Shown here one piece after another: positions 1 to 64,000 of a DNA stretch of 64,000 nucleotides; position 1 is the first letter of the stretch; every line of letters begins with the position of its first letter. A program made the translations under genes and the position numbers. Source of the DNA: Panopea generosa. Lineage: Eukaryota; Mollusca; Bivalvia; Adapedonta; Hiatellidae. The DNA lies in the NCBI GenBank assembly GCA_029582155.1, contig CM055908.1:23111103-23175102 (forward strand). The letters are read 5' to 3'. The notes under the pieces are model-generated. The model searched no databases and was not told the DNA's origin. It worked only from the letters and a program-made list of their open reading frames with translations.

Positions 1-3000
1 AAGTATTTTGTCATTACAAAATTATTGTACAGCCATTTTGTTTTTATTGTGATATGCAGAATTTATTGGTTAAGCAGGTAAATAATAAGGTATATATTTA
101 GATTTATTTAGTTGATAAAAGCAAGGACTTGTATACTTCTATATAATTCCTTGATAAAAGTATACTTTGAAATTTCTAAATTTTAACTGTATTGACCCCT
201 TATGAAAAGTCAACTGATTTCTAAATTTTAACTGTATTGACCCCTTATGAAAAGTCAACTGATCTTATTAAGGCATACCTTATTGATGGTGTTCAGATTT
301 TAAACGGAATAATATCTTTGAACAAATGGATGAAAAAATGAGAATTTTCCATTTTCTATAGTTTCCCAATATTAAAATTTAAGTCCCTTTAAAGGGTTCC
401 TATAAATGCTAGTCTCTTGATTGTGCAAACTTAAAAACTTTACTCATATGGATAACTCGTATCATATGTGAACAAATTTGAATGACCGTTGTTGAGAAGC
501 AGATTTTCAAACGAAATATAATACGCATACTTTGGACCAATCCTGAAACATCGGGTATTTCCGTATCCTCTGTATAATACACGTAATATAGGCATAGCAC
601 CACCATTGCAAAAAGGAAGTGCTTCTTTAAAAATGCATTTTCCTTATTTTAATGCTCATTTTTTTTTTATTTGAATGGCATTATTGATGTATTTTGAACA
701 CTTTGATAGCATTGTCATGTTTGAATTGTGAATTTAGAAAAAAAAATGATGCTTGGAAATTGGGGTATGAATACATGATTTCGGAAGTCTACTTTCACTT
801 TGTCAACAGTGTACACACTGAGCAGAAAAAAAAATCTCTTATATGACACATGACCCCTACTTTTCTCATCATATTTTGATAGTGCAGAGGTTGACAAACA
901 GTAAAATGTAGGTTTCACTTCTTTCATTTGGGATTCTCTATGAATGACAAGCCTTCAAACTTTTATTATTTACTATAGAATAAAGAACAAAAATCAATGG
1001 TGGGATGACACCTAATATATTGTGTAACATAAAGCCCGAGGTGATCAGATTGTGGATTCCATGGAATAAGGGACATAACTGTGTTTGCATATACCATGAC
1101 ATGCCTAATTGAGTTATCTTTCTTCTTGAATACAATAAACTGGCTATCATTTAATACATTAGCAATGGGCGCTGTTGAGTATGTAGGCTCAGCATTCAAC
1201 AATGAAAAGAAAATAGGAGACTTTTATTAGATATGTTTTACACACCCGACAACAACAGCTAAAACACACAAGTTTAAAAAAATGTCCCCTTACTCCCATT
1301 AGCTTTATTTTAATCAGTCATGCCTTATAAAATAAATGGAAAAAAACCCAGTTTAAATGTGAATAATGATGCAAATAACTAATAGTTCATAGGATGGTTC
1401 CTTTATTGCTAAATCCATCAACGTCCCTGAAGACCAGGCGTCCTTTATGACGAAAATTAAGAACATTCAAACCAATGCAGACGACAGGTAGAGCTAGTGC
1501 TATAATGGACAATTGTATTACAAACACGTGCAAAATGTTGTTGCATTTCTTTGGAGGCACGATTGTCTAAGAAAAAAATCAAAGTGAACTATTCCAAATT
1601 TGAAATATGTTAATTAAACCGTCACTGGTAAACACTGATAAACTTAAAATACAAAAAAATATTATTTGGATTAATAATGTTTGTATGAAAGATCCAATTT
1701 GCGAGAAATGTCCGTTTTCAGAGTGGTAGAAAAAGTAAGAACGTTTTCTTTTACAAAAAACATGTACAATAAAAATAACATGATATGTAGCAGTCAAAGG
1801 TCAATACATACCAGATAAGAGCTGATAAGAGGGACCATCGACTTTGAGTGGACATATGTCAACGGGGAGCTTAAATCTGATGAATAGATGGACCCAATCT
1901 CACTCTTCCCCCGTAGTCATTGTAAAAAATGTGTAGATGCCACAATCGAAGTCAAACCGAAAGTAGGTTATGTTTATCTCCAATACAAGTGCTAAACATA
2001 TACATGCGATTAGTTACGAAGAATAACTATATATTATACACGATATATTACAATCATACCATGCGAAATGCCATATAAAAGCATCCCCACCAAAGTATCA
2101 TGCAAATACGGGAGATCTTGTAAAACACAGACATGCTCAGGTAATATTATATAAAAAGAAATTAGTGATAAAAAGTGGTTAGTCAGTATATATAACCTGA
2201 TGCCCGGGACCTGACGTTTCTCGAGTCAGATCAATTAACCCCCAGTGAACGGGCAGTGAATTCCATGTCTGTCCCACAGTTCATATCTATTGAACACTTA
2301 CTAAACTATGACGTCATTTAAACTTTCCCTGAAGCAACTAACCAATCAATGTTCCCGAATGTGTTGCTATTTAACGGACTCAATCGGTAGAGTGGTTTCG
2401 TTCTGCAGACTACTTAAGTAATGCTATACGAATATGGAAGCCAGAGCAGCAAAAGACTATTTATTAAATAAGACAATACAACATGATAGTAAAGCCTAAG
2501 GTATCTCCAATGACGTGTATATCTATATAATTCCTTACTATCTCACACAATTTTCTAACGGTTTTATTACTAGTATTAAAACAAAATAACTCAAACCAGT
2601 GCCTAAATATATACAATTTGGCAATTAGCCCAAGATCATTGGCACCAACCATCGTGAAGTTCCTTGAATGCTTATGGTCCTATGGCTTTCAATTAACATT
2701 TTTGTTTAGATATAGTAATTGCTTTTGATGGAAGACATAGTGACATGTTATAAATTAGATATCAGAATATCATTTCTTTAGAGACTTCCAATAACTTCCA
2801 ACAGTTTGAAATAATGTTATAAAACTTACATCATTTCCTAATTTTACATTTGACACAGCATATTAAATCAAGTTTTAACATATGCATGTATTTCTGAAAA
2901 GACTATATTTTCAAAATTTTCATTCATCAAAAGTTTGCATTGAAATTTATCTCTTTGTGATATTTCAAAATGTACTAATTAGAATTTGACAAATGACGAC

Positions 3001-3060
3001 TTTAGTGTTTTTATTTACCTTTGAAAAAAGCAAAAAAAAACAACAAACCCCGATCGTTCA
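1..3060. other. 5' flank of the IAP gene, no gene recognised
   Basis: I see no convincing exon here; the open frames are short and AT-rich. A direct duplication with a period of about 45 bp lies at 172-263. The stretch around 940-1200 looks like an unclassified dispersed repeat, and a CRE/CCAAT repeat is annotated separately. A 5' untranslated exon of the IAP gene may lie here, because the first coding exon is preceded by a good splice acceptor. Confidence 0.5.
2270..2390 (-). repeat. Dispersed repeat carrying CRE and CCAAT motifs, copy 1
   Basis: The reverse complement matches segments near 28918-29075 and 54360-54495. The shared order is GTCCGTTAAATAG, then TGATTGGTT or TGATTGGTC, GTTGCTTC, an AAAGTTTRAATGACG-type block and GTTTAGTAAG. 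The palindromic CRE octamer TGACGTCA is at 2309-2316. This copy lies about 1.1 kb upstream of the first IAP coding exon. The family is not recognised. Confidence 0.65.
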
Positions 3061-3069
3061 GCTTATATG

Positions 3070-3347
3070 TCTTCCGTGTCTTAGTGGTTAAGACGTCCAC
3101 CTTGGAAGTGGGAGGTCTAAGGTTCAAATCCCGGTGGAAGCACTTGTTTTATTTCTGATTCAGCCGGTTGCTTACCCAGCAGCTAGTTAAATTGAGGGGT
3201 ACCGAATGTCTAACAGCCTAACGCCTAGCAAGGATAGCTTTCGGGAAGTAACTGTGTGCAACACAAAGGTGTCTCATAAGCCCAGTGTGGCTGACCCTTT
3301 CAATAGGGGTGACACTAAAATAAACAAACACTTTACTTTACTTTTAT
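3070..3347 (+). mobile_element. tRNA-derived SINE with a TTTAC-repeat tail
   Basis: The head has RNA polymerase III box A (TTAGTGGTTAAGACG, 3081-3095) and box B (GGTTCAAATCC, 3121-3131) at tRNA-like spacing. A non-tRNA body of about 200 bp follows, ending in a short CTTTACTTTACTT tail. The body and tail argue against a working tRNA gene. Boundaries are approximate. Confidence 0.7.
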
Positions 3348-3451
3348 ACGTAATTTCTATTCAAAATTGATGTTTGCAAATTCAAAAAATGCTTTGGCTG
3401 AAACTAGCCTAAAAACAATTTAGTTTAATGATATAAATATATAATATTATT

Positions 3452-3521
3452 GTACTTTCAGAATAGCTGCATGCTGCTGCTTTCGGTTTTCATTTCAACA
3501 ATCAGTACATCAGTATGGTAA
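3452..3521 (+). promoter_or_regulatory. Splice acceptor before the IAP start, with an overlapping upstream ORF
   Basis: A pyrimidine-rich acceptor (GTACTTTCAG) ends at 3461, and an in-frame stop at 3464-3466 follows at once. The first in-frame ATG is therefore 3515, and an upstream untranslated exon is likely. An ATG at 3471 in another frame opens a 16-codon upstream ORF whose stop (3519-3521) overlaps the main start region. This could dampen translation if the exon is transcribed as drawn. Confidence 0.4.
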
Positions 3522-4549
3522 ACAAGAAACTTATTCGGAGAAGGCAAAGGATATTTCGCCTACACTTATTTGTCCATGCACGCAATGGATTAGTATTTGG
3601 ACTCGAAATTGAGTACTCTAATCCGCTGATTCGAAGTTACCAATGTCCTGCCATATATTTCAAAGAAAGGGCGAAGAGAAAAATCAGCTTGTGTCAAGCA
3701 CCGTCCAATATTATCACAGATGACTATAAAGATACTTTGGTAGATCTGGGGTATTATTGTTCAGGTATCGTTTTGCCGTGTTATGTATAATTTTCCTATC
3801 TTTTAAAAAAAACACCATACATTTGAATGGGGTTTAACGCCATTTTCAAGTTTCAGGGTTATTCAGGTTATTTATGGCATATCCATTTTTACTGGTGGAG
3901 GAAGACCTCAGACTGAGTCAGACTGAGTAGAACCACTGTCCTTCCGCAAGTAACTGGAAACTTTCTCACATCAAGATTTTGGGCGGGACTCGAACCTACG
4001 ACCTCAGCAGTGACAGGTAAGTGATCTTGAGACGGTGCCTTAGACCACTCGGCCACGGAGGATCCTATTTTTTTTTTAATAAATACGTATTTACACACAC
4101 GCACAAGCAGGCACACACACACACGTACGCACGCACACATTATGTTCATATTATGGTTATTGTGCCAAAACCTATACATATTTTGCTACAACTATACTTC
4201 ATACTGAGTGCGAAGAATCCACGATGTGTATGGAAAATAATTGAAGGAAAGACCAATGGAGATGTTTACTATTAAATTTAATATTTTTAAATTATCGTAA
4301 GTTTTAAATGTTAATTATCACTATTTGTCATTAACTGACACTTTTATCTAAATTCTTTGTAACTGTGTTCTTTGTCATTTTACAGCTAAAAAAGAAATCT
4401 GCTGCTATTCATGTGGGTTTAAACTCACCGAGTGTGATGTATTTAAAGACCCATTAGTGGACCACTTATATGGGCATCCAGATTGCGAACATTTAAAACA
4501 GCACGGACAAACAATTGGGCACCCACATCTCCGCGAGGAACTGCTGCAG
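3515..4549 (+). CDS. IAP exons 1-2: divergent first BIR domain
   Basis: Exon 1 (3515-3764) ends inside GYYCSG, which matches the GFYYTG core of BIR domains. Exon 2 (4386-4549) continues with CYSC, then 16 residues, His, 6 residues and Cys (HLYGHPDC), which is the canonical BIR zinc set. The usual Trp and Gly-Asp-x-Pro of the peptide groove are missing; the segment reads LTECDVFKDPLVDH. It probably folds as a BIR but may not bind IAP-binding motifs. Donors are at 3765 and 4550, and the acceptor AG is at 4384-4385. Confidence 0.75.
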
Positions 4550-7500
4550 GTAAATATCTGCCTCGAGGCAAAATCGAGATGATTGCTGATGATTGGTAAT
4601 GATTGGTGATGATTGGTTATGGTCGGTGATGATTGGTGATGTAATTGGTGATGATTGGTGATGTTATTGCTAATGATTGGTGACGATTGGTGATGTGATT
4701 GGTGATGATTGGTGATGTTATTGGTAATGATTGGTAATGTGATTGGTGATGATTGGTGATGAATGGTGATGTTATTGGTAATGATTGGTGATGATTGGTG
4801 ATGTGATTGGTGGTGATGTTATTGGTAATGATTGGTAATGAATGGTGATGTTATTGGTAATGATTGGTGATGTTATTGGTAATGATTGGTGATGATTGGT
4901 AATGTGACTGGTGATGGTTGGTGATGTGATTGTTGATGATTGGTGATGATTGGTGATGAATGGTGATGAATGGTGATGTTTTTGGTAATAATTGGTGATG
5001 ATTGGTAATGTTATTGGTGATGAATGGTGATGTAATTGGTAATGATTGGTGATGATTGGTGATGTGATTGGTGATGATTGGTGATGATTTGTGATATTAT
5101 TGGTATGGTGATGAATGGTGATGTTATTGGTGATGTTATTGGTAATTATTGGTAATGTGATTGGTGATGGTTGGTGATGTTATTGGTTATGATTGGTGAT
5201 GGTTGGTGATGATTGATGATGTGATTGGTGATGATTGCAGATGATATTGGTAATGATTGGTGATGATTGGTGATGAATGGTGATGTTATTGGTAATGATT
5301 GGTGATGAATGGTAATGTGACTGGTGATGGTTGGTGATGTGATTGGTGATGATTGGTGATGTTATTGGTGATGATTGCTGATGTTATTGGTAATGATTGG
5401 TGATGAATGGTGATGTTATTGGTAATGATTGGTGATGAATGGTAATGTGACTGGTGATGGTTGGTGATGTTATTGGTGATGATTGGTGATGTTATTGGTG
5501 ATGAATGGTGATGGTTGGTGATGATTGATGATGTGATTGGTGATGATTGCTGATGCTATTGGTAATGATTGGTGATGAATGGTGATGTTATTGGTGATGA
5601 TTGGTGATGAATGGTGATGTTATTGGTAATGATTGGTGATGATTGGTAATGTGACTGGTGATGGTTGGTGATGTGATTGGTGATGATTGGTGATGTTATT
5701 GGTGATGAATGGTGATGGTTTGTGATGATTGGTGATGAATGGTGATGTTATTGGTTATGATTGGTGATGAATGGTGATGTTATTGGTGATGATTGGTGAT
5801 GAATGGTGATGTTATTGGTGATGGTTGGTGATGAATGGTGATGTTATTGGTGATGATTGGTGATGAATGGTGATGAATGGTGATGTTATTGGTGATGATT
5901 GGTGATGAATGGTGATGTTATTGGTGATGATTGGTGATGAATGGTGATGTTATTGGTAATGATTGGTGATGAATGGTGATGTTATTGGTGATGATTGGTG
6001 ATGAATGGTAATGTTATTGGTAATAATTGGTGATGAATGGTAATGTGACTGGTGATGGTTGGTGATGTTATTGGTAATGATTGGTGATGTTATTGGTTAT
6101 GATTGGTGATGAATGATCATGTTATTTGTAATGATTGGTGATGATTAGTAATGTAATTGGTGATGATAGGTGATGAATGGTGATGTCATTGGTAATGATT
6201 GGTGATGATTGGTAATGTGTTTAGTAATGACTGGTGTTGATTGGTAATGTGATTGGTAATGACTGGTGATGATTGGTGATGGTCGGTGATGTTATTGGTG
6301 ATGATTGGTGATATGATTGGTAATGACTGGTGTTGATTGGTAATGTGATTGGTGATGATTGGTGATGTTATTGGTAATGACTGGTGATGATTGGTGATGG
6401 TTGGTGATGTTATTGCTAATGATTGGTGATGATTGGTGATGTGATTGGTGATGTGATTGGTGATGTCTGGTGACGTTATTGGTAATGATTGGTTATGTGA
6501 TTGGTGATAATTGGTGATGAATGGTGATGTTATTGGTAATGATTGGTGATGTGATTGGTGGTGATGTTATTGGTAATGATTGGTGATGAATGGTGATGTT
6601 TTTGGTGATGATTGGTGATGTTATTGGTAATGACTGGTGTTGATTGGTAATGTGATTTGTGATGATTGGTGATGAAGTGTGATGTTATTGGTGATGATTG
6701 GTGATGTTAATGGTAATGACTGGTGATGATTGGTGATGGTTGGTGATGTGATTGGTGATGATTGGTAATGTGTTTAGTAATGACTGGTGTTGATTGGTAA
6801 TGTGATTGGTGATGATTGGTGATGATTGGTGATGTGATTGGTAATGACTGGTGATGATTGGGATGGTTGGTGATGTGATTGGTGATGATTGGTGATGTTA
6901 TTGGTAATGACTGGTGTTGATTGGTAATGTGATTTGTGATGATTGGTGATGAAGTGTGATGTTATTGGTGATGATTTGTGATGTTATTGGTTATGACTGG
7001 TGATGATTGGTGATGTGATTGGTGATGATTGGTGATGGTTGGTGATGTTATTGGTAATGATTGGTGATGAATGGTGATGTTATTGGTGATGATAGGTGAT
7101 GAATGGTGATGTTATTGGTTATGATTGGCAATGATTGGTAATGTGATTGGTGATGGTTGGTGATGTTATTGGTTATGATTGGAGATGATTGGTGATGAAT
7201 GGTGATGTTATTGGTGATAATTGGTGATGATTGGTAATGTGACTGGTGATTGTTGGTAATGTGATTGGTGATGATTGGTAATGTGATTGGTAATGATTGG
7301 TGATGTTATTGGTAATGATTGGTGATGAATGGTGATGTTATTGGTAATGATTGGTGATGATTGGTAATGTGACTCGTGATGGTTGGTGATTGATTGGTGA
7401 TGATTGGTGATGATTGGTGATGTTATTGATAATAATTGGTGATTTTATTGGTAATGATTGGTGATGAATGATGGTGTTATTGGTTATGATTGGTATATGA

Positions 7501-10500
7501 TTGGTGATGATTGGTGATGAATGGTGATGTTATTGGTAATGGTTGGTAATGATTGGTAATGTTATTGGTGATGGTTGGTGATGTGATTGGTGATGATTGG
7601 TGATGATTAGCGATGATTGGTAATGTGATTGGTGATGAATGGTGATGTTATTGGTAATGATTTGTGATGATTGGTGATGTTATTGGTAATAATTGGTGAT
7701 GATTGGTGATGTGATTGGTGGTGATAGGTGATGATTAGTGATGTTATTGGTAATGATTGGTGATGAATGGTGATGTTATTGGTAATGATAGGTGATGATT
7801 GGTAATGTGATTGGTGATGATTGGTGATGTTATTGGTTATGATTGGTGATGGTTAGTGATGATTGATGATGTGATTGGTGATGCTTGATGATGATTTGTG
7901 ATGTTATTGGTAATGATTGGTGATGCATGGTGATGTTATTGGCGATGAATGGTGATATTATTGGCAATGATTGGTGATTGTTGGTAATGTGATTGGTGAT
8001 GGTTGGTGATGTTATTAGCTATGATTGGTAATGGTTGGTGAAGATTGATGATGTGATTGGTGATGTTATTGGTGATGGTTGGTGATGTGATTGGTGATGA
8101 TTGGTAATGATTGGTAATAATTGGTGATGTGATTAATGATGTGACTGTTGATGATTAGGGATGATTGGTGATGATTTGTGCTGATTATTGATGATTGTGG
8201 TGATTTCAAATTTTATAGTATATCTTAACCATCTTATCATAGGCCAGTATAAACAAGAGTTGTCAGAAGACAACAAAGCTCGCCCCTGGGTGTCTAAGTC
8301 CAACAAGGGCCATAACTGTGCCAAAATGCAATCCAAAACTTTGTTCTTGTATATGTGTGTGTTCCATTGATGATGGTGAATACATATGCGAAGTTTTATT
8401 CACATCCAATGAGTGGTGGCATAGATATCTTAAACTTAAACGCAAAAGTTTAACCTGGGTGTTTACAGACGACGACGCCGCAATATCTCATGGCAATAGC
8501 TCTCCTTGGACGTCGTACCGGAGAGCTAAAAATGGCATTACCGATCAGGCTGTCCACCACAATTTTATGTAACATGAAAAAAAAAAAACAGTCACCATTT
8601 AATTAGATCGAAAACTCTATATGTCACTTAATATTCAGACGATACACAGTATTTAATGCTATTTTTCATGTTTGAGGCCCGAACTTAATGTTCTAATTCG
8701 TTATATTTGTCTGTTTTGTTTGTTATAGGGTCTGACATTAAACGACGATAATCGTTCTACTGCCACAAAGACCTCAGGTATGTAATCATATTGTTATCTT
8801 TGTCTGTCAGGTGTGTGACCTGTTTTGTTTGTTGACATTAGATGACGATAATCGTTCTACTGCCACGGAGACCTCAGGTATGTAATCATATTGTAATCTT
8901 TGTCTGTCAGGTGTGTGACCTGTTTTGTTTGTTGACATTAGACGACGATAATCGTTCTACTGCCACGGAGACCTCAGGTATATAATCATATTGTAATCTT
9001 TGTCTGTCAGGTGTGTGACCTGTTTTGTTTGTTGACATTAGATGACGATTATCGTTCTACTGCCACGAAGACCTCAGGTATGTAATCATATTGTGATTTT
9101 TTGTCTGTCAGAAAGTACACACAACGATTACAATGTTACTGATGCTTGCTGATAAACAGATGCATATGTTGGGTGTGTTCAACAACAAATGTAGAGAGCA
9201 CTGTTCACAAGTAATGGCTCGTCATGGTTAAAGTTCAGAAGAGAAAGTATTCATGAACATAGTTATTAAACAATTTACGTTGCTGTTAAATTCAATATAC
9301 TTTGTGAGACGAAAACAGAACATACCTATAAGGCTATAATAAATTAATTGCTGGATTGTCATCACCGCCTGCCCCGTAATTTTCATGCAGTCCCGACCCT
9401 TTTTATTTTCATAAAAAATAAATAAAAAAAACATCAAAAATTTTAAAAACAAAAATAAAAAATAAAATCCTCCCGCACTCCCCATTTTTAAGAAAAATTT
9501 GGATGGTAATCTAGCAATGTATAATGGCCTAAAGAGAGCTGTAAAATCTTCAGAATTGTATGGTAAATATGATCATTACGTTATTACATTTCGTCTGGCA
9601 AATGTTCCCACCCGCCACAAACAAAAATAGCAAACTTGATTTTATTGAGTCTGGACCCATTAGGGGAAATGAACTACATATAAAAAAACACACACAAAAA
9701 AACACACACAACAAAGTGTATGGCAAACATGATCTTAACTAAAGGTAACTGACACCACAACAGCATAAATGCAAACTGTTTATTCATAAATACAAATAAT
9801 ACGGTTTATGATCCAGCACAGGGACATGCATGTGGAAATAATGATAAGTGGGGCTACTGTCTTGTCCAGAACGGCCAGTTGCAGAACCACCTTTAGGGAG
9901 TTTGCGAGTGCACCTTACTCGCTCTTCCCCCTTCATCCATTATAAAAGGTCACCGCGTGAACACATAATTTTGCCTAAATACCATCTTACTCCTCTCACC
10001 AAGGCGACCCTTTATGCTAATTATGTGTCCTTGACAGGGTTTTTAATTGTTTCAGGCCCATCAGAGGGATCAGCATTTAGTGGCAGAGTGTTTTCGCCTC
10101 AATTCAAAACTGAACGGGCCCGCCTTGCATCATTTACAAACTTTGAATCGACAAGTGGAGTGACACCAGCCAGTTTCGCCGAAGCGGGTTTTTTCTATAC
10201 TGGTAGATATATTTGAATACTAATATAACTGAACCATAATTTAAACAAAAATCATGTGCACAAATTTATATTCAAAAAGGGAGGTCACTTTAATATGAAA
10301 CGGGAAAAGCGCGCGTATACATTGATGACTGTGAACACCTTAATCACAGCAACCAATAGTTTTTCAAGGAGACGATTGAGGTAACATATGAAGACGATGG
10401 AAATAAGCACGATGGTGGTGAAATTTTTAAACCAGGACTAAGTTTGTTTTGTACATTTGTTGGTATTTATTTTTTAGATCTGAATAGAGCAATATGATGT

Positions 10501-13500
10501 CATAACATTTCTGAATATTCGGCAGTGCACAGACTTTTACAGACAATAGCCGTTCTCTATTATTTTGCATGGAAAATTAAGGCTTTTAGAAAGTACACCT
10601 ATTCTCAATCGTTATGTAACCTGCAAGCATAACATATAGTCAGTATAGAATTGCTTTACAATTGATATCCAGTTTCTTTGTTCTAATAATAATAAAATAA
10701 TTAATACTTCTTGTTTATTATCAGGTGTTGGTGATACAGTTCGTTGTTTTTCCTGTGGTATTGGTTTAAAAGAATGGTGTCCAGGTGATTTGCCATGGAA
10801 GGAACACGATACATTTTCGCCGAAATGTCAATATCTTTTGTACATGGAAGGAGAATTGGACACATTGGCTATAAGAACAAGTATGCATCATCGAATTCAT
10901 GAATCCATAGTTCTATAAATCATTATTATAGAGTTTGCTCCTTGGCTTGTAATACATGTACATGTCGTAATTGTCATCGCTAATCATCTTTATAATTTAC
11001 CTTACCAATAAACTAGACTTGAAAACGCTAAATATTCAATCGATCAGTTGACTTGAAAACAAAACAGAATATATAACTGACAGGAAACGAAGCATTCAAG
11101 AGACACAAGCACTACAGTAGCATGAACACGATGAATATACGAAATGATAATGGTTCTCTATCTACGTGTTAGTCTGACAATAGTTTACGAGAACAAAATA
11201 TTTCTGCTTTTTAAGAAAGTACACACAACGATTACAATGTTACTGATGCTTGCTGATAAATAGATGCATATGTTGGGTGTGTTCAACAACAAATGTAGAG
11301 AGCACTGTTCACAAGTAATGGCTCGTCATGGTTAAAGTTCAGAAGAGAAAGTATTCATAGACATAGTTATTAAACAATTTACGTTGCTGTTAAATTCAAT
11401 ATACTTTGTGAGACGAAAACAGAACATACCTATAAGGCTATAATAAATTAATTGCTGGATTATCATCACCGCCTGCCCCGTAATTTTCATGCAGTCCCGA
11501 CCCTTTTTATTTTCATAAAAATAAATAAATAAAACATCAAAAATTTTAAAAACAAAAATAAAAAATAAAATCCTCCCACACTCCCCATTTTTAAGAAAAA
11601 TTTGGATGGTAATCTAGCAATTAATGTTTAATGACCTAAAGAGAGCTGTAAAATCTTCAGAATTGTATGGTAAATATGATCATTACGTTATTACATTTCG
11701 TCTGGCAAATGTTCCCACCGCCACAAACAAAAATAGCAAACTTGATTTTATTGAGTCTGGACCCATTAGGGGAAATGAACTACATATAAAAAAAACACAC
11801 ACAAAAAAACACACACAACAAAGTGTATGGCAAACATGATCTTAACTAAAGGTAACTGACACCACAACAGCATAAATGCAAACTGTTTATTCATAAATAC
11901 AAATAATACGGTTTATGATCCAGCACAGGGACATGCATGTGGAAATAATGATAAGTGGGGCTACTGTCTTGTCCAGAACGGCCAGTTGCAGAACCACCTT
12001 TAGGGAGTTTGCGAGTGCACCTTACTCGCTCTTCCCCCTTCATCCATTATAAAAGGTCACCGCGTGAACACATAATTTTGCCTAAATACCATCTTACTCC
12101 TCTCACCAAGGCGACCCTTTATGCTAATTATGTGTCCTTGACAGGGTTTTTAATTGTTTCAGGCCCATCAGAGGGATCAGCATTTAGTGGCAGAGTGTTT
12201 TCGCCTCAATTCAAAACTGAACGGGCCCGCCTTGCATCATTTACAAACTTTGAATCGACAAGTGGAGTGACACCAGCCAGTTTCGCCGAAGCAGGTTTTT
12301 TCTATACTGGTAGATATATTTGAATACTAATATAACTGAACCATAATTTAAACAAAAATCATGTGCACAAATTTATATCCAAAAAGGGAGGTCACTTTAA
12401 TATGAAACGGGAAAAGCGCGCGTATACATTGATGACTGTGAACACCTTAATCACAGCAACCAATAGTTTTTCAAGGAGACGATTGAGGTAACATATGAAG
12501 ACGATGGAAATAAGCACGATGGTGGTGAAATTTTTAAACCAGGGCTAAGTTTGTTTTGTACATTTGTTGGTATTTATTTTTTAGATCTGAATAGAGCAAT
12601 ATGATGTCATAACATTTCTGAATATTCGGCAGTGCACAGACTTTTACAGACAATAGCCGTTCTCTATTATTTTGCATGGAAAATTAAGGCTTTTAGAAAG
12701 TACACCTATTCTCAATCGTTATGTAACCTGCAAGCATAACATATAGTCAGTATAGAATTGCTTTACAATTGATATCCAGTTTCTTTGTTCTAATAATAAT
12801 AAAATAATTAATACTTCTTGTTTATTATCAGGTGTTGGTGATACAGTTCGTTGTTTTTCCTGTGGTATTGGTTTAAAAGAATGGTGTCCAGGTGATTTGC
12901 CATGGAAGGAACACGATACATATTCGCCGAAATGTCAATATCTTTTGTACATGGAAGGAAAATTGGACACATTGGCTATAAGAACAAGTATGCATCATCG
13001 AATTCATGAATCCGTAGTTCTATAAATCATTATTATAGAGTTTGCTCCTTGGCTTGTAATACATATACATGTCGTAATTGCAATCTCTAATCAACTTTAT
13101 AGTTTACCTTACCAATTAACTAGACTTGAAAACGCTTAATATTCAATCAATCATTTGACTTGAAAAAAAAAAGAATACAAGTATAGAAATAGAATTCCAA
13201 AAAATGAAAGATATTGTTTATGTTGCAATTCAAGGGATATAGAAGACGAGTTTCATTTCTTATGTATATGTCCCTGTTTTAATAATTTACGAAAACAGTA
13301 TTTGAAAAAGTATTACTATCAAAGACCTTCTGTGTTCAAATTTTAGAGTTACTTAATTCACATAATAAAACCATATTATATAATATTTCAAGATATATAA
13401 AAGAGGCATTAGAAATTAGAAAAACAGTGCTAACTGTTTAAGCATAGTGTTCATCCTCATTTCATTTATTAACATTCATTAAATATTTTGTTATATACTC

Positions 13501-15800
13501 TAATGAATTTAATCATTGCTGCTAAGTGACTATATGTTTATATTGATTGTATATTGTATATAGTATGATGATGTACTTTGTACAAATCCTAATAAAATAA
13601 ATGTTCTGTTCTGTTCTGTTCTATATAAAACCGACAGGAAACGCATCATTCAAAGGACACAAGCACTACAGTAGCATGAACACGATGCATATAGGGAATG
13701 GTAATGGTTATCTACCTACTTGTATGCACGCACGCGCACGCGCACAAATACACACACACATACATGCATGCATGCATACACCTTCAGACATACATACACA
13801 CACATATACACAGACATATATACACACACAATTATTATTAAAGTCGTACATGCAAGGGCATGTTAAATCTTTGATTTACTTATGGTACAGTTACATGATT
13901 AAATCAGTTTCCAAATTGAAATACATACATCATCAAAAGCTCAAAATAATAAATAAGTATTACTTCCCAATTTAATCTTTGGTCAATAAGAACAGCAAGA
14001 GACGATACACACTTCTCGATTTCTTTAAGCTATTTGATTATATGTACATTAATTCTAGTTTCACGTGTAATACAGTACACGTTTCCAACATGTTGGTTTA
14101 CTGCTGCAGTTACATGGAGAAAACAGACGTGTTGTTTCAACATTAATATCTGCTGCAACAAGATTATGGTGTAGTTTTTGCACAGATGATATGCTATGCC
14201 ATTTCAGTCTTTAAATTAGTAGGAGTTTCCAAACATTTAAACTACAACTGCAATTCATAATTTGATTTGTTACAACATTACCATATATCAAACCTAAAAA
14301 TAACACGTGCATAGTCATACAGACCCATTCAAAAGTAATGACACAACACACGCTTCAGTCTTTGTATTCCACATGTACATCAATTTGTTTTGTATATGGA
14401 TTCTCGAAATTAATAAATGTCTCTATAATATATTAAGCGACATACCATCATATGTATTTACTGCGTATAATAAATTATTTCTATAATATGAACCAACAAG
14501 ATAGTTGACATTGTCTTCGTTACGTTCTTTGCTGCTTTAAACAGTCTGTCGAGGCCTCTAAATGCTGAGAAAAAAAAAAGAAATGTCTGACCAAGTCACT
14601 GATATAATTTTATAATGGCTAATTCTATCAGAAGATTCCGTGTCCATCTCAGTGTACTTCACAAACTAACTTGATTGTAATATCCTACTTAATTTATAGA
14701 CACATTGTTTGTTTAAATACCAGCATTGTGCATAATATTTTACCTGGCACTCATTAATCTCGACAAGGGCCTCGCATAATAGATTTTGCCAACTCGTATA
14801 AAAAGTAAATGAACCCTCATGTATTAAAGGATTCCTTATATGTCTTGAAATTTAACCTAAGTTGTGTTTTATTTTTTTAAACCGTCTGATAGGTTTTGCT
14901 TAATTTTATTTCGCTTTTTTTTAACTTTATAAAACTTACATGCATTACATCATTTACATTAAAATCTCACCGTTCCTAGGGGGTTACCACTTCTATCACC
15001 TGATATCAGTTTCTTTGTATGTTTGTAACATGTATTTATCACATAATTTATAGTGCAGGAGTGTAATACTCCCAAGCCATTAACGGAGTGTACTATTACT
15101 TCCGCTTCATCGCCCGGTGTTTCCAGTATAACCCGGATCTCGTACGTTAATTGCCGAAGTACTTTCGGACTTGCCCGAATATATAAATGACGTCGATTTG
15201 TCATGGTTAAATTACGTAATTTGGAGACGTTACGTCATACGATAAATCACGTTAACAAATATGCCCCTTATAGAGAAGATTTAATAAATAAATGTTAAAT
15301 GTAAACTTTCCCGAGTTATGTGATAAAACGAATCTTTTATTCGTGCTCATTTATTATTGAATATACACATATACTCATTTGCAAAATATGATATAATCCT
15401 CGACAGATCCTCGCATTATATATGTTTTCGAACTCGTTTAATAAATTCAAATATAAATAAGCACTCATGTAAGATCCTCTATGTATGACAAGCGTATATT
15501 TTGTTGTTCTTAGTGTTTATAGTTTTGCTGTACGACGAATACTTATTGTCGTATGATGTTATGTGGAACATAATCTATTAATATCAAACTGTTATTTCAG
15601 GTAAAACAACAACAGAACAACAATTAAAAGAGACAGAAAAGAAGAGATTTTACCTGTGTAAAATATGCCTCGATTTTCCTGCCTGCATTGTTTATCTCCC
15701 TTGCGGTCACCTAGCGTGCGCTAAATGTGCGCCAACAATGAGAAAGTGTCCCATATGCAGACAGCTAGTGAAGGGAACAGTGAAAGCATACATGTCATGA
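3515..15800 (+). CDS. Inhibitor of apoptosis protein, BIR-linker-BIR-BIR-RING
   Basis: Exons are 3515-3764, 4386-4549, 8729-8777, 8842-8877, 8942-8977, 9042-9077, 10056-10202, 10725-10880, 12163-12309, 12832-12987 and 15601-15800. The inferred coding length is 1377 nt. All introns are GT-AG, and the frame runs unbroken from ATG 3515 to TGA 15798-15800. After the phase-0 junction at the end of exon 2, every junction is phase 1, so internal exons can be skipped or duplicated in frame. Domains are a divergent BIR (about residues 50-125), a polar linker from the micro-exons, BIR2, BIR3, and a RING in the last 66 codons. IAP BIR domains bind caspases or signalling partners, and the RING acts as a ubiquitin E3 ligase in the cytosol; that is family knowledge. 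The exact paralogue is not assignable, so no symbol is given. Exon choice is inferred from splice motifs, and the 5' end could differ. Confidence 0.85.
3826..4067 (-). mobile_element. tRNA-derived SINE in IAP intron 1
   Basis: Read on the minus strand it starts with TCCGTGGCCGAGTGGTCTAAGG-like box A sequence (near 4030-4065) and has box B at 3981-3995 (GGTTCGAGTCCCGCC). The body contains GTTACTTGCGGAAGGAC and ends near AATGGCGTTAAACCCC. The same family occurs on the plus strand at 17209-17437 and 28175-28395. The small ORF across it is an artefact of the tRNA-like head. Confidence 0.75.
4575..8205 (+). repeat. 3.6-kb GATTGGTGAT-type minisatellite in IAP intron 2
   Basis: This is an almost uninterrupted array of 9-12 bp variants of ATTGGTGATG, arranged in loose higher-order blocks such as TTATTGGTAATGATTGGTG. 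It fills most of the 4.2-kb intron between exons 2 and 3. One strand is rich in G and T with almost no C. The array contains repeated CCAAT-box-like ATTGG cores, with no evidence that they are used. Confidence 0.95.
8206..8728 (+). other. Intron stretch, probable old dispersed element
   Basis: No exon is apparent. The segment 8245-8560 (for example AGGGCCATAACTGTG) looks like a common molluscan dispersed repeat with no preserved coding. A good acceptor (TGTTATAG) ends at 8728. Confidence 0.35.
8729..9077 (+). CDS. IAP linker: one 49-nt exon and three duplicated 36-nt micro-exons
   Basis: Exon 3 (8729-8777) encodes GLTLNDDNRSTATKTS. Three copies follow at an exact 100-bp spacing: 8842-8877, 8942-8977 and 9042-9077. 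Each encodes a close variant of DDNRSTATETS and ends in the same CAG/GTATNT donor. Each is 36 nt and phase 1-1, so any number can be included in frame. The copies use an acceptor (GACATTAG) formed from sequence that is coding in exon 3, where it reads GACATTAAA. The product is a Ser/Thr/Asp-rich flexible linker between BIR1 and BIR2. I cannot tell which copies are spliced in vivo. Confidence 0.6.
9848..10055 (+). other. Open frame upstream of, and in frame with, the BIR2 exon
   Basis: From ATG 9848 the frame stays open through the acceptor at 10055 and into the BIR2 exon. It carries a TATAAAA at 9941-9947. The same arrangement is present in the duplicate from 11955. It could be a retained-intron or alternative N-terminal extension, or chance. 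The residues show no domain I recognise. Confidence 0.2.
10056..10880 (+). CDS. IAP exons 7-8: BIR2 domain
   Basis: Exon 10056-10202 (147 nt, phase 1-1) encodes the N-terminal half with ERARLASFTNF and AEAGFFYTG. Exon 10725-10880 (156 nt, phase 1-1) encodes VRCFSCGIGLKEW, then CPGDLPWKEHDTFSPKC. The zinc ligands follow C-x2-C-x16-H-x6-C, and the Trp plus GDxP groove motif is intact (type II BIR). It should be a working peptide-binding BIR. Acceptors end at 10055 and 10724; donors start at 10203 and 10881. Confidence 0.9.
12163..12987 (+). CDS. IAP exons 9-10: BIR3 domain, near-identical to BIR2
   Basis: Exons 12163-12309 and 12832-12987 have the same lengths and phases as the BIR2 pair. I see two amino-acid changes: Phe to Tyr in HDTFSPKC, and Glu to Lys in the tail (MEGELD to MEGKLD). 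There is also at least one silent change. Zinc ligands and the GDxP groove are intact. Phase 1 at both ends lets this pair be skipped or added without a frameshift. Confidence 0.9.
13177..13622 (+). mobile_element. 5'-truncated LINE fragment with the C-terminal Cys motif
   Basis: The plus-strand translation from about 13178 gives NERYCLCC, then IEDEFHFLCICPCF and LRKQY. This is the Cys/His C-terminal motif common in animal non-LTR retrotransposons. After an apparent one-base frameshift near the codons for VFKF it continues as LELLNSHNKTILYNISRYIK to a stop. A short 3' UTR and a GTTCT-repeat tail (13603-13622) complete the 3' end. It inserted into duplication copy 2 only. Confidence 0.75.
13725..13835 (+). 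repeat. CA/CATA/GCAT simple repeats
   Basis: Alternating CACGCA, ACACAC and GCATGCATGCATG tracts occur in the last IAP intron. The ORF across them is a repeat shadow. Confidence 0.85.
13836..15600 (+). other. Last IAP intron, nothing recognised
   Basis: This is AT-rich intron with no exon-like frame flanked by splice sites and no clear transposon. The acceptor GTTATTTCAG ends at 15600. Confidence 0.5.
15601..15800 (+). CDS. IAP last exon: C-terminal RING finger
   Basis: The exon begins in phase 1 and encodes a charged lead (KETEKKRFYL), then CKIC, 11 residues, CGH, LACAKC, 6 residues and CPIC, ending KGTVKAYMS before TGA at 15798-15800. Position and spacing fit the RING-HC E3 domain that ends IAP proteins. 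The spacing from His to the next Cys is two residues, whereas three is usual in IAP RINGs; this still fits the general RING-HC pattern. No canonical AATAAA is seen just downstream. Confidence 0.9.
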
Positions 15801-15961
15801 ATTAAGTTAGCAGGATAACAACAGTATGGTGGAATATAGACAACACCGTTTATACAATATTAAATATAATAAGAACACTTATTTTCCCTATTTTATGACT
15901 CCTGGGCCTAAATTCATCAATCTTTTGAGTATGAGACCAGCCTCTACTCGGGGCTCAAAAA

Positions 15962-16172
15962 TCTAACAATTTTGCAAAACCCTCGAGCACACCCCATCTC
16001 TGCAAGTAACATATAACTTTCCCACTTGAATTAACGATGAAAGACGAAAGCCAATGAGACACAATGTCGTATATAAACCATCACGGAGACCGTTACCGGG
16101 TTGGAATTTGAACTCACGACCCCTGGATTGGTAGTCAGACGCGTTACCGACTGGGCTTATCAGGCCCGGCAT
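15962..16172 (-). mobile_element. tRNA-derived SINE, second family
   Basis: On the minus strand this reads GGGGTCGTGAGTTCAAATTC (box B region), TCTCCGTGATGGTTTATATA, ATTGTGTCTCATTGGC and GTTACTTGCAGAGATGGGG. The same units appear at 57382-57654. It lies between the convergent 3' ends of the IAP gene and gene A. Confidence 0.7.
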
Positions 16173-16599
16173 GTCCACGTTAAATGCTAAAATATAGCTA
16201 ACGTACTAACAGAATAATTTAATGAATAAGGTATCTACATACAAGTGTTAATAATAAATACAAAATATGCAAAGCAAGAAACATAAAATACACTGACTTG
16301 TAGCGTATAAATACGAGCTAGTGAGTTTTGCATTAGCGGTGGAATCAAAGTAAAAACACTCGACACACATGGCATTTCGCATTTGATATATTTTAGCCAA
16401 GAAATGGGTATATTACCCAAAAACTTTAGGATATCTGGGATATTCTACAATCAATTGGGGGTACGATGATGTGTTTTCATAGATGACGTCACTAGAAGAT
16501 CTCAAAAATCCAAAATTCCGTTGTTGTGAACTTTATGAAATAGAATACATATAGATTCACTGTATCTTCATGATCCAACGGGTTTCTAAATCTGTCCTT

Positions 16600-16860
16600 T
16601 ATACAGCATGTGAGTAGTCATGAATCTTTTAACTCGATCCTACTCATATAAAGCTATCAGCTCAAGTATGTAAATTGTCCATCCAGTCCAGATGTGTGTT
16701 GCATGTAAGTCCATAGAATATAAGTCATGGTTGACACCAAATTTATTGGTTTGGCAGAGGCCTTGATATTGTATCTATGGTTTGCATTGTAGCTAGGCGG
16801 ACTCGCCGTAGTCTGGTCTGTACATTTATGTCTGGTTATTAACAAATAATTATCTCCATA
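16600..16860 (-). repeat. Dispersed repeat, related to 45640-46240
   Basis: The reverse complement matches 45946-46210 closely: AACCAGACATAAATGTACAG, ACTACGGCGAG, TCAAGGCCTCTGCC, GTGTCAACCATGACTTA and GATTCATGACTACT. The family is unknown and coding is decayed. Confidence 0.7.
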
Positions 16861-17208
16861 TATATATATATATATATGTCAAATACATGTTAAGATTTAC
16901 AACATTAGCAAAACTGTTAATAATGTTAAGAAATACCCAGCCTAATAAGGCTTATCAGATTATTTTAATCAAACTTTGAATTATTCTAACGCAAATATCA
17001 TTTTTTAGCTTTTTATCCTGATATACTCCCTTAAACACTGCTTATTCTATCTTTTCGACCAATAATGCTATCAGTGTACTATTAGGCAGATGTGTACAAA
17101 TACTTAAGATTGAATGAACTGTGATCTTGTTTATTTATGATAATTGATTTTTTCCCCAAATGTTAGATTATCGAAAGAGACTATTATATATATGCTATTA
17201 ACCGCCCC

Positions 17209-17437
17209 TAGGGGGCTTCGTGGCCGAGTGGGTTAAGGCGCTAAGGTCATAAGGTCATAAGGATCAAATCCCGCTCGCTTCAAAAACTTTATGTGATAAA
17301 GTTTGCCAGTTACTTGCGGAAGGACGGTGGTTCCACTCATTCAGACTCAGTCTGAAGTCTTTCTCCACCAGTAAAACTGGATATGCAATATATAACCAGA
17401 AATGTGTTGAAAATGGCGTTGAACCCATTCAACCGCC
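17209..17437 (+). mobile_element. tRNA-derived SINE, same family as 3826-4067
   Basis: It starts GGGGGCTTCGTGGCCGAGTG and has box-B-like AAGGATCAAATCCCGC. The body has GTTACTTGCGGAAGGACGG and the end is AATGGCGTTGAACCC. The minus-strand ORF overlapping its 3' half is a shadow. Confidence 0.7.
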
Positions 17438-17439
17438 CT

Positions 17440-18090
17440 CTAATTATGTTCCATTGTGTCATGTAAAAACGATACATATAGTTCAATAGATCAAGTACTG
17501 TGTCGTGCATATAAAGTTCTCGCGGGTGTTTGGTTTTTACATTGTCAATATCAAAGACTATATATATTTTATACTGCTGTGATTTTAATTTAATTATTCG
17601 CACAAAGCCACATCTCACTTCATGATTTGCAATGCTACCGATGAAAAATATTCTATCAGTCAAAACTCCGTGTAAGCACCTTGGTTCCACATGTTTTGTC
17701 TGTCAAACGTCATTTGAAACTATTTTCAATAACTGCGGTTAATAACATTTATATTAAGCCTACCACTTTAGCAAATTCGTGTGTGTGATTAAAGGTAAAT
17801 GCACTGATCTACCGTCGTCGGCACACCTTACCTCTTTAAAATTGACTTGTATGGATCAAACAAAAGTTGAACTACCGCGGTCCTTTTACTTTACAACAGA
17901 AGTCTATCATATAAGCATTGGGCTCATATATGTATGGCTCGATACGAATACTGTTTGTACCGTTGTTAGGGGCTCATGGGTCTCTGTGATGATTGGACAT
18001 GAAGTTTGTTCTAGGACTATGAGTCCCCCACCTCTAAATCTGTGGGGAAGTAGTCAGTGGTTTGCAGTGATAAGGTGTGTATAGTACTGG
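17440..18090. other. Intergenic between IAP and gene A, nothing recognised
   Basis: A 101-codon plus-strand frame at 17779-18084 has no recognised domain, splice partner or family match. I read it as chance. Confidence 0.4.
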
Positions 18091-18292
18091 TTAATCTGCC
18101 AGGAACACACACCAAACAAACATATAAACACACAATCAAACAAATACATAAAACACACATCAAACAAACAAATAAAACACACAATCAAACAAACATATAA
18201 AACACACAATCAAACAAATATATAAAACACACAATCAAACAAATACATAAAACACACAATCAAACAAACATATAAAATACACAATCAATTTT
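18090..18292 (+). repeat. Tandem AAACACACAATCAAACAAAT repeat
   Basis: About eight copies of a 22-24 bp A/C-rich unit occur just downstream of the gene A polyadenylation signal. Confidence 0.9.
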
Positions 18293-18337
18293 ATTAAAAT
18301 CACTACAATATAAAACAAACCAAGATATAAACATCAT

Positions 18338-18347
18338 TTTATTTATT
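18338..18347 (-). terminator. Gene A polyadenylation signal
   Basis: The minus strand reads AATAAATAAA, two overlapping AATAAA hexamers, about 190 bp downstream of the gene A stop. Gene B has an AATAAA at nearly the same distance. Confidence 0.6.
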
Positions 18348-18532
18348 GCAAACGGCAAAAATGAATTATTATAAAAAATGTGAAGTTCTGTATAATACGG
18401 AAATGCTGTGTCTGAATTATGTAAAAAAAACATAGGAAAATTTTACGATCATAATAAGATGTGACGTGATCGTTCGTTAGGAACCATGACTGTCAATGGA
18501 GAGCTGTTGCTATGGTGACCGTTCTATTCTGT

Positions 18533-18570
18533 CTATTCTTCTTCTTGAATTGTGAACCATTCTTTGGCAG
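18533..18570 (-). CDS. Gene A last exon
   Basis: After acceptor TTCTTCAG it encodes AKEWFTIQEEE and stop TAG (18533-18535). Gene B at 48470-48507 encodes GKEWFKIQEEE and TAA. Homology continues into the 3' UTR (GTTAGGAACCAT on the plus strand in both). Confidence 0.8.
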
Positions 18571-18618
18571 CTGAAGAAATATATGTCATACATAAACAAA
18601 TATAAATATGTTCTATGA

Positions 18619-18703
<85 letters not shown>

Positions 18704-19719
18704 TCAAAGCTGTAACTGACTAATTAATATTCACTAGCACTTAGTTTTGTTATGTAAAACATGCATAACAAGTCATAGTTAGTTTCTTCATTATGATGAC
18801 ACATATCGGAACAAATTATAAAATTTGATCTATTTTTTATTATAATCAACAAAACCATGATTACAAAAAGGCATTCTATAGGCACCGGTTTAAATAATGG
18901 TAGGGCATATTCGCCATAACAATTTACAATATGAAATTAACACCAAACTCGAAATAAGTGTTCAATTATTATAAATCATATTTCCAATATTTCATTTGAG
19001 GTCCAGTTTAAAATACGCCAACACTCTTATTTAAAGCACAATTGTAAGATCTAAAATACTGACCCATTCCCCTACACACACTACTCACTTGTAGTCATTC
19101 ATAATATCCTGAAATCTATGTGTTTTTTAAACAACAGTAAATACAATGTTGCTCATACAGTTGCGTATAATTGACGTTGCGTCCGTGCTACATGTGTTAT
19201 TATAAAGTTGCATATAGTTGACGTTGCGTCCGTGGTACATGTGTTATTATAAAGTTGCGTGTAATTGACCTTGCGTCCGTGGTACATGTGTTATTATAAA
19301 GTTGCATATAGTTGACGTTGCGTCCGTGCTACATGTGTTATTATAAAGTTGCATATAGTTGACGTTGCGTCCGTGCTACATGTGTTATTATAAAGTTGCG
19401 TGTAATTGACGTTGCGTCCGTGCTACATGTGTTATTATAAAGTTTCGTATAATTGACGTTGCGTCCGTGCTACATGTGTTATTATAGATTTATAACCCTT
19501 ACCGTGTTTCAATTTTCCGTGTGCGCAGTATCCATCTGTAATAAAAACATAAAAATGGGGTCAACTTTTTATTGAAAGGTCCGATATTTCCTACGTAATA
19601 ATGTGTTATCAAAGTCAAATAGACTATTGTTATCTAACAAAGACACTTCTGCCCTTCTATGACAATATTTTTTCTATTTGATGATATTTACCCCATTTGC
19701 TTCTATGTTTCATAAAATA

Positions 19720-19804
<85 letters not shown>

Positions 19805-22800
19805 CACACACACACAGACAGACATTTCCAGTGTTGAATGCATAATTAAAGCGGCGAAACCAATAGGTTCTTCTCTTTTAATTCAATAAACAACTGGTAT
19901 AATTGTAATATTTAGCAAAAATTGTGGCTGTCTGAATCACACCTGGCATAAATATATAAACTCAAACATGCTTTGGTTTTGGTTAAAAAACGGAATGTAA
20001 CGGAAGAGCAAAGACATACACATGTATTAAAATAACATATAATTCATTGTCCAAGTCATTAGTATAACAATATTGACAAAAACGTTCTTTCAAGGAATCC
20101 TACTTTTGACATAACAACCTGTTTGAATGTTTTACGAATGCGCTGATATAATTCCAAAACAGCACTTTTTCTATAGTAGTATGCCATTCTTGAAGGAATC
20201 AGTCAGTTGTTTAGATATATGAATACAAGACATAGTAAAGAATATTTCAAGAATATCCCAAACAATATTGAAACCATAATTACACAGTACTTACTTAACG
20301 TTGCTCACTCAATCTTTTCGACCAATCAGGTAGATTTGTAAACATTATGAAGTATAATATCATTCGTCTTTATGACTTGATGCTAATTTTTTATTATTTC
20401 AATGTATCTTGAACTATATAAAGGGTACATACCTAGTTCACCATGATAGGCCATGGAAGAAGTATTATTTTTAACTTTAAGAATATTATTACAACATTTT
20501 AAATGTATTCTTTCGATTTCTTTTGATTTACTTAACGTCTCTCTACACAGTTATGTCCCTTTTTCCCCACGGAAGCAAGATTCTTACTCTTAAAAAATAG
20601 GCCTATATACTTTGGTTATGAAATATTTTCAAAATGGTTCATAGTGGCTGTGATTTCTTGCCGCAGGGTGTCACTGTACCCTCTTTAAAAAAAAACACCG
20701 TGGTCAATCTACAAGTTATTGTGCATTTTTATGTGTGTATACATTCCTGCTATGAAAAATGTATTCTATGTGGAATTCTTTTTTTACCGGTGAAATCCTA
20801 GACCTTATTTTATATAGAACAAAGAACAAAATTCAACTGTGTAGTGAGACCTAAACCCCCATATTCCAGATGCATGACTTAAAATTGAGCCAACAAATGC
20901 ATGAAAAAGATGCCAAAATAGGTTAGCTTTCATATGATATTAACGGCCATTGATCAGCACATTTAATGCTTTGAGAGTTTTCCCAGCTGGCTGTTGTATA
21001 TTGAGCTGATCGTACTGACCACGTGTAGTTATATCATATGCTTCTTAATCATAAGTAATGACTCATTTTGTAGCTAATTGCCTCGTTTTTATTAAAAATA
21101 TTTTAATAAATTAACATCTTAACTCCATTCTTTATAATAATTATGTAACGAGCTGAGACTATTTTGTAGATCTTTAGCAGTATCTCCTAAAATAATCATA
21201 TCGTCAGCAAAATCTAATTAAATAAGTTAAATCGCATTTATTTCTATACTTGAATAGTGTCTTGTTGAAATACTTCTATATCTTCAATTGAAAAGGTAAA
21301 CACTATTGGGACATTATCTCCCAATCCGACCGAAAAATAAGACTATGTTCTACATGATTTAACACAAGACTGAACTATTTTATGCATATATTTTATATTA
21401 CGGAGGTTTCCTTGAATACATTGCTAATATAGTTTCAGTCATAATGCATTTCTATAAACACAATCAAATGCTTCTTTTAAAATTCACTTTTTTTTAGAAA
21501 AATGTTTTTGAACAATAGTTATAAAATAAACATTGCATCAGTGGTCGATTCACCATTTTGGAAACCAAACTTCCCGTCAGATATGACATTGTCATCATCA
21601 CAAAAAAAACCCTTTTATTAAGCACTGAAGAAAATATTTTAGTTAAGCACAATTTATTCACTTATAAGAGAGGTATCGGCTGTTTCCGGATGGCGATAAC
21701 AATTCACGAACATGTTATTCTTTCATAAGTAAGTTGTACTCGTACCTAACTATACATACCTGGTTTTAAAACTACCGTGTTTTCCCAATTTCGAAAATAG
21801 AGCAATAACCGATGTACGTTGTACAGCAAGTGCATTTATTTGGTATAATATAACAAATAATACATGATGTTGGTCCAAATGCATGTTGAATGACTATATT
21901 GTCAGACGCAGAAAGTTCTATAGACTCCAGTTTTGCTTGGTTCCATATACCATTCTAGATCTGACTGTCAAGTGCATACACTTTTAAATGGACCTCAACA
22001 GCATGTATTCTTTATTAATTAACACCCTTAACATGGATATAAGATAACTTACCTAATATTTTCTTCTGAGTGTCTGTAATATAAAATAATTATTTTTATA
22101 TAAATATACATGGGACGATATCTGTATATGTCTGTAATAGCTATATATATTATAGCAAGTTGATAGTTAGGAATTTGGAATGTTAAGGTGTTCTCTTTAA
22201 AGTTCATGTAAAATGAAAATAACACATTTTTATCCTTTATTTGCAATTGTGCTTTAATAGCCCAAGCGTTACAGAAATCTATCTGCCTCACATCACGATT
22301 AGTAATGATTAGCCAATGAAACCGGATATATCAGTCAACAACTTATTTGATAGGCCAAATGTTACAGAGACCCGCCTCACAATCATGATAAGTAATGACT
22401 AGCCAAGGAAATCCGATATATCAGTCAACAACTTATTTGATAGGCCAAATGTTACAGAGACCTGCCTCACATCATTATAAGTAATGACTTGTCAATGAAA
22501 CCCGATTAATCAGTCAACAACTTATTTGATAGGCCAAGCTTAACAGAGATCCGCCACACATCATGATAAGTAATGACCAGCCAAGGAAACCCGATATATC
22601 AGTCAACAAATGTTTCAGTTGCACAGTAGTTCGAAACATTATTAGTCATGTTATACGTACAAATAGTTCAGCTAAACGAAATCGGTCAATGGCTTATGAG
22701 AATGTGCAAAGGCAAACTACTCTACTTCGTCAGTTACGTGCACCACGCACGAATTTCTGTTTGGTATCAACGTAATTTGATCTAACATGAGGTAAACGAG

Positions 22801-25800
22801 TTGGAACATGTTGCACAAAACTCAGTAATAAAGTTGTATTCGTATTCGTTACAGCGAGCACAACTCCAAAGCTTAACAATAGTAACTTTAAGTGTGTTCC
22901 TTTACAAATGCTCCGATATAAAAGTTATAAATGTGTGCTATGTAAGTCGATTAATGACCTAAGTATGGTTTCCTAATACCAGTATACCTGGGGCAACAAT
23001 CGCTTAAATGATACACTGTATTCAGATTCAATAACATTTCGATTATATTATTTACATGGATTTAATTAAATTGTAAATAGTAAACTAATCACGTACCATT
23101 ATCCAGTGTATCGAAGTCGACCTTGTCTGAAATAAAATGGACCAAATTGTTATTATTTTATTAACGTTTAGACAGACTGAAAAATGACAATAAGGTGAAC
23201 ACAACATAATCGAAATAGACTTTTACTCATGTTATCGAATAAAATCATTTATTTTACTAATAACTGTATGTCCCCATAAGTTGCGTAAACTGTTGAACTT
23301 TTTAAACCTTCCCGTTTAATAATATTAATATTACTGGACTTATTTTTTGGTCCCGAAATATATAGTTAAGGGGAATGGCAACAAAATGAGTTTATATACA
23401 TACTTTTGAAATATTCTTTTCCTTGATATCATCTTCCTAAATTACGAAGAGCCTGCGTGTTAGACCGCATCATTAAATTGCCGACAATTCTATATATCCC
23501 AGTTCATGACATCTTCCGGTTCAGGTCTGTTATACCCCAATAAAAAACATAAGGAAGTCCATGCCTATCCCACAATTCTTAAAACTCCAACGCTTACAAA
23601 ACTGGAAGGGGTTTCAACTTCCGCTGTAGCAAATCATCAATCAGAGTGCTCTTATATTAGTGCTATGTTACGGACAAAAGCGGAGAGAGATGTGCTCGTT
23701 CTACTTTTTACGATAATTATGTTTTCAAAGTTACCTACCTGAAAATCTCTGATAAGCCAACTCAGCAAACAGATCGAAAAGTTTTTCAACAACATTGTTT
23801 GGCAGAGTAGATAAAAACCGAACTGAAATGAAGTAAAAAATTTAGGCAATGTTGTAAATACATATCATTAAATTCAAGTAGATTAAAATTGCTTGTCATA
23901 CATTATTAAATAAACAATTGAAATAAATGTTTCATCACTTTACCAAATCAAACTCGACTCTTCGCTGAATAGTAACAATACCTGTACAAAGCTAAATACA
24001 GATAAAGTACATTGTTCCAGGACACTCATATCAAGACAGTGCGTCTTTCAATTATTTCATTCGAACCATATTTGTATTTAAATTTATATTAATTTGTGAA
24101 CAGCCGCGGAATTTTAAATTTATAGAAATAATTTTAAAGCACTTAGTCTCAATATTTAATAAAAGTTATCGTTATCGAGCGGTTAGTGCAAAAATTTTTA
24201 TTCAATATAGGCACAGAAGGTTTACTGACTGATTTTGCATTAAATTCACGATATCGAAACATTTGATCTTATAATAATGTTTGCCATCCTGCTACTATGA
24301 CCGTATAGAACGTTGTGTAAGGAAACATAGGAGATTTTGCTTCTTTTTAGGTATTAATAAGTGTTTATTGTGTGGACGTTTAACAAAAGAAAAACAATCA
24401 CATATAGCAGCTGTCAGCAGCCAGTGTGTGACTAATTTATCAAAATGATGCTTTATAACACAAACGTATTTAGAATTTAACCTAGTATTCGAACACCAAC
24501 TAGTAATGACGTCATTGTGAACGTCAGCATATACATGTAAATGAAGCGTTTCATTTCACTTTATTTCTTCCAAACAATTATATGCTGATAAAGCATCCGA
24601 ACTCATGACGTAGTTATCAATATGATATGTTTCACGTGGTGTCGTTATTAAAAGATACTGAAGTGTTATCACAATAATTTACACCTTTCAGATGTTATAG
24701 TAAAATATCTAAATATTTTCTGATTTGGCAACTCTAAATTTGCATTTGATTGAATCGAGTTTCAAACGAGTACATAGAATTGCTATTTGCCACAAGAAAG
24801 ATGCTATTACGTAGCTCCGGCTGTCTAATCTATAAATAAACATGCCACTGAAACCATACTGATACACGTGACCCAAGTCATAAATTGAATACTTAACCAT
24901 GTTCCACGTAAATTATAACATAAATAAATATATACGGAATGGTCCACTGACGTTGTTTTGTATGCATGCTGTTAAACATTTATTCATGTAAATGTTTATT
25001 GCATAAGTCAAATTCATTTGTTTTACAAGTGTTCGAGGAAATCATTAATACTATGCGGTAACTAACTTATTTGCTTACTTACAGACTACAAACACCTACG
25101 TGTTTTAATTCCCCCCACAATTGTGATAGATCACTTATGTCCTACCTTCATTCCAGGCTTCGTACTCCTCATAGGTCATCAGGGAGCCTCCACCTGTAAA
25201 TGTTTCAGAAAAAACATATCTTTAAATACAATATGACATATGTATGCATATATACAGTTTATAGTCCATGGTTTATTGTCAGTTTAACGTGTAAGGCAAC
25301 TTTCATTTCACTGAAATGGTTCTGGTAGTGACAGGGTTTTTTGTGGTGAAACTGAAGTGATCGGATATATAGAGCATGTCAATGGCGTCGTTTGCAAAAG
25401 CTGTTTACACCGATTACCGTATGACTTGTAAACTCTGGCTCTCAATTAGTTACTTAAACCCATTCTTAGTGATATAGACGTTCAGCAGCTTGATAGTAAA
25501 GTTGTTCCAACATCACAGACAACTAACACAGAAAGCAGGACTTTCTATATATATTTATTTTTTTACATTATTACAACTGTCATTTAAACTTTAATAAATT
25601 CTATTAACACATATGCACGCTTCTAAACATAATTCAAACACGTCCCCATCTCAGATATTAACAAACACATTTCTACTCAAAACACAGCCATACTAAAACA
25701 CGTCTTAACCTCCTCGCCTCCCAAAGTATTCTCATATCTTAACATACTTGCGTCTAGAAGTATTCTCCATTTTAACCCTCTCGCATCCAAAAGTGGTCTG

Positions 25801-28800
25801 AGACTAAAAACTTTCGTCATGCACTATTACCTGACATAAACAATGCACTGCAGTGCTGATGGGAGCGGAGCATATAAGATGTAAACTGTCGCTATTGTTT
25901 TAGACAAACACATCAGTTTGCATACGTTGAAGTAGAATACTCCCGATTACCTTTGATTCTTATACAGGGTACAAAATCTACATGTTCTATGCTTAACGTT
26001 GATCCTTTTCTCGAATAAGTCAGAGAACGTAACTGAATGGTTATGAGATTTGTATCTTCAACTCAACTCATGATATTTTCAGAAATGCCAAGCTTTCTAT
26101 CATATACAGTATAAATATCAAAGTGTTCTGAATCTAGCACGATGAATTCCACTTTGAGTATATTCATTTACTATTTGCTTTATTGATTTCTCTAGCGCAA
26201 CAGTGAAACAATTTAATTAAGAGACGAAAAGTAGAAATGTGTATGTCGACATTAATAATTGATTCTTACATTTATATTTTCTAGTGCCCTATATCATCCC
26301 ATAAATGGAACCGCACTAGCCAAAATGTTATGACGCCGATTTTTAGACACATCTGGATGTTTGCGTATTTTGCTACGGAAACACAAATACTTTAACTCTA
26401 ATATGTTTAAATGGCAATTATCTACCGTTCCAATTATTGGAAATATATGAAATATTTACTAAATAATAAAAAAACAGCACTGACATTATTCATAACTCGA
26501 TCAATCTCGAATTCTTTTTAGGAATACAAGGCTATTTTTAAACATATGGGAGAAACCGCAAGTCACGTGATCGACATTAGCATATCTCTATTTTTAGAAC
26601 GAGTATTGATCTAGAAAAAGTTTTGTTCCCGTACACATTTTTTAAATGATAGAAAAAAAGTGAAATCAGAATCCCGAATCAAGTAGTTATATCTGAAGTC
26701 CTTGTCGAAATATACGACTCTTTCAATGTACATGCTGACGATATACTTCGTGACCTGATATTTGATTTTACAAGATGGCGTAATCTTTTGGTCACGTGAC
26801 GATAGTTCGTCGCGTCTGTATTCATGCGCTTTAATTCCTTTGTGCTGATAAATAGCACTGAATATAAACTTTATGTGATACACAATTGTTTATAGGAATG
26901 AATCGTCGCTGTTATAATATTAATGTTTTAGTTGAAATAGGCGAATCTACTGTTTATAGCGAGTTTGCTTATCAGGTGGTGGGACTATTTGATAAGTGGT
27001 TGTTAGGTTTGCATTAACACGATACAGATACACGGTTGTAGAATTGCGGTATTGAAAAAAAATCATGTTAGCTCTTAGAGCCGCTGCTAAAGCACCGCCC
27101 CCAAAAATGACAGCTAATTTATCTCCCCCTACATTGTTTTGGACCTGGGCGTACATGTACTGGCCAGATGTCCGTTAACATGTACGACAATGCCTCAGAG
27201 TGGGCCCTGTACATTATTGGAAGAAGAAGAACTTCCCATAAAACATGTTAACATTCTTAGTCCTATGTACGCTATTGTTGACAGTGTGTAATTTATCGGA
27301 ATTTCAAACTAGTTAGGATTAATGACAAACTGCATGTACGTATAGAATATCCCATACAAGTATTATATTGGGTTTAAATTTGACATTATCAAACTAAAAT
27401 CTATAATTACTGAGTGACAATGACTATAATACAAAGTTTAAGTCTTTAAAATGCTTTCAGTGATCACGGTAGAAACTGACTACTATGATTTCAGTTTCAC
27501 AGAAAAGATCTATAAATAGATATTTGCACTTCCGTTATAAGAAAAAGTTACCGCAGTCACAAACCGAAGCGAAGGTATGTTGAACAGTAAAATATCAGTG
27601 GCATAATTTATAACCTGTTCCACATTCACTACAGTATTAACGTTTGTTATTTATTATAAATAGTGATCAAAGCCCATAATTTGCTAAGCTAACGTTTTAA
27701 CTCAACATAATAAATAAATAAATTGCCCACTTACCTGTATTATTTCAGATTTCTAAACTACTTAAATAGAGTTATCACACAATTGTTTGTCTTCCGTATT
27801 AGGTATAAACTAATATTTATTAAATGTCTAAAAATACCATTTAACTAATGATGCCAGATATTGAGAACAATCTGTTTAGCATAATACCAACTTGACAATC
27901 TAACATACAAGTTGGTATGACATGTATAGCATAACGCCTATGTATAATATTTACCTGTCAGCTCTGAAAAAGAAGAAGAGAGAAACTCGATTTAAAGAGG
28001 GATTAATGAAATAAAACCGAATTACAAACTTATTACGCTTAATTGTTTAGTGATAAAGCAAATACATAATAATTTTTACTTGCTCGTCACGAAATCGTGA
28101 CACGGATGTTTTATATCAAGCGATTAACTATGAATAAAACGCCAAATGGTAACTTTTACATTGATTCATCATTGGTCCTCGGTATTGAGTTGTCTAAGGC
28201 GCCTCAAGATCACTTTTTAACCGCTAAGATCATAGGTTCGATTTCCGCTTTCTCCAAAAGCTTTATGTGAGAACGTTTGCTCGTTACTAGCGGAAATACG
28301 GTGGTTCTATTCATTCTGAGGTCTTCCTCCACCAATTAAACTGGATATGTCTTATATATGCGAACATATGTTGAAAATGGCACTAAAACACAAAAAACAT
28401 TGATTGCTCAACCAAATCATTCTTTTTTTATCATTTATATTCAAAACCCTTTTTATTAGTGGAGATAAGTCCATTTAGAACCAACGCTCTTGTTTTCAAT
28501 CCAAGCTTTTAGATCTAGTTGAGCTCGGACCGACGAGACGCTGTATAAATGTAGAATCTACAATTTACTGAATTTTAGTTAATTAATTAAATGCTAATTT
28601 TGCAGTTAAATACAACATTGAACAGTTTTTCCAATAACTTACCAATTTGAATTGTAATTTTACTATTTAATTATTGTGTTAAAGTGCATTTCAGAACCGT
28701 TCTAAGCAATTTTTTGGTCATACTTGTTTTTTAACATTAAGCAACACTCGTGTTGTATTAAAGATGTTATACGAAGGATTACCTCCGAACAGCGCATCGA

Positions 28801-31800
28801 GTCCTTGTTCTATAGCCATCATTGCTGACTTGGCGCATGAGAAGAAAGATTCTGTAAATAAAACATTACATGGCATAAAGGAAAATCAGCATGACACTAC
28901 TAGCCTGTAGAACGAACCCAGTTCTCTCGATTGGGTCCGTTAAATAGTAACTGTAACGAGCAAGCTGATTGGTCAGTTGCTTCAGGGAAAGTTTGAATGA
29001 CGTCACAGTTTAGTCAGTGTTCAGTTGCTATATAGGACAGGCATAGAATTCCCTGCTTTTGTCATTTGTGGCTAATAGAACTGATTCGGGAGATATCAGG
29101 TTCGTGGATAGACTAATGAGATTACTAATTTTTAAAGGCGAGTCCAATTTTCACTGTAAACTACTCAAGTGTCTAATATATTTTATTGTACTGATATGTT
29201 TAAAATACATTCGCTTGGTACTTTAACCATTAAAAGATACAAAATTTGAATCTTTGGAGATATGCAAGCAATAATGATCTAAGAAATTGAGATATGTGAG
29301 TCGTTTTAACTATAATATTTCATAATTATTTGATAAAACGCATACCGATCATAATTATTTAAGATACCCGAATACCCAAACGACGTGTAAAAATCATAAA
29401 ACTTGAGATACCCGAATATTCACTTCAATTTCAATTTTCAAATCAATTTATTTATTTACACTTAGGTTCATATGAAATCATAAGCATCAATACACAAATT
29501 TCTACTTTATTATAACATAATGACGACATGTAACGACGTGTAAATATCATAATGACAGATAACGTATACTAATTGTTGAAACTATCTAGATACTATTGAA
29601 TGCAAACACATTTATTAATGGTGTGCATGTCTGTGCATTGTGTGAATACGTCTACGGTAAATCTGTCGTCAGCACCGAAGTGGGTTGCAGGAATCTGCCT
29701 TTGTCCAGACTAGATAGTGTAATATTGAGGTTAAAACTATAATATTTATCTGCACAAACAACTTGGTAACACCTTATAATTCTACAAAATGAATGTACAA
29801 ATAAGAGAATTTGAACGGTCATGCAAGATATGTTGGTCATGAGACCTAGACAGGGTTTAGTGGTATTATTATGAGATATATTTTTTCTGGCGCTAACCAC
29901 AGACTATCTGCGACCAAGCGATTGCTGATAACAATAATGTGCTTACCGGCATCTTGTCTATCCAAACACGGTACGGATACATCGACACAGGTGACACCCT
30001 TACTCTGAGATCCTGTCAAGTTTAAATAAAATAAACACAATTATATACGAGTATTTCATACCAATATATTTAAGTGTGATGTACATATACACCATTTCTT
30101 AAGTTTCATAACACAATGAGTAAACTCTATATCATTGACAGTTTTTAGTTCACGTGTCACAGCGCACGATCATCATAAGTACAATCTACAAAACTGATAA
30201 TTACGGATAATCACATAGCACATTAGTTGAACACGATATGTAAAAAACAGTTTTTGACATTTCTTAATTCACATAACAACGTGCATGATCAACTCTACGT
30301 CCCTATGTCTCTATGTCTTTGAAAGTACCTGTTTTCCTTTACTTTAACTTTTGTTTAGTTAAGTTGGACACAACCAGACATGTATACTTTGTAAGGATGA
30401 ATTAAAAACGTAAGTAATGATAAATGCGTTAGTGATGTCCGGGCAGATGACTTGCCGAAAAAAAAACAGAATTGATTAAATATGTATATAAGTTAACGGG
30501 AAGGAAACAAAACTTGATGTAGTTGAAGCAGACGCATATTTAACATAACCCTATCAACGTTATATAGAACTTTGTTTTGTACCCCCCAAGTATGATGTTC
30601 ATGATAAAATGATTGGAGAAAATCCATACGAGGGGTATGACAAGCTCACAAATATTTAAAAATAACAAAAAAAATATTAAAGGCAAATGAAATCACATGA
30701 CAAGTGATCGCTGCTGAAATATGACTAAAATTGAAAAAAAAAATGAATAGCATTACGCATAAACATTGTTACGTACTCAGTTCCAGGTTTTCTGCCTTCT
30801 TGTCTAGTTCCTCTGAAGCTGAACCACTGCTGTATTCATCAATACGAGTTTCTGCGTTCAACAAGTTATATATTAATATACTGCCATACAATTAAGAAGT
30901 TGACTACAATCTATACCAGTCATTAGTAAATATAACTAAACTTGAGGTCGGAAGAGAGTTTATATAAGTTAACGACACAGGAAAACCCAACTTTACATAT
31001 TTAAATCATTCTAAAACTTTAATCAAAATTCAAACAAAAATAATTTATATTCCATATAATTACGCATAAACATTGTTACGTACTCAGTTCCAGGTTTTCT
31101 GCCTTCTTGTCTAGTTCCTCTGGAGCTGAACCACTGCTGTATTCATCAATACGAGTTTCTGTGTTCAACAAGTTAAATATTAATGCACCGATATACAAAT
31201 AATAAGTTGACTACAATCTATACAAGTCAATAGTAAATATAACTAAACATGAGATCGGAAGAGAGTTTATATAAGTTAACGACACAGGAAAAACAACTTT
31301 ACATAGTTAAATCATACTAAAATTTTGAAACCAAAATTAAAACTAGAATAATTAATATTCAATAGCATTACGCATAAACATTGTTTCGTACTCAGTTCCA
31401 GGTTTTCTGCCTTCTTGTCTAGTTCCTCTGGAGCTGAGCCACTGCTGTATTCATCAATACGAGTTTCTGTGTTCAACATGTTATATATTAATGCACCGAT
31501 ATACAAATAAGAAGTTGACTACAATCTATACAAGTCAATAGTAAATATAACTAAACATGAGGTCGGAAGAGAGTTTATATAAGTTAACGACACAGGAAGA
31601 ACAACTTTACATATTTAAATCATTCTAAAACTTTAATCAAAATTCAAACTAGAATAATTTATATTCCATATAATTACGCATAAACATTGTTACGTACTCA
31701 GTTCTAGGTTTTCTGCCTTCTTGTCTAGTTCCTCTGGAGCTGAACCACTGCTGTATTCATCAATACGAGTTTCTGTGTTCAACAAGTTATATATTAATGC

Positions 31801-34800
31801 ACCGATATACAAATAAGAAGTTGACTACAATCTATACAAGTCATTAGTAAATATAATTAAACATGCGGTCTGAAGAGAGTTTATATAAGTTAACGACACA
31901 GGAAAACAACTTTACATATTTAAATCATTCTAAAACTTTAATCAAAATTCAAACAAAATAATTTATATTCCATATAATTACGCATAAACATTGTTACGTA
32001 CTCAGTTCCAGGTTTTCTGCCTTCTTGTCTAGTTCCTCTGGAGCTGAGCCACTGCTGTATTCATCAATACGAGTTTCTGTGTTCAACAAGTTATATATTA
32101 ATGCGACGATATACAAATAAGAAGTTAACTACAATCTATACAAGTCAATAGTAAATATAACTAAACATGAGGTCGGAAGAGAGTTTATATAAGTTAACGA
32201 CACAGGAAAAACATCATTACATAGTTAAATCATACTAAAATTTTGAAACCAAAATTAAAACTAGAATAATTGATATTCAATAGCATTACGCATAAACATT
32301 GTTACGTACTCAGTTCCAGGTTTTCTGCCTTCTTGTCTAATTCTTCTGGAGCTGAGCCACTGCTGTATTCATCAATACGAGTTTCTGTGTTCAACAAGTT
32401 ATATATTAATGCACCGATATACAAATAAGAAGTTGACTACAATCTATACAAGTCAATTGTAAATATAACTAAACATGAGGTCGGAAGAGAGTTTATAAAA
32501 GTTAACGACACAGGAAGAACAACTTTACATATTTAAATTATTCTAAAACTTTAATCAAAATTCAAAAAAAAATTTTATATTCCATATAATTACGCATAAA
32601 TATTGTTACGTACTCAGTTCCAGGTTTTCTGCCTTCTTGTCTAGTTCCTCTGGAGCTGAACCACTGCTGTATTCATCAATACGAGTTTCTGCGTTCAACA
32701 AGTTATATATTAATATACTGCCATACAATTAAGAAGTTGACTACAATCTATACCAGTCATTAGTAAATATAACTAAACTTGAGGTCGGAAGAGAGTTTAT
32801 ATAAGTTAACGACACAGGAAAACCCAACTTTACATATTTAAATCATTCTAAAACTTTAATCAAAATTCAAACAAAAATAATTTATATTCCATATAATTAC
32901 GTATAAACATTGTTACGTACTCAGTTCCAGGTTTTCTGCCTTCTTGTCTAGTTCCTCTGGAGCTGAACCACTGCTGTATTCATCAATACGAGTTTCTGCG
33001 TTCAACAAGTTATATATTAATATACTGCCATACAATTAAGAAGTTGACTACAATCTATACTAGTCATTAGTAAATATAACTAAACTTGAGGTCGGAAGAG
33101 AGTTTATATAAGTTAACGACACAGGAAAACCCAACTTTACATATTTAAATCATTCTAAAACTTTAATCAAAATTCAAACAAAAATAATTTATATTCCATA
33201 TAATTACGCATAAACATTGTTACGTACTCAGTTCCAGGTTTTCTGCCTTCTTGTCTAGTTCCTCTGGAGCTGAGCCACTGCTGTATTCATCAATACGAGT
33301 TTCTGTGTTCAACAAATTAAATATTAATGCACCGATATACAAATAATAAGTTGACTACAATCTATACAAGTCAATAGTAAATATAACTAAACATGAGGTC
33401 GGAAGAGAGTTTATATAAGTTAACGACACAGGAAAAACAACTTTACATAGTTAAATCATACTAAAATTTTGAAACCAAAATTAAAACTAGAATAATTAAT
33501 ATTCAATAGCATTACGCATAAACATTGTTTCGTACTCAGTTCCAGGTTTTCTGCCTTCTTGTCTAGTTCCTCTGGAGCTGAGCCACTGCTGTATTCATCA
33601 ATACGAGTTTCTGTGTTCAACATGTTATATATTAATGCACCGATATACAAATAAGAAGTTGACTACAATCTATACAAGTCAATAGTAAATATAACTAAAC
33701 ATGAGGTCGGAAGAGAGTTTATATAAGTTAACGACACAGGAAGAACAACTTTACATATTTAAATTATTCTAAAACTTTAATCAAAATTCAAACTAGAATA
33801 ATTTATATTCCATATAATTACGCATAAACATTGTTACGTACTCAGTTCTAGGTTTTCTGCCTTCTTGTCTAGGTCCTCTGGAGCTGAACCACTGCTGTAT
33901 TCATCAATACGAGTTTCTGTGTTCAACAAGTTATATATTAATGCACCGATATACAAATAAGAAGTTGACTACAATCTATACAAGTCATTAGTAAATATAA
34001 TTAAACATGCGGTCTGAAGAGAGTTTATATAAGTTAACGACACAGGAAAAACAACTTTACATATTTAAATCATTCTAAAACTTTAATCAAAATTCAAACA
34101 AAATAATTTATATTCCATATAATTACGCATAAACATTGTTACGTACTCAGTTCCAGGTTTTCTGCCTTCTTGTCTAGTTCCTCTGGAGCTGAACCACTGC
34201 TGTATTCATCAATACGAGTTTCTGTGTTCAACAAGTTATATATTAATGCGACGATATACAAATAAGAAGTTAACTACAATCTATACAAGTCAATAGTAAA
34301 TATAACTAAACATGAGGTCGGAAGAGAGTTTATATAAGTTAACGACACAGGAAAAACATCATTACATAGTTAAATCATACTAAAATTTTGAAACCAAAAT
34401 TAAAACTAGAATAATTGATATTCAATAGCATTACGCATAAACATTGTTACGTACTCAGTTCCAGGTTTTCTGCCTTCTTGTCTAATTCTTCTGGAGCTGA
34501 GCCACTGCTGTATTCATCAATACGAGTTTCTGTGTTCAACAAGTTATATATTAATGCACCGATATACAAATAAGAAGTTGACTACAATCTATACAAGTCA
34601 ATTGTAAATATAACTAAACATGAGGTCGGAAGAGAGTTTATAAAAGTTAACGACACAGGAAGAACAACTTTACATATTTAAATTATTCTAAAACTTTAAT
34701 CAAAATTCAAAAAAAAAATTTTATATTCCATATAATTACGCATAAATATTGTTACGTACTCAGTTCCAGGTTTTCTGCCTTCTTGTCTAGTTCCTCTGGA

Positions 34801-37662
34801 GCTGAACCACTGCTGTATTCATCAATACGAGTTTCTGTGTTCAACAAGTTATATATTAATGCACCGATATACAAATAAGAAGTTGACTACAATCTATACA
34901 AGTCATTACTAAATATAATTAAACATGCGGTCTGAAGAGAGTTTATATAAGTTAACGACAGAGGAAAAATAACTTTACATATTTAAATCATTCTAAAACT
35001 TTAATCAAAATTCAAACAAAAATAATTTATATTCCATATAATTACGCATAAACATTGTTACGTACTCAGTTCCAGGTTTTCTGCCTTCTTGTCTAGTTCC
35101 TCTGGAGCTGAGCCACTGCTGTATTCATCAATACGAGTTTCTGTGTTCAACAAGTTATATATTAATGCACCGATATACAAATAAGAAGTTGACTACAATC
35201 TATACAAGTCATTAGTAAATATAATTAAACATGAGGTCTGAAGAGAGTTTATATAAGTTAACGACACAGGAAAAACAACTTTACATATTTAAATCATTCT
35301 AAAACTTTAATAAAAATTCAAACAAAAATAATTTATATTCCATATAATTACGCATAAACATTGTTACGTACTCAGTTCCAGGTTTTCTGCCTTCTTGTCT
35401 AGTTCCTCTGGAGCTGAACCACTGCTGTATTCATCAATACGAGTTTCTGTGTTCAACATGTTATATATTAATGCACCGATATACAAATAAGAAGTTGACT
35501 ACAATCTATACAAGTCAATAGTAAATATAACTAAACATGAGGTCGGAAGAGAGTTTATATAAGTTAACGACACAGGAAAAGCAACATTACATGGTTAAAT
35601 CATTCTAAAATTTTGAAACCAAAATTAAAACTAGAATAATTTATATTCAATAGCATTACGCATAAACATTGTTACGTACTCAGTTCCAGGTTTTCTGCCT
35701 TCTTGTCTAGTTCCTCTGGAGCTGAGCCACTGCTGTATTCATCAATACGAGTTTCTGTGTTCAACAAGTTATATATTAATGCACCGATATACAAATAAGA
35801 AGTTGACTACAATCTATACAAGTCAATAGTAAATATAACTAAACATGAGGTCGGAAGAGAGTTTATATAAGTTAACGACACAGGAAAAACAACATTACAT
35901 GGTTAAATCATACTAAAATTTTGAAACCAAAATTAAAACTAGAATAATTTATATTCAATAGCATTACGCATAAACATTGTTACGTACTCAGTTCCAGGTT
36001 TTCTGCCTTCTTGTCTAGTTCCTCTGGAGCTGAGCCACTGCTGTATTCATCAATACGAGTTTCTGTGTTCAACAAGTTATATATTAATGCACCGATATAC
36101 AAATAAGAAGTTGACTACAATCTATACAAGTCAATAGTAAATATAACTAAACCTGAAGTCTGAAGAGAGTTTATATAAGTTTACGACACAGGAAAAACAA
36201 CATTACATGGTTAACTCATACTAAAATTTTGAAACCAAAATTAAAACTAGAATAATTTATATTCAATAGCATTACGCATAAACATTGTTACGTACTCAGT
36301 TCCAGGTTTTCTGCCTTCTTGTCTAGTTCCTCTGGAGCTGAGCCACTGCTGTATTCATCAATACGAGTTTCTGTGTTCAACAAGTTATATATTAATGCAC
36401 CGATATACAAATAAGAAGTTGACTACAATCTATACAAGTCAATAGTAAATATAACTAAACATGAGGTCGGAAGAGAGTTTATATAAGTTAACGACACAGG
36501 AAAAACAACATTACATGGTTAAATCATACTAAAATTTTGAAACCAAAATTAAAACTAGAATAATTTATATTCAATAGCATTACGCATAAACATTGTTACG
36601 TACTCAGTTCCAGGTTTTCTGCCTTCTTGTCTAGTTCCTCTGGAGCTGAGCCACTGCTGTATTCATCAATACGAGTTTCTGTGTTCAACAAGTTATATAT
36701 TAATGCACCGATATACAAATAAGAAGTTGACTACAATCTATACAAGTCAATAGTAAATATAACTAAACCTGAAGTCTGAAGAGAGTTTATATAAGTTTAC
36801 GACACAGGAAAAACAACATTACATGGTTAACTCATACTAAAATTTTGAAACCAAAATTAAAACTAGAATAATTTATATTCAATAGCATTACGCATAAACA
36901 TTGTTACGTACTCAGTTCCAGGTTTTCTGCCTTCTTGTCTAGTTCCTCTGGAGCTGAGCCACTGCTGTATTCATCAATACGAGTTTCTGTGTTCAAAATG
37001 TTATATATTAATGCACCGATATACAAATAAGAAGTTGACTATAATCTATACAAGTCAATAGTAAATATAACTAAACATGAGGTCGGAAGAGAGTTTATAT
37101 AAGTTAACGACACAGGAAAAACAACTTTACATATTTAAATCATTCTAAAACTTTAATCAAAATTCAAACAAAAATAATTTATATTTCATATTTCGATTCA
37201 TAACATTATTACGTACTCAGTTCCTGGTCTTCTGCCTTATTGTCTAGTTCCTCTGGAGCTGAGCCACTGCTGTATTCATCAATACGAGTATCTGCGTTCA
37301 ATATGTTCTCTATTAATGCCCCTGTGCAAAAGTGAAGCAGATAATATTACGGTAATCAAAAATCAATTAATATTTAATATTTATAATAAAACGAGATGTC
37401 ATAAACGTTATTTTCTCTGAGTAAAAAGCTGTTACAGTAGTAAAATCAGACACATTTTAGAGAAAACTAATACACAGTAAAGAGAAAAGGACATATTAAT
37501 ATATACCGAATAATATGGCACGACATATGCTTAGTTTCTCAAATACAGTTAAAACTTTTTTAAAAAAGAGGAATATATTGCAATATCATTAAGTATGAGT
37601 AGTATAAATGTACATACTGATTTCTAGGTCTTCTATCTTTTTGACGAAATCAACCTCTGGTA
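18533..37662 (-). CDS. Gene A: micro-exon gene with a 22-copy exon array
   Basis: Read 5' to 3' on the minus strand: a 45-nt exon (37662-37618), 22 tandem 75-nt exons (37291 down to 30777), then exons 30012-29947, 28851-28783, 27963-27955, 25193-25146, 23822-23739, 23126-23097, 22073-22053, 19535-19503 and 18570-18533 (stop TAG). Every intron is GT-AG and every junction is phase 1. The nine C-terminal exons match gene B exon for exon, with equal lengths and similar peptides. If all exons are used, the array adds 550 residues of acidic 25-residue repeats before a C-terminal region of about 130 residues with four cysteines shared with B. I recognise no domain. The 5' end (start codon, any signal peptide) is not found; weak candidates lie at 39.2 and 41.8 kb. 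Function is unknown. Confidence 0.75.
18619..18700 (+). repeat. Compound (CTGT)n(CT)n microsatellite
   Basis: About ten TCTG units are followed by about twenty CT units, inside the last intron of gene A. Confidence 0.98.
19155..19487 (+). repeat. 47-bp tandem repeat, seven copies
   Basis: Units contain TTGACGTTGCGTCCGTG, then CTACATGTGTTATTATAAAG. The spacing of GTCCGTG is 47 bp. The array lies just 3' of the gene A exon at 19503-19535, in its downstream intron. Confidence 0.95.
19503..19535 (-). CDS. Gene A 33-nt exon
   Basis: Acceptor TTTTTATTACAG, peptide GYCAHGKLKH, donor GTAAGGGTT. The gene B counterpart at 49506-49538 reads AVCKHGILSH, sharing the pattern C-x-H-G-x-L-x-H. Phase 1-1. 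Confidence 0.75.
19722..19818 (+). repeat. Compound (GA)n(GACA)n(CA)n microsatellite
   Basis: This is the reverse-complement type of the tract at 18619-18700, about 1.1 kb away. Confidence 0.98.
20980..21660 (-). pseudogene. Degenerate LINE reverse transcriptase in a gene A intron
   Basis: Minus-strand translation, with frameshifts and stops, gives FGFQNGESTTDAMFIL, then EAFDCVYRNAL, QGNLRNIKYMHKIVQSCVKS, SYFSVGLGDN and the catalytic DFADDMIILGDTAKDLQNSL (near 21150-21215), then YKEWS. The order matches non-LTR reverse transcriptase palm motifs. It is not functional. Confidence 0.75.
22053..22073 (-). CDS. Gene A 21-nt micro-exon
   Basis: Acceptor TATATTACAG, peptide TQKKIL, donor GTAAGTTATC. 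The gene B counterpart at 51990-52010 encodes TRLEIM with the same length and phase. Confidence 0.6.
   Translation of the reverse strand, partial: TLRRKY
22255..22615 (+). repeat. About 90-bp tandem repeat, roughly four copies
   Basis: Units carry ATATATCAGTCAACAACTTA, then TTTGATAGGCCAAATG, CAGAGACCCGCCTCAC and AAGTAATGACTAGCCAA. The spacing of TAGGCCAA is 90 bp. Confidence 0.9.
22640..22765. other. Intronic element conserved between genes A and B
   Basis: GGTCAATGGC and AACTACTCTACTTCGTCAG with TGCACCACG here match GGTCAATCGC and AACTACTCTACTCTGTCAG with TGCACCATG at 52795-52862. It lies in the same intron of both genes, where little else aligns. It may be regulatory or simply residual duplication homology. 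Confidence 0.5.
23097..23126 (-). CDS. Gene A 30-nt exon
   Basis: Acceptor TTTTATTTCAG, peptide KVDFDTLDN, donor GTACGTGATT. Gene B at 53247-53276 encodes KVDIDTLDE. Confidence 0.75.
23739..23822 (-). CDS. Gene A 84-nt exon
   Basis: It encodes RFLSTLPNNVVEKLFDLFA, then ELAYQRFS, in phase 1-1 with acceptor CATTTCAG and donor GTAGGTAAC. Gene B at 53952-54035 differs at only two residues that I can see. The segment is predicted helical and amphipathic by eye. Confidence 0.85.
23850..25140. other. Gene A intron, nothing recognised
   Basis: AT-rich; no exon with conserved splice sites and no clear transposon seen. Confidence 0.45.
25146..25193 (-). CDS. Gene A 48-nt exon
   Basis: Acceptor CATTTACAG, peptide GGSLMTYEEYEAWNE, donor GTAGGACAT. 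Gene B at 55687-55734 encodes GDSLMTFEEYEAWNK. Confidence 0.85.
25200..27950. other. Gene A intron, nothing recognised
   Basis: I found no exon-like segment shared with gene B. A compositionally distinct stretch near 26945-27240 may be an old transposon but shows no diagnostic ends. Confidence 0.4.
27955..27963 (-). CDS. Gene A 9-nt micro-exon
   Basis: A nine-base exon (AGCTGACAG) sits between a strong acceptor (CTTCTTCTTTTTCAG) and donor GTAAAT. It adds Leu-Thr plus two junction codons. Gene B has the same size of exon (AGATAACAG, 58852-58860) between equally strong sites and in the same order, which makes it credible despite its size. Confidence 0.6.
28175..28395 (+). mobile_element. tRNA-derived SINE, diverged, same family as 3826-4067
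   Basis: Recognisable parts are GTCTAAGGCGCCTCAAGATC, box-B-like TAGGTTCGATTTCCGC, GAGGTCTTCCTCCACCA and TGTTGAAAATGGC. It lies in a gene A intron in antisense orientation. Confidence 0.6.
28783..28851 (-). CDS. Gene A 69-nt exon
   Basis: It encodes SFFSCAKSAMMAIEQ, then GLDALFG, in phase 1-1 with acceptor TTTATTTACAG and donor GTAATCC. Gene B at 59631-59699 encodes SFFVCAKSAMLNIEQ, then DLDALFG. Confidence 0.85.
28918..29075 (+). repeat. Dispersed repeat carrying CRE and CCAAT motifs, copy 2
   Basis: It carries GGTCCGTTAAATAGTAA, TGATTGGTCAGTTGCTTC, the CRE TGACGTCA at 28998-29005 and GTTTAGTCAGTG. It matches copy 1 (reverse, 2270-2390) and copy 3 (54360-54495). Confidence 0.7.
29947..30012 (-). 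CDS. Gene A 66-nt exon
   Basis: Acceptor CTTGACAG, peptide SQSKGVTCVDVSVP followed by CLDRQDA, donor GTAAGCAC. Gene B at 60389-60454 encodes DESHKGVCANVSVP followed by CLDSLNA. Two cysteines are shared. Phase 1-1. Confidence 0.85.
30777..37291 (-). repeat. Tandem array of 22 coding exons (75 nt each)
   Basis: Exon copies start at 30777, 31084, 31392, 31698, 32002, 32310, 32614, 32921, 33228, 33536, 33842, 34147, 34455, 34760, 35066, 35372, 35680, 35988, 36296, 36604, 36912 and 37217; each is exactly 75 nt. Each has an AG acceptor (usually GTTGAACACAG), a GTACG donor and phase 1-1. The peptide is TRIDEYSSGSAPEELD, then KKAENLEL, plus one junction codon (Lys between copies). The period is 304-308 bp, with all length variation in the introns. 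Among copies 2-21 I see one amino-acid change (Glu to Asp, copy 11) but silent changes at several codons. The most 5' copy (37217) is most diverged. The unit is acidic with heptad-like Leu/Ile spacing, so a coiled coil is possible. Use of each copy in mRNA is unknown. Confidence 0.9.
37618..37662 (-). CDS. Gene A 45-nt exon upstream of the array
   Basis: Acceptor CTCCTGCCAG, peptide PEVDFVKKIEDLEI, donor GTATGTAC, phase 1-1. Its end (KKIEDLEI) resembles the array unit end (KKAENLEL), so it is probably a diverged relative of the array exon. Confidence 0.65.
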
Positions 37663-38309
37663 CTGGCAGGAGTAAATATAGAAAACATGAAAAGATTATT
37701 ACATAGATGTGTAAGAAAATAACATACGTGATAGTAAATGTTTTTTATTTTGTAAATGTATTTAACACAAATTTGAGCATAATGCAACCTATGGGTGAAA
37801 TTCAGTTTTATTGAAGGATCAGTATAACCATGACCAGTTGTTTTTAAGGAATATTTTATTCACATAAGTACATATATTAAGCATACATTTAACAATAAAG
37901 CATAAAGTCACACGTTAACATATTAACCATGATATTTTACTTAACTGGTAAACTATCTCAATTCACTATCTGGACCGAATTAAAGTCATACCCAAGACAT
38001 TGAATTATAAGTAATATTGAGATTTGCCTAGATATTGTTTTATATTTCCTAACAATTTACTTTACGGTTTTAATATGACTTGTATATAATATCCACTTGT
38101 TTGAACTCTTATTTTGTTGTTCACGTCAATTACTACTTGTACACATATCATAAGTCAGTGTCTACATTGTTTTGTGATCCGTTGGTATATTTGTTATTAC
38201 AAATTGGACACACTTTGTGAGTGATAATAAAATAAAACAGAAATAAGATTGATTCAACATCATCATAACCATCGTTTGTAATTGCTTGTAATTACATCCC
38301 TCCAGAAGA

Positions 38310-38890
38310 GTATACTCTAGATGTGATTAAAATACCAATGGCAGACTGAAACATCAGGTGAAAACCTGTTCCACATAACAATGGACGTCGGATTGAAACT
38401 GTTCTGATATGCGGTTTTCAGTGCAGATAACTGAATAAACTGATAGTTTTGTCTCTTTATGGTCTTTTCTAGTTTGTTTAAGTGGAGTACTTCGCCTAGT
38501 GTCAACTCAGTTATTGTAAGATTTGTAGAACATCGTGACCCGGGCAGCGATGCGACGGCGCTGGGGGATTTCCCACTTTAGGTCAGCCAACTTGACAGTG
38601 ACACTGCTGGCCCTGGTATAGTCATATTTGACTAATCAAGGCACCCTTGGCTGGACTTTCTCAAGTTGGTTGATCAGGCAGCTGGTTTGACCATACAGTT
38701 AAATAGTTTTCCAAGATTAGTCGGACGTACATGTACGTGCGGTATGCTTTCAACTTTGATTTTGGTGAACATGATGCTATGTTTCTCCTTATGAAGGACA
38801 TGGCAGAATAGGCCTTTTTAATTGTGTTATATAGCCCATTATTCGAATTTAGCATATCCAACAACTTGCTTCTCCGGTCTATAAACTCTC
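38310..38890 (-). pseudogene. Degenerate LINE, reverse transcriptase C-terminal region
   Basis: Minus-strand frames give SFIRRNIASCSPKSKLKAY, then LILENYLTVWS and NQLEKVQ, then RRRIAARVTMFYKSYNN and YQNSFNPTSIVMWN. This series is typical of the region after the palm in CR1/jockey-like LINEs. Stops and frameshifts show it is dead. It lies upstream of the gene A array in the same orientation. Confidence 0.8.
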
Positions 38891-39244
38891 AGAATGTGTT
38901 GATGAAAGTATTTACGACTAGTTGTCGTCGAGAACTGAAGAGAAAATCGCCGTGCAGATGTATGTATGAGTTGTACATGTTTCGAAATAAAAATATTAAA
39001 ACAACTTAAACGTATTAAGATCTTTAACTCAATTCTGTAAATTCTAGATCTGGGCTGTTTACTTTGCACTGTAAACGTTGGATTGTAAAAACAGCACTGT
39101 AATTAATTATTCAGAGTTTTCTAATATAATAAATACCAGAGAGGACACATCACTCGGTACATATATATGTGAGTGTGTGGGCATATGCGTGTGTAAGCAA
39201 GAAGTGTATGTGATTGTCTATGCAACATTTTAATTTATACTAAC

Positions 39245-39278
39245 CATTTTTCTTAACGTCTGAGACTCGTTTCCTCAG
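39245..39278 (-). CDS. Candidate 5' exon of gene A (34 nt)
   Basis: It lies between acceptor CCCTATTTCAG and donor GTTAGTA. The only open phase is 0 to 1, giving LRKRVSDVKKN, which would join in frame to the exon at 37662-37618. No gene B counterpart was found, so this is tentative. Confidence 0.35.
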
Positions 39279-39299
39279 CTGAAATAGGGAAAAAGAAAG

Positions 39300-41310
39300 T
39301 TTAAGCTTCTTGGTGCCGGTTTCACTAAACGGTATTTACTCATTCGTAAACCATAACATAAAAAGACCAATGTAAATAAAGAAAGAGTATTTTAAAAATT
39401 AAGTTGAGGAAAATCTCGCGTTTGGACCATTATGCATAGCTTTCCTTATTGTTGTTTAAGGCGGTGTATTGTGTTTACCCATGGTCATTTTGTTGAGATT
39501 TCCTTTTATTTTGAAGCAATGTTAGGTTTATGTTTTCCAAGGGATAATTTTGCTGAACTTTCCATATCCATGTAATTCAGCGTTATGCTTTTTTTTACCA
39601 TCGGGTTATTTTGCTTAGCAACCCTTATAGTTGTTCAAGGTTATGATAATACGTTAAGCTTTGCTTAACCTGGGGGTTATTTTGCTGAAGTTTTGTTTTC
39701 TTTTGTGAAGTACCTCGTTTCTGCATTGGTAGCATCACACTTTGACATGCGAATATCTTCTTATTATATGTTTCGACAATGAATTGGTATTTATTCAAAA
39801 ACATAAAATCTGATATAAAGTAATGTGATATCACTCACATAAATCACTATTACCACAGATGATCCAAGTAATGCTATGGCAATGTTAGTGTTGACTTATT
39901 GATATTTGTTCTTTATATATTAAATGAAATTTCTGTGAAGTATAGTATGACACATTGGTAATGATGCAACTAACTCTTCATTAATAATTAAACATATTTG
40001 TGATATTAAATCGATCTCGATAATTGTTAGGATGATTGCACTGATATAATTACTGATGGTATTTTAAAATAATGAATATTTAATTCTCAAATAAAAATAT
40101 TCATTTTACTATTTATTTTTTCTACATTTATTCCAAATCCTATTCTGAGAACATATTTACTGAAATAATAATGTTTGTTATTTTCGGCTTAGAACGTGTT
40201 GACCTATACTTAATATGATGGCCGTTATAATTGAACTTCATTTGCACGAGAGATGGGTCACACTTAATGTTGGCAGATCTTGTGACCCAAAACTCTTGCT
40301 TGTATCATTTTATAATTGTACTACTATTGTAACGTACTTGATTGTTTTTTTTATGTTTGCAAGCAATGAATATGTTTAAACTATTTAAACTATATATTAT
40401 ATTAGTTACCGTAATTCAACAATTCCTCCCAATCTCCAATTGTTTTAACATGTATCAGCTAAGTAAAAGCAAAATTTATGGAACAGGGTATTGAGTTTGC
40501 AAAATATGAAAAAATACGTTAATTGTTTTCCCATAATAGATTGTCATTGGTGCTCTTTTAAAACTCTTATATCATTTAGAAGTGATATGATGAAACACTT
40601 TTAAAAACTACGAAAACAAAACCCATACTATACCGTGTTTCCCACCGCATATATATATTTTATTTGTTTTAATGTGCAGGTGTATGGTTTGTATATTGGC
40701 TTATCTTGTTGCTGTGTATATGTTTTTATCATGCGGAGATGATCGTTATTGGTTTATGATTATCAATTCAAAATTTATCAAAAACTATAGAGGTTGTAAA
40801 AAGAAGAAAAAGAGATGTTTTCCTTCAGTGAAATGTATTTATTATTCTTTGTTTGAATACTTTTTCTCTTAACATTTTCTTTCACCAATTTGCTTCAAAT
40901 TACATATTTTTTAAAACGAAACAACTGATTCGAATTGTTCTACTACTAGTATATTTTTCTTATTCTGAATTGATAACTGCAAGCTAAGTATTATATAAAT
41001 GTCATTTATAGAGCATTTATATACTACATAATTTATTTTCAAATATAGTAGCCAAATAATCCCGATGGAAGTTAAATGTCAAACAAAGTGCACACTCGGC
41101 AGTTGATAAAAAGTGTGCACAGGATGAGTGTTTTTATATAATCAGTTATTGAACTATATGGCAAAAATCATCCTATACTTTAAAACAAATAGTTATTAAT
41201 CTATATAATAATATATATTAGAAAAAGATACATGTATACTAAACATAGTGCTTTTCAAAACATTAATAGTTTCTAAAACATTATGTCATCAAGGAATAAA
41301 AAAAGTATTT
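39300..41310. other. Region upstream of gene A array, nothing firm
   Basis: AT-rich. A 49-nt segment on the minus strand near 40411-40460, with good splice sites, ends in WEELLNY but does not fit the phase of the neighbouring candidate exon. Confidence 0.35.
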
Positions 41311-41590
41311 CTTATCTTGCAGAGTTTATGACCGAAACTCAAAACAAAAGCTAAGGCAAGAAACTTTAAACAATTTGCTTGATTCTTGATACGATTCTTG
41401 ATAAATGATTTTGTAATTGTAGATGTTTGAATAATACCACGACTGCTTCAGTTTAATTATGTGAGTTGTGTGCATTTGTTTGTATGTCTATGGCATATTT
41501 TTATTAATTTGAACTTGTAAATGGTCATAGGCAATGATTTGTTGATATGCCAATAAACTTGTAAACTTGTAAACTTATTATATTTATCTA
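41310..41590 (+). repeat. Possible 3' end of a LINE-like element
   Basis: A non-coding stretch ends in CCAATAAACTTGTAAAC with a repeated CTTGTAAA tail. This resembles retrotransposon 3' ends; no coding part is present. Confidence 0.3.
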
Positions 41591-41840
41591 AAAATAACAT
41601 TAAAACATTTTAATTTGGTAAATGAAACATCCCTGATAATGAGAATAACGTTTTATAAAGATTCTAAATATCAGGCTAATATAAAATTATCACATTATAT
41701 TGAAGAATATTTTTAAATAGTTTTTTTTCTTTACCTTTGACACTTTGATTGTTCATACATTTATTTCAATAAACAGATAATTATATATAAATTTGCAAAA
41801 GTAATACTATAAATATTTCTTAATTAATAAAATTGCTTAC

Positions 41841-41869
41841 TGTTGAGGCATGGATTAGGCACGAAGTCC
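41841..41869 (-). CDS. Candidate 5' exon of gene A (29 nt)
   Basis: It lies between acceptor ATCGCTGATAG and donor GTAAGCAAT. Read from phase 1 to 0 it gives TSCLIHAST and would join the 39278-39245 candidate in frame. There is no signal-peptide exon in view, so it is weak. Confidence 0.25.
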
Positions 41870-42214
41870 CTATCAGCGATAAAACAATTAACAAACGCAT
41901 TACGAAAAGTTAAATATGTCCCCTCGTCGCATGTACAGCAATAAAACTCAGCCGAGTAACACTTTTATACATGTACTCTCTACCCGATGAACATTTTGGA
42001 AAGCCACATGTAACCCCCGCAGATATTTATTATTTTCCCTCTTTAAGTCTATGTATTTAAATAATAATCCCCTGCATCCAGGTGTAACAATAAAATGAAG
42101 CGTAGTACAATAAAATGAAGCGTATTATTTTAAATGCATTATCTTTTATTATAATGAAACTAATCGTCTTCGGAAGGGTGGGGGCGGAGGTCAATAACTG
42201 CGTACTTCTACATT

Positions 42215-42483
42215 TTTGTGATAGAGGCAACAACTATTTTCGACAATGGGTTATTCTTTCAATGTAAATAACAATATTCCTACGGCTCCTTCGGAATAGA
42301 GCTTCTAGTTTCTAAATCTTCTTAAATATTTCCTAAGTTTAGCAAGTTCGTTTTTATTTGAAGATTGTAGTAAGGACAACAATTTGATATTTTGCGTCAA
42401 ATTGCCTTTTTTTAAAAAAAACCCAACTCAAATCATCGATTCCGTTATACTCATTAAATGGTCAGATCTATATTTTGCTAGGC

Positions 42484-42546
<63 letters not shown>

Positions 42547-43165
42547 ATCCATCCATCCATCCATCCATCCATCCATCCATCCATCCATCCATCTGTGATA
42601 GATATGGATTACGAATCGAACCAGTTCAATCTGATTGTGTAAATACTTTTGGATGTTAATAATTAATAACAGTGTGGCGCTCATCGATTTCGGACATCTT
42701 CCTGTGTGTATTACTATACTTATCATACACATGGCATTGTGTACTGGTGTAATTTAATACACATGCCAAAGTACAGATATCCAAAGAAATGTTATGAAAG
42801 GCTCTAGACGAAAAGATTTAGTTGTCATGGGAAGAAAAACATGGGCTTAAATGTTGAGAAACCGTTGTTTAGATACGGGTACAGGTACGTATGTTTGGAT
42901 TTTTCGGGGTATAAGGGACATAAATATGTTTAATTTAGCAATTAAACAATGGTTATCAGATTAACTGCTAGAGCTCAGAGCTTATATGACGTATTTGGTT
43001 TTAAATCGGTATACCAGGCAGAGTTATAAAGCACTTGATATGTTATATGTATGCTAGGTAGAGTTATGAATTGCTTGGTATGTTATCAGTTAACAGGTAG
43101 AGTGATAAAGCACTATGCATAGTATCGGTTTACCAAGTAGAGTTATAAATTACGTGTTATTTTTG
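42215..43165 (+). repeat. Segmental duplication, copy 1
   Basis: This matches 43165-44720 in order. Shared stretches include TTTGAAGATTGTAGT, TTGCGTCAAATT, CAGTTCAATCTGATTGTGTA and GCTCTAGACGAAAAGATTTA. Confidence 0.85.
42484..42593 (+). repeat. Compound (CTAT)n(CATC)n microsatellite
   Basis: About 15 CTAT units are followed by about 12 CATC units. The array is absent from duplication copy 2, which has a single non-repetitive stretch there. ORFs across it are repeat shadows. Confidence 0.97.
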
Positions 43166-44720
43166 TAAAAGAGGCAACAGTAATTTCCGACGATGGTTTA
43201 TCCTTTCTATGTTAATAACAATATTCCTGCAGTTCTCTAAACGCGGATAAAATCCGGAATAGAGCGTCAAGTTTCTAAACCTTCTTAAATATATTTGCTA
43301 ATTTGAGTAAGTTCTATTTTGTTTGAAGATTGTAGTTATGATACCAGTTTGATAATACTCGGCCTCACAACATAGTATTATTTATGAATTTATTTCTAAT
43401 ATCATTATACCTAGAACACACTAATACAAAACGAAATAAAAGTTTATTTGTTTTAAATTACCTGCTGTTTTCATTATCTATATTCTATTTAATGTGTTTT
43501 GTTGTTCTCCGGAGTGACTTACTGATATCGTAGTATATAGTTCACCGTAGGTATATGTAAGTATATATTTACAATGTGATTATGTAATATCATATATCTT
43601 GTTGTTGTAATGGTTTTGTAGTGATATACGGATCTTATACATGCCTCCGTTAAAGTGTTTGTATTGTGTAATATTTTTATGTTGGGATCTTAACTACCTA
43701 CAAACTATATCAGAAAAACTGCTTGTTATAGTGGGGTTCAATATCCAAAGATAAATTTTCATTTTTTAAATTGTGTTTTTGCATTAATTTTAGAAAAGTT
43801 CAATAAACTATTCAATAAAAATGAGTAATTCCAAGGATAAAAGCAAAAAGAAACATCAAACAAGATTAGTTTATACTCATTTATTTTAGCTCGATTGCGA
43901 TAAAATAAACCGCCCTCGAGTCCGCTTCCAGGGTAGAAACAGTACTAAGTTGTTTTATGAGAAGCATCGGGTCGAGCTAAGGATCGGAACCGTAACCTCT
44001 GTCGTGAGCGGCCAACACACTATCCATTACACTACCGCCCCCGCTTAAACATGGTTGTAGAGTTGTGTTATATTGCGTCAAATTCCCCTTTTTTTTTTAA
44101 AAAAATACTCAAATCATCGATTGCGTTATACTCATTTATAATCGGTCAAATCTATATTATGCAGATCACAAATATGAATTACGAATCGAATCAGTTCAAT
44201 CTGATTGTGTAAATACTTTTGGATGCTAAAAGTAAATAACAGTGTAGCGCTCATCGATTTCGGACATCTTCCTGTGTGTGTTACTATACTTAGCATACAC
44301 ATGGCATTGTGTACTGGTGTAATTTAATACACATGCCAAAGTACAGATATCCAAAGAAATGTTATGAAAGGCTCTAGACGAAAAGATTTAGTTGTCATGG
44401 GAAGAAAAACCTGGGCTTAGATGTTGAGAAATCGTTGTTTAGATACGGGTACAGATACGTATGTTTGGGTTTTTTCGGGGTATAAGGAATATAAATATGT
44501 TTATTTTAGCAATTAAACAACGGTTATCAGATTAACTGCTAGAGCTCAGAGCTTATATGACGTATTTGGTTTGGTATTGGTATACCAGGCAGAGTTATAA
44601 AGTACTTGATATGTATGCTAGGTAGAGTTATGAATTGCTTGGTATGTTATCAGTTAACAGGTAGAGTGATAAAGCACTATGCATAGTATCGGTTTACCAA
44701 GTAGAGTTATAAATTACGTG
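43165..44720 (+). repeat. Segmental duplication, copy 2, with a 0.7-kb insertion
   Basis: Homology to 42215-42395 runs to about 43340 and resumes at about 44070. The extra 43350-44065 includes the SINE at 43885-44047. Confidence 0.8.
43885..44047 (-). mobile_element. tRNA-derived SINE or tRNA-like fragment
   Basis: The minus strand starts GGGGGCGGTAGTGTAATGGA, with box-A-like TAGTGTAATGGATAG and box-B-like GGTTCCGATCC, and a short body with GAAGCGGACTCGAGGGCGG. It is not the same family as the other SINEs. Confidence 0.5.
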
Positions 44721-45245
44721 TTATATTATCGGTATACCAGTAAGAGTGTTAAATATTGGTGTATCAAGTGCTATACCAGGTAGAGTGATAAAGCATTTGG
44801 TATGTTATTAGTATGTTAGGTAGAGTGAGAAAGTACTTGGTACATTATCGGCATACCAGGTATACGTATAGAGTATACTTGGTATGTTATCGGTATACCA
44901 GGTATGCGTATAAAGTATACTTGGTATGTTATCGGTATACCAGGTATGTGTATAACGTTTACTTGGTATGTTATCGGTATAACAGGTAGGCGTATAAAGT
45001 ATACTTGGTATGTTATCGGTATACCAGGTATGCGTATAAAGTATACATGGTATGTTATCGGTATAACAGGTAGGCGTATAAAGTATACTTGGTATGTTAT
45101 CGGTATACCAGATATGCGTATAAAGTATACTTGGTATGTTATCGGTATACCAGGAATGCGTATAAAGTATACTTGGTATGTTATCGGTATACCAGGTATA
45201 AGTATAAAGTATACTTGGTATGTTATCAGTATACTAGGTAAAGTT
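44565..45245 (+). repeat. 42-bp tandem repeat with palindromic GGTATACC core
   Basis: The unit is GGTATGTTATCGGTATACCA, then GGTATGCGTATAAAGTATAC. It is degenerate at 44565-44820 and regular to 45245. A degenerate version lies in duplication copy 1 at 43005-43165. The open frame along it is a repeat artefact because 42 is a multiple of three. Confidence 0.95.
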
Positions 45246-45639
45246 TTATCGTATTATTATGTATTATTCTACATATAGACTGGGACAAGATTATAAGAAT
45301 CTTACATGGGTTTAAGGTTGATATATAAAATTCTGTATCGAGAAATGATTGTTTTGATGGGAACGAGGCTTTTTTCCATACCAAATACATTGAAAAATTG
45401 ATATAACTTGTATCATTATATATTTTAGAACGATCGCTTTTAAGACGTTTAATTATATGATTTACGTCATATATGTTATACGTTTTGTCATCTAGATGAT
45501 ATAAACGTCACAGCGCGAGAGTTTTATCGCGGCCCTAGTGTGAGATTATACCAATCTTACATAGGTAAGAGTTTCGGATTGATAATTCTGAACTGAGCGA
45601 TCATTGTTTTTGAAAAGAAAACTTTATCGACAGGGAAGG

Positions 45640-46240
45640 TTTATCAGGCAGCATCGTGCACACATTGATGACATAGGTGTACAATCCAGACTACAGCGAG
45701 CGCGCTTAGCTGCAATGCAAAACTATAGACACAATATCAACTGCCAAACTAATAAATTTGGTGTCAATCATGACTTATATACTATGGTTTTACATGCAAC
45801 ACATCAGGAATGGACGGACATTTTACATATATTGTACATATAGCTATATATGAGTAGAATCCAATGAAGGATTAATGACTACTCACATGCTATTTAAAGG
45901 ACACATTTAGAAACTCGTTTATATGAGTTTTTATTATATATATGGAGATAGTTATTTTTGAATAACCAAGACATCAATGTACAGACCAGACTACGGCGAG
46001 CGCGCCTAACTACATTGCAATCCATAGACACAATATCAAGGCCTCTACCAACCCAGTAGAATTGGTGTCAACCATGACTTATGTACAATGGTTTTACATG
46101 CAACACATCTTGACTGGACGGACACTTTTATAAATGAATTGATAACTTTGTATGAGAAGGATCCAGTAAAGGATTCATGACTACTAACATGCTATATAAA
46201 GAACATATTACGGAACACATTGGATCATGAAGATACAGTG
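45640..46240 (+). repeat. Dispersed repeat, two tandem pieces
   Basis: Two related segments (about 45640-45930 and 45946-46240) share TGTACAGACCAGACTACGGC-like sequence, ATGACTTATRTACTATGG and GATTCATGACTACT-type blocks. A third copy is at 16600-16860 on the minus strand. A part recurs at 46350-46395. Confidence 0.75.
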
Positions 46241-46834
46241 AAATCATATCGATTTAATTTCATAAAGGGGGATAATTGAAATCAAAACAACAGGAATTTC
46301 TGATTTTTGGAATCCTTTCAGATGCACATTCACAATATACGATACATATATGGAAACAATTATTTGAGAATAACCAAGACATAAATGTACAGGTCAATCA
46401 ATTACGTGTTAACTATTTTATAAGAAGATGTTTTAAACTACCAAAACTTTTTGTAATCATGGACGGCAAATAAAAGTTAATGAACGAATACATATTATGG
46501 GGCTTTAGTATATAAGTTGGGCTTTTTTAAGATCAATTTGGATTGATTTGATCATTTGACAGAAAGCAGTACTCGTATATTTTTGGAAATTATAATAAAT
46601 GAGTTAACAAATTTGAAGTTGTATTTTATTTTAAAGCGATAGCGTGACACGTAATTAATTGGTTGCCTTAGATACGAGCGGCAGATGTTTTATAATAATA
46701 TTCTTCTTCTACTTCTTTTTTTTCTTTTTCTTGGCCCTTCTGAAGCATCAACGCTTTCAGATTCGCTGGGATTTTTTTTTAGTTCAGTTGGTTTACAGAT
46801 CCCAAATTATCTTGTACCAATCAGATGGTTATTT

Positions 46835-47800
46835 TGTGTACCTACCACCCTTCTGTTCCCTTATAACAGTTTGTGTACCTTCCACCCTTCTGTTCCCTTA
46901 TAACAGTTTGTGTACCTTCCACCCTTCTGTTCCCTTATAACAGTTTGTGTACCTTCCACCCTTCTGTTCCCTTATAACATTTTGTGTACCTACCACCCTT
47001 CTGTTCCCTTATAACATTTTGTCTCCTTATAACATTTTGTCTACCTACCACCCTTCTGTTCCCTTATAACATTTTGTGTACCTACCACCCTTCTGTTCCC
47101 TTATAACATTTTGTGTACCTTCCACCCTTCTGTTACCTTATAACATTTTGTCTACCTACCACCCTTCTGTTCCCTTATAACACCCTTCTGTTCCCTTATA
47201 ACATTTTGTCTACCTACCACCCTTCTGTTCCCTTATAACATTTTGTCTACCTACCACCCTTCTGTTCCCTTATAACAGTTTGTCTACCTACCACCCTTCT
47301 GTTCCCTTATAACAGTTTGTGTACCTACCACCCTTCTGTTCCCTTATAACATTTTGTGTACCTTCTACCCTTCTGTTCCCTTATAACAGTTTGTGTACCT
47401 TCCACCCTTCTTTTCCCTTATAACATTTTGTCTACCTACTACCCTTCTGTTTCCTTATAACAGTTTGTGTACCTTCCACTCTTCTGTTCCCTTATAACAT
47501 TTTGTCTACCTACCACCCTTCTGTTCCCTTATAACATTTTGTGTACCTTCCACCCTTCTGTTCCCTTATAACATTTTGTCTACCTACCACCCTTCTGTTC
47601 CCTTATAACATTTTGTCTACCTACCACCCTTCTGTTCCCTTATAACAGTTTGTGTACCTTCCATCCTTCTGTTCCCTTATAACATTTTGTGTACCTTCCA
47701 CCCTTCTGTTCCCTAATAATATTTTGTGTACCTACCACCCTTCTGTTCCCTTATAACATTTTGTCTACCTACCACCCTTCTGGTCCCTTATAACATTTTC
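46835..47800 (+). repeat. 37-bp tandem repeat, about 26 copies
   Basis: The unit is TACCTACCACCCTTCTGTTC, then CCTTATAACATTTTGTC. The period measured at 47042-47079 is 37 bp. Some units are shortened. It lies downstream of gene B. Confidence 0.95.
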
Positions 47801-48293
47801 AAAGAATCGTATTAAATTTTTCTCAATCGCTAAATATTTGTATCACGCAATGATTTAGATGTTAATATGCTATAGTTACTCAAACAATATCCATTGTAAT
47901 GCTACAACTACATTTATTATTTGTATATGTATTACTATATTGTAAAAGTGTACTGTTTGTATTTTATATTTTGGGCCAGAGGCCTATATTACCAAATCAA
48001 TAATCTGTAAACTGTTTTAAACTAATTGATGCAATTTGTATTTTTGCTATGTAATCGAACACATTTCGATAATCAAATTTCTGAACATTTTAATAATTTT
48101 CTTAACATGTTTTCTGTAAAGTTGTGTACATTTAAAGGTGGTAGTTGTTTTTTATCTTAACGGGGAAGAGCCTTTAAATATGTTTACAAGTACATTTTGA
48201 AAAACTATTTATATAACTTCCATGCATGCATGTAGGACCTCCGATATGGTTAATACAATATAAAACAAAGTGTTTCGCTAAAGTCGTCGGAAT

Positions 48294-48299
48294 TTTATT
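48294..48299 (-). terminator. Gene B polyadenylation signal
   Basis: AATAAA on the minus strand, about 170 bp downstream of the gene B stop, at a position comparable with gene A. Confidence 0.6.
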
Positions 48300-48469
48300 G
48301 ATAATAATTATTGTAAACTATGTAACAATATAATATAGAAATTCCGTATACGAAATATATGCAAAATAACGATAGTAAATTGTACGGATATGCTAAAATC
48401 TTATTGTCGTTAGGAACCATAACAGTCAATGGTTTCTAGAGCTGTTGCTATGTTGACATTTTCTGCTGC

Positions 48470-48507
48470 TTATTCTTCTTCTTGAATCTTAAACCATTCT
48501 TTGCCAA
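48470..48507 (-). CDS. Gene B last exon
   Basis: Acceptor TTTCCTCAG, peptide GKEWFKIQEEE, stop TAA at 48470-48472. It is parallel to gene A 18533-18570. Confidence 0.8.
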
Positions 48508-51500
48508 CTGAGGAAATAAATGTCATACATAAATAATTTATTATTGTATTATATCACACTCTCTCTCTGTCTCGCCAAACAATTTCAGAACAAGTTATAT
48601 ACTTGTCTGAGGTACTTTCACTGGTTTCAGAAATTTTACATTTAAATTAATAATACTAATCATGCTTAAAGTTTGTGATTGTCTTTTAATGCACACATTT
48701 TACTAACTATCAGCTTTTACTTCTACCCTTGAACTGCATCAATATAGTATACATGGCTAAGTTTGATTATCTCTATGACGAAAAAATCAAGAAATGGCAA
48801 ATTTCCAAGATGGCTGTGACATTACTTTCACATTAATATTCAAGGGATTTAGGTCAAATATTACACATGTGTGCCACTCGTTTATACTAATGTAATAATG
48901 GTATAAGTTCAGACAATCACAACAAATGTAATATGTAAAGAATCGTTGTTTTCTATGTATGGGGGCTAGGGACAATTTTAACAAAATATGTTCTGTGTAA
49001 TGACAAACTGAGATTAATATTCCTTGGTTATACGCTGATTTCAGAAATTTTAAAGTGAAATAATTTTAGTACAAGATGCCTCTCCATTCTCGTAGATGGA
49101 AAAGCATTCTCTAAATCTTATCGCTAAAGTCAGGGAAATAGTAAGTAAAGGTGCACGATACACAACTCGGCAATAAGTTGGTATATGAAAAGGAGCTGCC
49201 CTTGAATATTCATGCATGTAATCTATGCCTAATGGATACCGTATTTGCTTACTGATGACCAAAAATGCACTGGCGTCAAAATTGGAAAACAGTTCCCCAG
49301 ACAAGACATATGAACTTATTAAAACTGTGGATAAAACATGGGTTCCATTTTTTAGCCCAAGCGAAGACTGAATTACACGAAATGGGCAACAAGACATGGC
49401 TAAAAGCATAACATTGCATAACGAACCGTCAATGTCAAAAGGTCAGTGAAATTAAACTTGTAAAATTGTATGTACGAATAACATTTAATAACAAATAATT
49501 CTTACCATGTGACAATATTCCATGCTTGCAAACTGCATCTGAAATGAAATCATAAACGAATGTGTACACTTTGTATTGAATATTTTGTGCTGTTCTTGAC
49601 TGATACTCGTAGCATGGTACGTAAAACTCATCCAGCGGTCTCAAATTATATTGGTTTGTTTAAATCAGCCTAGAAATAAAATCTTATTAATGCAATGAAG
49701 GTGGTCAGGGGTGGTATTCACCAACCATTTTCAAGAATATTCTTAGACTTGAACTCATGAATGAATTTTGAAAAACACATTTAGAGACCATATTTTGAGG
49801 CCAAAATTTGCAAGCATGCAGGGACACATAATTTATAGTCAGATAAACTGTTATAATTATTCTATATGTCATGGTAAACTAGATATCTAAGGTTACAATT
49901 TGGCTTTTCAAGTTAAAGTCTAAGAATATTCTCAAGAATGGTTGGTGAAAACGACCCCTCGTCTTGTAGACACACTCCACCCAATGCAAACAGGAAGTGC
50001 ACTACATATGTCAACACAAAATAACATGTAAGTTTTATGTCTTTTAGTCGAGCCTTTCTCTGAACAACAAAGATTTAAGAGAAAAATCAATGATAGGTTT
50101 AATAGGATTATTAAGTTGGCCTTAACGCCATGACCAGTCAGTCAAGTTGGCTAAGTAGTAAAGTTTTGCTAAGTCAAGTTGACCTTGTAGTATAGTGAAG
50201 TCAACCTAGTAATATAGTCGACCTAGTTATGAAATATGTTGGGTAAGTAGTAAAGTGAAATCGCCACAAAAGTCAAAGTAAAGTGAAATTGGCCGCTTTG
50301 TAAAGCAAATAAGCGCAGATCAGCCTTGGTAAAGTCAAATCGGCCTAGTGGTAAAGCCAAATCGGTGTAGTGGTAAAGCCAAATCGGCCTAGTGGTAAAG
50401 CCAAATCGGCCTAGTGGTGATGCCAAATCGGTCTAGTGGTAAAGCCAAATCGGCCTAGTGGTGATGCCAAATCGGTCTAGTGGTAATGCCAAATCGGTCT
50501 AGTGATATAGTCAAACTGGCACAGTTGTAAAATGAAATCGGCCTAGTGGTAAAGCTCAATCAGTCTAGTGATATAGTGAAACTGGCACAGTTGTAAAGCC
50601 AAATCGGCCTAGTGGTAAAGCCAAATCGGCCTAGTGGTAAAGCTCAATCGGTCTAGTGATATAGTCAAACTGGCACAGTTGTAAAGCCAAATCGGCCTAG
50701 TGGTAAAGCCAAATCGGCCTAGTGGTAAAGCTCAATCAGTCTAGTGATATAGTCAAACTGGCACAGTTGTAAAGCCAAATCGGCCTAGTGGTAAAGTCAA
50801 ATCGGCCTAGTGGTAAAGCTCAATCGGTCTAGTGATATAGTCAAACTGGCACAGTTGTAAAGCCAAATCGGCCTAGTGGTAAAGTCAAATCGGCTTAGTG
50901 GTAATGCCAAATCGGTCTAGTGATATAGTCAAACTGGCACAGTTGTAAAATGAAATCGGCCTAGTGGTAAAGTCAAATCGGCCTAGTGGTAAGTCAAATC
51001 GGCCTAGTTGTAAAGTCAAATCAGCCTAGTGGTAAGTCAAATCCGCCTAGTGGTTAAGTCAAATCAGCCTAGTGGTAAAGTCAAATTTGCACAGTAGTAA
51101 AGTCAAATCGGTCTAGTAGTAAAGTCAAACTGGCACAGTAGTAAAGTCAAATCGGTCTAGTGGTAAAGTCAAATCGGTCTAGTGGTAAAGTCAAATCGGC
51201 CTAGTGGTAAAGTCAAATCGGTCTAGTGGTAAAGTCAAATCGGCCTAGTGGTAAAGTCAAATCGGCCTAGTGGTAAGTCAAATCGACCTAGTGGTAAGTC
51301 AAATCGGTCTAGTGGTAAAGTCAAATCAGCCTAGTGGTAAAGTCAAATCAGCCTAGTGGTAAGTCAAATCAGCCTAGTGGTAAAGTCAAATTTGCACAGT
51401 AGTAAAGTAAAATCGGCATGGTAGTAAAGTCTAATCGACCTAGTGGTAAAGTCAAATCGACTAAGTGGTAATGCCAAATCGGCTTAGTGGTAAAGTCAAA

Positions 51501-54500
51501 CTGGCACAGTAGTAAAGTCAAATCGGTCTAGTGGTAAAGCTTAATCGGTCTAGTGGTAAAGTCAAATCGGCCTAGTGGAAAAGTCAAATCGGCCTAGTGG
51601 TAAAGTCTAATCGGCCTAGTAGTAAAGCTGAATCGGCACAGTAGTAAAGTCAAATCGGCCTAGCAGTAAAATTAAAACATGACACTGGTTTTAAAATATT
51701 CCATATCCGCCAATTATGACATTAAGATAATAAAGGAGCAGTAAAACAACGAACATGCATGGTTAAATACGAAGAAACAATGGTTATTTATAACCGCCAT
51801 TATGCGACTACCCCAAGGAAGCATTTTCTGTTCCTAATGGACAGGTGGTACTTTAATTTGCTTTAAGTGAGGCGTTGATAGTAAATAGTTAAGTTGAACT
51901 AAAAGTAAAATATCACTAGTCGTATCGGAGTCTGTAACTGAGGATACAATACCATTAACCCTCTCTGATCTAGATATGAAACAGCTTACCCATAATCTCC
52001 AGACGTGTGCCTGTAATATATACATATAAATAATAATGAGAGTATATGTATACAATATGTATGTCATGGCTATACATGATTATACTGAGTAGCATGTTGA
52101 CTTTCAATACTACTCCTTGCATACATACTGAACGGAACAGCTAACCAGCCACTTTTATATTTCCAATGTCTTTGTCAAAATATCGAGCAGCGCTATTAAA
52201 TGTTGTATATGCCATTAATAGACAATTATGGATTTGTTTACATAACCTAAATGTTCTTCCTTATTTAAGTCCAGATTTCGAGGAAACTGCTTTGATAGGT
52301 TTTGAGAAAATACATAATGTACCATGTCAGGTGGCGGGTTAGCTGTTCCGTTCAGTATATATTCTCATCATAATATTCAAACATATAGTACAATCAATGT
52401 ACATACACATGAATAAAGTATATTATGCCATTTATGTTAAAATTATAAGAGACTCCGTATCTAAAACATTATACTTACATGCACAATAACGGTCCTTCAA
52501 TGGACGTAAATATATTTATATGTATTTAAAATATATCACATTATCAAATAAATATGACCAGGTATCGTTAATTATATAGTACAATAGTGAAGTATATCCA
52601 GTTCGAATTGTGAGTGTTCGCAGCGTTAAAAGTATATTTTCAAGTTAGTCTGGCGTTCTTAGAGTCCACATGCCACAAAGCCCAATCACATGTCATGATT
52701 AGCTAATGAAAACTGGTGTCTTGTTGTTCAGTATTTCGATGCAGAGTCAGTCATTGTATATATAGATCTAAATTAATCAATTTATCGTTATCAGAAATTG
52801 GTCAATCGCGATGTAAGAAAAGGCGAACTACTCTACTCTGTCAGTCGCGTGCACCATGTACATAGTTTTCTTTAATGTTTACATTGTTCGATGTAAGCTT
52901 AATTAAATGTTCTTGAACTTTTTACTTAAAGCTCACTAATACAATGGTATTCTTATTAATCACTTTGAGAATTACTCCCTGCGTTAAGACTAATAACTTA
53001 AGGTGTATTCTTTTATATGAACGTATGCCTTTAAACAATTTAAACTATTGCCTACAGAAGTTCACAACAATACGCTTTGATACGGTTAAATTTAAAGTTT
53101 AGTTTTTTCGAACAATGCTATAATACATTTGATCTATTTTTGAATTTTACAATATATAATTGTGTGTCAGTTATAGATTGTAAAAAATAAATGATGTACC
53201 AAAACCGATTAATATTTATACAGTAAGTAGTAAGATATTCACGTACTTTCATCCAGTGTGTCGATGTCAACCTTCTCTGAAATAAAATAAGCCAAATAGT
53301 AATTAAAGTATATTTATTTAAACAGAACGGGAATTGATAATAAGCTGTATAACTAATTTATGAATTAGCTGAAAAGACAAGGAACTACATGTAACTAAAG
53401 TGTACAGTCATTCGACTAAACATAAATAGCAGTTTGAGTAGACCGCTACTTATCACATGGAATACCGATACCAATTACGTCATTCTTATTCTTCCCATCT
53501 TACTATTATCATTATTATTGTCTTTCTCAAGAAAACAACAAAGAGCCTTGACTGAGGACCGAACCATTGACCACTAGACCACCCGTTTTTGTGAAATCAC
53601 AGTCTACAGCTGTGTAAACTGAAATATATTCATGAATTATAAACAGTAGACCTAAGCTGTGAATTGATGTTGCATTCAATTTTACCAATAATTACATGTA
53701 TATATATATACATTTCACTTTTTTCTTGTATTAAATGAAAGAGCTAAGATGGAATCACTTTAACTATCCGGACAGTACACTTAACAGATTTAGTATTGGT
53801 CCAGGATGATTTAGCTAAGGAATGGACATCGCGATAAATTGAATGTTTATGCATAACTTTGGCATAGTTCATCATTTATATTTATGTAGATCACACGTGT
53901 TATAACACGCCATTTGAATTACCAATACATTATGTTTCCATAGCTACCAACCTGAAAATCTCTGGAATGCCAACTCAGCAAACAGATCAAAAAGTTTTTC
54001 AACAACATTTATCGGCAGGGTAGATAAAAACCGAACTGAAATTAAACAAAACATATTAGCAATAGAGCAAATAATTTGATTGCTATAATATTTATATCAT
54101 TTATTTTACACTGAAGTAATAAAATAAGTAATACTGGCCGCCTGTATAAATCACGCCTATTGCGTCTCTGAATGAGTTCAATACAGATACATTGCTTTGT
54201 TCCGGATACGTCACATAACTACATTATTTTATTCAAATCAAATCTACAACAGTTACTGATACGTCAACTGTTGACCTCAACTTGAGTTAATAAACAAAAG
54301 CGGACAATACAAAATAGATTTGAACTAAAACCTCATAGTGTCAATATTTTAGTCTGTAATACGGACCCGGCTCTCTCTATTAGGTCCGTTAAATAGTAAT
54401 GTTGGCAAAGCCACATTTGATCACGTTGATTGGTCCGTTGCTTCTTTGTAAAGTTTAAATGACATCACAGTTTAGTAAGCGTCAAATTGCTATGAATCAT

Positions 54501-57500
54501 TGGACAGTGAAGTGAGTAGTTCTCATCTAACAATATTGTTACAAAATGTTGCCACGACAGCAGGGAACGTAATGAAAAACACGCTAAGAAAAGTGCTCTA
54601 TTTTCCGTATTTTGAAATGATATCAATAATTGAGTGAAATTATATTGTTTCTACATTCAAATAAATGACTCGATATCACGACGGATTCATTCATTTGATC
54701 ACATGATGTCTGACGTCATAAGTAACCCTCCTTTTAGCTTGCTTCTCTCAGTTCTAACCGACGTCAATTGTATTTCAACAGAATTTCAAAACCAAGACAA
54801 TCTAGTTGAATAATAATAGATTTAACACTAACTCGTGTTTAACGAAAATGAGAAAATCGCATAGAAGAAATATGAAATATGGGAAATGATCCATTTATAT
54901 GTTATGGTTGTTTCAATCCTGATACAAGTCATTTTTTTCAGACAGTTTTGTGTGTCACAACTAAGTTTTATTATGTTTCAGAAAGTATACAAGGATGATT
55001 GGAAATATCAATATTAGATAAACATTTAAAATTAAACGTGAGATTACAAACTTTTTTTGCTGATGACATACACACACGTTCACGCTTTATGTTAAACTAC
55101 TACAAAATCGTAATTCTGTCATATTGAGTATTATTAAGTTCCTTAAATTTATTCACAAAATGTAATTATGTTTTGTTTGAAAACCAATTGCAATCAAGGC
55201 AATTTCATATCTGATTTGAGTTGATTTGGAAGATACCAACAGTATCTACATGTGTATTTATATATTGTAAATCTTTAGTCTGCTCATATTAATCTGATGA
55301 TAATTTTAGATGAAAAACAGATAAGCAGGAATTATTGTAACTTTCTAAATTCTGTAATTCAGTGACGTGCCTATTTTAATCTCTTATTATCCTTATATGT
55401 AATGGCATATATTGTAACATGTTATTTTGTTTAATCAAAAATTTTATTTTATAAATCAGCATAGATTAACACGAACACAGTCATCGTATAATATAACACA
55501 CATAGTAGATTTAGCAAATGTATATAGTTACATTATGAATAGATGTTCTTCATAATAGTTTTAATTTTTTAAACATAAAATTGTTCTGTCATTCGTTATA
55601 CAAACTGTACTATATACGTGTGCACATAATACGATGTTAAGACGCCATAACATATAAGACTTTATGATAAATAACTCGTGCCCTACCTTTATTCCAGGCT
55701 TCGTATTCCTCGAACGTCATCAGTGAGTCTCCGTCTGTCAAAGTTACAGCAGAACTTTAACTATTATGTGATGATGGATATATATTCTATGGCTTTAGTG
55801 TTAACTTCACAAGTAAGAGATCTTACATCTCCGTTTAAGTTATAGCAAATCTCTAATTTAAGCGGTGAGTTAGTGCAGGGGTTGGGGTGGGGTGGGTGTG
55901 GGGGTGTAGAATGTTGGCTGCGTACGCCAGAGGTTGCGGGTGGTTCGATTCCCAGATTGACAGAATGCTTCTGAAAACAACAACACTCAGTATTGGTTTT
56001 ACCCAGGAATCGGACTCGAGAGTTCAGAAAAGCTTTGAGTTTTATTAACAATTGAGCTAAAATAAAATTAGTATAAATTAACTGATAAAAATAACGTGAT
56101 CGGATTAAAAGTTATGCTAAGTATATCCTTTGCAAGCGTGCTTTACCACGGTTACTGCACAGTATGACTTATAAACATTGTTTGGCCCTCGGTCAGTAGC
56201 TGCCTATTAATACCCTTTCTGACTGATGTACGTAAAGTTAGTTCCTTATTCCCTTTCTGACTGATGTACATAAAGTTAATTCGTTTTTCTTTTTTCCTGC
56301 ATTTCATATTGGTAATGGATGCACATGGACGTTAACTACAGACGTTCAACACATTAAACGTTTACACTGCCCGCGATACAATGCATTTAACGATGAAGAT
56401 AGAATTGTCTACTAATACCATATTTTCCGAAACATTGCATGTCAAAATGGGCAATAACCAAATGGTAGAATTGTTTTTTTTTAATGTATCGATCGTTTCC
56501 CTTGAACGATGTGTCATAATTTTACATATGACTGTAAATGTATTCTTTTATCATGAGTAAAGAAAGAACCAGTTTATTTAGTGACGTTATTTGATATGTT
56601 TTTTTCCACATATGACAACATAACAAAGTAGAACTTTGTAAAAAAAAAAAAAATTATGTCATTGAAGACGAATACAGTTCCTTTTATCAATGTTATGCCG
56701 ACACTTTCTATCGTGATGCTTATTTTAAGTGCGAATGCTCATCTTGTTATATACTGAACGGAACAGCTAACCCACCACTTATGTATACTGAACGGAACAG
56801 CTAACCCATCACTGGTGTATACTGAACGGAACCTATACTGAACAGAAGAGCTAACCCATCACTGGTGTATACTGAACGGAACAGCTAACCCATCACTGGT
56901 GTATACTGAACGGAACAGCTAACCCATCACTGGTGTATACTGAACGGAACAGCTAACCCACCACTTGTGTATACTGAACGGAACAGCTAACCCATCACTG
57001 GTGTACACTAAACAGAACAGCTAACCCATCACTGGTGTATACTGAAAGGAACAGCTAACCCACCATTTGTGTATGCTGAACGGAACAGCTGACCCACCAC
57101 TTGTGTATACTAAACAGAACAGCTAACCCATCACGTGTGTAAGCTGAACGGAAAAGTTAACTCACCACTTGTATATACTGAACTGAACAGCTAACCCACC
57201 ACTTGTGTACATTGAACAGAACAGCTAACCCACCACTTGTGTATACTGAACGGAACAGCTAACCCACCATTTGTGTATACTGAACGGATCAGCTAACCCA
57301 CTATTTGTGTATTTCCAATATCTTCGTCAAAATATTGAGTAGCGTTATCAATATTTGTATACGACATCAACAGTCAATTATGTGTTGAGCTAACGCCGCG
57401 GCGGTCTTTCTTATTTTAGTTCAGGGGTCGTGAGTTCGAATCCCTCGCCCGGTTACAGTCTCCGTGATGATTGATATACGACATTGTGTCTCATTATCAT

Positions 57501-60493
57501 TCGTCTCTCACCACTGATTCAAATGGGAAAGTTATCAGTTACTTGCGGAGACGGGGTGTGCCCGAGTACTTGTTAATCCCAGAAAACAGTGGTTAGGTTA
57601 ACTGATCGTCTATTAGCCCTGGATGGTATAAAATGAGGCTAAATATTCAATCAATCAATTATTTAAGTCCACACTTTAAGAAAAATGCTTTGATACGGTA
57701 CGAGATGAAAATACATAAAATGTCGTGTATATAAAATGTCACGTGGCGGGTTATCTTTTCCGTTCAGTATAAGTTATATCGTTTAGTTTTCTAAAGATGT
57801 AATCACAATAATTTATATCTAATATATACTGCCATCATGTACATGTCATATTGACACGGAGAAAATAATGAATTAATCGTGTATTCATAGTGTTACATTA
57901 TATATTGAACAGGTCTCGTAGTACATAATGATGAAGGCCATATGCACGTTTACGGACGGGGCAATCAAACCTAGACAGGTATACGACCGGAAGCGAACCC
58001 AGTCCTTAGACTTGCATTTGGACCGAACCACCGTGTATTATTTGTTATATTATGTCGAATATATTGAAGCACAATACAAAACTAACAAATGTGTCGTTCC
58101 ATATAGGCATACCATCTTAAGATCTGCTTGTATATTGAAATACTTGCACATTTTGTATATTGGTCTGGGTGACATCATCCTCGATATTATATTAGACCAG
58201 GACCGGTCCATATACTTATATATTGACCAGATGGCGTCACAATGGCCAAGGAAGACAATTTATGTAAAAATGAGGGATGATATTGCTAAATTTGCATGTA
58301 AAGCTTTTAAATCAGGAAAATCATTAGTCGGAAATATGTAAATAATGTATGAATGCCCAATCTTTCATTATAATTTAAGTTAAATATTATTTTTCACTAT
58401 TTTGTCATTGAAATATTGAAGAAAAACAGCATGGTAACTAACAGAATAAATTTGACCTATTCTATGATTGATACGTTGGCATGTTTTAAAATCAAATGGT
58501 AAAAAAAACAACAACAAAAATATTTTAAAAAGAAACCTTAACTAACAAAAAAATAATAATTTCTGTTTCACTATATACTCAAAATAAAACATAATACATA
58601 TAATTGTAAACCAACTTTAGATCTCAGCTTTCCTCGTCAAATTGTTATACTAGTCATAAAATAGATTAATAGCGAAATTGTTGGTTTAACGTATGAGATA
58701 TAAATAACATTATTCAATACATAACAATACATCGAGTAACACTTATTTGGAAGTCAACTACATGTACTCACAACAATACCAACCTTATCGTCTATCGTAA
58801 CACGTGACTATCACATTACAATACAACAACAAAGTATATAACTATAGTTACCTGTTATCTCTGAAACGGAGAAAGAAAAGAGAGTTAAACCAAAGTTTAT
58901 ACAAAAATGCCGACCGACAAACACACACAGTTGTATACAACTGTTACGAGCAGGTAATTGATAAGTTAACATTACGGTCACGGTAAGCAATTGCTACGTT
59001 TAACATTACGGTCACGGCAATCAATTGATACGTTTAACATTACGGTCACGGCAAGTAACTGATACGTTTAACATTACGGTCACGGCAAGCAACTGATAAG
59101 TTTAACATTACGGTCACGGCATGGAATCTTGAAACGTTTGTTTTACATCAACTATTAACTTTTAACAAAATATAACATTCATGGCTACTTTAACAACCTA
59201 ATCAGATTTGTTTCTTTCTTGCTATTTAGTAGTAAATGCCATTTCCATATAATAATTATATATATACATGACATGCTTCTTTATTGTTGGAGAACTAGTT
59301 TAATTCTATGCACAGGTACATTCGTAGAGCCATCACCCAACCAAAGTATTAATCTTTTAGTCGAGTTGGCCCCGACCACCAACAACCTCCACGATGAAAG
59401 GCATATGTATTAGACAAGGCATTTGTATATATACAAAAACGCCCACACCGTATCTCCCTATATCAACTTCTAAAGGGAATGTATCAGGAAATTCGCCATA
59501 ATTGCTTTTAAATTTTATTCATGATATATTGGAGAAAAATTTTTTTAGCAAAATTTTAAAAGTTTAAAAAATCCTGATAAATTCACTATAACAACACTGA
59601 TGTTGTAAAGTGTGTTTTATGAAGCATTACCTCCGAACAGGGCATCGAGATCTTGTTCTATATTCAGCATTGCTGACTTGGCACATACGAAGAAAGATTC
59701 TGCAAATAAAACATAGAATAATGGTAAATCGCTTGAGTTTTAAATTAAAAGCTTTCTCTTAATTATAATTCAATAATAAAAGTGTATTTTATACCATTTT
59801 TTTTCACATTGTATCATATGTAATATGTAAACATATAGTATTTGCTTGAATCAGTGGCTTAAAAGGCGAATCCAACTTGCATTGAAGACTGCTCAAGTGT
59901 TTGATATGTTTTTTTTGTGCTTGTGTATTTGTATTAAATATTCATTTGATACTTAAGCAATTAAAGATAAGTACACTAATTTAAGATATGTCAGTATGTA
60001 CAATAAATGAAAAGTTAAATCTTTGAGATATGCCAGTGACTTTAACAATAATAGATCATGAGAGAAACGATTATCAATGTGTTAAGGTCATAATTATTTG
60101 AGAGACGCTTCCACTAAAACGTGTAAATATCATACTTATTTGAGAGACGCTTCCACTCAAACATGTAAAGGTCATACTTATTTGAGAGACGCTTCCACTA
60201 AAACGTGTAAAGGTCATACTTATTTGAGAGACGCTTCCACTCAAACGTGTAAAGGTCATACTTATTTGTTTAAATATATTTCAATATAAATTTTCATGTA
60301 ATGGGGTCGGGCCACAAGTTCTGCCAACGTTTATTGACTCAGACCAACTGTAACCAAGAGTTTGATGATAAAGATGAAATGTGCTCACCGGCATTCAGAC
60401 TGTCCAAACACGGTACGGATACATTGGCGCAGACACCTTTATGGCTCTCATCTCCTGTAAGTTAATAAATGAACACATGAACTATGATTATTT

Positions 60494-60558
<65 letters not shown>

Positions 60559-63500
60559 GGCTGTGTGAATTCTGACCAGTGACTGAAAGTCGGACAGATA
60601 TCGACTATAGGTTAATCATTATGTCAGCATCTAGAATCGCCATCTTTAATCTAGCTGTATGGTTAAACTGAGAGATACACGTAAGGCGAGATCAAAATAT
60701 ACAAAATTCTAATCGGCTGTTTTATTAGTATTTTCAAATTAGGATAATTTAAGTTTTAAATGACTGCTTGTAACATAGCTATCTTGAAAAATAATATAAA
60801 TCAACATTAGACGTTCATTGACAAGTTTATTATATATAAGATTGCTTAAAGGGAGAGGACTGGTCAATAATGCTGGAGTTTAGTATAATTTTTCCAAATG
60901 ATCATCAGATTGGTAAAATCAAATATGCAGTCACTAAACACGCATGTTCACGTAAATAAACTGCTCTGTAAAATATTTTTTCCCCTAAATGATATCTTCT
61001 AATACAACTAGCATACTTACATCTCCAATAACAAGTCATCTGATTAATAGCAACACTTTTTAGTATTTGGAGCATTTTGGTCTAGTAAAATATGAAATTG
61101 GGGGAAATTTAAGAATTAACGGTAATTTCACATTTCAGTGATCAGTCAATGGACTTTTAGAGCCTATTCTGTGTTGCTCGAGAATAAACTACCGCTTAAG
61201 ACGGTGATAGAGGACGTGAGGGTGGCTGTTTGTTTCATTACCCTCATGGACATCCTCATTACCCTCATGGACATCCTCGTTACCCTCATGGACATCCTCA
61301 TTACCCATATGGAATCCTCATTACCTTCATGGACATCCTCATTACCCACATGGAATCCTTATTAACCTCATGGAATCCTCATTACTCTCATAGATAATCT
61401 AATTACCCTTATGGATGATGTTGTCCATAAGGGTAACAAGGATGTCCATAAGGGTAACGAGGATATCCATAAGGGTAACGAGGATATCCATAAGGGTAAT
61501 GAGGATGTCCATAAGAGTAACGAGGATATCCATTAGGGTAATGAGGTTGTCCTTCAGTGCAACTAAGTTGTCCATAAAGGTAACGAGGATGTCCATAAGG
61601 GTAATGAGGATGTCCTTCAGTGTAACTAAGTTGTCCAAATAGGTAACGAGGATGTCCATAAGGTCAAGGATGATGTCCATAAGGGTAACGTGGTTGTCCA
61701 TAAGGGTAACGGGGATGTCCATAAGGTAACTAGGATGTACATGAGGGTAACGAAGATACCCATAATGGTAATGAGGATTCCCATGAGGGTAATGAGGATG
61801 TTTATGATGGTGAAAGGAAGAATTTTTGTTGCATTATCGTCATGGAATCCTCATTACCCTCATTGACATCCTATTTACCGTCATAGACAACTTCATTTCT
61901 ATCATGGACATCCTAATTTCCCTCATGTACATCCTCATTACCCTACTGGACATCCACATTACCGTCATCTCTTCATTACTCTCATTTAATCCTCATTACT
62001 TAAATTTACATCCTCATTACTCTCATAGACTTCCTAATTACCGTCATGGACAACCTCATTACCATCATGGAATCCTCATTACTCTCATAGATTCCTCATT
62101 TCCCTCATGGAATCCTAATTACCATCACTGATATCCTTATCACCCTCATGGGCATCTTCATTACCCTAATGGATCTCCTTATAACCCTCATGGATATCCT
62201 AATTACCTTCATGTTATCCTCATTACCCTCATGGACATCCTCTTTCCTCTCATGGACAACATCATAAGCCTCATAGAATCCTCATTTCCCTATAGATTCT
62301 TCATTACCCTCGTGTTATCCTCATAACCCTCATTGACATTCTCATTTCCCTAATAGAATCCTCATTAAACCCACATGGGTATTCCTATTACCCTTATGGA
62401 CATAAACAATATCGTCATGGACATCCTCATTACCCCCATAGACATCTTCATTTCCCTCATGTATATCCCTATTACCCTCATGGACATCTTCATTACCCTT
62501 ATGGACATCATCATTTCCCTCATGGTTATCCCTTTTACCGTCATGGACATCTTCATTACCCTCATGGACATCCTCATTACTCTCATGGACATCTTCCTTA
62601 CCCTCATGGTTATCTTTATTACCGCCATGGACATCATCATTACCCACATGGACATCTTCATTACCCTCATGGACATCTTCATTACCCTCACGGATCTCCT
62701 TATTACCATCATGGACATCTTCATTACCCTCATGGACAACATCATTACCCTCATGGACATCCTCATTTCCTCATGAACATCCTCTTTTCCTCATCGACAA
62801 CCTCATTAACCTCATAGAATTCTCATTACCCTCATAATGAACAAACTCATTATCCTCATGGGCAACCTTATTACCATAAAAATCCTTATTACTCTTATAG
62901 AATCCTTTTTTCCCCCATTCAATCCTCATTACCCTCAAGAACATCCTCATTACCCTCATGGACAACTTCATTTCCCTCACGGACATCCTCATTTCCCTCA
63001 TGGGCATCCTCATTACCCTCATGGACATCCTAACTACCATCATGGACATTATAATTATCCTCATGGACATTCTTATTACCCTCATTGACATCTTCATTTC
63101 CCTTATGGACATCCTCAAATTCCTGATAAACATCTTCATAACCCTCATGAATCTTCTCATAACCCTAATGTAATCCGCATTACCTTCATGGATATATTCA
63201 GTTCCATTATGAACATCCTCAAATTCTTCATAGACATCCTCATTACCCTCATGGATATCCTAATTACATTCATGGAGATCCATGTGAAATTGTGCAAAGA
63301 ATAAAATATTAAAAAAGAGAACATCTGAACAAGCAATAAATTGATAATGACCAGTATGGAATAAAACAACATTCATTTGTTCATATATAATATTTCAAAA
63401 CGTTGATAAGCTCTGGTGACAAAAATTGCCATCTTTGATGACAATAGGCAAACTTAAAGTTGAGGTAGCTATACCTACCATCAACAGATTCACTCTCAGA

Positions 63501-64000
63501 TTCACCACTGCTAGATCCGCCGCTGCCAGATCCACCACTGCCAAATCCACCGCTGCCAGATCCACCGCTACCAAATCCACCGCTGCCAGATCCTCCGCTG
63601 CCAGATCCACCACTGCCAAATCCACCACTACCAAATCCACCGCTGCCAGATCCACCACTGCCAAATCCACCACTGCCAGATCCACCGCTACCAGATCCAC
63701 CACTGCCAAATCCACCACTGCCAGATCCACTGCTGCCAAATCCACCACTGCCAGATCCACCGCTGCCAGATCCACCACTGCCAAATCCACCACTGCCAAA
63801 TCCACCACTACCAAATCCACCGCTGCCAGATCCACCGCTGCCAAATCCACCACTGCCAGATCCACCGCTGCCAGATCCACTACTGCCAAATCCACCACTG
63901 CCAAATCCACCACTGCCAGATCCACCGCTGCCAGATCCACTACTGCCAAATCCACCACTGCCAAATCCACCGCTGCCTGATCCACCACTGCCAAATCCAC
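48470..64000 (-). CDS. Gene B: paralogue of gene A with a Gly-rich repeat exon
   Basis: Minus-strand exons 5' to 3': beyond 64000 down to 63479, then 60454-60389, 59699-59631, 58860-58852, 55734-55687, 54035-53952, 53276-53247, 52010-51990, 49538-49506 and 48507-48470 (stop TAA). The last nine are the same lengths and phases as in gene A, with clearly similar peptides and the same four cysteines. The 5' visible exon encodes a silk-like (Gly-Phe/Ser-Gly-Ser-Gly)n domain. It ends ESESESVD in phase 1, which joins in frame to the next exon. There is no equivalent of the gene A 25-residue array in view. The N-terminus lies outside the window. The composition suggests a secreted or matrix protein; that is inference, since no signal peptide is visible. 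Confidence 0.7.
49506..49538 (-). CDS. Gene B 33-nt exon
   Basis: Acceptor TTTCATTTCAG, peptide AVCKHGILSH, donor GTAAGAATT. It is parallel to gene A 19503-19535. Confidence 0.75.
50120..51670 (+). repeat. 22-bp tandem repeat, about 65 copies
   Basis: The unit is AAATCGGCCTAGTGGTAAAG plus two bases, with variants such as CTGGCACAGTTGTAAAG spaced in a longer pattern at 50500-50950. It lies in the gene B intron between exons 52010-51990 and 49538-49506. The first 200 bp are degenerate. Confidence 0.95.
51990..52010 (-). CDS. Gene B 21-nt micro-exon
   Basis: Acceptor TATATTACAG, peptide TRLEIM, donor GTAAGCTGT. It is parallel to gene A 22053-22073. Confidence 0.6.
52128..52355. mobile_element. 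MITE with about 27-bp terminal inverted repeats and TA target site
   Basis: The left end CTGAACGGAACAGCTAACC is mirrored by the right end GGTTAGCTGTTCCGTTCAG. Both ends are flanked by TA, as in Tc1/mariner-type insertions. The element is 228 bp and non-coding. A second copy spans 56754-57767. Confidence 0.8.
52795..52862. other. Intronic element conserved with gene A (22640-22765)
   Basis: It shares GGTCAATC and AACTACTCTACTCTGTCAG with TGCACCATG, in the corresponding intron of gene B. Confidence 0.5.
53247..53276 (-). CDS. Gene B 30-nt exon
   Basis: Acceptor TTTTATTTCAG, peptide KVDIDTLDE, donor GTACGTGAAT. It is parallel to gene A 23097-23126. Confidence 0.75.
53952..54035 (-). CDS. Gene B 84-nt exon
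   Basis: It encodes RFLSTLPINVVEKLFDLFA, then ELAFQRFS. Acceptor TAATTTCAG, donor GTTGGTAGC. It is parallel to gene A 23739-23822 and is the most conserved exon of the pair. Confidence 0.85.
54360..54495 (+). repeat. Dispersed repeat carrying CCAAT motif, copy 3 (CRE mutated)
   Basis: It matches copy 2 through AGGTCCGTTAAATAGTAA, GTTGATTGGTCCGTTGCTTC and AAAGTTTAAATGACATCACA. The CRE core is changed to TGACATCA (54460-54467). Confidence 0.65.
54500..55680. other. Gene B intron, nothing recognised
   Basis: AT-rich, with no conserved exon and no clear transposon. Confidence 0.4.
55687..55734 (-). CDS. Gene B 48-nt exon
   Basis: Acceptor CTTTGACAG, peptide GDSLMTFEEYEAWNK, donor GTAGGGCAC. 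It is parallel to gene A 25146-25193. Confidence 0.85.
56754..57767. mobile_element. MITE copy with amplified terminal repeat and nested SINE
   Basis: The element has the same TA-flanked ends and internal sequence (TTTCCAATATCTTCGTCAAA, TTTAAGTCC) as 52128-52355. Its left terminal repeat is expanded into about 17 tandem copies of a 34-bp unit (56754-57310), one of them truncated. A SINE (57382-57654) interrupts the interior. Confidence 0.8.
57382..57654 (+). mobile_element. tRNA-derived SINE nested in the MITE
   Basis: It has box B GAGTTCGAATCCCTCG and shares TCTCCGTGATGATTGATATA, CGACATTGTGTCTCATTATC and GTTACTTGCGGAGACGGGG with 15962-16172. It ends in an ATTCAATCAATCA tail. TCAATTAT occurs on both sides (57374-57381 and 57655-57662), a plausible target-site duplication. 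Confidence 0.75.
57928..58341 (+). other. 137-codon ORF of doubtful status
   Basis: This is the longest non-repetitive open frame in the window, with ATG at 57928 and stop at 58339-58341. It lies antisense in a gene B intron. I recognise no motif, and gene A has no counterpart. It could be a remnant of a mobile element or chance. Confidence 0.2.
58852..58860 (-). CDS. Gene B 9-nt micro-exon
   Basis: AGATAACAG between acceptor CTTTCTCCGTTTCAG and donor GTAACT. It adds Ile-Thr plus junction codons. It is parallel to gene A 27955-27963. Confidence 0.6.
58965..59120 (+). repeat. 34-bp tandem repeat, about five copies
   Basis: The unit is GTTTAACATTACGGTCACGG, then CAAGTAACTGATAC. Confidence 0.93.
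59631..59699 (-). CDS. Gene B 69-nt exon
   Basis: It encodes SFFVCAKSAMLNIEQ, then DLDALFG. Acceptor TTTATTTGCAG, donor GTAATGC. It is parallel to gene A 28783-28851. Confidence 0.85.
60086..60265 (+). repeat. 42-bp tandem repeat, about four copies
   Basis: The unit is GTCATACTTATTTGAGAGAC, then GCTTCCACTAAAACGTGTAAAG. ORFs on both strands here are repeat shadows. Confidence 0.93.
60389..60454 (-). CDS. Gene B 66-nt exon
   Basis: Acceptor ACTTACAG, peptide DESHKGVCANVSVP followed by CLDSLNA, donor GTGAGCAC. It is parallel to gene A 29947-30012. Confidence 0.8.
60495..60560 (+). repeat. (CA)n(TA)n microsatellite
   Basis: About 20 CA units followed by about 10 TA units. Confidence 0.98.
60560..61235. 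other. Gene B intron, nothing recognised
   Basis: No exon compatible with phase 1 is seen. A short ATG-starting segment with a good donor near 61021-61039 is discussed under rejected items. Confidence 0.4.
61235..63290 (+). repeat. 21-bp minisatellite with an internal inverted block
   Basis: The unit is ATTACCCTCATGGACATCCTC with many variants. From about 61415 to 61810 the array is in reverse orientation (GAGGATGTCCATAAGGGTAA). Because 21 is a multiple of three, long open frames appear on both strands; none is considered coding. Confidence 0.95.
63479..64000 (-). CDS. Gene B Gly/Ser/Phe pentapeptide-repeat exon (partial)
   Basis: The minus strand has about 30 copies of a 15-bp unit read as GFGSG or GSGSG. 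It ends GSSSGESESESVD and a phase-1 donor (GTAGGTAT, just below 63479). Other frames are also open because of the period, but only this frame joins the downstream phase-1 exons and gives a plausible silk-like composition. The exon continues past the right edge. Such repeats occur in silks, shell-matrix and adhesive proteins; the role here is not known. Confidence 0.6.

Follow-up and report, generated by a model that had tools for sequence, protein, structure and literature searches.

A 22-copy array of 75-nt exons as the probable middle of a secreted-protein gene in a mollusc

An array of 22 near-identical 75-nt units in a mollusc genome is best explained as the repeat-coding middle of a gene for a secreted protein, here called gene A, which would belong to a small mollusc gene family and in which the array would provide an acidic spacer whose length is set by copy number; judged from the DNA, we place the probability of this reading at about three in four. 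The predicted protein would begin with a signal-peptide-like exon followed by a short, charged N-terminus, continue through the array and finish in a C-terminal segment with four cysteines. The placing of the array within a predicted secreted-protein family that could be matched to none described is well supported. The window, that is the whole 64,000-nt stretch of DNA analysed, corresponds to C15:23111103-23175102, and positions given without a prefix are those of the window.

The array and the gene that contains it

The units, all on the minus strand, occupy 30777-37291. Their length is exactly 75 nt in every case and successive starts are 304-308 bp apart, which leaves introns of about 230 bp; Tandem Repeats Finder reports 21.4 copies of a 308-bp unit over 30752-37319. 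All 22 are flanked by AG on the 5' side and GT on the 3' side and are open in phase 1-1, and a change that breaks the frame or the AG/GT dinucleotides is found in none of the 22. Both the number, length and spacing of the exons and the intactness of their splice sites are therefore as the initial annotation had claimed, the latter giving no independent evidence because the copies have recently been homogenised. Numbered in the order of transcription, the first copy, c01 (37217-37291, NTRIDEYSSGSAPEELDNKAEDQEL), is also the most diverged, and the 21 copies from c02 to c22 (30777-36986, with c22 at 30777-30851) all encode KTRIDEYSSGSAPEELDKKAENLEL or a one-residue variant of it in 75 nt and phase 1-1.

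The array is young. Mean pairwise identity among c02-c22 is 94.6% over the whole unit including introns, a seven-copy block has been duplicated such that c16-c22 and c09-c15 are 98.7% identical (2116 of 2143 positions), and two pairs of units, c03 with c05 and c04 with c06, are 100% identical. As copies this similar and this recently homogenised provide no independent evidence through the conservation of their splice sites, a claim that the array is coding needs support from outside it, and that independent support is the remainder of gene A together with its paralogues. The array itself was found nowhere else in the genome (1.474 Gb in 39 contigs) by a search with the repeat peptide in which only the best candidates were scored; this search gave 22 matches among 26 scored candidates, all of them within the array of gene A. 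The acceptors of the array are poor in pyrimidines, which take up on average 7.8 of 17 positions there, whereas the mean for the other eleven acceptors of gene A is 12.0 of 17, and it is therefore plausible that some of the copies would be skipped.

The gene A model runs on the minus strand from 41900 to 19095 and has 34 exons with 2163 nt including the stop, encoding 720 amino acids with a predicted pI of 4.5. The chain was read by eye along the minus strand either side of the array and then checked by script, and it is in frame with no internal stop. Of the 33 introns the first is in phase 0 and the remaining 32 are in phase 1. The lengths of exons e3 to p8 fall between 9 and 84 nt and are all divisible by three, and each of these exons is phase 1-1; since every intron but the first is in phase 1, any of these exons could be duplicated or lost in frame.

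Upstream of the first exon there is a TATA-box-like sequence, identified by eye (41962-41969), and similar sequences precede the first exon of gene B and the candidate first exon of gene C, the two paralogues described below. Exon e1 (MRLLIVLSLIGTSCLIHAST, 41841-41900, 60 nt with a phase 0 donor) is hydrophobic and, judged by eye, resembles a signal peptide; it has relatives in gene B (70% identical) and at a further locus, D (95% identical). Exon e2 (39245-39278, 34 nt, phase 0 to 1) encodes LRKRVSDVKKN and has a relative with the same phases in gene B, LRKKISDLDEN, and a pattern scan for e2 in gene C found none. Exon e3 (VPEVDFVKKIEDLEI, 37618-37662, 45 nt, phase 1-1) has a relative in gene C and is itself akin to the repeat exon, from which it has diverged. 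Local DNA alignment of e3 with the exon query scored 41 against shuffle maxima of 30 for 0.5 kb of flank and 36 for 5 kb (100 shuffles each) and of 34 in 30 shuffles of 15 kb of flank, and the matching stretch is the 3' portion of the repeat exon together with the donor. When the whole 308-bp unit was the query there was no excess, 18 of 100 shuffles reaching the score. In the search of the flanks at the DNA level e3 was the sole match to the repeat; the corresponding protein-level search gave no further relatives (best score 35, exceeded by 2 of 20 random sequences), nor did e3 and c01 as new queries give a convincing further copy (best score 30, taken without shuffles). A search of the genome with DNA flanking the array returned dispersed repeats and the array itself only. 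The intron before e3 holds a dispersed repeat (38339-38828, minus strand) which by eye resembles the tail of a LINE reverse transcriptase and had 1325 first-look candidates in the genome, and the 40 that were scored were mostly 68-76% identical.

Downstream of the array the model continues, still on the minus strand, with p1 (RSQSKGVTCVDVSVPCLDRQDA, 29947-30012, 66 nt), p2 (ESFFSCAKSAMMAIEQGLDALFG, 28783-28851, 69 nt), the 9-nt micro-exon p3 (27955-27963), which encodes ELT, p4 (GGGSLMTYEEYEAWNE, 25146-25193, 48 nt), p5 (VRFLSTLPNNVVEKLFDLFAELAYQRFS, 23739-23822, 84 nt), p6 (DKVDFDTLDN, 23097-23126, 30 nt) and p8 (DGYCAHGKLKH, 19503-19535, 33 nt). All seven are phase 1-1 and present in both B and C; p5 is 93% identical in B and 86% in C, and for p3 and p8 none of 60 shuffles reached the score in either paralogue. 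Two further exons, p7 (DTQKKIL, 22053-22073, 21 nt) and the terminal p9 (GYYE followed by the stop, 19095-19108), are provisional since p7 is uncorroborated in B, where its score equals that of the best shuffle, and in C, and p9 is uncorroborated in B. The C-terminal segment that these tiny exons make up has four cysteines. A short interspersed element of about 220 bp lies in the intron between p1 and p2 (28898-29117); it had 7608 first-look candidates in the genome, and among the 40 scored the full-length ones were 83-88% identical.

Paralogues and genomic neighbourhood

When the C-terminal 124 residues of gene A were compared with the genome (E up to 10), 11 matches among 12 candidates were obtained at three loci, all on C15, and a second query taken from gene B led to the same three loci (10 matches among 10 candidates). 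Gene B is on the minus strand and partly in the window, with modelled exons from C15 position 23185852 down to 23164349 and p8 at 23160608. Gene C is outside the window and on the plus strand, where its model extends from e3 at C15 position 23215168 to p6 at 23226106 with p8 beyond, and its first exon, 44% identical, is a candidate only. Exons p1, p2, p3, p4, p5, p6 and p8 have matching boundaries and phases in B and C; in B they are on the minus strand at 60389-60454 (p1), 59631-59699 (p2), 58852-58860 (the 9-nt p3), 55687-55734 (p4), 53952-54035 (p5), 53247-53276 (p6) and 49506-49538 (p8). The two paralogues thus corroborate most of the predicted structure of gene A, and the claim of the initial annotation that the repeat units are phase 1-1 coding exons is very probably right, given the in-frame gene context and the seven downstream exons found in two paralogues.

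The slot that the array occupies in gene A is filled in another way in its two sister genes. Gene B has there, twice over, a 39-nt exon (ENDDLKRMEKMEL type) together with a large one, 594 nt or 825 nt in length, and the large exons consist mainly of a 15-nt Gly-Ser repeat. The 825-nt exon, G2, is phase 1-1 and extends on the minus strand over 63479-64000 and on to 64303, so that the window ends on the right within a (GSGSG)n minisatellite (63479-64000) which the model assigns to the coding sequence of gene B. Gene C has in the same place e3, Gly-Ser-repeat exons of 444 nt and 189 nt and a 30-nt exon, and all the exons in this slot in B and C are symmetric, divisible by three and open. Gene B retains a relic of e3 (C15:23179017-23179052, or 67915-67950 in the numbering of the window) whose acceptor and donor have been lost and whose peptide is still recognisable, a loss without damage to the frame since a phase 1-1 exon tolerates it. 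We envisage that in gene A a single 75-nt exon akin to e3 was duplicated in tandem and, with further block duplications, filled the slot, and that in B and C it was taken by symmetric exons bearing the 15-nt Gly-Ser minisatellite. Two other minisatellites, with units of 42 nt (60079-60268) and 21 nt (61235-63281), are found in introns of gene B, and the 21-nt array flips orientation near 61.42 and 61.83 kb.

The greater part of genes B and C falls within the two arms of a large inverted duplication that covers roughly 23151812-23180470 and 23213531-23237182 of C15, its arms being about 77-94% identical in the longer aligned pieces and the left arm corresponding to 40710 to 64000 of the window and beyond. 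One breakpoint falls inside intron 1 of gene A. The right arm also holds D, a lone relative of e1 at C15 position 23235562, which is the first exon, standing by itself, of a fourth copy. Beyond C15:23240000 the genome-wide searches gave no further array or C-terminal exon.

Elsewhere in the window the plus strand carries pieces of IAP-like genes at 4352-15797, namely a BIR-like frame at 4352-4579 that was recognised by eye and has no Pfam match, a BIR frame matched by Pfam at 10649-10915 with a near copy 2.1 kb further on at 12756-13022, and a RING frame, again matched by Pfam, at 15582-15797. These frames, and contig numbers that go up to at least C19, agree with a clam-like bivalve; a bivalve expansion of IAP genes, and 19 chromosomes, have been described in work on the hard clam (PMC7831173). 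That the animal is a mollusc is taken from its muscle myosin: among the best 60 of 145 sequences, two joined myosin exon pieces of the genome scored about 285 bits with PDB entries 3i5f and the 1dfk/1dfl/1b7t group, which come from squid and scallop, whereas Myosin-7 entries reached 255.6 bits at most and 3jbh 250.7 bits. A 3.6-kb minisatellite (GATGATTGGT type, 4578-8205) adjoins the BIR-like frame and has an extreme GC skew, reaching 0.935 in one 2-kb window. A borderline tRNA-Pro, perhaps a tRNA-derived sequence, was detected at 3070-3143 (plus strand), where it scored 29.4 bits and the gathering score is 29.

Coding constraint and alternative readings of the array

Variation within the array bears on whether the unit is read as an exon. 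Among c02-c22, 6 of the 75 exon sites are variable against 55 of the 231 intron sites (Fisher p = 0.0025), and none of the 306 windows of 75 nt has fewer variable sites than the exon (ties exist) or lower diversity. When distinct site patterns are counted p is 0.006, and on the strictest count, that of distinct partitions of the copies, the figures are 5/75 and 30/231 (p = 0.15). Four of the six exon changes are silent, where a fraction of 0.22-0.26 would be expected (P 0.02-0.04), and the frame of the model is the richest in silent changes among the six (4, the next frame having 3). The other two sites are replacements, P to S in c22 and E to D in c12, so the initial annotation, which had counted one amino-acid change among 20 copies against several silent differences, somewhat undercounted the replacements. 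The first copy, c01, has four changes from the consensus, all replacements in the model frame and none silent, with one silent change in each of the other five frames. Including c01 the silent tally becomes 4/10, which is not significant (P 0.15-0.24); set against the consensus, however, c01 is better conserved in its exon, with 4 differences in 75 positions, than in its flanks, with 12 in 52 (p = 0.005). Coding constraint on the array exon, as had been proposed, is supported but modest: the lower variation of exon than intron and the silent excess in c02-c22 speak for it, and the strictest count and the tally with c01 do not.

Over the shared C-terminal codons dN/dS is 0.30 between A and B (17 silent, 21 replacement changes), 0.47 between A and C (16 and 30) and 0.96 between B and C (5 and 17). 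The first of these values indicates that A and B have diverged under constraint, and the last that B and C may be relaxed or fast-evolving.

The alternative that fares best, unlikely as we consider it, is a real gene whose array is for the most part skipped or decaying and whose protein requires few copies or none. The weak acceptors fit such a state, as do the replacement-only changes of c01, the lack of the repeat exon in B and C, the loss of both splice sites from the e3 relic of B, and the phase 1-1 structure which renders skipping harmless. Against it stand 22 copies that are all free of changes that break the frame or the AG/GT dinucleotides, and an exon whose variation is as low as that of any window of the unit.

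It is also conceivable, though disfavoured and improbable, that the true repeated exon is one of 42 nt (TPEELDKKAENLEL), spliced at an internal CTCAG, and that the preceding 33 nt are intron. In alignment the internal AG falls on the e3 acceptor, and it would keep the frame too, but the pyrimidines before it are no better (7 against 8 of 17) and there are other AGs just upstream. Moreover the 33 nt that would be excluded have a single variable site in c02-c22 (p = 0.005 against intron), which is silent in frame, whereas the 42-nt part alone is not significantly unlike intron (5/42, p = 0.11). It is because the 33 nt are less variable than intron that the 75-nt exon is preferred.

Finally, that the array is a non-coding 308-bp tandem satellite, with a 25-codon frame open by chance and chance splice sites copied by homogenisation, is very unlikely: the high identity of the copies across their introns, the duplicated seven-copy block, the completely identical units, the dependence of AG/GT conservation on homogenisation and the many other minisatellites in the window would all suit it, but satellite DNA is a tandem repeat without a coding frame tied to a gene, and here the unit is connected in frame to a gene whose remaining exons recur in paralogues, its relative e3 adjoins the array, no stretch of equal length within the unit varies less than the exon, and all 22 matches to the repeat lie in the one array inside gene A.

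The predicted product and comparison with known systems

Pfam, the sole family library searched, has no family that matches the single repeat or the C-terminal segment, in agreement with the initial annotation, which did not recognise the gene family. Concatenated repeats did return PoNi_N (E 1.9e-10), Unstab_antitox, U-box and others, in none of which any stretch passes alone, and these matches are thus artefacts of summing over repeats; a construct of two repeats matched PoNi_N alone with an E of 0.058, below its cut-off. Similarly, three joined repeats matched an LRR kinase structure (PDB 6s6q, E 8.7e-5) with no stretch passing alone. The best match of the C-terminal segment to the sequences of solved structures in the PDB had an E of 0.52 and is not credible. 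Literature searches for the gene A family, bivalve exon arrays and neighbours gave no paper on the family among the matches listed.

Each repeat looks like a short charged helix (PEELDKKAENLELKTRIDEY) followed by a flexible linker (SSGSA). With every copy included, the middle of the protein would then be an extended acidic spacer about 550 residues long. We infer that all or most of the copies are spliced in, which would give short charged helices alternating with YSSGSAP linkers. Being composed of tandem in-frame copies, this acidic middle could lengthen or shorten without breaking the protein, and outside the cell it would act as a spacer whose length follows exon copy number.

Our best guess from composition is that the product is an extracellular spacer with one Ser-Gly per exon, and perhaps a proteoglycan-like core. 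Gene A has 22 Ser-Gly dipeptides, one in each repeat; the partial model of B contains 138 of them and that of C 49. Ser-Gly is described as the most common site of glycosaminoglycan attachment, with heparan sulfate favoured by repetitive Ser-Gly and by a nearby acidic cluster with tryptophan, and acidic residues stand near chondroitin sites too (PMC4598785). Set beside these site rules the Ser-Gly repeats make a proteoglycan-like core a reasonable guess, and the single Ser-Gly of each repeat may bear sugar chains, possibly glycosaminoglycan.

The array offers a clean natural case in which a protein is lengthened in frame by the exchange of whole exons, with near-identical copies, and in which two sister genes fill the same slot differently. 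It bears on how the spliceosome handles 22 near-identical exons and on whether the design of the schistosome micro-exon genes (MEGs) exists outside flatworms; should the serines bear sugar chains, the number of glycans would be adjusted through exon copy number. A bolder and rather unlikely reading is that the three genes belong to a secreted micro-exon family that exists outside flatworms. In gene A, genomic exon copy number together with exon inclusion would fix digitally how many Ser-Gly sugar-attachment sites there are, one per 75-nt exon, and B and C would arrive at the same result with a minisatellite within exons.

Whilst the exon-array layout is already known from a few other genes, the protein of gene A itself has no credible Pfam match. 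In its layout gene A resembles the exon arrays of Tetrahymena, the PEVK region of titin and the schistosome MEGs, and it fails the defining features of each. The LRR genes of Tetrahymena have head-to-tail arrays of 90-bp exons in phase 2, in thousands of genes in ciliates, which have been attributed to exon shuffling with unequal crossing over (PMC6564038). One exact exon length, a bias to a single intron phase and characteristic introns (about 257 bp in T. thermophila and about 230 bp in gene A) are shared with these arrays as they are described; the exons of gene A, however, are 75 bp and phase 1, neither the single repeat nor the C-terminal segment matches a Pfam family where the ciliate repeats are leucine-rich, and there is one mollusc gene against thousands of ciliate ones.

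In titin the PEVK region also consists of short repetitive exons expanded by duplication, the length of the spacer being determined by exon number and alternative splicing (PMC6469411). Gene A shares the expansion of such exons by duplication, whereas titin, for which splice isoforms are documented, is a giant protein of muscle and the product of gene A is predicted to be secreted. By hand count P, E, V and K make up 9 of the 25 residues of KTRIDEYSSGSAPEELDKKAENLEL, which is short of the PEVK_Finder default of at least 0.54.

The MEGs of schistosomes have a signal peptide and mostly small symmetric exons between longer introns, are fast-evolving (PMC10526429, PMC4350168) and appear restricted to platyhelminths (PMC4350168). 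By eye MRLLIVLSLIGTSCLIHAST resembles a signal peptide, with relatives in B and D, and the exons from e3 to p8 are small and symmetric, though at 9-84 nt they are larger than the 15 bp usual in MEGs; the fast evolution reported there has its likeness in the high dN/dS between B and C. Gene A differs in coming from a mollusc, in having exons that are mostly of 75 nt and not 15 nt, together with a near-identical 22-copy array, and in its segment after the signal, LRKRVSDVKKN, which has no W and by eye lacks the motif given for MEGs (FL..F, six residues, W, a polar residue, K/H/R; PMC10526429).

A further likeness, to cores of the serglycin type, rests on Ser-Gly composition and not on sequence homology: as in the secreted core described there (PMC4598785), Ser-Gly is repeated in the predicted secreted proteins of all three gene models, B and C being SG-rich and gene A having one Ser-Gly in each repeat with acidic residues nearby.
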